Assembly (NCBI GenBank): GCA_013361065.1
Contig: JABWAK010000032.1
Location: 1 to 34,819 of the forward strand
DNA: 34,819 bases
Direction: 5' to 3'
Source: Bacteroidota bacterium
GTDB taxonomy: Bacteria > Bacteroidota > Ignavibacteria > UBA10030 > UBA8401
How positions within the stretch are numbered: the first letter of the stretch is position 1; every line of letters begins with the position of its first letter. Below are positions 1 through 34,819 of the stretch, piece after piece. The notes beneath the pieces were generated by a model, which saw only the letters and a program-made list of their open reading frames with translations, had not been told where the DNA came from and searched no databases. A program made the translations under genes and the position numbers.

Positions 1-147
1 TTCCGGCTGGTCGCAGACGGAAGGCCGGCCAGCATCATGCTCGATCCGATGTTCCTGCTGCCGGACCCGGACCGGAGCGACAATGAAGTGCCGGTATCGG
101 TCATTGATCCGAAGAATACTGCAGAAGACCAACATCCACGACAATGA
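1..147 (+). CDS. C-terminal fragment of an unidentified protein
   Basis: An open frame runs from base 1 to a TGA at 145-147 and encodes the last 48 residues of a protein whose start lies outside the window. The tail is acidic and proline-rich (for example FLLPDPDRSDNE). I do not recognise the family. The stop overlaps the start of the following histidine kinase in an ATGA arrangement (144-147), so the two are very probably translationally coupled in one operon. The product may therefore work with the two-component pair, but nothing in the fragment shows how. Confidence 0.6.
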   Translation, partial: FRLVADGRPASIMLDPMFLLPDPDRSDNEVPVSVIDPKNTAEDQHPRQ

Positions 148-1160
148 CGAAAACACCTGAACAGGAAACAGCATCGCTGCGCCGGCGGGAATATTCCGTC
201 GTGGCGCTGCTGCTGCTGCTGTATTTCGTAACAGCGATCTTCGGGCGGGGCACGTTCTGGGACTCGTACCAACCGGTCCACCTTGGCTTGATGATCATCC
301 TCTTCCCCGCCGTTGCACTGTTCCACACGTATCTTCTCGTGCCGCTGCTCCAGCGCAGGCGGTGGGTGCGGTACGGACTTTCGCTCCCGTTGCTGCTGCT
401 CGTCCCGGAAGCGCTCCGTGTTCTCGTCCTCCGCACACCGGCGTCCTCCCTGTTCGATGCAGAGAATCTTGTTATTCCCTACCTTCTCGGCATCATCGTC
501 TCCTGGCTGTTCGTTGCGGGGCGTGACTGGATCGTGCATGCCAGGATGGTGCGCACACTCAAGGAAGAGGCGATGCGGGCGGAACTGGCGTTCCTGAAGG
601 CACAGATCGCGCCGCACTTCCTCTTCAATACGCTCAATACGATGTATGCACTGGCATTGAATGAACGGGCGGAGCGGACAGCGGAAAGTATCGTGATGCT
701 GAGCGATCTGATGCGGTACAATCTACAGGACGCTCAGGCATCGGAGGTTTCCGCCAACATCGAAGCGGACTATCTGAAGAGGTATATCGCACTGCAGACA
801 CTCCGGTTCGGAGAGAACAACAGGATCGACGCCTCCATCACGGTGCCGGACGACAGCTCGCTGATCCCGTCCATCGCACCGCTGCTGCTGTTGCCGTTCG
901 TGGAGAATGTCTTCACACACGGGATGAGCACATCACAGCGGACGCAGAGCCGCATCTCGCTCCGGGTAACGGATCGGGACGTCGAGCTCATGACCGAGAA
1001 CGACATCCCCGCCGAGCAGCCCGCCGTCCTTTCGCACGGTGTCGGCACCGCCAACGTACGGAAGCGGCTCGCACTGCTCTATCCCGGACGTCACGAACTG
1101 CGTTGCGGTCCGAACAATGGACGGTATCATATGTTCCTTCATATCACATTGAGACCATGA
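144..1160 (+). CDS. LytS/YehU-type sensor histidine kinase
   Basis: This 338-residue membrane sensor kinase is expected to phosphorylate the LytTR regulator encoded just after it. The first ~130 residues hold about four hydrophobic segments (roughly 17-34, 46-66, 76-97 and 110-127). The His_kinase (PF06580) region follows, with phospho-acceptor His158 in APHFLFNTLN, then a HATPase_c domain with the N-box PFVENVFTHG and the G-box HGVGTANVRKRL. No separate periplasmic sensing domain is visible, so any signal is probably sensed in or near the membrane. The start overlaps the upstream partial gene by 4 bp and the stop overlaps the next start in ATGA (1157-1160). The ligand is unknown. Confidence 0.93.
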   Translation: MTKTPEQETASLRRREYSVVALLLLLYFVTAIFGRGTFWDSYQPVHLGLMIILFPAVALFHTYLLVPLLQRRRWVRYGLSLPLLLLVPEALRVLVLRTPASSLFDAENLVIPYLLGIIVSWLFVAGRDWIVHARMVRTLKEEAMRAELAFLKAQIAPHFLFNTLNTMYALALNERAERTAESIVMLSDLMRYNLQDAQASEVSANIEADYLKRYIALQTLRFGENNRIDASITVPDDSSLIPSIAPLLLLPFVENVFTHGMSTSQRTQSRISLRVTDRDVELMTENDIPAEQPAVLSHGVGTANVRKRLALLYPGRHELRCGPNNGRYHMFLHITLRP

Positions 1161-1858
1161 TCACCTGTATCGCTGTAGACGATGAACCGAAGGCGCTGGA
1201 GGTCATCCGGCACCATGCATCCAAGATCGAACGGTTGGACCTGCGCGGAACATTCACCGATCCGCTTGCTGCGCTGCAGCATCTGCACGCCGAACCGGTC
1301 CAGCTGCTGCTGCTGGACATCGACATGCCGGAGATGAACGGGATGGTATTCATGAAACAGCTGAAGGACCCTCCGCTGGTCATCTTCACCACGGCGCACC
1401 GTGAGTACGCGCTGGACGGTTATTCCGTAGAAGCGGTCGATTTTCTGTTGAAACCATTCACCGCGGCACAGCTGCTGGCAGCGGTCATGAAAGCGGAGAA
1501 ACGATCGTCCGACACGGCTGTGTCCGGCGGTGACTTTTTCTTCGTCAATACCGGGAATCAGAAGAGAAGACTGATGTACAGCGATGTGCAGTTGGTAGAG
1601 GCGGAAGGGAATTATGTGGTGTATAAGGCAGGCAAAGAGCGTGTGCTGGTCCGTGCATCTGTTGCGGAGACGATCGCCGCGCTGCCGTCGTCGCAGTTCG
1701 TGCAGATCCACCGTTCTACCATCATCTCACTGCGGCACATCGATAAGGTGGAGGACAACCATGTCTTTATCGGCGCGGAACGCCGGTCGATCAGCGCAAC
1801 ATATCGGGCGGCATTCTATGACCGTCTGAGATCGCTGCAGTTACCGGGAGGTCACTAG
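1157..1858 (+). CDS. LytTR-family response regulator
   Basis: This is a 233-residue DNA-binding response regulator. The N-terminal receiver domain (about 1-120) has the acidic pair Asp8/Asp9, phospho-acceptor Asp54 in LLLDIDMPEMNG, and the conserved Lys in FLLKPF. The C-terminal LytTR domain (about 133-230) contains the typical stretches VEAEGNYVVY and FVQIHRSTIISL. An in-frame ATG at 1103 lies inside the kinase gene, but the ATG at 1157 fits the family start (MITCIAVDDE) and overlaps the kinase stop by 4 bp, so I chose it. The 3' end overlaps the 3' end of the convergent thrB by 18 bp. Targets are unknown; such pairs often act on nearby or cell-envelope genes. Confidence 0.93.
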   Translation: MITCIAVDDEPKALEVIRHHASKIERLDLRGTFTDPLAALQHLHAEPVQLLLLDIDMPEMNGMVFMKQLKDPPLVIFTTAHREYALDGYSVEAVDFLLKPFTAAQLLAAVMKAEKRSSDTAVSGGDFFFVNTGNQKRRLMYSDVQLVEAEGNYVVYKAGKERVLVRASVAETIAALPSSQFVQIHRSTIISLRHIDKVEDNHVFIGAERRSISATYRAAFYDRLRSLQLPGGH

Positions 1859-2743
1859 CTGCGCACCTGTATTCTCGACAGCCATCACTTCCGCTGTCGC
1901 CGCTTGTCCGTTCTTCCGGAATGCGGTCACCATCGCATCGGCGATCCGCTGCTGGTCCGCTGTCGCGAACGCGAACACCGTCGGACCCGCCCCGCTGATG
2001 TTGAACGATAACGCCCCTGCCTCCAGTGCGGCGTTCTTGACATCGGCATATCCCGGGATGAGTGTAGCGCGGTACTGCTCATGCAGACGTTCTGCGGTGA
2101 CATACCGGAGCGCCTCATAGTTCCCGTTCATCATCGCCGCCACGAGCGACGCGGCATTCTCGATGTTCGTGACGGCATCCTTCAGCGGGACCTGCTGCGG
2201 CAGGATCTTGCGCGCTTCCTTGGTCTGCACCTGAAAATGGGGTGAACAGGCCACAACGGACAGTGCAGTGCCGATCCTGACGCTCGTACAATGGACCTTC
2301 CGTTGCGCATCGAAACAATTGATGGTGAGTCCGCCGAACAGCGCCGCCGAGACATTGTCCGGATGCCCTTCGATGCCGACCGCAACATCCAGCATGTCAT
2401 CCTTCGACAGCCCGCCCTCCAGCACTTCGTTCGCCAGAAAGACCCCGCCCGCGATCGCTGCGCCGCTTCCGCCGAGTCCGCCGTAGGCCGGAATGCCGTT
2501 CTTCAGATGCAGATGGAGCGCCGGCAGCGGTTTTCCAAGTTTCTGTGCGGTGATCACCATCGCCTGGTGGACCAGATTCGTGGCATCCGTTGCGATGTGT
2601 TCCCGTCCATTCCCTTCCACGGTGATGCGCAGTTGCTCCGCTTCTTCCGCCGAAAGATGAAGGTAACGGTCCAGTGCCAGTCCGAGCGTGTCGAAGCCGG
2701 GGCCGAGATTGGAAGTAGAACAAGGAACTTTAATAGAAATCAT
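1841..2743 (-). CDS. thrB: Homoserine kinase
   Basis: This 300-residue GHMP-family kinase phosphorylates L-homoserine with ATP to O-phosphohomoserine, the substrate of threonine synthase. The N-terminus VPCSTSNLGPGFDTLG and the ATP-binding glycine-rich loop AYGGLGGSGAA (about 86-96) identify it, and FNISGAGPTVFAF is the C-terminal GHMP motif. It is the last gene of the long minus-strand amino acid block and follows thrC. The ATG at 2741-2743 has no clear Shine-Dalgarno sequence; the region before it is the AT-rich repeat spacer. The last 18 bp overlap the convergent response regulator gene, and there is no room for a terminator between them. Confidence 0.95.
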   Translation of the reverse strand: MISIKVPCSTSNLGPGFDTLGLALDRYLHLSAEEAEQLRITVEGNGREHIATDATNLVHQAMVITAQKLGKPLPALHLHLKNGIPAYGGLGGSGAAIAGGVFLANEVLEGGLSKDDMLDVAVGIEGHPDNVSAALFGGLTINCFDAQRKVHCTSVRIGTALSVVACSPHFQVQTKEARKILPQQVPLKDAVTNIENAASLVAAMMNGNYEALRYVTAERLHEQYRATLIPGYADVKNAALEAGALSFNISGAGPTVFAFATADQQRIADAMVTAFRKNGQAATAEVMAVENTGAQLVTSR

Positions 2744-2761
2744 AATTCATTGCAATATTGT

Positions 2762-2812
2762 CAGGATTACAAGATTGCACAACAATTTTGTAATCCTGCA
2801 ATCTTGTAATCA
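2762..2812. repeat. thrC-thrB spacer: octad tract with alternative hairpins
   Basis: The spacer is built from degenerate 8-base words such as gattacaa, gattgcac, tgtaatcc, tgcaatct and tgtaatca. Two perfect inverted repeats compete for the same bases: an 11-bp one (2762-2772 with 2788-2798) and a 15-bp one (2765-2779 with 2797-2811). The right arm reaches into the thrC stop codon. There is no T-run, so an intrinsic terminator is unlikely; mRNA processing, end protection or plain repeat expansion are possible. Confidence 0.7.
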
Positions 2813-4087
2813 GAGAAAGTTTTTTAACTCATTTATGCTTGCTTTTATTTCATGCGGCGGATTCGCATGCTCTGTCTTTTTATTGAAATGATAATCCACG
2901 ATCACCTGCGGATCCTTCAGGATGTTCCCCGTCAGAATACCGACCACGGTCTCATTCGGTTTGATCTCGCCGGAGGCAATGAGTTTTTTGATCCCCGCTA
3001 CGGTCGCACACGATGCCGGTTCTGCACCGATGCCGGCAGCATCAACGCGCGCTTTCGCTTCCAGGATCTCCTCATCCGTCACCGTCTCCACGATACCGTT
3101 CGTCCATTTCAGTGCGCGGACCGCTTTGGGATAGTTCACCGGGTCGCCGATCTTGATGGCGGTGGCGATCGTATCGGCTTTCTCCGTCTTCAGTGATGTG
3201 AAGCCGTTCTTATACGCTTTGTAGAACGGACTCGCCCCTTCCGCCTGGATCACCGCGAAGCGCGGCATCCGGTCGATGAATCCCAATTGATGTGCTTCAT
3301 GCAGTGCTTTACCGAACGCGCTCGTGTTGCCGAGGTTCCCGCCCGGGAAGACGATCCAGTCCGGCACCTGCCAGTTCCGCTGCAGCAGGATCTCCCAGAT
3401 GATGGTCTTCTGCCCTTCCAGCCGGAACGGGTTGATGGAATTGAGCGGATAGGCGGAGAGTTTCTCCTGCGCTTCACGGATCATACGCATGCAGTCATCA
3501 AAATCGCCGTTCACCACGAGCGTCTTCGTGCCGTACGCAAGTGCCTGCGAGATCTTGCCGACCGCCACGTTCCCTTTCGGGATAAGGACGATGCCGGTCA
3601 GATCCGCTTCGGACGCGTATGCTGCGAGTGACGCGGAGGTGTTGCCGGTGGAAGCGCAGGTGACCGCTTTCTGCTGCAAGTGCTTCGCCATGGTGATGGC
3701 GACGGTCATGCCGCGATCTTTAAATGAGCCGGTCGGATTCTCTCCTTCATGCTTCAAAAAGAACTTGTCGCTGTTCAATCCGAGCCACGAAGAGATCTTC
3801 TTGCTGCGGTAGAGACGGGTGTTCCCCTCCTGTTTGGAAACGACCTCCTGGTCGGGGATGGACGGCAGCACCAGCTCCTTGAAATGCCACACTCCGCCGG
3901 TCGGCTGGCCGTTCAGCAGCGCGCGTTTCTGCGAGAAATACTCTTTGGAAAGTCCGAACTGCTTCTTCAGTCCTTCCAGATCGTGCTGAACATCCAGCAG
4001 CTCACCGTTGTCCGCAGTGAAGCGGACTTCGTTGAGCGGATATTCTTTCCCGCTGTCAATGCTTTTTAAGAGAGATGTCATAGTCAT
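2810..4087 (-). CDS. thrC: Threonine synthase
   Basis: This PLP enzyme converts O-phosphohomoserine to L-threonine. With the start at 4087 it has 425 residues. The PLP lysine is Lys123 in ENPTGSFKDRGM, and TCASTGNTSASLAAYAS is the phosphate-binding neighbourhood. I chose the ATG at 4085-4087 because a GGAAAA stretch precedes it; an in-frame ATG at 4118-4120 would add 11 residues (MNHRLNGKNNN) that look like translated spacer. It lies between the rof-like gene and thrB and forms the threonine branch with lysC upstream. No homoserine dehydrogenase or aspartate semialdehyde dehydrogenase gene is in the window. Confidence 0.94.
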   Translation of the reverse strand: MTMTSLLKSIDSGKEYPLNEVRFTADNGELLDVQHDLEGLKKQFGLSKEYFSQKRALLNGQPTGGVWHFKELVLPSIPDQEVVSKQEGNTRLYRSKKISSWLGLNSDKFFLKHEGENPTGSFKDRGMTVAITMAKHLQQKAVTCASTGNTSASLAAYASEADLTGIVLIPKGNVAVGKISQALAYGTKTLVVNGDFDDCMRMIREAQEKLSAYPLNSINPFRLEGQKTIIWEILLQRNWQVPDWIVFPGGNLGNTSAFGKALHEAHQLGFIDRMPRFAVIQAEGASPFYKAYKNGFTSLKTEKADTIATAIKIGDPVNYPKAVRALKWTNGIVETVTDEEILEAKARVDAAGIGAEPASCATVAGIKKLIASGEIKPNETVVGILTGNILKDPQVIVDYHFNKKTEHANPPHEIKASINELKNFL

Positions 4088-4105
4088 GTTGTTGTTTTTT
4101 CCATT

Positions 4106-4137
4106 GAGCCGATGATTCAATGAATCAATAATCCAAT
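4106..4137. repeat. Degenerate 8-bp tandem words upstream of thrC
   Basis: Four consecutive octads are gagccgat, gattcaat, gaatcaat and aatccaat. The words gattcaat/gaatcaat resemble those in the leuB-proC spacer at 6926-6961. A small palindrome (tgattca-a-tgaatca) is embedded. No function is evident. Confidence 0.65.
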
Positions 4138-4156
4138 AGATACACTTTTATTTTAC

Positions 4157-4393
4157 TTAGCAAGAATACTTCACAGCTTCTCCGTTGATCGACACAAGAT
4201 GGTCCAACCGGATGAGCGTGCCGTTCTCCATCCGCAAGTATTCCGCCCCGTCCTTTGCGAACACATCAACGATGAGCCCGGAGGTCCGCTTCTCTTCCCC
4301 GTCATTGTACAATACTTCGCACACTGTCCGTTTCACGGCGTACGCTTCGATCTGATCGTAATAGGAACAGCCGATACTTTTGTATTTCTCCAT
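4157..4393 (-). CDS. Rof-like Rho-binding antiterminator
   Basis: This 78-residue cytoplasmic protein resembles Rof/YaeO (PF07073), which binds Rho and inhibits Rho-dependent termination. The family pattern is visible: YKSIGCSYYDQIEAYAV at the N-terminus (compare 'pI.C..YD.lE'), then strands with GLIVDVFAKDGAEYLRME and IRLDHLVSIN. The ATG at 4393 has a good Shine-Dalgarno sequence (AGAGG, 8 nt upstream). An upstream in-frame ATG at 4414 lacks one, and the open frame further upstream overlaps lysC. It starts 25 nt after the lysC stop and precedes thrC, so it probably belongs to the same transcript. The function is by family resemblance; the role in this operon is inference. Confidence 0.75.
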   Translation of the reverse strand: MEKYKSIGCSYYDQIEAYAVKRTVCEVLYNDGEEKRTSGLIVDVFAKDGAEYLRMENGTLIRLDHLVSINGEAVKYSC

Positions 4394-4418
4394 AAAAATG
4401 GCCTCTTTTTCCATCCTG

Positions 4419-5810
4419 TCAGAGATGGAACGCGTCATGCACTGCCTGGACCGCTTTTTTGGCTTCGTTCTGCTCCACCACGAACGAGATATTGAGTTCG
4501 GATGAACCCTGCGCGATGGCAATAATGTTCACATCAGCCTGCGCTACGGCGGAGAAGGTCTTGCCGGCGATCCCTTTGGAGCCGATCATCCCTTCGCCCA
4601 CCACGGCAACAATGGAGACCGGTCCGCGCATGGTGATGTCGTCGATGATCTTCTTGGCGATGTCGATGCTGAATTCCTCACGGAGCGTCTTCAATCCGTG
4701 CGCGCTGTCCTTCTTCGGGACAATGATGCACACATTGTGTTCGGACGATGCCTGCGAGATCATCATCACGTTCACCTGCGCGCGGGCGAGCGCGGTGAAG
4801 ATACGTCCGGAAACACCCGGAACGCCGATCATCCCGTTCCCTTCGATGGCGATGATCGCCAGATCGTTGATGGAGGTGACCGTCTTCGCCCAGGTGCCGC
4901 CGTTGTCCGGCGAAGCAGAGATGAGCGTGCCGTGGTGGGACGGGTTGAACGTATTCTTGATGCGGATGGGGATCTTCTTCTCGATCGCCGGAACCATCGT
5001 TTTGGGATGGATCACCTTCGCTCCGAAATAACTCATCTCCGCTGCCTCGCGGTAGGATATCTCTTTGAGCACTTTTGCACCGTTCACGTTGCGCGGATCT
5101 GCGGTCATCACACCGTCCACATCGGTCCAGATCCAGATCTCGCTGCTGTTCACCGCTGCGCCGACCACAGAACCGGTGTAGTCCGAACCGCTGCGTCCGA
5201 TGGTGGTGGTGATCCCCTCCGCTGTGGAGGCGATGAACCCGGTCACGACCGGAACGATCCCCTGCTGCACGAGCGGCACAAGGGCGGCATGGAGCGCCGG
5301 TTCGGTGACCGCAAAATCGATGTTCGCTTCGCCGAACTGGTCATCGGTCCGCACCAGCGTGCGGGCATCGATGAACTTCGCCGGTATACCGCTGTCCTCC
5401 AAAATGGTGGCGATCTGCCGGCACGAGAGGAGTTCGCCGAAGGCAGCGATGGAGTCGAGCGACCGCGGAGAGAGTTCGCGGAGGAGCGCCACGCCCTGAT
5501 AGAAGTTGGAGAGGTCGTCGATCATCTCCTGCTGTGCGGCGATGAGTGCGGCACGGCGCGGGTAATCCTGCACCAGCGTGTTGGCGATCTTCAGATGACG
5601 GTCCTGGATGGCGGCCACGGCATTGTTCACCTCACCGGTCCTTCGCTCCACCGCTTTCTGCGCAGTATCGAGCAGGACGTTCGTCAGTCCTCCCATCGCC
5701 GAAGCGACGACCACCGGCTGTTCGCCGAGGAACTGACGGACGATGGACACGACCTCTTGTAATCTTGGCACATCACCGACGGACGTGCCGCCGAATTTCA
5801 TTGTCAGCAT
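4419..5810 (-). CDS. lysC: Aspartate kinase (monofunctional)
   Basis: This 463-residue enzyme phosphorylates L-aspartate, the first step to lysine, threonine and methionine. The N-terminal motif MKFGGTSVGD (4-13) and the SGSDYTGS substrate/nucleotide segment identify the kinase domain. Two C-terminal ACT domains follow (about 310-380 and 390-460), with EGNGMIGVPGVSGRIF and VGEGMIGSKGIAGKTF. These usually give feedback control by lysine or threonine. There is no fused homoserine dehydrogenase domain. The ATG at 5808-5810 is used here; the ATG three codons later (5801) would also fit. It lies 21 bp after leuB and 25 bp before the rof-like gene, within the same transcription unit. Confidence 0.95.
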   Translation of the reverse strand: MLTMKFGGTSVGDVPRLQEVVSIVRQFLGEQPVVVASAMGGLTNVLLDTAQKAVERRTGEVNNAVAAIQDRHLKIANTLVQDYPRRAALIAAQQEMIDDLSNFYQGVALLRELSPRSLDSIAAFGELLSCRQIATILEDSGIPAKFIDARTLVRTDDQFGEANIDFAVTEPALHAALVPLVQQGIVPVVTGFIASTAEGITTTIGRSGSDYTGSVVGAAVNSSEIWIWTDVDGVMTADPRNVNGAKVLKEISYREAAEMSYFGAKVIHPKTMVPAIEKKIPIRIKNTFNPSHHGTLISASPDNGGTWAKTVTSINDLAIIAIEGNGMIGVPGVSGRIFTALARAQVNVMMISQASSEHNVCIIVPKKDSAHGLKTLREEFSIDIAKKIIDDITMRGPVSIVAVVGEGMIGSKGIAGKTFSAVAQADVNIIAIAQGSSELNISFVVEQNEAKKAVQAVHDAFHL

Positions 5811-5831
5811 TGGTATCTTCGTTCTTCGTTG

Positions 5832-6899
5832 TTATATGGATTCGATGATCTTCGCCGTCATCTCCTTCGTTCCGAGCAGCGTCATCCCTTCTGTGTGGAT
5901 ATCGCCGGTGCGGAACCCGGCGCTCAGCACCTTCTCGATGGCGTTCTCGATGGCATCGGATTCCGCGGAGAGACCGAAGGAGTACTTCAGCATCATCGCA
6001 ACGGATGCGATGGTGGCGATCGGGTTCGCTTTGTTCTGTCCGGCGATATCCGGTGCGCTGCCGTGCACCGGCTCGTACATCGCAACGGAGCCGCCGAGCG
6101 AGGCGGATGCGAGCATGCCGATGGAGCCGGTGAGCATCGCCGCCTCATCGCTCAGGATGTCGCCGAAGAGATTCTCGGTGACGATCACATCGAACTGTTT
6201 CGGATTGCGGATGAGCTGCATGGAACAGTTGTCCACATACATATGACTCAGTTCCACATCCGGGAATTCCTTCGCCGATTCGATGACCACCTTCCGCCAG
6301 AGCTGCGATGTCTCCAGCACGTTCGCCTTATCCACGGAACACACCTTTTTGGACCGCTTGCGCGCGATCTCGAAGGCGGAACGTGCGATACGCCGCACTT
6401 CGGATTCGGAATAGAGCATGGTGTTGAAGCCGACCTCTTCGCCGTTCCGCTGTTCGAACCCGCTCGGCTTCCCGAAATAGAGTCCGCCGGTCAGCTCGCG
6501 TACCACGATGATGTCCACCCCTTCCACCACTTCCTTTTTGAGGGAAGAGGCATCGACCAGTGCGGAATAGATCTTTGCCGGACGGATATTGGCGTAGAGC
6601 CCTAACTCTTTCCGGAGGCCCAATAAGGCCCGTTCCGGCTTCAAATGCTGAGGATTTGCGTCCCATTTCGGTCCCCCGACCGCCCCCAGCAGCACTGCAT
6701 CGCTCGATCTGGCGGAGGTGAGTGTCGCTTCGGGGAGCGGGATACCGGCGGCATCCAGCGCGGCGCCGCCCGCCAGTGCGAACTCGTATTCGAACTGATG
6801 ACTGAATTTCTTGGCAACAACGTTCAGGACCTGCAATGCCCCTTCAACGACCTCTTTACCGATACCGTCGCCGGGGATGACCGTGATTTTTTTATTCAT
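5832..6899 (-). CDS. leuB: 3-isopropylmalate dehydrogenase
   Basis: This 355-residue NAD-dependent enzyme oxidises and decarboxylates 3-isopropylmalate to 2-ketoisocaproate in leucine synthesis. The N-terminus [14 protein letters not shown], the substrate loop [10 protein letters not shown], and [18 protein letters not shown] near the C-terminus are diagnostic. The open frame continues 12 codons upstream (to 6935), but the ATG at 6897-6899 gives the family start, and the extension is translated spacer. No strong Shine-Dalgarno sequence is seen. It is separated from the other leu genes only by proC. Confidence 0.95.
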
Positions 6900-6925
6900 A
6901 TGAAAGATGGATGTAAAAAAAAGGA

Positions 6926-6961
6926 ATTGAATCATTGACTCATTGATTCAATGATTCAATC
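6926..6961. repeat. Degenerate 8-bp tandem words between proC and leuB
   Basis: The spacer reads as consecutive octads: attgaatc, attgactc, attgattc, aatgattc and a partial aatc. It is the clearest 8-base tract in the window and shares its word with 4106-4137. No terminator or promoter is evident in it. Confidence 0.75.
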
Positions 6962-6978
6962 TCCCGTGTTTCTTTCCA

Positions 6979-7803
6979 TTAGTTCTTGTTGATCAGTTCC
7001 GACAGCTCCTTAGAGCGCCGGGTCGCGGTCGCCACTGCATCGATGAGCATGGAGCGGAGTCCGTGCGATTCGAGTTCGTGGATGGCGTTGATGGTCGTTC
7101 CGCCCGGCGTCGTCACCTGGTCCCGCAGGATGGCCGGATGCACGTTCGATTCCTTCACCAGTTTCGCGGAGCCGAGCACCGTCTGGATGGCGAGCTTCGT
7201 GGAGATGTCGCGCGGCAGTCCCATCTTCACGCCGCCGTCGATGAGCGCTTCGATCACCATATAGATGTACGCGGGTCCGCTGCCGCTGAGTCCGGTCACG
7301 GCATCCAGATGCTGTTCGCCGACCACCACCACATCGCCGACCGCTTCGAAGATCCTGATCGCAATGTCGTGCTGCGCTGTATGCACATGCGCACCGAACG
7401 CGATGGCGGTGGAGCCGAGTCCGACCGTGGAGGCGATGTTCGGCATGCAGCGGACCACCGGCACGCTGCGTCCAATGATCTTCTCCATGGAACCGGTCGT
7501 AACGCCGGCCGCGATGGAGATGACGAGCTGTCCTTTGTGGAGCGACTTGAGCATCCCGTCCAGCACACCGCGGATCACCGAGGCCTTCACGCAGAGGATG
7601 ACGATGTCCGCATGCTTCGCCGCGTCCGCATTGTTCGTGGTGACGTTGATGCCGTACTCCGCCGCAAGTCCCTGCAGCTTCTCGATGCGCGTGCCGCTGG
7701 CGTAGATCCGTTTCGCGCCGGTCAGCTTCGCACTTAGAATGCCGCGGATGAGCGCCGTTCCCATATTGCCGGCGCCGATGATAGCGATCGATTTGTTCAG
7801 CAT
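6979..7803 (-). CDS. proC: Pyrroline-5-carboxylate reductase
   Basis: This 274-residue enzyme reduces 1-pyrroline-5-carboxylate to L-proline with NAD(P)H. A Rossmann motif opens the protein (IAIIGAGNMGTALIRG). The C-terminal family signature is the segment LSGSGPAYIYMVIEAL with TTPGGTTINAIHELE. The ATG at 7801-7803 is preceded by GAGGGAG. It lies between leuD and leuB, with repeat-bearing spacers on both sides. Proline synthesis is unrelated to leucine synthesis, but both draw on glutamate, which fits gltBD in the same block. Confidence 0.95.
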   Translation of the reverse strand: MLNKSIAIIGAGNMGTALIRGILSAKLTGAKRIYASGTRIEKLQGLAAEYGINVTTNNADAAKHADIVILCVKASVIRGVLDGMLKSLHKGQLVISIAAGVTTGSMEKIIGRSVPVVRCMPNIASTVGLGSTAIAFGAHVHTAQHDIAIRIFEAVGDVVVVGEQHLDAVTGLSGSGPAYIYMVIEALIDGGVKMGLPRDISTKLAIQTVLGSAKLVKESNVHPAILRDQVTTPGGTTINAIHELESHGLRSMLIDAVATATRRSKELSELINKN

Positions 7804-7849
7804 TGCTCCCTCATGATCGTTGTCCTCCCTTCACCCTCTTCCCTCCCAT

Positions 7850-7877
7850 TTCACTTTTAACTTTTGACTTTTGACTT
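7850..7877. repeat. 7-bp tandem words between leuD and proC
   Basis: Four consecutive heptads are ttcactt, ttaactt, ttgactt and ttgactt, followed by a T-run. The same word family recurs at 14645-14672. The form resembles the heptad short tandem repeats known from filamentous cyanobacteria. Confidence 0.7.
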
Positions 7878-7881
7878 TTTT

Positions 7882-8445
7882 TTACCGTTTCAACATCCCC
7901 GACTGCCGTGCATATTCGAAGATCCCTCCGCTGCGCAGGATGTGTTCCACATCGCCGAGCGGGCTCAGCTGATATTCCTTCCCCTGTGTGCGGTTCTTCA
8001 GGATCCCTTTCGTCGTGTCCAGCTCCAGGTCATCGCCGGTGCGGACCTCTTTCACCAGCGCGTGCGTCGTTTCGAACGGGGCGATAAAGGCGCCGTCGAT
8101 GGAGTTGCGGTAGAAGATGCGCGCATAGCTCTCGGCGATCACCGCCCGGATGCCGGCCACCTGCAGGGCGAACGGTGCATGCTCACGGGACGACCCGCAG
8201 CCGAAGTTCTTGCCGCCGATGACGATGGTATACTCGCTCTGCCAGTTCCCCTCCCTGATGAACGGGATATTCCCCTGCGGCAGTCCGGATTGTTCGATCG
8301 GGACGCCGGAGAACGCGTACTTTCCGTAGTTCTTCTTCTCGTCCGGATCGTCCAGCTTGTAGACGAGGTGCGCGGCAGGGATGATCTGGTCCGTATCGAT
8401 GTCGTTGCCGAGCACGAACGCTCTTCCGGTGATGATGGCTTCCAT
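7882..8445 (-). CDS. leuD: 3-isopropylmalate dehydratase small subunit
   Basis: This 187-residue small (swivel) subunit pairs with LeuC to isomerise 2-isopropylmalate to 3-isopropylmalate. Visible motifs are GNDIDTDQIIPA near the N-terminus and NFGCGSSREHAPFAL. The open frame extends to 8511, but the ATG at 8443-8445 has an AAGGAG Shine-Dalgarno sequence 4 nt upstream and gives the family start, so I chose it. An intrinsic terminator lies between it and panD upstream, so its expression probably depends on read-through or on a promoter I cannot identify. Confidence 0.95.
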   Translation of the reverse strand: MEAIITGRAFVLGNDIDTDQIIPAAHLVYKLDDPDEKKNYGKYAFSGVPIEQSGLPQGNIPFIREGNWQSEYTIVIGGKNFGCGSSREHAPFALQVAGIRAVIAESYARIFYRNSIDGAFIAPFETTHALVKEVRTGDDLELDTTKGILKNRTQGKEYQLSPLGDVEHILRSGGIFEYARQSGMLKR

Positions 8446-8483
8446 AGTGCTCCTTGAACTGTGAAATTCCGTGCGGTAGAAAT

Positions 8484-8520
8484 AAAAAGACCTTCGGAGT
8501 GCATCCCGCATCCGAAGGTC
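8484..8520 (-). terminator. Intrinsic terminator between panD and leuD
   Basis: On the minus strand a perfect 10-bp stem (8511-8520 with 8489-8498, gaccttcgga and its complement) is extended by tgc/gca across a one-base bulge around a 5-nt loop. It is followed at once by TTTTTATTTC. This is a textbook Rho-independent terminator, placed inside an otherwise continuous gene block, 23 nt after the panD stop and about 38 nt before the leuD start. Confidence 0.85.
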
Positions 8521-8542
8521 CGATGTTGGTCACTCGTTGTAC

Positions 8543-8884
8543 TTAGAGATACTGAACGAACTTGTTGTCCTTGTCCACCAGGATCATGGTCGGCTTCACC
8601 GGGACATCGGACAGTTCGAAGCCCATGATGATGATCTCCTCCCCCTGTTTGATGAGGTGCGCGGCGGCGCCGTTCATGCAGATCACGCCGGAATTCCGCT
8701 GTCCGCGGATCACATAGGTCTCCAGCCGTGCGCCGGAGGAATTGCTCGTGACCAGCACCCGTTCCCCTTCGTGGAGCCCGGTCCGTTCGATCAGGTCCTC
8801 GTCGATGGTGATGCTGCCGACGTAATTGATGTCCGCCTCCGTGACGGTCGCTTTATGTATTTTGGAGTGAATATACCAACGCAT
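8543..8884 (-). CDS. panD: Aspartate 1-decarboxylase precursor
   Basis: This 113-residue pyruvoyl enzyme decarboxylates aspartate to beta-alanine for pantothenate/CoA. The self-processing site is the Gly23-Ser24 bond in NYVGSITID; Ser24 becomes the pyruvoyl group of the alpha chain. The segment NGAAAHLIKQGEEIIIMGF is also conserved. The length is close to the usual ~120. It sits between leuC and leuD, an unusual place. The link may be 2-ketoisovalerate, shared by valine/leucine and pantoate synthesis (inference). The transcript downstream of it meets the intrinsic terminator at 8484-8520. Confidence 0.95.
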   Translation of the reverse strand: MRWYIHSKIHKATVTEADINYVGSITIDEDLIERTGLHEGERVLVTSNSSGARLETYVIRGQRNSGVICMNGAAAHLIKQGEEIIIMGFELSDVPVKPTMILVDKDNKFVQYL

Positions 8885-8974
8885 TGCTGTTCCCGTGGTG
8901 AGAGAGATGGTCTGTTCTTCACCTGAAATATACGGGAAAAAACGATGGCGAACATCACTTTTCCGGCGCCGGCA

Positions 8975-10267
8975 TCACTCGAAGAATTCGCGGGGACTGG
9001 TGATGACACCCCGCAGCGCCGATGCGGCGACGGTGTACGGCGACGCGAGGTACACCTGCGATTTCTTCGATCCCATCCGCCCCGGGAAGTTCCGGTTGGT
9101 GGACGAGATGCAGACCTCGGCGTTGTTCAGACGGCCGAAGGTGTCGGACGGTCCGCCCAGGCACGCCGCGCAGGACGAATCGCCGATGCGGCAGCCCGCC
9201 TCTTCGAAGATCTGCATGACGGTCTTGTCCTTCACCTTCAGCGTGCGGATCTGCTTCGCCACTTCGGTCGTTGCCGGGACGATGAACGTATCGATCTTCA
9301 CCTTCTCGCCGTACATCACCTCTGCTGCCGCGATGAAATCCGAGATCTTGCCGCCGGTGCAGCTGCCGATGTACGCACGGTCCAGACGGGTGCCGGCCAC
9401 TTCGCTCACCGCCGCTTTGTTGTCCGGCGAGTGGGGTTTCGCGACGGTCGGTTCGATCTCCCGTACATTGAAGCGGTGGACGGAATGGTACTTCGCATCG
9501 TCATCATTATAGAAGCATTCGAACTGTTTGTTCGTGCGGGCGCGGACGTAGTCGGTCGTGGTCTTGTCCGGCGCGCAGATGCCGTTCTTCCCTCCCGCTT
9601 CGATCACCATGTTGCAGAGGGTCATCCGGTCCTCCATCGTCATCGCATCGACGGTGGTACCGCAGAAATCCATCGCGCGGTACGTGGCGCCGTCCACACC
9701 GATCCTGCCGATCACCGCCAGGATGAGGTCCTTCGCCATGAGATACTTCGGCATCTCTCCGTCGAAGATGAACTTCATCGTCTCCGGGACCTTCACCCAC
9801 AGTTTCCCGGTGCCGAGGACGAACGCTGCATCCGTATTGCCGATGCCGGTGGCGAACTCGCCGAATGCGCCGGCGGTACAGGTGTGCGAATCGGTACCGA
9901 AGAGCACTTCACCGGGACGCGTGAATCCCTCCTCCGGCATCGCAACGTGGCAGACACCTTTGTAGCGGTCGGTGCCGACATCGAAGTAATGCGGAAGGTC
10001 CTGCTCCTTCGCAAAATCGCGGAGGATCTGGATGTTGCGGTTGGCATGCATGTCCTTCGTGAAGATGTAATGGTCCGGGATGACGACGAGCTTCTCCTTG
10101 TCCCACACCTTGGCATCCTGTCCGAACTCCCGTTTGAAAATGCCGAACGTTCCCGGACCGCACACATCGTGCGTCATCAGAACGTCCACATCGATCCAGA
10201 CGTTGTCACCGGGGCTCACCGATGTTCGGCCGGAATGTTGTGCGAGGATTTTTTCTGTTATGGTCAT
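8975..10267 (-). CDS. leuC: 3-isopropylmalate dehydratase large subunit
   Basis: This 430-residue aconitase-family subunit carries the [4Fe-4S] cluster. Its cysteine ligands are visible in YIGSCTGGK and DSSCAACLGG, and the active-site segment GTDSHTCTAGAFGEFATGIG is present. The length (~420-430) matches the archaeal/HacA-like branch rather than the ~466-residue enterobacterial LeuC. It follows leuA by 14 bp and precedes panD by 90 bp; the partner leuD lies beyond panD. The start is ATG at 10265-10267. Confidence 0.95.
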   Translation of the reverse strand: MTITEKILAQHSGRTSVSPGDNVWIDVDVLMTHDVCGPGTFGIFKREFGQDAKVWDKEKLVVIPDHYIFTKDMHANRNIQILRDFAKEQDLPHYFDVGTDRYKGVCHVAMPEEGFTRPGEVLFGTDSHTCTAGAFGEFATGIGNTDAAFVLGTGKLWVKVPETMKFIFDGEMPKYLMAKDLILAVIGRIGVDGATYRAMDFCGTTVDAMTMEDRMTLCNMVIEAGGKNGICAPDKTTTDYVRARTNKQFECFYNDDDAKYHSVHRFNVREIEPTVAKPHSPDNKAAVSEVAGTRLDRAYIGSCTGGKISDFIAAAEVMYGEKVKIDTFIVPATTEVAKQIRTLKVKDKTVMQIFEEAGCRIGDSSCAACLGGPSDTFGRLNNAEVCISSTNRNFPGRMGSKKSQVYLASPYTVAASALRGVITSPREFFE

Positions 10268-10281
10268 GATTGTCCTTTTAT

Positions 10282-11829
10282 TTACACTCCGACGTTCTCG
10301 CCGGACGATTGCTGTTTACGGAACCGTGCAGAGACCGCATGGTTGATGGCATTCACATATGCTTTCACGCTCCCGGTGATGACATCCGTGCTCGCCGAGC
10401 GGCCGTTGAACACATAGCCATCGATGGCGATCTTCACGAACACCTCACCAATGGCATCCTGTCCCCAGGAAACGGACTTGATAGAATAATCGAGCAGTTC
10501 GGTCTTGATGCCGGTGATACGGCCGATGGCGCGGTAGGCAGCGTCGACGGGACCGTCGCCGGTGGAGGAATCCTGGAAGAACTCCCCTCCCTTTCTCAAT
10601 CCGACTGTCGCCGTCGGCACTACATTCACGCCGCTGGTCACCTGGAGTGTTTCGATCTTATAGGTCTCCTCCGGGGACGAGAGCTCGTCCTGCAGGATGG
10701 CGACCAGGTCGTCATCGAACACCTGTTTCTTCTCATCCGCCAATGCGGAGAAGAGCGTGTAGGCCTTCTCCAGCTCTTCCGTGGAGAGCTGATAGCCGAG
10801 CTCCTCGTACCGCTGCTTCAGTGCATGGCGGCCCGAATGCTTGCCGAGCACCAATGTGCTGTGCTTGATGCCGACGCTCGCCGGGGTCATGATCTCATAG
10901 GTGAGCGGATTCTTCAGCATCCCGTCCTGATGGATGCCTGCCTCGTGGGCGAAGGCATTATCTCCGACGATCGCCTTGTTCCGCTGGACATGCATTCCGG
11001 TCAATGAAATCAGCAGTTTGCTGGACTTGTAGATCTCCTCGGTGACGATATTCGTGGCTGCGTTGAGTACTTCTCCGCGTGTGCGGATCGCCATGGCGAT
11101 CTCCTCCAGCGATGCATTGCCGGCCCGTTCGCCGATGCCGTTCACCGTGCACTCGATCTGCCGCGCACCGTTCATCACGCCGGCCAGGGAATTGGCGACC
11201 GCCAGTCCCAGATCATCGTGGCAATGGACGCTCAGCACGGCATTCGCGATGTTCGGTACCCGCTGCGTCAGCGTGCGGATGATGGCGCCGTACTCCTCCG
11301 GCACGGAATAGCCGACCGTATCGGGAATATTGATGACCGTTGCTCCTTCGGCGATGGCCGCTTCCACGATGCGGCAGAGGAAGTCGATATCGCTCCGCGA
11401 CGCATCCTCGCAGGAGAACTCAACATCCTGGCAGTACGACTTCGCACGGCGCACGGCGGCGACCGCCTGGTCCAGCACCTCCTCGCGGGACTTCTTGAGC
11501 TTGTATTTCAGATGGATGTCCGACGTGGCGATGAACGTATGAATGCGCGGCTGTGCGGCGTACTGGAGCGCTTCCCATGCGCGATCGATGTCATTGAAGT
11601 TCGCGCGGCACAATCCCGCCACCGACACGGTGCGGATCTGCTTCGCGATCTCCTTCACCGATTCGAAATCCCCTTCGCTCGCGATCGGGAATCCCGCTTC
11701 GATCACATCCACCTGCAGACGCTCCAGCTGTCGCGCCATGCGGATCTTCTCGTTGAAGTTCATGCTGGCGCCCGGGGATTGTTCACCGTCGCGCAGCGTC
11801 GTATCAAAAATGAATATTCGGTTGTTCAT
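10282..11829 (-). CDS. leuA: 2-isopropylmalate synthase
   Basis: This 515-residue enzyme condenses 2-ketoisovalerate with acetyl-CoA, the committed step to leucine. The TIM-barrel catalytic domain opens with [14 protein letters not shown] and contains the metal-binding [12 protein letters not shown] and [14 protein letters not shown]. The C-terminal domain (about 390-510) is the LeuA dimer domain that normally binds leucine as a feedback inhibitor (for example [14 protein letters not shown]). It is paralogous to cimA two genes upstream, from which it differs by the SPG motif after LRDGEQ. The ATG is at 11827-11829; the spacer upstream contains heptad repeats. Confidence 0.95.
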
Positions 11830-11890
11830 AAACGCCTTTACAATAGAGAGAAGCTATGTTCAGCGTAAGGTTTCTTGTGTCACTGGTTGT

Positions 11891-11925
11891 ACCTAATACC
11901 TAACACCTAATGCCTAGTACCTTAT
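11891..11925. repeat. Five 7-bp tandem words between aroF and leuA
   Basis: Five consecutive heptads fill the middle of the spacer: acctaat, acctaac, acctaat, gcctagt and accttat. The word differs from the TTGACTT family at 7850 and 14645. No hairpin or promoter is obvious in it. Confidence 0.75.
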
Positions 11926-11935
11926 CTACTCTTTT

Positions 11936-12949
11936 TTACAAGTGTTTCTCTTCCAGCGGCAGATACTTCCGTATCTCGTCCATCAGTTTGGAGAACTGTT
12001 CCGGCATCAGGGATTGTGCGCCGTCCGAGAATGCCTTCTCCGGATTCGGATGCACTTCGATGATGAGTCCGTCCGCACCGACCGGCACCGCGGCTTTCGC
12101 CATCGGCGTGATGAGACTGCGGATGCCGGTGCCGTGGCTCGGATCGACGATCACCGGCAGATGGGACATCTCCTTCAGCGCCGGCACGGCGGTCAGATCG
12201 AACGTGTTGCGCGTGTAATCCTCGAACGTGCGGATGCCGCGCTCGCAGAGGACGACATCGTAATTCCCCTGGGACATCACATACTCGGCGGACATCAGCA
12301 GCTCCTTATAGGTGCTGGACATGCCGCGCTTCAGCAGCACGGGACGCTTCGTCTTGCCGACCTCCTTCAAGAGAGCGAAGTTCTGCATGTTGCGTGCGCC
12401 GATCTGCAGCATGTCCGAATATTTCGCGACGAGCGCCACATCACCCGGCGAGATCACTTCCGTTGCGAACGGCAGACCGGTCTTCTCGCGCGCTTCGGCG
12501 AGCAGTTTCAGTCCCTCTTCTTCCAGTCCCTGGAACGAGTACGGCGAGGTACGCGGTTTGAATGCACCGCCGCGGAGCATCTGTGCACCCGCTTTCTTCA
12601 CCAGTTCCGCACTGAGGATGATCTGGTCCCGCGACTCCACGGAGCAGGGTCCCGCGATCACCACGAACTGGTCCCCGCCGATCTGCAGGTCCCCCACCTT
12701 CACGATGGAACGCGGTTTGGTCTCCTTGCTCGCCAGCTTGAACGGTTTCAGGATCGGAACGACATTCTCCACATACTCGAGCGATTCCAGCTGCTGCAGC
12801 TGTGCCTTGCCCCGTTCATCGCCGACACAGGCAACGACGGTCCGCTCCTCGCCGACGATGGGATGCGGTTTGAAGCCGTATTCCTTCACGCGCTCCAGGA
12901 TGTGGTCGTATTCTTCTTTCTTGGTTCCGGGTTTCAGGACGATGATCAT
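11936..12949 (-). CDS. aroF: DAHP synthase, type I-beta with N-terminal regulatory domain
   Basis: This 337-residue 3-deoxy-7-phosphoheptulonate synthase joins phosphoenolpyruvate and erythrose 4-phosphate, the first shikimate-pathway step. Residues 1-~70 form a ferredoxin-like (ACT-like) regulatory domain as in the Thermotoga maritima enzyme. The catalytic barrel follows, with [27 protein letters not shown] and [11 protein letters not shown]. Such fused domains usually bind tyrosine or phenylalanine. It is the only aromatic-pathway gene in the block. It starts with ATG at 12947-12949 behind an AGG, 10 nt after the cimA stop, so it is coupled to cimA. Confidence 0.95.
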
Positions 12950-12959
12950 GGTGCGCCTA

Positions 12960-14531
12960 CTATGCTTTCTTCTTTAAAAGGTGATAGGTAATGGAGTCGA
13001 CCAGCGCTTTCCAGCTGGCATCGACCACATCGGACGAGACGCCGACGGTGTTCCAGGATGATGTTCCGTTCTTTGTTTCGATCAGCACGCGCACTTTCGC
13101 CGCTGTGGCGTTCTGCGAATCGAGCACGCGGACCTTATAATCGGTCAATTGGATCTCTTTCAGCTCGGGATAGAAGCGTTCCAGGGCCTTCCGAAGGGCT
13201 GTATCCATTGCGTTCACGGGACCGTTCCCCTCAGCGGCGGTGATCTCGGTCTCGTCGCCCACCCGCACTTTGATCATCGCCTCGCTCCGTGCATCGCTGT
13301 CGTTGGAATCCTTGTGGATGCTGATCTTGAACCGCTCCAGCTCGAACAGTTTCTTCATTTCGCCGGTATGTTTCTTCACCAGCAGTTCGAACGATGCTTC
13401 GGCGTCCTCGAAGTAGTATCCGAAATGCTCCATCGCCTTAAGCTCTTCCACCACCGCCTGTGCGGCCGGCGAGCGGTCATCGATCTTCAGGCCCAGCTCC
13501 TCTGCTTTATAGAGCACGTTGCTCCGTCCGGACAGGTCGGAGACAAGCACACGGCGGACGTTCCCGATGAGTTCCGGTTCGATATGCTCGTAGGTCTTCG
13601 GGGTCTTCATCACCGCGCTGACATGCACGCCGCCCTTGTGCGCGAACGCGCTCTCACCGACGAACGCCATGTTCTTGCGGTGCTTCAGGTTGGCAAGCTC
13701 GCTCACATAGCGGGAAAGTTCGGTCAGTTTCTTGAGCTGTTCCGCTCCGACCGTCTCTGCGTCCATTTTTAATGCAAGATTCGGGATGATGGAGCAGAGG
13801 TTCGCATTGCCGCACCGCTCGCCGTACCCGTTGATGGTCCCCTGCACATGCACCGCTCCCTGCTGCACCGCGGCCAGCGCATTCGCAACTCCCAGCTCGC
13901 AGTCGTTGTGCGTGTGGATGCCGACCGGTACCGACAGCTGCTGCTTCACGGCGGCGACCATCGCGGAGACCTCCCACGGCATCGTGCCGCCGTTGGTGTC
14001 ACAGAGGACGATCACATCCGCACCGGAAGTTTGCGCGGCCAGGAGTGTCTTCACGGCATACGCAGCATCGGACTTGTATCCGTCGAAGAAGTGTTCCGCA
14101 TCGTACACTACCTCCTTGCCGTTCTTCTTCAGATAGGCAACGGAGTCGGCGATGATCTCCAGATTCTCCTCTTCGGTGATCTGCAGCGCTTCCTTCACAT
14201 GGAGCAGCCACGTCTTGCCGAAGATGGTCACCACCGGCGTCTGCGCATCGATGAGCGCTTTGATGTTCGCATCTTCCTCAACGCGGTTCTTCGCGCGGCG
14301 GGTGCTGCCGAAGGCGGCGATCTTCGCATGCGTGAAGCGTACGCTCCGCGCCTTCTCGAAGAATTCCATATCCTTCGGATTGGAACCGGGCCACCCTCCT
14401 TCGATGTAATCGATGCCGAACGCATCAAGCCGCTTTGCGATCTTGATCTTGTCCTCGGCGGAGAAGGAGACTTCCTCTCCCTGCGTACCGTCCCGCAGCG
14501 TAGTATCGTATGTGAAGATCTTTGTATTCAT
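12960..14531 (-). CDS. cimA: Citramalate synthase
   Basis: This 523-residue LeuA-family enzyme condenses pyruvate and acetyl-CoA to (R)-citramalate and gives isoleucine synthesis a threonine-independent entry. Its [18 protein letters not shown] start and [14 protein letters not shown] distinguish it from Leu[17 protein letters not shown] and [15 protein letters not shown] are the metal and active-site segments. A C-terminal regulatory domain is present ([17 protein letters not shown]). A GTG at 14534 directly precedes the ATG at 14531; I chose the ATG. No Shine-Dalgarno sequence is seen. It lies between ilvC and aroF. LeuCD and LeuB commonly process citramalate further to 2-ketobutyrate. Confidence 0.93.
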
Positions 14532-14545
14532 CACAGTATAGTATT

Positions 14546-14673
14546 TGAGTCGGTGAGTATGTGAGTGTGTGAGAAATAAATCTCAACGACTCAATGACTC
14601 ACTTACTCCACAACTTCTCAACGCTCTCTTGTATTTCTCCACGTTAACTTTTCACTTTTGACTTTCGACTTTG
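14546..14673. repeat. ilvC-cimA spacer with two octad tracts and one heptad tract
   Basis: Three tracts share this spacer. At 14546-14573 the octads are tgagtcgg, tgagtatg, tgagtgtg and tgag. At 14582-14621 they are ctcaacga, ctcaatga, ctcactta, ctccacaa and cttctcaa, whose complement carries the same gag/tgag half-word, so the two tracts can fold back on each other as an imperfect hairpin. At 14645-14672 the heptads are taacttt, tcacttt, tgacttt and cgacttt, the word family of 7850-7877. No gene is seen here. Confidence 0.7.
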
Positions 14674-14676
14674 CTT

Positions 14677-15732
14677 CTATTTCTTCCAGTTCTCCGGGCG
14701 CAAGCCTCGCACGGCCTCTCCCGCTTTCCACATCTCGGAGTTCTTCCACTCATCCAGCTCCTTCTGCAGCGTGGCGCGGTAATCCGGCGCACTGGTGGAA
14801 TCGAGGACGCGTTTCGTCTCCACGCCGTACTGCACATCGCGGTAGAGCAGTTCGAAGAGCGGACGGTTCGCCGTTTCGAATTTCTTCGCCCAGTCCAGCG
14901 CACCGCGCTGTGCGGTGACGGAACAGGCGGCGAACATCCAGTCCATGCCGTACTTGCCGACGAGCGGATAGAGACTCTGCGTCGCTTCCTCCACCGTTTC
15001 GTTGAACGCTTCGCTCGGCGAATGTCCCATCTGGCGCAGCACATCGTACTGTGCTTTCATCAGTCCTGCGATCGCTCCCATCAGCACGCCGCGCTCGCCG
15101 GTCAGATCGGAGAGCACTTCCTTCTCGAACGTGGTCGGGAACAGGTATCCGGAACCGATGGCGATACCGCAGGCGATGGCACGCTCACGCGCTTTCCCGG
15201 TAGCATCCTGGAAGACCGCAAAACTGGCATTGATGCCGCTTCCTGCCAGGAAATTGCTCCGGACGGTCCGTCCGCTTCCCTTTGGGGCGACCAGCACAAC
15301 GTCCACATCGGCGGGCGGAACGACATTCGTCTGGTCTTTGAAGACCACCGAGAATCCATGCGAGAAATAGAGCGCCTGCCCCTTTTTCAGGTTCTTTTTG
15401 ACCGTTTCCCACTGCTGTTTCTGCCCGGAATCGGAGAGCAGATACTGCACGATGGTCGCCTTGCGGATCGCTTCTTCGATGTCCGGAAAGAGGTTCTTCC
15501 CTTCCACCCAGCCATCGCGCACCGCGTCGTTCCACCCCTGTCCCCCTTTGCGCTGCCCGACGATCACATTAATGCCGTTGTCGCGCATGTTCAGGGATTG
15601 CCCGTACCCCTGCGGACCGTAGCCGATGATGGCCACTACTTCGTCCTTCAGGAATGCTTTTGCTTTCTCCAGCGGATATTCTTCGCGGGTGACGACCTCT
15701 TCAACGGTGCCGCCAAAATTGATCATTGCCAT
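14677..15732 (-). CDS. ilvC: Ketol-acid reductoisomerase
   Basis: This 351-residue Mg- and NAD(P)H-dependent enzyme isomerises and reduces acetolactate or acetohydroxybutyrate in valine, leucine and isoleucine synthesis. The Rossmann loop AIIGYGPQGYGQSLNMRDNG opens it, followed by YFSHGF, APKGSGRTVRS and EAFNETVEEATQSLYPL. The sequence style (GQRKGGQGW, DGWVEGKNLF, KYGMDWM) matches the Bacteroides and yeast Ilv5-like branch rather than E. coli or Bacillus IlvC. AAGGA lies 8 nt before the ATG at 15730-15732. It follows the DUF2141 pair by 14 bp. Confidence 0.95.
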   Translation of the reverse strand: MAMINFGGTVEEVVTREEYPLEKAKAFLKDEVVAIIGYGPQGYGQSLNMRDNGINVIVGQRKGGQGWNDAVRDGWVEGKNLFPDIEEAIRKATIVQYLLSDSGQKQQWETVKKNLKKGQALYFSHGFSVVFKDQTNVVPPADVDVVLVAPKGSGRTVRSNFLAGSGINASFAVFQDATGKARERAIACGIAIGSGYLFPTTFEKEVLSDLTGERGVLMGAIAGLMKAQYDVLRQMGHSPSEAFNETVEEATQSLYPLVGKYGMDWMFAACSVTAQRGALDWAKKFETANRPLFELLYRDVQYGVETKRVLDSTSAPDYRATLQKELDEWKNSEMWKAGEAVRGLRPENWKK

Positions 15733-15746
15733 GGTGCTGTTCCTTC

Positions 15747-16181
15747 TTAATAATGAATGATGATCGGTATCGATTTCGTTGCTGCCGGGAACGTGAACTT
15801 CGCATCGTCGAACGACGGCGGACCGAACGAGCCTTTTGCATCATTCGAAGCGCCGTAGCCTTCCTTCGGCATTCCGTACCAGCTGCGGTCCATCTTGTCG
15901 TTCATGTTCTCGTCATGATAGACCGCCACGCCGTACGTCCCGTCCGGAACATCGTCGAACGTCACCTCTATCGCCGCCCCGGTGACCGGCACTTTCTTCG
16001 CGCGGAACGCCTTATCCCGTTTCGTCGGGAAATCATCGGCATTGTTATAGACGAAGACCATCACCTGTCCTTTCGCTTCACGGAGACCGTTGATGGAAAT
16101 GGTCATGCTCTGCTTCCCCTGAGCGGGGGACGACTGCAGGGAGAGCGAGAGGATGATGATGAGCAATGCTGTTCGTTTCAT
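15747..16181 (-). CDS. Secreted DUF2141 protein, copy 2
   Basis: This 144-residue protein begins with a signal peptide (MKRTALLIIILSLSLQSSPA, cleavage near residue 20). The mature part has the DUF2141 pattern: GQVMVFVYNNADDFP, VPDGTYGVAVYHDENMNDKMD and a GMPKEGYGASND-like loop. The ATG at 16179-16181 has GAAAGG about 8 nt upstream, so the longer open frame to 16286 is rejected. The family is found mostly in Bacteroidota and Proteobacteria; no biochemical function is known to me. It lies between gltD and ilvC, next to a diverged paralogue, and is the only exported product in the block. Confidence 0.88.
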   Translation of the reverse strand: MKRTALLIIILSLSLQSSPAQGKQSMTISINGLREAKGQVMVFVYNNADDFPTKRDKAFRAKKVPVTGAAIEVTFDDVPDGTYGVAVYHDENMNDKMDRSWYGMPKEGYGASNDAKGSFGPPSFDDAKFTFPAATKSIPIIIHY

Positions 16182-16206
16182 ACACGGCCTTTCTTCGTTC
16201 CTTGGA

Positions 16207-16650
16207 CTATGGATGCATGTCGATGCGGATCGTGTCGCGCTTTTCGGAGACGATGAACCGCGCCTCGTCGAAACTCGGCGGCACAACGCCGGTCACGTTG
16301 TTGGAGATACCGTACTCCTCTTCCGGCAGACCGAGCCAGTCGGTGTCCATCACATTGTTCGAATTCTCATCATGCACCACCGCGATGGCATATGGTCCGG
16401 GCGGCAGCCCGTCCAGACTGATGATGATCGAATTGGAGGTCACTGTTGCCGTCTTCCAGCGGAACGCTTTCTCCGGATGTGTCGGGAACCCTTCCGGTGC
16501 ATTGAACAGACTCAGCAGCACCTGTCCGATCGGCGCCTTGATGCCGTTCAGCTGCACAACGATGCTGCTGCCGCTCTTCTGCTGGGCAGAGAGCATCGGC
16601 ACGGCGAAGAACAGTGCGACCCACACAAACTGGTTCAGAGATTTCATCAT
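16207..16650 (-). CDS. Secreted DUF2141 protein, copy 1
   Basis: This 147-residue protein has a signal peptide (hydrophobic FVWVALFFAVPMLSA, cleavage near residue 22). The DUF2141 domain shows GQVLLSLFNAPEGFP, LPPGPYAIAVVHDENSNNVMD and GLPEEEYGISNNV. It is clearly a paralogue of the next gene, with similar length and the same motifs but many substitutions, so the duplication is old. Two ATGs in a row (16648-16650 and 16645-16647) stand behind AAGGA; the second has the better spacing. It begins 9 bp after gltD, so it is probably in the same transcript. The function is unknown. Confidence 0.88.
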   Translation of the reverse strand: MMKSLNQFVWVALFFAVPMLSAQQKSGSSIVVQLNGIKAPIGQVLLSLFNAPEGFPTHPEKAFRWKTATVTSNSIIISLDGLPPGPYAIAVVHDENSNNVMDTDWLGLPEEEYGISNNVTGVVPPSFDEARFIVSEKRDTIRIDMHP

Positions 16651-16659
16651 CGGTCCTTC

Positions 16660-18081
16660 TTACGGAAGCGTGGAAACGCCCATCAGGAATTTGTCGACAC
16701 TCTTCGCCGCTTTGCGTCCTTCGCTGATGGCCCACACGACCAGCGACTGGCCGCGGCGCATATCACCGGCAGCGAAGATGCCGGGAATGGAACTCATGTA
16801 CTCGCGGTCCGTCGAGACGTTCCCGCGCGCATCGAGCGCCACACCGAGCTCATCCAGCAATCCGTTCTTGCTCGGTCCGTTGAATCCCATCGCCAGCAGC
16901 ACCAGATCGGCATCCATCGTGAACTCCGAACCGGTCACCGGCGTGAAGTGCGGCGGCGGTCCGACCCGAACGCCGTGCAGTTTCGTCACCCGGCCTTCCG
17001 CATCGCCTTCAAAGCGTGTTGTCGTCATCGCCCATTCCCGCACCCCTCCTTCTTCATGCGAACTCTCCGTCCGCAGCTGGAGCGGCCACTGGGGCCACGG
17101 TGTCGATGCGGCCCGTTCCAGTGGCGGTTTCGGCATGATCTCGAACTGGTGGACCGACGCTGCGTTCTGACGCAGACTGGTGCCGAGACAATCCGCACCG
17201 GTGTCGCCGCCGCCGATGATCACTACGCGCTTGCCGGTGGCAACGATATCCTTCGCCGCATCGGTCTTGTCCCCTGCATTGCGGCGGTTCTGCTGCGGCA
17301 GGAACTCCATTGCGAAGTGGATCCCCTTCAGTTCGCGGCCGGGAATAGAAAGATCGCGCGGCGATTCGGCACCGCCGCACAGCAGCACAGCATCATACGA
17401 ACGGCGCAGTTCCTCCACGGAGATGGTCACACCGACATTCGTATTAGTGGTGAAGACGATCCCTTCCGCCTGCAGCTGTGCGATACGGCGGTCCAGCAGA
17501 TGTTTCTCGAATTTGAAATCGGGGATGCCGTAACGGAGCAGTCCGCCCACACGGTCGTTCTTCTCGTACACCGTCACGCGGTGTCCGGCGCGGTTCAGCT
17601 GCTGCGCCGCCGCAAGTCCGCTGGGACCGGAACCGATCACGGCGACCGTCTTGCCGCTCCGCTTCTTCGGCGGTTCCGGCTTGATCCAGCCGTTGGCGAA
17701 CGCATGCTCGATGATCGTCCGCTCCACCACTTTGATGGTGACCGGCGGTTCGTTGATCCCCAGGACGCAGGCTGCTTCACACGGGGCGGGACAGACATGT
17801 CCGGTGAATTCCGGGAAATTGTTGGTGGAATGCAGCACACGGACCGCCTCCTCCCACCGGTCCCGGTAGACGAGGTCGTTCCAGTGCGGGATGACGTTCG
17901 TGACCGGACAGCCGGTCTGGCAGAACGGAACGCCGCAATCCATGCAGCGCGCCCCCTGCGTCTTCACCTTCTCTTCGGTGAAAGGCTGGTACACATCGCG
18001 CCAGTCGTTCAACCGGTCGGCAACGGGTCGGCGCTGCGGCACTTCCCGCGTATATTCGAGGAATCCTGTCGGCTTACCCAT
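16660..18081 (-). CDS. gltD: Glutamate synthase small subunit
   Basis: This 473-residue FAD/NAD(P)H subunit passes electrons through iron-sulfur clusters to the large subunit. The N-terminal cysteine clusters are visible in [15 protein letters not shown] and [12 protein letters not shown]. The FAD site is [17 protein letters not shown] (about 146-162), the NAD(P)H site contains [12 protein letters not shown] (about 296-307), and [17 protein letters not shown] is the C-terminal FAD motif. AGGAGG stands before the ATG at 18079-18081, and the start overlaps the gltB end by 8 bp. It supplies glutamate, the amino donor for the transaminations that end the pathways encoded around it. Confidence 0.96.
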
Positions 18082-21000
18082 GCACCACCTCCTGTTGTTT
18101 GCGTGCGGCGTTCAGGACGCGCTTATAATCATGCGGGAACACTTTGACGAACCTGGTCCGGAACTCGGCCCACCCGTTCAGGATCCTGTCGCCCCTTCTG
18201 CTGCCGGTGTATGCCACATGTTTCCCGATGAGTCCTTTCACGAGGATCTCATCCTCCGGAGTCAGCGGGTCCAGATCGACGATGGAGCGGTTGCACATCT
18301 TCGCGGCGAATTCGCCGTCCTCATCCAGCACGTATGCGAAACCGCCGGACATGCCCGCGGCGAAGTTCTTGCCGGTTCTGCCGAGGACGACCACGATGCC
18401 GTTCGTCATGTACTCGCAGCCGTTCGCACCGACCGATTCCACGACAACCGTCGCTCCGGAATTGCGCACCGCGAACCGTTCGCCCCCTTTGCCGGAGAAG
18501 AACGCCTCGCCGCTCGTAGCGCCGTAGAGCACCACGTTGCCGACAATGGAGTTGTCCTCCGGAACGAAGGTGGAGTTCTTCGGCGGCGCGATGATGATGG
18601 TGCCGCCGGAGAGTCCTTTACCGACGTAATCGTTCGCATCCCCTTCCAGCTTCAGCGTGACCCCTTTGGAGAGGAACGCACCGAAGCTCTGTCCGGCAGA
18701 ACCGGTGAAGTTGATGGTGATGGTGTTCTCCGGCAGTCCTGCCGCGCCGTAGTATTTGGCGATGCGTCCGCTCAGCAGCGCGCCGACCGTGCGGTGCACG
18801 TTGCGGATGGGAAGCGACAGTTCGACCGGCTTCTTCTCCTCGAGCGCCGGCTTCGTCTGTTCCAGCAATTGATAGTCCAGCGCTTCGTTCAGACCATGGT
18901 CCTGCGAGATGGTGCAGCGCCGTCCGATGCGCAGCGGCACCGTCGGCTGATGCAGGATGGCGGAGAGATCGATCCCCTTCGCCTTCCAGTGGTCCACATC
19001 CTTCCGCTGCTGCAGCATGTCCACGCGGCCGATCATCTCGTCGATGGTCCGGAAGCCGAGCTTCGCCATGATCTCGCGGACCTCATCCGCGATGAAGAAG
19101 AAGAAGTTGATCACATGCTCCGGCGTCCCGGCGAACTTCTTCCGCAGCTCCGCATCCTGTGTGGCAATGCCGACCGGACAGGTGTTCAGGTGGCACTTGC
19201 GCATCATGATGCAGCCCATGGCGATGAGCGGTGTGGTGGCGAACCCGAACTCCTCCGCACCGAGCAATGCGGCGATCACCACATCACGGCCGGTCTGCAG
19301 CTTACCGTCCGTCTGCAGCCGCACACGGCTCCGCAGGTCGTTCATCACCAGCACCTGCTGCGTCTCGGCCAGACCGAGCTCCCACGGCACGCCGGCATGT
19401 TTGATGGACGTGAGCGGCGATGCACCGGTGCCGCCGTTGTCGCCGCTGATCAGGATCATATCCGCATGCGCCTTCGCCACGCCGGCAGCGACCGTGCCGA
19501 CGCCGACCTCGGAGACCAATTTCACCGAGATGCGCGCGATGGGATTGACGTTCTTCAGGTCGTAGATGAGCTGCGCCAGATCCTCGATGGAATAGATATC
19601 GTGATGCGGCGGCGGCGAAATGAGTCCTACGCCGGCGATGGAATGCCGCGTCTTCGCGATGACGGAATCGACCTTGAATCCCGGCAGCTGTCCCCCCTCG
19701 CCCGGTTTCGCTCCCTGCGCGATCTTGATCTGGATCTCGTCCGCATTCACCAGGTAGTTCGCCGTCACGCCGAAGCGTCCGGATGCCACCTGTTTGATGG
19801 CGCTGCGGCGCAGGTCGCCGTTCGTGTCGCTGCGGAACCGTTCCTCGTCCTCCCCTCCCTCTCCGGTGTTGGATTTTCCGCCGATGCGGTTCATCGCCAC
19901 GGCGATCGTCTCATGCGCTTCTTTACTGATGGAACCGAAGGACATCGCACCGGTGACGAACCGCTTCACGATCTGCTTCGCCGGCTCCACATCCTCGATG
20001 TGGACGCTCCGCGTTCCCTCTTTGAACTCCATCAGTCCGCGCAGTGTGAAGAACTCGCGGTTCTGGTCGTTCATCACCGCGGAGAACTCCTTGAACGTCT
20101 TGTAGTCCCGTTTGCGGACCGACTGCTGCAACTTGGTGATGGTCGTCGGATTGAGCAGATGACGCTCACCGTTGATGCGGAAATGATAGTTCCCGCCCAG
20201 ATCGAGATCGGTGTCCGCATTGGAGAACGGCTGGAAGGCGAAGGCATGCTTCCGGCGCGCCTCCTCCACCAGCACTTCCAATCCGATCCCTTCGATGCGG
20301 GAGGAAGTGCCGTTGAAGTACTTCTCCACCACTGCTTTGTTCAATCCGATCACCTCGAAGATCTGCGCGCCACGGTAGCTCTGCAGCGTGGAGATACCCA
20401 TTTTGGAGAAGACCTTCAGCAGTCCTTTGCCGACCGCCTTCTTATAATTCTTAATGGCGTATTCTGCCGTAACATCCTTCGAAAGCCGCCCTTTGTTCGC
20501 CAGGTCCTCGATCGTCTCGATCGCCAGGTACGGGTTCACCGCGCTGGCGCCGTATCCGATCAGCAGACAGTAATGCATCACCTCGCGCGGCTCGCCCGAT
20601 TCCACCACCAGCGCCACCTGGGTGCGGGTCTTCTCGCGCACCAGATGATTGTGCACCGCCGTCAATGCCAGCAGGCTCGGGATCGGCGCATATTCCTCAT
20701 CCGGACCGCGGTCCGAGAGGATAAGAATAGAGTAACCGGACTCGATGGCGAGCGATGCGCGGCGGCAGAGTCCGTCCAGCGCCCGTTCCAGTTCCTGCTC
20801 TCCCCCGTTCACCCGGAACAGCATCGGCAGTGTGGTGGAGAGAAAATCACCCTGCGACACGCGGCGGAGCTTCTCCAGTTCCATGTTCGTCAGGATGGGA
20901 TGCTGCAGTTTCAATGTATGACAATGCTGCGGTGTCTCTTCCAGGATGTTCCGCTCCGTACCGATGTAGCTGGTCAGGGACATCACGAACTCCTCGCGGA

Positions 21001-22606
21001 TCGGATCGATGGGAGGATTCGTCACCTGCGCGAAGAGCTGCTTGAAATAGGCGAAGAGCGGCTGCGGCCTGTCCGAGAGACAGGCGAGCGGCGTGTCGGT
21101 CCCCATGGACCCGACCGGCTCCTCCCCGTTCACCGCCATCGGTGTGACGATCATCCGTACATCCTCATCGCTGTACCCGAACATCCGTTGCCGCTGGATG
21201 ATGTCCTTCTCGCTCAGCACATGCGCGCGCGGCGGTTCCGCCAGCGATTCGAGCGTGATCTGGTTCTCTTTGATCCAGCTGGCGTACGGCTTGCGGCTGC
21301 TCAGCTGTGCTTTGATCTCCTCGTCGAACACCACACGTTTCTGCTCCAGGTCTACCAGCAGCATCTTCCCCGGCTCCAGCCTCCCTTTCGTCTTCACCCG
21401 CTCCGGTTCGATGGGCAGCACGCCGGTCTCGGACGCCATGATGAGCAGTCCGTCGTGCGTCTCCACATAGCGTGCGGGACGGAGTCCGTTCCGGTCCAGC
21501 GTCGCGCCGATCACTTTGCCGTCCGTGAATGCTACGGCGGCAGGACCGTCCCACGGCTCCATCAGCGATGCGTGGTATTCGTAGAACGCCTTCTTCTCCG
21601 CGGACATCGTGGCATCCATGCTCCACGCTTCCGGGATGAGCATGGACATCACATGCGGCAGACTCCGTCCGGAATGATAGAGCAGCTCCACCGCGTTGTC
21701 CAGTGCGGCGGAATCGCTCCCGTCCGGCTGGATGATCGGGAATAATTTCTTCAGGTCGTCGCCGAACAGGTCGGACCGCAGTACGGATTGCCGTGCGTGC
21801 ATCCAGATCACATTCCCCCGCATCGTGTTGATCTCGCCGTTGTGGCTCACGAAACGGAACGGATGCGCCAGCTGCCAGTTCGGCATCGTGTTCGTGGAGA
21901 AGCGCTGATGGACCAGACAGAGCGCGCTCTCGGTGTCGGTGTCGGACAGTTCACTGTAGAACTGTTCGATCTGCGGCGCCAGCAGGAGTCCTTTATAGAT
22001 AATGATGCGGGACGAGAGCGACGGGATGTAGAAGAAATCCTTCTCCTTGATCTCCGAAGCGTACAGCTCGGCTTCGGCGCGCTTCCGTACCACGTACAAT
22101 TTCCGGTCGAACTCCTCGCGCGTCATCCCTTCCGCCCGGCGGATGAAGATCTGCTCTATATAAGGCTGCGAGGCGCGCGCGATGCGCCCGATGGCATCCG
22201 CACCGACGGGAGCATCCCTCCACCCCAACACGCTCAGTCCCTCCTCCCGCACGATGCGCTCCAGGATCCCCTCGCACACCAGTCTCGACGCCTGGTTCAC
22301 CGGCAGGAATACCATCCCGACGCCGTACTCCCCCTCCTCCGGCAGTGCGATACCGAGACTGCGGCATTCCTTCACGAAGAACTTATGCGGGATCTGGATG
22401 GTGATCCCCGCCCCGTCCCCCGTCTCCGGATCGCACCCGCAGGCGCCCCGGTGTGTCAGATTGATGAGGATCTCGATCCCCTTCGTGATCACATCGTGGG
22501 AGCGTCCGCCGTTGATGTTCACGATGAACCCGATGCCGCAGGCATCATGCTCATGGCGCGGATCGTACAGCGGGAAGTTCTCCTGTGTCTGGAACGGTTC
22601 TTTCAT
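18074..22606 (-). CDS. gltB: Glutamate synthase large subunit
   Basis: This 1510-residue subunit makes two glutamates from glutamine and 2-oxoglutarate. A 22-residue propeptide precedes the nucleophile Cys23 in [10 protein letters not shown], the first residue of the mature class II glutamine amidotransferase domain. The central and FMN-binding synthase domains follow ([33 protein letters not shown]). The 3Fe-4S cysteines are near residue 1135 (CHLNTCPVG), and the C-terminal beta-helix is glycine-rich. The length equals the bacterial norm. Its start overlaps the ilvN stop by one base (TGATG), and its end overlaps gltD. Several long open frames on the opposite strand are shadows of this gene. 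Confidence 0.97.
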
Positions 22607-23139
22607 CAGACCTCTCCTACAAATTCACGCTTCAATGCCACACGCCCGGTACGCGCGATCTCTTTGATGTGGAACGGCTTCAGCATCTTGATGATGGCAT
22701 CCACCTTCTGACCGCTGCCGGTCGCTTCCACGGTCAGCGTTTTATGACTGATATCGATGATCTTCCCCTGGAAGATCTCCACGATCTGCATGATCTCCGG
22801 CCGGTTCTCGGCCGTGGTCGCGATCTTGATGAGCGCCAGCTCGCGCTCCATGAAGCTCTCATAGGTCAGATCCACCACTTTCAGCGTGTCGATCAGCTTG
22901 TTCAGCTGCTTGATGATCTGCTCGATGATGGCATCATCCCCTTTCGTCACCAGGGTCATGCGGGAGACGGTCGCATCCTCCGTCGGACCGACGGTGATGC
23001 TCTCCAGATTGTACCCCTTGGCGGAGAACATGCCGGCCACGCGGTTCAGGGCGCCGAACTTGTTCTCCAGCAGGACGGAGATCGTGTGTTTGTGGACGGC
23101 CTGGTCGGCCGGTGTCTCAGCTGCGGTTGCCATGGTCAT
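22606..23139 (-). CDS. ilvN: Acetolactate synthase small (regulatory) subunit
   Basis: This 177-residue regulatory subunit of acetohydroxyacid synthase binds valine and activates IlvB. An N-terminal ACT domain (about 18-92; [21 protein letters not shown]) is followed by the AHAS_small C-terminal domain ([26 protein letters not shown]). The ATG at 23137-23139 overlaps the ilvB stop in ATGA, but AAAGG lies directly against it. A second ATG at 23131-23133 has a 6-nt spacing and may be the true start (175 residues). The stop overlaps the gltB start. Confidence 0.95.
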
Positions 23140-24902
23140 CCTTTCGCGATGGTCACCAGTTCAAGGTCGCTCTCCTGCTCGCCGGTCTGCGGCGCGGAGC
23201 TGTCGTTGGGAATGTCGATGATCTCATGGTACGTCTGCCCTGCCGGGATCATCGGGTACACATTGTCCTCCTTCACCGTTTTGAACTCCACCAGCACCGG
23301 TCCCTGCGTGGCGAGCATCTGTTGCACCACCCCTTCCACCTCGTGCGTCTCCGTGGCGCGCAGTCCGGGGATGCCGTACGCCTCGGCGAGCTTCACGTAG
23401 TCCGGACCGAACATCTCCACGTGCGAGTACCGTTTGCGCCAGAACAGCTCCTGCCACTGCCGCACCATGCCGAGGTAGCCGTTGTTCAGGATGATGATCT
23501 TCACCGGCACGTTGTGCTCGCGGATCGTTGCCAGCTCCTGCAGGTTCATCTGGAACCCGCCGTCGCCGCTCATGGAGATCACCGGCATATCCCTCCGTGC
23601 GAACGCCGCACCCATCGATGCCGGCAGCGAGAATCCCATCGTGCCGAGTCCGCCGCTGGTCAGGTGCGTGCGCGGATGCACGTACCGGAAGAACTGCGCC
23701 ATCCACATCTGGTGCTGGCCCACATCGCTCACCATCACCGCGTTCCCTCCGGTGGCATCGGAGACCGCCCGGATCACATGCTGCATTCGGATGTACTTCC
23801 CGTTGCGGTACCGCAGCGGATGTTCCTCTTTCCAGGTGCGGATCGTCTGGCGCCAGTCCTTCGTGTCCAGTGCCGTCACCTGCGGCAGCAGCTGCTGCAA
23901 TACCTTCTTCACGTCGCCGACGATCGGCACATCCACCTTCACGTTCTTGCTGATGTTGGAGGGATCGATGTCGATGTGGATCTTCTTCGCCTCCGGCGCG
24001 AACGCATCCGTCCTGCCGGTCACCCGGTCATCGAACCGCGCGCCGACCGCAATGAGCAAGTCGCAGTAATTGACGGCGGTGTTGGAATACCACGTGCCGT
24101 GCATGCCGAGCATCCCCATGGAGAGCTCGTCCGTCTCCGGGAAGGCGCCGAGTCCGTGCAGCGTGGTGGTCACCGGGATGTTGGTCTTCCGCGCGAACGC
24201 CGTCAGTTCCTCCGCCGCATTGGCGAGGATCGTTCCGCCGCCCACATAGAGCACCGGACGCTTCGCCTTGGCGATCAGGGCGACCGCTTTGTCCAGCTGT
24301 TTCTGATTCCCCTCGGCGTGCGGGATGTACGAGCGCATCTTCACCGACTTCGGGTAGGAGAAGACCGTCTTCATCGCCATCACATCCTTCGGGAGGTCGA
24401 CGAGCACGGGACCGGGACGGCCTGTGGTCGCCACATAGAATGCTTCTTTGATCGTCGCTGCGAGTTCGTTCACATCGCGAACGAGATAGTTGTGCTTGGT
24501 CACCGGACGCGTGATGCCGACGATATCCGCTTCCTGGAACGCATCGTTGCCGATCAGCTTCAGCGCCACCTGTCCCGTGAAGACGACGATCGGAACGGAA
24601 TCCATGTATGCATCGGCGATACCGGTGACGGTGTTGGTGGCGCCGGGACCGGAGGTGACGAGGGCGACGCCGCACTTGCCGCTCGCCTTGGCGTACCCTT
24701 CGGCGGCATGCACGGCGCCTTGTTCGTGGCGGGTGAGGATATGTTTGATGTCCGAGATGTCGTGCAGCGCATCATAGATGCCGATCACGGCGCCGCCGGG
24801 ATATCCGAAGACGACATCGACATGCTCTTCGATCAGGGAACGGACGAAGATCTCAGCGCCGGTCATCGGACGCTGCGGGGAAGAGGGGGATTGTTGGGTC
24901 AT
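23136..24902 (-). CDS. ilvB: Acetolactate synthase large (catalytic) subunit
   Basis: This 588-residue thiamine diphosphate enzyme condenses pyruvate with pyruvate or 2-ketobutyrate, the first common step of branched-chain synthesis. It shows VVFGYPGGAVIGIYDAL with the catalytic Glu in RHEQGAVHAAEGYA, the FAD/central domain (LGMHGTWYSNTAV), and the ThDP motif MSGDGGFQMN...IILNNGYLGMVRQW. A GTG at 24903-24905 precedes the ATG at 24900-24902; AGG six bases before the ATG favours the ATG. It is the first gene of the long block and follows the putative leader-peptide attenuator at 24942-25186. Confidence 0.96.
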   Translation of the reverse strand: MTQQSPSSPQRPMTGAEIFVRSLIEEHVDVVFGYPGGAVIGIYDALHDISDIKHILTRHEQGAVHAAEGYAKASGKCGVALVTSGPGATNTVTGIADAYMDSVPIVVFTGQVALKLIGNDAFQEADIVGITRPVTKHNYLVRDVNELAATIKEAFYVATTGRPGPVLVDLPKDVMAMKTVFSYPKSVKMRSYIPHAEGNQKQLDKAVALIAKAKRPVLYVGGGTILANAAEELTAFARKTNIPVTTTLHGLGAFPETDELSMGMLGMHGTWYSNTAVNYCDLLIAVGARFDDRVTGRTDAFAPEAKKIHIDIDPSNISKNVKVDVPIVGDVKKVLQQLLPQVTALDTKDWRQTIRTWKEEHPLRYRNGKYIRMQHVIRAVSDATGGNAVMVSDVGQHQMWMAQFFRYVHPRTHLTSGGLGTMGFSLPASMGAAFARRDMPVISMSGDGGFQMNLQELATIREHNVPVKIIILNNGYLGMVRQWQELFWRKRYSHVEMFGPDYVKLAEAYGIPGLRATETHEVEGVVQQMLATQGPVLVEFKTVKEDNVYPMIPAGQTYHEIIDIPNDSSAPQTGEQESDLELVTIAKG

Positions 24903-24941
24903 CACACACCTGCCGGGAAAAGAGTGAACAGCAATGCGCAG

Positions 24942-25030
24942 CCTCTGCTTCAGAGGTTACATCCTGATCATCGTCTCACGTGGTGCGTGTAGAGTGGAAT
25001 GTGAAATGTCGTGTTGGGAGTAACCTCTGC
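24942..25030 (-). promoter_or_regulatory. Putative ilvB attenuator: competing RNA hairpins
   Basis: In transcript order, segment A (25030-25020, GCAGAGGUUAC) lies 6 nt after the leader-peptide stop. Segment B (24960-24951, GUAACCUCUG) is a perfect 10-bp complement of A. Segment C (24947-24942, CAGAGG) pairs with the 3' part of B (CCUCUG) around a 3-nt AAG loop. A:B and B:C exclude each other, as antiterminator and terminator do in classical amino acid attenuators. No U-run follows C directly, so the B:C hairpin is not a clear intrinsic terminator; Rho or a translational effect on ilvB is possible. The logic is inferred from sequence. Confidence 0.55.
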
Positions 25031-25036
25031 GAATTC

Positions 25037-25186
25037 TTAGCCGATAATAGTTAGGCGTAGAATCGCAAAAGTAATCCCCAACAGAATGATAATGCCGCTC
25101 ACCGGAAGGAGGGACACAGGTACAGCGACGGCGCGCACGCGGGTGCGTTTCGGAGAGCTCGCTGTATGGTTGTCGTATGCGGACAT
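25037..25186 (-). CDS. Putative branched-chain leader peptide (ilv attenuator)
   Basis: This 49-codon ORF (ATG 25184-25186, TAA 25037-25039) lies upstream of ilvB. From residue 17 on, 18 of 32 codons are Val, Leu or Ile; the end reads GIIILLGITFAILRLTIIG. Valine codons come first and Ile/Leu later, as expected if starvation for any of the three stalls a ribosome. The stop is 6 nt before segment A of the hairpins, so a stalled ribosome would leave A free and a finishing one would cover it. The start has no good Shine-Dalgarno sequence. A small single-pass membrane protein is the alternative, since basic residues precede one hydrophobic stretch. Confidence 0.6.
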   Translation of the reverse strand: MSAYDNHTASSPKRTRVRAVAVPVSLLPVSGIIILLGITFAILRLTIIG

Positions 25187-25227
25187 TCTGTCTGGCGGTT
25201 ACGTTCGAAGTGCAACTGGGTTACACA

Positions 25228-25260
25228 CTTATAAGATACAACTATTCATTCCGTTGTCAA
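25228..25260 (-). promoter_or_regulatory. Candidate promoter of the ilvB block
   Basis: On the minus strand a perfect TTGACA (25255-25260) is followed after 16 bp by TATCTT (25233-25238), with TATAAG (25228-25233) as an alternative -10 at longer spacing. It points toward the leader peptide, whose ATG is about 45 bp downstream. The rest of the 25187-25298 gap shows no gene; the mnmE promoter must also lie here, but I cannot place it. Confidence 0.5.
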
Positions 25261-25298
25261 GAATTTATTTCGTATCTTGGAAAAATTTCCGTATCCGC

Positions 25299-26703
25299 AT
25301 GCATTCGCAGACACACACACGTGAGACGATCGCCGCACTGGCCACCGCCGTCGGCATCGGCCGTCGGCATCGGTGGTATAGCCGTTATAAGAATCAGCGG
25401 GGAGCACGCCTTCGCTGCGGCCGATGCCGTCTTCCGGGGAAGCATGACCGCTGCCGGCGCCGCCTCGCACACCGTCCATTATGGAACGGTGACCGATCCT
25501 GTTTCACGTGAAACAATCGACACCGTCGTCCTGACGGTCTTCCGCAATCCTCATTCCTTCACCGGTGAGGATGTCGTGGAGATCAGCGCCCATGGCGGCT
25601 ACTTTGTTGCTCAGCGGATCCTTACTCTATTGTATGCGAATGGTGCCCGTCCCGCCGCACCGGGCGAGTTCACTCTCCGGGCGTTTCTGAACGGCAAGCT
25701 GGACCTTTCCCAGGCCGAAGCGGTGGCAGATATCATCCACGCTACCACGGAGCGGTCCCACCGTGCTTCGGTGGATCAGCTGAGCGGGAAGCTTTCCCGG
25801 GCCGTCCGCTCTCTGCGGCAGGAGATTCTGGATCTCTGTTCTTTGCTGGAACTGGAGCTTGACTTCTCCCAGGAGGGAATCGAGCTAGCGGATAAGAATA
25901 CCGTCCTCTCCCGGTTGGACACTCTGGAACGTTCCATCCGCTTGCTTGCGGAAAGTTATCGGGAGGGGAGGATCATCCGGGAGGGGATTAAGGTTGCACT
26001 GGTGGGAAGGCCCAACGCAGGAAAGTCCAGTCTGCTGAATGCTCTGCTGCAGGAAGAACGCGCCATCGTCAGCGACATCCCGGGAACCACCCGGGACACC
26101 ATCGAAGAGAAGATCGTGCTGGAAGGGATCGAGTTCCTGTTCCAGGATACCGCCGGACTCCGGGAATCCAGCGACAGCATCGAGGTTGAGGGGATGAGGC
26201 GGACGAACAAGGCGATCGCAGCAGCCGATGTCATTCTGTTCCTTCTCGACGGGTCCATTCCATTGTCCAACGATGATCTGGAGCAGTATCGCACCATCGC
26301 TGCCCAATATGCCGGGAGCAAGACCATCCTCTGGGTGTTCAACAAACAGGATGTCAGGGCGGAGCAGGGGGGTATGGAGATCGGGACCGATCCGTTGTGG
26401 ATCTCCTGTAAGTCCCATGCCGGTCTGAAAGAACTGAAGGAGACCCTGGTCCGGCTCACCATACCCGGACATGACCCGTCCGCATCGTCGGTCACCATCA
26501 CCAACGTCCGCCACCGGGATGCGCTCGACCGGGCGCGGCACTCCATCCTCACCGCCCGGCAGGCGGTAGCGGAAGAACTGGGCGGGGATTTCGTTGCCGT
26601 CGACCTCCATGCCGCTGTCAACTACCTGGGGGAGATCATCGGTCTGACCACTCCGGACGATATCCTGAACAACATCTTTTCAAACTTCTGCATCGGTAAA
26701 TAA
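25299..26703 (+). CDS. mnmE: tRNA modification GTPase MnmE, frameshifted near the N-terminus
   Basis: MnmE acts with MnmG to modify U34 of certain tRNAs (5-carboxymethylaminomethyl uridine). The ATG at 25299 gives the expected start MHSQTHTRETIAALATAVGIG. A 13-bp exact tandem duplication (25347-25372) then shifts the frame; the rest (GGIAVIRISGEHAF onward) continues in another frame to 26703. Without one copy the protein would be a complete MnmE: folate-binding N-domain, G-domain with GRPNAGKSSLLNAL and DTAGLRES, and the C-terminal FCIGK. An in-frame GTG at 25321 could restart the second frame but would lose the conserved ETIAALATA. It may be a real lesion, a strain variant or a sequence error. 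Confidence 0.9.
25347..25372. repeat. Exact 13-bp tandem duplication inside mnmE
   Basis: GCCGTCGGCATCG occurs twice in direct succession (25347-25359 and 25360-25372). Removing one copy restores the conserved reading TAVGIGGIAVIRISG. Thirteen is not a multiple of three, so the duplication shifts the frame. Confidence 0.95.
25500..25515. promoter_or_regulatory. parS site (ParB/Spo0J binding), perfect palindrome
   Basis: TGTTTCACGTGAAACA matches the canonical 16-bp bacterial parS exactly. It lies inside the mnmE coding region, where it encodes part of PVSRET. Such sites cluster near chromosome origins and load ParB for chromosome segregation. Confidence 0.92.
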
Positions 26704-26719
26704 GAGGGGGACGGAGAAC

Positions 26720-26735
26720 TGTTCCACGTGAAACA
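26720..26735. promoter_or_regulatory. parS-like site before mnmG
   Basis: TGTTCCACGTGAAACA differs from the parS consensus at one position. It fills the space just before the mnmG ATG (26738), so ParB bound here could affect the start of mnmG expression. Confidence 0.85.
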
Positions 26736-26737
26736 TC

Positions 26738-28648
26738 ATGCTCATCACTAAGCCCGGAACGTATTACGACGTGGTCGTGGTCGGCGGGGGACATGCCGGT
26801 ATCGAGGCATCCCTGGCGGCAGCACGCATGGGATGCGCCACCCTGCTCATCTCCCTGAAGGCGAATGCCATCGGCAGAATGTCCTGCAACCCTGCCATCG
26901 GCGGAACGGCCAAAGGACACCTGGTGCGGGAGATCGATGCGCTGGGAGGGGAGATGGGGAAGATCGCTGATGCCACCGGCATCCAGTTCAAGATGTTGAA
27001 CACCTCCAAGGGACCTGCGGTCTGGTCCCCGCGGTGTCAGAGCGACCGGGAATGGTATTCCCGCGATGCACAGCAGCGGGTGCTTGGTCAGGCGGGACTC
27101 GATGTCCTGGAGGATTCCGTCGCCGATGTGATGACAGATGGAGGAGTGCTGAAGGGGATCAGAACATTCCTCGGTCATGAGATCGGCTGCGGTGCGATGG
27201 TGTTGTGTGCCGGCACATTCCTGAACGGACTGATGCATACCGGAGAAAAGAACCGGAGCGGCGGACGGTTCGGCGAAGCACCGGCGCGAGGCGTGACAGA
27301 GAGTCTGCGCTCGTTGGGATTCACCGCGGGACGATTGAAGACCGGCACTCCTCCGCGTATCGATCTGAACACCATCGATCTTGCAAGGACGGAACGACAG
27401 GACAGCGACGATCCTCCTGTTCCATTCTCCTTCCACAACGAACGGATCACGAACAGACTGATCCCGATGTATCTCACCTACACGAATCCTTCCACACACA
27501 AGATCCTGGAGAAAGGATTCGACCGTTCCCCGATGTTCACCGGAAGGATCAAAGGTGTCGGGCCACGGTATTGTCCTTCCATCGAAGATAAAGTATTTCG
27601 GTTCGCAGAGCGGGACCGTCACCAGATCTTCCTGGAGCCGGAAGGGTACGACACGAACATTGTCTATGTGAATGGTTTCTCCACCAGTCTTCCCGAAGAA
27701 GTGCAGTTCGAAGGGATCCGTTCCATTGTTGGATTGGAGAATGCCACGATGCTCCGTCCGGGATACGCAGTGGAGTACGATTACTTCCCGCCGCATCAGC
27801 TGCACCACACACTGGAAACGAAACTGATCGCAGGACTCTTCCTTGCCGGTCAGATCAACGGCACATCGGGATACGAAGAGGCGGCAGGGCAGGGACTCAT
27901 CGCCGGCATCAACGCCGCACTGAAGGTGTTGAAACGGAAACCGTTCATCATCCAGCGCAGCGAAGGATATCTCGGCGTGATGATCGATGACCTCATCAAC
28001 AAATCGACCGATGAGCCGTACCGCATGTTCACATCGCGCGCAGAGTACCGCCTGCTGCTCCGTCAGGACAATGCGGACCGCAGACTCATGCGCGCCGGTC
28101 ACGAACTGGGACTGATCGGAAAAGAAATGATCGCACGTCTCGATGAGAAGGAGCGAAGGGTGGAGGAGACGCTGCAGTATCTCCGACGCACAACAATTGC
28201 ACCGGCAGTCATCAATCCGGTCCTTACACAGAAGAACGAATCACCGATCGCAGAGAACGAAGAGCTCGCGCGCATGCTGCGCAGAACGAACATCACGGCA
28301 CACGACATCGCGTCGGTCGTTGCCGATGATTCGATCAAAGAGAATCTTCTGCGTCACGATGTCGGTGAACAAGTGGAGATCGATACGAAGTATGCCGGAT
28401 ACATTCAGCGGCAGAACGAACAGATCCAGCGGTTCGCGTCGCTCGAAGAATATCTGATCCCCGATCACTTCGACTACGCGCGCATCACTTCGCTGAGTGC
28501 GGAAGGGAAAGAGAAACTCCATCGCATCCGTCCGCGCTCCATCGGACAAGCATCGCGCATAGCCGGTGTGACGAACTCTGATGTTTCAGTACTGACAATC
28601 TACCTTAAGACATCGGGAGTTTTGAAAACTCCCGATGTCAATACATAA
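26738..28648 (+). CDS. mnmG: tRNA uridine modification enzyme MnmG (GidA)
   Basis: This 636-residue FAD/NADH protein is the partner of MnmE in forming the cmnm5 group on tRNA wobble uridine. The dinucleotide motif [22 protein letters not shown] is at residues ~11-32. [34 protein letters not shown] and [20 protein letters not shown] are family signatures, and the C-terminal helical domain is complete. The start is ATG at 26738, directly after a parS-like site; a clear Shine-Dalgarno sequence is not seen at normal spacing. The order mnmE-mnmG-rsmG is typical for origin-near regions in many bacteria. Confidence 0.97.
28609..28639. repeat. 15-bp perfect inverted repeat at the end of mnmG
   Basis: gacatcgggagtttt (28609-28623) and its complement (28625-28639) meet with a single base between them, so a stem of about 13-14 bp with a small loop can form. 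It codes for the last residues of MnmG ([10 protein letters not shown]). No T-run follows, so it is not a usual terminator. It ends 10 bp before the third parS-like site. Confidence 0.8.
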
Positions 28649-28649
28649 C

Positions 28650-28665
28650 TGTTTCACGTGGAACC
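28650..28665. promoter_or_regulatory. parS-like site between mnmG and rsmG
   Basis: TGTTTCACGTGGAACC keeps the TTTCACGTG core and departs from the parS consensus only in the right arm. It fills the 17-bp gap up to the rsmG ATG (28666), the same placement as the site before mnmG. Confidence 0.75.
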
Positions 28666-29373
28666 ATGACCGACGAAGAACTCTGGCTGCATACGCTGTG
28701 CGGAAAGAACAATGTTCCTATAACGGACATTCAATTAGCCCGTCTTTCACGCTATAAAGCGCTTCTGCTGGAATGGAACGCCAGGATCAATCTCATCTCC
28801 CGTAAGAACGAGGAGAACATCTGGAGGGGACATATCGTGCTCTCCCTTTCCATGTTGTTCAAGGTCCGCTTCCGTCCCGGCATGCGCATCCTGGACCTCG
28901 GCACCGGCGGCGGGTTCCCCGGCATTCCGCTCTCCATCATGCTGCCGGAGTGTTCGTTCGTGCTGCTCGATTCCACGCAGAAGAAAGTGAACGCGGTACA
29001 GCAGATGGCCGAAGCGATCGGATTGCCCAATGTCTCCACCATCTGGGGACGCGCGGAAGAACTGCAGCGTCAGCAGCGGTTCGCCGGGACGTTCGATGCG
29101 GTCGTCGCCCGCTCCGTGAGCAGCCTGAGCAATCTGCTCGAATGGGGATTGCCGTTCTTGAAAAAGGGGGGCGGAATGAACGAGCGCGCAGAATTCACTA
29201 CCATCACAACACCATCTTTGATTACCTTCAAAGGAGCGGAGATCGCTCAGGAGGAAGCCGATGCGAAAAAAGCATTCCCCCGCGTCGCGCTGCAGAACGT
29301 TCCGCTCGTCTTCCCGGGCAGCCAGGTATTCGAGAATCTCGACAAGAAACTGACCATCGCCACCATCCAATAA
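28666..29373 (+). CDS. rsmG: 16S rRNA (guanine527-N7)-methyltransferase
   Basis: This 235-residue SAM-dependent methyltransferase (GidB) modifies G527 of 16S rRNA. The N-terminal YKALLLEWNARINLISRKN and the SAM loop ILDLGTGGGFPGIPLSIMLP identify it; VARSVSSLSNLLEWGLPFLKKGG is the later conserved part. It is about 20 residues longer than usual, partly through an extra stretch (about MNERAEFTTITTPS) between KKGGG and the strand LITFKG. The stop TAA overlaps the murQ ATG (TAATG). The start follows directly on a parS-like site. Confidence 0.95.
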   Translation: MTDEELWLHTLCGKNNVPITDIQLARLSRYKALLLEWNARINLISRKNEENIWRGHIVLSLSMLFKVRFRPGMRILDLGTGGGFPGIPLSIMLPECSFVLLDSTQKKVNAVQQMAEAIGLPNVSTIWGRAEELQRQQRFAGTFDAVVARSVSSLSNLLEWGLPFLKKGGGMNERAEFTTITTPSLITFKGAEIAQEEADAKKAFPRVALQNVPLVFPGSQVFENLDKKLTIATIQ

Positions 29374-30341
29374 TGCCGCCGACCATGGATACCACACAAC
29401 TCTTCTCCCAGCTGCAGAAACTCTCCACCGAACAACGCAATCCCTCCTCCATGGATATCGATGCACGGTCCGTCACCGAGATCCTGACCATCATCAACAA
29501 CGAGGATAAGAAGGTGGCACTGGCGGTGGAGACGCAGATCCCGTACATCGCACAGGCGGTGGAGTTGGTGGTGAAATCATTCTTGAGCGGCGGCAGGCTG
29601 ATCTATGTTGGCGCCGGAACGAGCGGACGCGTCGGGGTGGTGGATGCCAGCGAATGTCCTCCCACGTACGGCGTGCCGTTCGAGATGGTGCAGGGGATGA
29701 TCGCCGGAGGGGAAGGGGCGATGTTCCGAGCGGTGGAAGGAGCGGAGGACAGACCGGAAGGCGGCGCTGCGGACATCGATGCGAAGAATGTCGGACCGAA
29801 CGATGTGGTCTGCGGCATCGCCGCCAGCATGCGCACACCGTACGTGATCGGCGCAGTGCGCCGCGCGAAGGAACGCGGAGCGAAGACGCTCTACGTTACT
29901 ACGAATCCGCGGACGAACCTCTCGCTGCCGGAATATGCGCATCTTGCCGAAGCGCTGGATGTTGCCGTCTGTGCGGAGGTCGGTCCTGAAGTGATCATGG
30001 GTTCCACACGGATGAAGAGCGGCACCGCCCAGAAACTGATCCTGAACATGATCACTACCACGGCGATGGTGCGTCTCGGCAAAGTGTACGAGAACATGAT
30101 GATCGATCTGCAGATGACGAACAAGAAACTGGTCGAGCGCGCCAAGAAGATCGTCATGACTATCACCGGTGTGGAGTACGACACCGCCGAGCGTGCACTC
30201 TTCGACGCGAAAGGACATGTGAAGACCGCGCTCGTCATGATCAAAGCGAACCTCTCCTACGATGAAGCCGCGGAACGTCTGCGCCGTTCGAACGGATTCG
30301 TCCGCGCCGCCATCGAGGGGAAGGACTACTCCATTCTCTGA
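29373..30341 (+). CDS. murQ: N-acetylmuramic acid 6-phosphate etherase
   Basis: This 322-residue SIS-domain enzyme cleaves the lactyl ether of MurNAc 6-phosphate to GlcNAc 6-phosphate and lactate in cell-wall recycling. The SIS motif YVGAGTSGRVGVVDASECPPTYG and the segments AGGEGAMFRAVEGAED, ASMRTPYVIGA and STRMKSGTAQKLILNMI are characteristic. Two in-frame ATGs (29373 and 29385) are possible; the first overlaps the rsmG stop in TAATG and suggests coupling. The open frame upstream of it is a shadow within rsmG. No murK or anmK is near, so the supply of its substrate is not shown here. Confidence 0.95.
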   Translation: MPPTMDTTQLFSQLQKLSTEQRNPSSMDIDARSVTEILTIINNEDKKVALAVETQIPYIAQAVELVVKSFLSGGRLIYVGAGTSGRVGVVDASECPPTYGVPFEMVQGMIAGGEGAMFRAVEGAEDRPEGGAADIDAKNVGPNDVVCGIAASMRTPYVIGAVRRAKERGAKTLYVTTNPRTNLSLPEYAHLAEALDVAVCAEVGPEVIMGSTRMKSGTAQKLILNMITTTAMVRLGKVYENMMIDLQMTNKKLVERAKKIVMTITGVEYDTAERALFDAKGHVKTALVMIKANLSYDEAAERLRRSNGFVRAAIEGKDYSIL

Positions 30342-30432
30342 CCGGCGCCCTGCAACGCCAATACTTTCCCTCCCCGTTTTCCGCTTCGGCGCGGTGTTCC
30401 GCCGCACGACCCCATCGGTCAATGCATCTTTC

Positions 30433-30462
30433 TTGACTGCGGTACCCTCTCCCTTGTATTTT
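30433..30462 (+). promoter_or_regulatory. Candidate promoter of the SpoVG-like gene
   Basis: TTGACT (30433-30438) and TATTTT (30457-30462, followed by G) are separated by 18 bp. The -10 also fits the TAnnTTTG form of Bacteroidota promoters. It lies about 50 bp before the start codon in the 171-bp gap after murQ. Confidence 0.45.
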
Positions 30463-30512
30463 GCCTCCGTCGCTTCACTCACATCACCATCCATCATCAC
30501 ACAGGAGGCTGT

Positions 30513-30761
30513 ATGAATGTCGTCAACATGAAACAGTTCAACGGATCGAACAATCTGAAGGCGTTCTTCGATGTGGAAACGTCCGAAGGGATCACCATCA
30601 AAGGGTTCAAGATCGCGGACGGGAAGAACGGGCTGTTCGTTGCCGCACCGTCCGACCAGGACAAGAACGACAAGAAGAAGTACTGGGACAAGGTGAAGAT
30701 GCCGAAGGAGCTGAAGGACACGCTGACGAAGATGGCCCTGGACAAGTTCTCCAATCTCTGA
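30513..30761 (+). CDS. SpoVG-family protein
   Basis: This 82-residue protein resembles SpoVG, a small nucleic-acid-binding regulator first known from Bacillus and found widely outside spore-formers. Typical features are LKAFFDVETSEGITIKGFKI near the N-terminus, the NGLFVAAPSDQD loop, and a lysine-rich C-terminal helix. AGGAGG (30503-30508) gives a strong Shine-Dalgarno sequence before ATG 30513. It is a single gene with its own candidate promoter and the strong terminator at 30797-30836. What it regulates in this organism is unknown. Confidence 0.85.
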   Translation: MNVVNMKQFNGSNNLKAFFDVETSEGITIKGFKIADGKNGLFVAAPSDQDKNDKKKYWDKVKMPKELKDTLTKMALDKFSNL

Positions 30762-30796
30762 CCCGCCGCACTCTCTGCTCCACCGCTGCACTCCTA

Positions 30797-30836
30797 AACA
30801 ACGAAGCCCATGGATCGCTCCATGGGCTTTGTTGTT
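30797..30836. terminator. Strong bidirectional terminator
   Basis: An 18-bp stem (30797-30814 with 30819-30836) with one G-T mismatch closes a 4-nt loop (tcgc). Its core is a perfect agcccatgga/tccatgggct. It is flanked by TTTGTTGTTG on the plus strand and an equivalent run on the minus strand. It stands between the convergent SpoVG-like gene and the permease tail at 30855 and can serve both. Confidence 0.85.
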
Positions 30837-30854
30837 GTACGGATGTTGCCGTGA

Positions 30855-31409
30855 TTAGTGTGCTGCACCGGCCGGTGATTCGTAATCGATCCCCTGCGCC
30901 TTCAGCACGGCGCGCGCCTTCACGGCGAAGAACGCCAGATATCCGAAGAGGAAGATCGTCACGATGTAGGAGAGGTGGATGTTGTTGAGCACGTCGCTCA
31001 GCCATCCCTGGAACGGCGGGATGAGCGCGCCGCCGAGGATCATCATGAATCGCCCGAAGGGCACAAAGAGGAGATGGCCCGCCTCATGGAACGGCAGGTT
31101 GATGAGATGCAGAAACGACTCCCCGACCTCGTTGGTTTCGAGCGGCGCCCGCATGAGCCGCCACCCCCACCACGTCAGGAGCAGGAGGACCAAGACCCGG
31201 CCGCCGAAGTAGAAGGGATTCACCGACTCCTCGACGGTCAGCAGCCAAGTCATGGCCTGGTCGACCCACGTCGGCTCCTTCGGCGACACCGGTCGCCGCG
31301 CTGCCGCCAGGCGCGCTTGCACCGCCGCATACTTGGCGAAGACGGTCCCGCATCGTTCACAGTCGTCGCGGTCCGCCGCCTGCTCCCATCCGCACTGTGG
31401 GCATGGCAT
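30855..31409 (-). CDS. Chimeric ORF: zinc-ribbon/HEAGH protein joined to FucP-type permease tail
   Basis: The 184-codon frame joins two unrelated proteins. Residues 1 to about 120 have an N-terminal zinc ribbon (CPQC...CERC, Cys at 3, 6, 17 and 20), a membrane segment (about 70-83) and HEAGH (108-112), a metalloprotease-like motif. Residues about 121-184 (MILGGALIPPFQGWLSD, then a membrane span and hydrophilic end) match the last part of FucP-type sugar/H+ symporters. The start ATG (31407-31409) is 2 nt after the stop of the site-2 protease gene. The open frame extends far upstream, but only as a shadow of that gene. The fusion is probably an assembly artefact, not a real protein. Confidence 0.8.
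   Translation of the reverse strand: MPCPQCGWEQAADRDDCERCGTVFAKYAAVQARLAAARRPVSPKEPTWVDQAMTWLLTVEESVNPFYFGGRVLVLLLLTWWGWRLMRAPLETNEVGESFLHLINLPFHEAGHLLFVPFGRFMMILGGALIPPFQGWLSDVLNNIHLSYIVTIFLFGYLAFFAVKARAVLKAQGIDYESPAGAAH
31020..31060. other. Probable seam between two genomes
   Basis: Reading toward lower coordinates, the zinc-ribbon protein reads normally to about PFGRFM and the permease reads normally from about MILGGAL. The switch is in frame and falls in a stretch both proteins could share (codons for MILGG). No insertion sequence, tRNA or attachment site is present. To the left, genes look FCB-like; to the right, Nitrospirota-like. Confidence 0.75.
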
Positions 31410-31411
31410 GG

Positions 31412-32368
31412 TCAACGAAGAATGAAGGGCTCCCAGGAAAAGGTCATCGCGAAGATGGCCAAGGCAATCCACCCAATCACGACCCTGGTGCGCCCCAACG
31501 GGCGCTCGGGATTCAGCACCGGCGGGTGGGCCAAACCCATCAAACCGACCAGCCCCACCCAGAGGAACCAGCCCTTCCATCCGAGCCAGCCGAACACCAT
31601 GAGGATCGGCACGAGCGCGACCGCCACCGAACGTTGCCTGCTTCCCCAGAGCGCGTAGGCCACATGCCCACCGTCCAGCTGTCCGATCGGCAACAAGTTG
31701 AGCGAGGTAATGAAGAGCCCGAACCAAGCGGCGAACCCAACCGGATGCAGGATGACATCGGCCGTGGGCGGAAGGGGCCCGATGATGAGCCAGGACATGA
31801 ATTGCAGCAGGAGCGGTTCGCCCAGGTGGAGTCCGTAGCCGGTTTGCACGGGAATGACCGTGGAGAGTCGCAGCCCGATCACCAGCGCGATCACCGCCAC
31901 CACGAAGCCCGCGATCGGCCCGGCTACCCCGATGTCGAACAGGGCGCGGCGGTCCGTCACGGGCGCGCGCATGCGGATGATGGCGCCGAACGTGCCAACG
32001 AAGTGCGGCAAGCCCGGTACGAACAGCGGCAGGGAGGCCGGCACGCCGTGGATGCGCGAGAACAGGTAATGCCCGAATTCGTGCGTGACCAGGATCCCGA
32101 GCAGGGTGGCGGCAAACGGCAGTCCTCGCCACAGGGCGCCGGGCTCATCCAGCAAGAACGCCAAGGGCCCGACCAGCGGATTCGTGTTGGTTTGGTACGC
32201 CCCGGCCCATAACACGGTAAACACCGTGAGGACAAATAGGAGCAGCGGGAGGATCACTCGGGAAAAGAACGGTTGCGCCTCTTCATCCCATTCATCGTCT
32301 GCCTCGTCGAGGGAGGGCTCGATCAGGTCGTTCTGCAAGGGCCCCTGCTTCGACCCGTCACGGTTCAT
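31412..32368 (-). CDS. Site-2 protease family (M50) membrane metalloprotease
   Basis: This 318-residue membrane protein has the zinc-binding HEFGH at 96-100 within a membrane segment and the third ligand in LLPIGQLDGGH (Asp232). The FDIGVAGPIAGF segment between them is also typical. A hydrophilic acidic N-terminus (about 1-33) is followed by about six to seven hydrophobic segments. Such proteases cut membrane substrates; the target here is unknown. It lies 18 bp after the XRE-MBL gene and 2 bp before the zinc-ribbon gene, so the three form an operon. The pairing with an HEAGH zinc-ribbon protein recalls Nitrospira. Confidence 0.93.
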   Translation of the reverse strand: MNRDGSKQGPLQNDLIEPSLDEADDEWDEEAQPFFSRVILPLLLFVLTVFTVLWAGAYQTNTNPLVGPLAFLLDEPGALWRGLPFAATLLGILVTHEFGHYLFSRIHGVPASLPLFVPGLPHFVGTFGAIIRMRAPVTDRRALFDIGVAGPIAGFVVAVIALVIGLRLSTVIPVQTGYGLHLGEPLLLQFMSWLIIGPLPPTADVILHPVGFAAWFGLFITSLNLLPIGQLDGGHVAYALWGSRQRSVAVALVPILMVFGWLGWKGWFLWVGLVGLMGLAHPPVLNPERPLGRTRVVIGWIALAIFAMTFSWEPFILR

Positions 32369-32386
32369 GCGGCATTCCCCATCCTG

Positions 32387-33223
32387 CTAGGCCGCAAAGG
32401 GATTGTGCACCAACTCTTCCCGCACGGTAGTGGAAGGGCCGTGACCCGGATGGAGCCGCGTGTCGGCCTCTAGCGTCAACACTTGCCGACGAACCGAGTC
32501 GAGGTGCGCCGCATACAGACCGGCCGGATTCGAGCGGCCGATGGACCCGGCAAATAGCGTGTCGCCTACGAAACAGAGCGGCTGCCCCGCCTGTTCGGCA
32601 CGATAACAGATGCCGCCCGGCGTGTGCCCCGGCGTGGTCATGAATCGTACCGTCAAGCCGCCGACCTGCAGGCTCTCTCCGTTACGCGGCACCTGGAGTA
32701 TGTCCTGGGGGGGGCGCCAGTGGAGCAGGTTGAGGTCTTCCGGCCCCAGATACACCGGCACGGGTCTGGTCCGCAGGATGCGCTCAATGCCTTCGGCATG
32801 GTCCGAATGCCCGTGCGTCAGGCAGATGGCGCGTAACGTGAGCTGCCGGCTCGTGAGCAACGCCAGCATCGCATCCGGATTGTAAGCCGTGTCAACCAGG
32901 ATGGCTTCACCGCGATCATGGACGACATAGCCCTTGACCTCATATCCGCCGATCGAACCCAAGACGGTTTCGACATGGGCTGTCGACGCAGGCTGGGCCT
33001 CGGGTGTCCAGCCCTGGGCCACCTCCACCAGGGCATCCGGCTTCAAGCCAAGAGCCTTGGCGACGGATGCAACCTGTGCCGCTCCGCTAGGGGCACGCCC
33101 CCGCTCCAGCTCTGCGAGGTCCTCCTCCACAAGCCCGGCTGCCCGTGCGACCTCGGCAACCGACCGCTGCCGACCCAGCCGGGCCTTCTTGATGATGTCA
33201 CTCAGTTCATCTTCAAGCGGCAT
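32387..33223 (-). CDS. XRE-type HTH fused to metallo-beta-lactamase-fold hydrolase
   Basis: This 278-residue protein combines an N-terminal helix-turn-helix of the XRE/Cro type (about 7-68; SVAEVARAAGLVEEDLAELERG) with a C-terminal MBL-fold hydrolase (about 85-278). Metal ligands are in THGHSDH (136-142), the PGHTPGG segment, VGDTLFAGSIGRSN and LHPGHGP, a glyoxalase II-like pattern. The substrate is unknown; hydroxyacylglutathione-like thioesters are typical for the family. The DNA-binding part suggests gene control or a scaffold. It starts 6 bp after the macro-domain gene and belongs to the same operon. Confidence 0.9.
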   Translation of the reverse strand: MPLEDELSDIIKKARLGRQRSVAEVARAAGLVEEDLAELERGRAPSGAAQVASVAKALGLKPDALVEVAQGWTPEAQPASTAHVETVLGSIGGYEVKGYVVHDRGEAILVDTAYNPDAMLALLTSRQLTLRAICLTHGHSDHAEGIERILRTRPVPVYLGPEDLNLLHWRPPQDILQVPRNGESLQVGGLTVRFMTTPGHTPGGICYRAEQAGQPLCFVGDTLFAGSIGRSNPAGLYAAHLDSVRRQVLTLEADTRLHPGHGPSTTVREELVHNPFAA

Positions 33224-33229
33224 GTTCTT

Positions 33230-33754
33230 TTAACCGCTACCTTCAGCGCTGAGCTGTTTACGCCAGGCATCCACCATGAACTGATCCACATCGACCAGGA
33301 TCACGGATCGTAACGCCTGCGGAACGAACATCCTGACCTCCTGGACCATCTTCACCGCCGCATCCTGCGGCGTCACGCCACCGACCCCGGTCCCCATCCC
33401 CGGGATCGCGACCGATGCGAAGGCGTTCTCATCGGCCAGGAGTAGCGCTGCCCTCGTCGCCAGCGCGACGTTCTGAGCCGGAACCCGCAGGCCAGGCTCC
33501 GGCATTGTCGGAGCGTGGATGACTCCCTTGAACTTCGTTTGCCCGGCCGATGTCAACACCGCCCGCCCAACAGGAATCGGCGCCTGTGCCCGAGCCTGAT
33601 CTTCGACCTCCTGCCCGGCCGCCCTTCTGATCACCCCTGCCACACCTCCGCCCATGATGCCATGGCTGTTGGCCGCATTCACAATGACGTCGGCCTCGGC
33701 CTCAAGAATGCTTCCCCGAACCACAAAGATTAATAGGGACAACGTTCGCTCCAT
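33230..33754 (-). CDS. Macro domain protein
   Basis: This 174-residue protein is a single macro domain of the ADP-ribose-binding fold. VIVNAANSHGIMGGGVAGVI (about 23-42) forms the ribose/phosphate loops, and IPGMGTGVGGVTPQDAA is the second phosphate-binding loop. Many such proteins remove ADP-ribose or hydrolyse O-acetyl-ADP-ribose; the activity of this one is not shown. The N-terminus (MERTLSLLIF) is a little longer and more hydrophobic than usual. It is the first gene of the macro, XRE-MBL, site-2 protease and zinc-ribbon operon. Confidence 0.9.
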   Translation of the reverse strand: MERTLSLLIFVVRGSILEAEADVIVNAANSHGIMGGGVAGVIRRAAGQEVEDQARAQAPIPVGRAVLTSAGQTKFKGVIHAPTMPEPGLRVPAQNVALATRAALLLADENAFASVAIPGMGTGVGGVTPQDAAVKMVQEVRMFVPQALRSVILVDVDQFMVDAWRKQLSAEGSG

Positions 33755-33953
33755 ATTGTCGCCCTGACGCTCACGATACTAACTCAGTCTCGCAATGATC
33801 CGGCGGTAGTCGTCTTCGGAAAAGGTCTTGAGGGTCGTGGAACGCACGTTCCCCAGCCATCATGAGGCTCCAACTGATAGATCAACAGTTGGCCACAGGA
33901 CCTTCGCTGCGCGTATCGAGCGAGCACCTTTTTACACTTCCATCACTTGAAGT

Positions 33954-34043
33954 AGGCAGGTCGATGTGACGCTGATTGCGCGCGTCCAACGAGGGCCTTC
34001 CGAGGCCGCGCGTTGCGCGAGCAAAGAGTCACTCGACCTGCCT
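33954..34043. repeat. Imperfect palindromic element in the macro-M16 gap
   Basis: The ends aggcaggtcgatgtgac (33954-33970) and gtcactcgacctgcct (34028-34043) are inverted copies with one extra base. The GC-rich middle has further complementary parts (caacg/cgttg, gggcc/ggcc). It ends 7 bp before the stop of the M16 gene, so it may act as transcript end or be an interspersed repeat. The remaining gap (33755-33953) holds a 7-bp inverted repeat (33870-33876 with 33886-33892) and a short open tail ending at 33779; no gene can be supported. Confidence 0.55.
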
Positions 34044-34050
34044 TCCTCTC

Positions 34051-34819
34051 TCAACTTTCCGGGGTCAACGTGATCTCCCCCACCTCGCCGAAGTTCGCCA
34101 ACACCTTCGACAGGGTCTCGCCGGAGCCGACCGCCAGAATGCGCAGACGCTCGGGATTAAAGTGGGTCTTCGCCGCGCGTTGAATATCCTCTTTCGTCAG
34201 CTTCACGACCTTGTCGCGGATCTGCTGCAGCCAGTCTTTCGGCAAGCCGTCGTACTCCAGGTCCATCAAGCGGCTGACGATGCTGGAGGCGCTCGTGAAG
34301 GAAAAAACGAACGAGTTGACGTAGGCTTCCTTCGCCTCCTCCAACTCGGCATCCGTTACCGGCTCGTTCCGCATGCGCTCCATGTTGGCCACGAACCGGT
34401 TCACCACCTCCTGGGTCGACGACAACTTCGTCTCGGCCCGCATCAGCCACACGCCCTCGTCATACACGCTGGCCCGAAGGCCGCTGCCCACGGAATAGGC
34501 GAGGCCGCGTTTCGTGCGGACGTCGTTGAACAGCCTGCTGCGGAACGAGCTGCCGCCCAAAATGTCGTTGGCGATGGCCACCGCGACATAGTCCGGGTCG
34601 GTTTCTTTGATCGTCAAATGTCCTACGCGCAGATGCGTCTGTGAGGTCTCCTTATTCACGAACCGCACCGCGCCGCTCTTGAACTCCGCTTCCGACACAG
34701 GCGGTAGCTTCAGCTCGGGCACCGCGCCTTTGGCCCAATCACCGAACAACTCCTTGAGCAGAACCAGCATGGCTCCCTTCTCGAAATCGCCGGTCACGCC
34801 GAGGATCATGCCGTTGGGA
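34051..34819 (-). CDS. M16-family peptidase, C-terminal part
   Basis: The frame enters from the right edge and ends at TGA 34051-34053; 256 residues are visible. It is the C-terminal, usually non-catalytic half of an M16 (insulinase/PqqL-like) protein. The start of the visible part, PNGMILGVTGDFEK, marks the end of the first M16 unit. The substrate-binding second unit contains ANDILGGSSFRSRLFNDVR and TKRGLAYSVGSGL with the conserved Arg/Tyr pair. The HxxEH zinc motif would lie outside the window. An internal ATG (34807-34809) is not the start. The style fits Nitrospirota-like M16 proteins exported to the periplasm. Confidence 0.9.
   Translation of the reverse strand, partial: PNGMILGVTGDFEKGAMLVLLKELFGDWAKGAVPELKLPPVSEAEFKSGAVRFVNKETSQTHLRVGHLTIKETDPDYVAVAIANDILGGSSFRSRLFNDVRTKRGLAYSVGSGLRASVYDEGVWLMRAETKLSSTQEVVNRFVANMERMRNEPVTDAELEEAKEAYVNSFVFSFTSASSIVSRLMDLEYDGLPKDWLQQIRDKVVKLTKEDIQRAAKTHFNPERLRILAVGSGETLSKVLANFGEVGEITLTPES

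Follow-up and report, generated by a model that had tools for sequence, protein, structure and literature searches.

A probable branched-chain amino acid attenuator ahead of a conserved 19-gene biosynthetic block in Ignavibacteria

A 49-codon ORF upstream of ilvB is very probably (probability about 0.88) the leader peptide of a ribosome-mediated attenuator that would sense charged Ile, Leu and Val tRNAs and control an operon extending from ilvB to thrB. Because this peptide recurs, with its set of mutually exclusive RNA pairings, ahead of branched-chain genes across Ignavibacteria and also in Balneolaceae, the leader is very probably a real starvation sensor. The DNA analyzed here, referred to as the window, is a stretch of 34,819 nucleotides that forms one contig of a 3.8-Mb genome. 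The close IlvB relatives that have names come from Ignavibacteriae MAGs.

The proposed mechanism involves competing pairings among segments 1 to 4 of the leader RNA. If branched-chain tRNAs are short, the ribosome would stall on segment 1, leaving segment 2 free to pair with segment 3, and the operon would be expressed. If they are plentiful, the ribosome would reach the stop codon and cover segment 2, or depart so that a 1:2 helix forms. Segment 3 would then pair with segment 4 and expression would be blocked. For the window's clade, the predicted 3:4 pairing is a short hairpin followed by T-rich sequence immediately preceding ilvB, and the two most likely form a weak terminator. The block would be translational in sister families, where segment 3 would instead pair with the first gene's Shine-Dalgarno region. 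We infer the translation of the leader, the stalling of the ribosome for want of charged branched-chain tRNA and the direction of control from the sequence.

The leader and its pairing segments in the window

The features of the locus are as follows, in the order of transcription.

25233-25260, minus strand: promoter-like site, TTGACA, 16 nt, TATCTT, with 10 of 12 matches
25208-25230, minus strand: predicted 5' hairpin of the leader RNA, AAGTGTGTAACCCAGTTGCACTT, its sequence kept across much of the family
25037-25186, minus strand: candidate leader peptide ORF, 49 codons plus TAA, with an Ile/Leu/Val cluster adjoining the stop and rare ATT and CTA codons
25071-25081, minus strand: segment 1, leader codons LLGIT, pairing with segment 2 (cognate versus non-cognate test)
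25014-25029, minus strand: segment 2, CAGAGGTTACTCCCAA, partner of segment 1 or segment 3
24951-24960, minus strand: segment 3, GTAACCTCTG, partner of segment 2 or segment 4
24942-24947, minus strand: segment 4, CAGAGG, in the local 3:4 hairpin
24911-24941, minus strand: T-rich stretch from the 3:4 hairpin to the ilvB Shine-Dalgarno sequence, degenerate in the window
24900-24913, minus strand: ilvB ribosome-binding site GCAGG and ATG (24902-24900), the start position being conserved in relatives
22606-24905, minus strand: ilvB (by identity to the acetolactate synthase loci of relatives) and ilvN (by NCBIfam)
16660-22606, minus strand: gltB and gltD (glutamate synthase)
1841-16650, minus strand: remaining genes of the block, from two DUF2141 genes to thrB, in conserved gene order

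The ORF, recovered where the preliminary description had placed it, runs from the ATG at 25186 to the TAA at 25037 on the minus strand and its translation is MSAYDNHTASSPKRTRVRAVAVPVSLLPVSGIIILLGITFAILRLTIIG. The 18 branched-chain codons claimed for its last 33 were confirmed; Ile, Leu and Val make up 18 of the 33 C-terminal residues. No other of the 533 stop-ended 33-codon frames, counted over the two strands of the window, is as rich; the runner-up has 13. The leader also uses codons that are rare in the operon genes. CTA accounts for 0.4% of the Leu codons in the operon genes and for 2 of the 6 in the leader; for ATT among the Ile codons the values are 7.1% and 5 of 7. This is a short ORF with codons for the putatively regulated amino acids clustered near the putative switch, and genes for these amino acids follow it.

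The promoter-like TTGACA noticed earlier upstream of the ORF starts at 25260, and the TATCTT that follows after the 16-nt spacer ends at 25233. In 16 family members both TTGAC and TATCTT are retained, and the distance between them hardly varies.

Both inverted repeats of the preliminary description stand as given. They correspond to the pairing of CAGAGGTTAC (25029-25020) with GTAACCTCTG (24960-24951), here called 2:3, and of CCTCTG with CAGAGG (24947-24942), here called 3:4. An additional helix, 1:2, was absent from that description. It joins 25081-25071 to 25024-25014 in competition with 2:3, and the leader codons can thus compete for segment 2. The helices are mutually exclusive and would link the leader codons to the outcome of expression. 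Taken alone the window's 3:4 hairpin does not surpass shuffled sequences (p 0.34). Its support comes from relatives; an equivalent hairpin is present in genera g1, g7 and g9 and is weaker in g4.

Conservation of the leader and covariation of its helices

The ilvB gene of 16 genomes of the window's family (f1) is preceded by a leader of 48-52 codons. The C-terminal half of these peptides keeps the pattern ..GIIILLGITFAILRLTIIG and the N-terminal half drifts. Across leaders the Ile/Leu/Val fraction is 0.5-0.6 in the last 25 codons and falls to 0.02 near the start. A strong ilvB was found in 29 of the 60 closest genomes searched, and 28 of these 29 carry the leader; at the lone exception, G007, the locus is cut by a contig end. 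The other 31 genomes had no leader that survived inspection.

An RNA model finds the leader in families f3, f5 and f6 of the same order, mostly directly ahead of ilvD, the position it also has in G011 of f1. Its matches extend to further families of the class and to family f43, taken to be Balneolaceae, where the leader precedes ilvB, including that of the cultured Fodinibius roseus DSM 21986. Five genomes (G056, G058, G087, G093 and G094) have two leaders each, one before ilvD and one before gltB. For most of the matches outside the order the leader, the helix and the downstream gene were read; antisense duplicates of true matches were ignored. Many of the genomes compared are MAGs. Weak matches in G014, G020, G022, G028, G033, G057, G005:C104 and G070:C124 were inspected and judged to be chance. 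The regions upstream of ilvB in the available Chlorobi, Kryptonia and Calditrichia loci contained no leader.

A comparison of relatives had been proposed as the check on the preliminary description. Dozens of genomes retain the ORF, with its Ile/Leu/Val cluster by the stop, as well as the competing helices. Relatives without the ORF or the pairing, or conservation as a membrane protein without codon clustering, would have spoken against the leader; what was found is retention, with helices that covary.

The cognate 2:3 duplexes have a mean energy of -21.0 kcal/mol, compared with -15.7 kcal/mol when genera are permuted, and none of 20000 permutations reaches the observed value. The same test gives 87 of 20000 within f1 and 0 of 20000 in the other families. 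For helix 1:2 the counts are 0 of 20000 across all genera, 94 within f1 and 1240 in the other families, where the putative 1:2 pairing is weakly supported. The permutations use genera as units, but related genera are not independent, and the within-family tests are therefore the more conservative ones.

The 2:3 helix also covaries. In a 35-sequence alignment of all families it comprises 13 pairs, of which 90.5% are standard and 9 have changed on both sides. The covariation in this alignment is 0.305, against 0.111 (sd 0.012) for shuffles, none of 500 reaching it, and at most 0.104 for slid partners; in a 38-sequence alignment of the order it is 0.140 against 0.088 (sd 0.010). The register of alignment A5 was set after viewing the sequences. 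Per-column covariation of 2:3 within f1 alone is not significant. The helix is nearly invariant there, which makes the f1-only test uninformative, and the support comes from the wider comparisons.

Output step and extent of control

Outside f1 there is cognate-specific complementarity (48 of 20000 permutations) between segment 3 and the first gene's ribosome-binding site. For example, TTCGCCT matches AGGCGAA just ahead of the ATG at L151, and TTCACCT matches AGGTGAA at L155. Pairing of segment 3 to the ribosome-binding site reaches about -15 kcal/mol in two of the three members of f1 genus g2. In f1 as a group, the window included, segment 3 has no such complementarity (14215 of 20000). In the window's clade (g1, g4, g7 and g9 of f1) segment 3 meets the nearby segment 4, and a T-rich stretch reaches up to the ilvB Shine-Dalgarno sequence. 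This stretch is present in 10 of 10 clade members, with a T fraction of 0.37-0.74 that lies in the top 0.06-3.5% of the member's own locus. The window has the T fraction of 0.37 (top 3.5%), and relatives go up to 0.74 (top 0.06%). The stretch mostly begins some bases past the hairpin. It is of clear U-run type in L009 and L166, which resemble ordinary intrinsic terminators, and degenerate in the window. The missing U-run and poor Shine-Dalgarno sequence, named earlier as weak points, were rightly named for the window, where the T-run is degenerate; relatives do have one.

The output step thus appears to vary among lineages, with Shine-Dalgarno occlusion predicted in sister families and g2, and a hairpin followed by a T-rich stretch in the window's clade. 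The likeliest output in the window would be weak termination. The preliminary description had invoked transcription attenuation of the enterobacterial type; ribosome-mediated attenuation is strongly supported, but its transcriptional form is less certain, since segment 3 of the sister families would pair instead with the ribosome-binding site. There is some possibility, which is the less probable one, that the same sensor has a translational output in the window too. RNA pairing near the Shine-Dalgarno sequence would then block ilvB initiation without premature termination, and expression of the downstream genes would fall by polarity. The occlusion seen outside f1 and its strength in g2 point in this direction, as does a predicted window hairpin, GCGCATTGCTG/CGGCAGGTGTG, that covers the ilvB Shine-Dalgarno sequence. 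However, segment 3 in f1 as a group lacks the match to the ribosome-binding site, and f1 has instead the T-rich stretch typical of terminators.

The block of 19 genes described earlier is real and conserved. Its order is ilvB, ilvN, gltB, gltD, two DUF2141 genes, ilvC, cimA, DAHP synthase, leuA, leuC, panD, leuD, proC, leuB, aspartate kinase, a small conserved ORF (4522-4157), thrC and thrB. The order is kept in the family members with long contigs and in the sister family f6 (G031), where ilvD is placed first; G306, from another order, has its ilv, leu and glt genes clustered but arranged differently. That one transcript covers all 19 genes is suggested by the spacing, by the conservation of gene order and by the absence of a second promoter-like site. 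It is doubtful that the leader governs only ilvBN and the nearby genes, leaving leu, pro, thr and DAHP synthase to promoters of their own. Gaps of 142, 106, 90, 78 and 66 nt inside the block would leave room for such promoters, and pattern scans cover this lineage's promoters poorly. Against this, most neighbors overlap or sit at most 45 nt apart in an order shared by the family and f6, and the strict pattern TTG[AC][CA]-N17-22-TANNTT, which may miss other promoter types, has a single match on the operon strand of the window, ahead of the leader. The reading of the ORF as a small membrane protein gene, rich in Ile, Leu and Val by chance, is very improbable. The C-terminal half would make a plausible membrane segment. 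However, a Pfam search of the ORF gave no match, and this together with the nucleotide-level pairing led to rejection of that reading. The N-terminal half is not conserved and the rare codons are retained; base conservation runs beyond the stop, into bases that pair with the leader codons; and true matches of the RNA model almost always lie immediately upstream of ilvB, ilvD or gltB.

The leader peptide of an attenuator remains the preferred assignment. Control of the glutamate genes, part of the earlier proposal, gains support in that gltBD lies inside the conserved operon and gltB has its own copy of the leader in the five genomes with two leaders. There is an even chance that the attenuator is an old one common to Ignavibacteria and Balneolaceae. 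Its sensing half (leader peptide, 1:2 and 2:3) would have been kept while the output was swapped between ribosome-binding-site occlusion and termination. In the course of operon rearrangement the switch would have moved among ilvD, ilvB and gltB, and glutamate synthase would thereby have become wired to branched-chain tRNA charging.

Several other observations concern the operon. The gltB genes that occupy the same slot in G016, G009, G018 and G050 have an identity of only about 50% and may have been replaced in situ. The two DUF2141 ORFs (15747-16650) overlap within the amino acid operon; one is retained in G018, and the other relatives examined are without them. On the plus strand (144-1858) a histidine kinase (Pfam His_kinase, 144-1160) and an ORF (1103-1858) converge on the operon end. 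The ilvD gene is not part of the operon in the window's genome and genus (G000:C280:3864-4820; G003:C23:360324-361280), and the leader there fronts ilvB.

Relation to known leader switches

The enterobacterial ilvGMEDA, ilvBN, leu and trp operons use ribosome-mediated transcription attenuators. The present leader resembles them in its richness in the regulated amino acids and in the exclusive helices around the stop codon, and its rare regulatory codons recall the enterobacterial leu leader. It differs in belonging to another phylum, in the length of the leaders (43 codons and more), in an output that would often be Shine-Dalgarno occlusion, in a U-run that is degenerate or displaced, and in a 19-gene target that includes glutamate synthase. 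The erm leaders are translational attenuators for which an antibiotic is the signal. A stalled ribosome frees a paired Shine-Dalgarno sequence in those leaders, as it would in f5 and f6, whereas the signal here would be uncharged branched-chain tRNA.

Attenuators with an ilvB leader peptide were predicted in Actinobacteria (PMC1262725), and experimental work exists on the Corynebacterium ilvB-II motif (PMC10272879). These also have a branched-chain-rich uORF before ilvB and putative attenuation. The present leader has another sequence, a longer peptide and another lineage, it also precedes ilvD and gltB, and its loci have no Rfam match. The ilvB-OMG and Leptospira ilvB motifs (discussed in PMC10272879) are likewise RNA motifs with a branched-chain-rich uORF before ilvB; they are set apart by the Rfam non-match, with the qualification that the Rfam library may not include both. 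Scans with Rfam 15 gave no match in the window (to E 5) or in 20 relatives (to E 1), and a known riboswitch, T-box or ilvB motif was rejected for that reason.

A search of open-access literature found no report of such a switch in Ignavibacteria, Chlorobi or Bacteroidetes, and a branched-chain leader switch seems not to have been described previously in Ignavibacteria or Balneolaceae. If the assignment is correct, peptide-based amino acid attenuation would extend to lineages of the Bacteroidota/Chlorobiota group for which no report was found, nitrogen assimilation (gltBD) would be tied to branched-chain supply, and the loci would provide a natural set of variants that combine one sensor with different outputs. 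The switch is open to testing because the cultured species F. roseus carries the leader.

Some loci have additional elements near the leader. In L226 and L229 (family f24) a second small ORF (61 and 57 codons) lies between the leader and ilvB. It starts like ilvD (VRSD/VRSN) and has an Ile/Leu-rich end, ..NIIIILSIIILSI; ilvD itself is located elsewhere in these genomes. Two leader peptides may act in tandem there. A hairpin of the form TCTGA...TCAGAGG surrounds the Shine-Dalgarno sequence of the first gene in L224, L226, L229, L231 and L232 (f14, f24 and f27), and a GTATATC-like motif follows segment 3 in these three families and in Balneolaceae. A similar leader is present in a Bacteroidetes MAG (UBA11400; L050, 62-179). 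Its segment 3, TTGACCT, exactly matches AGGTCAA just before the ATG of a short ORF, and ilvB is about 190 nt further on.
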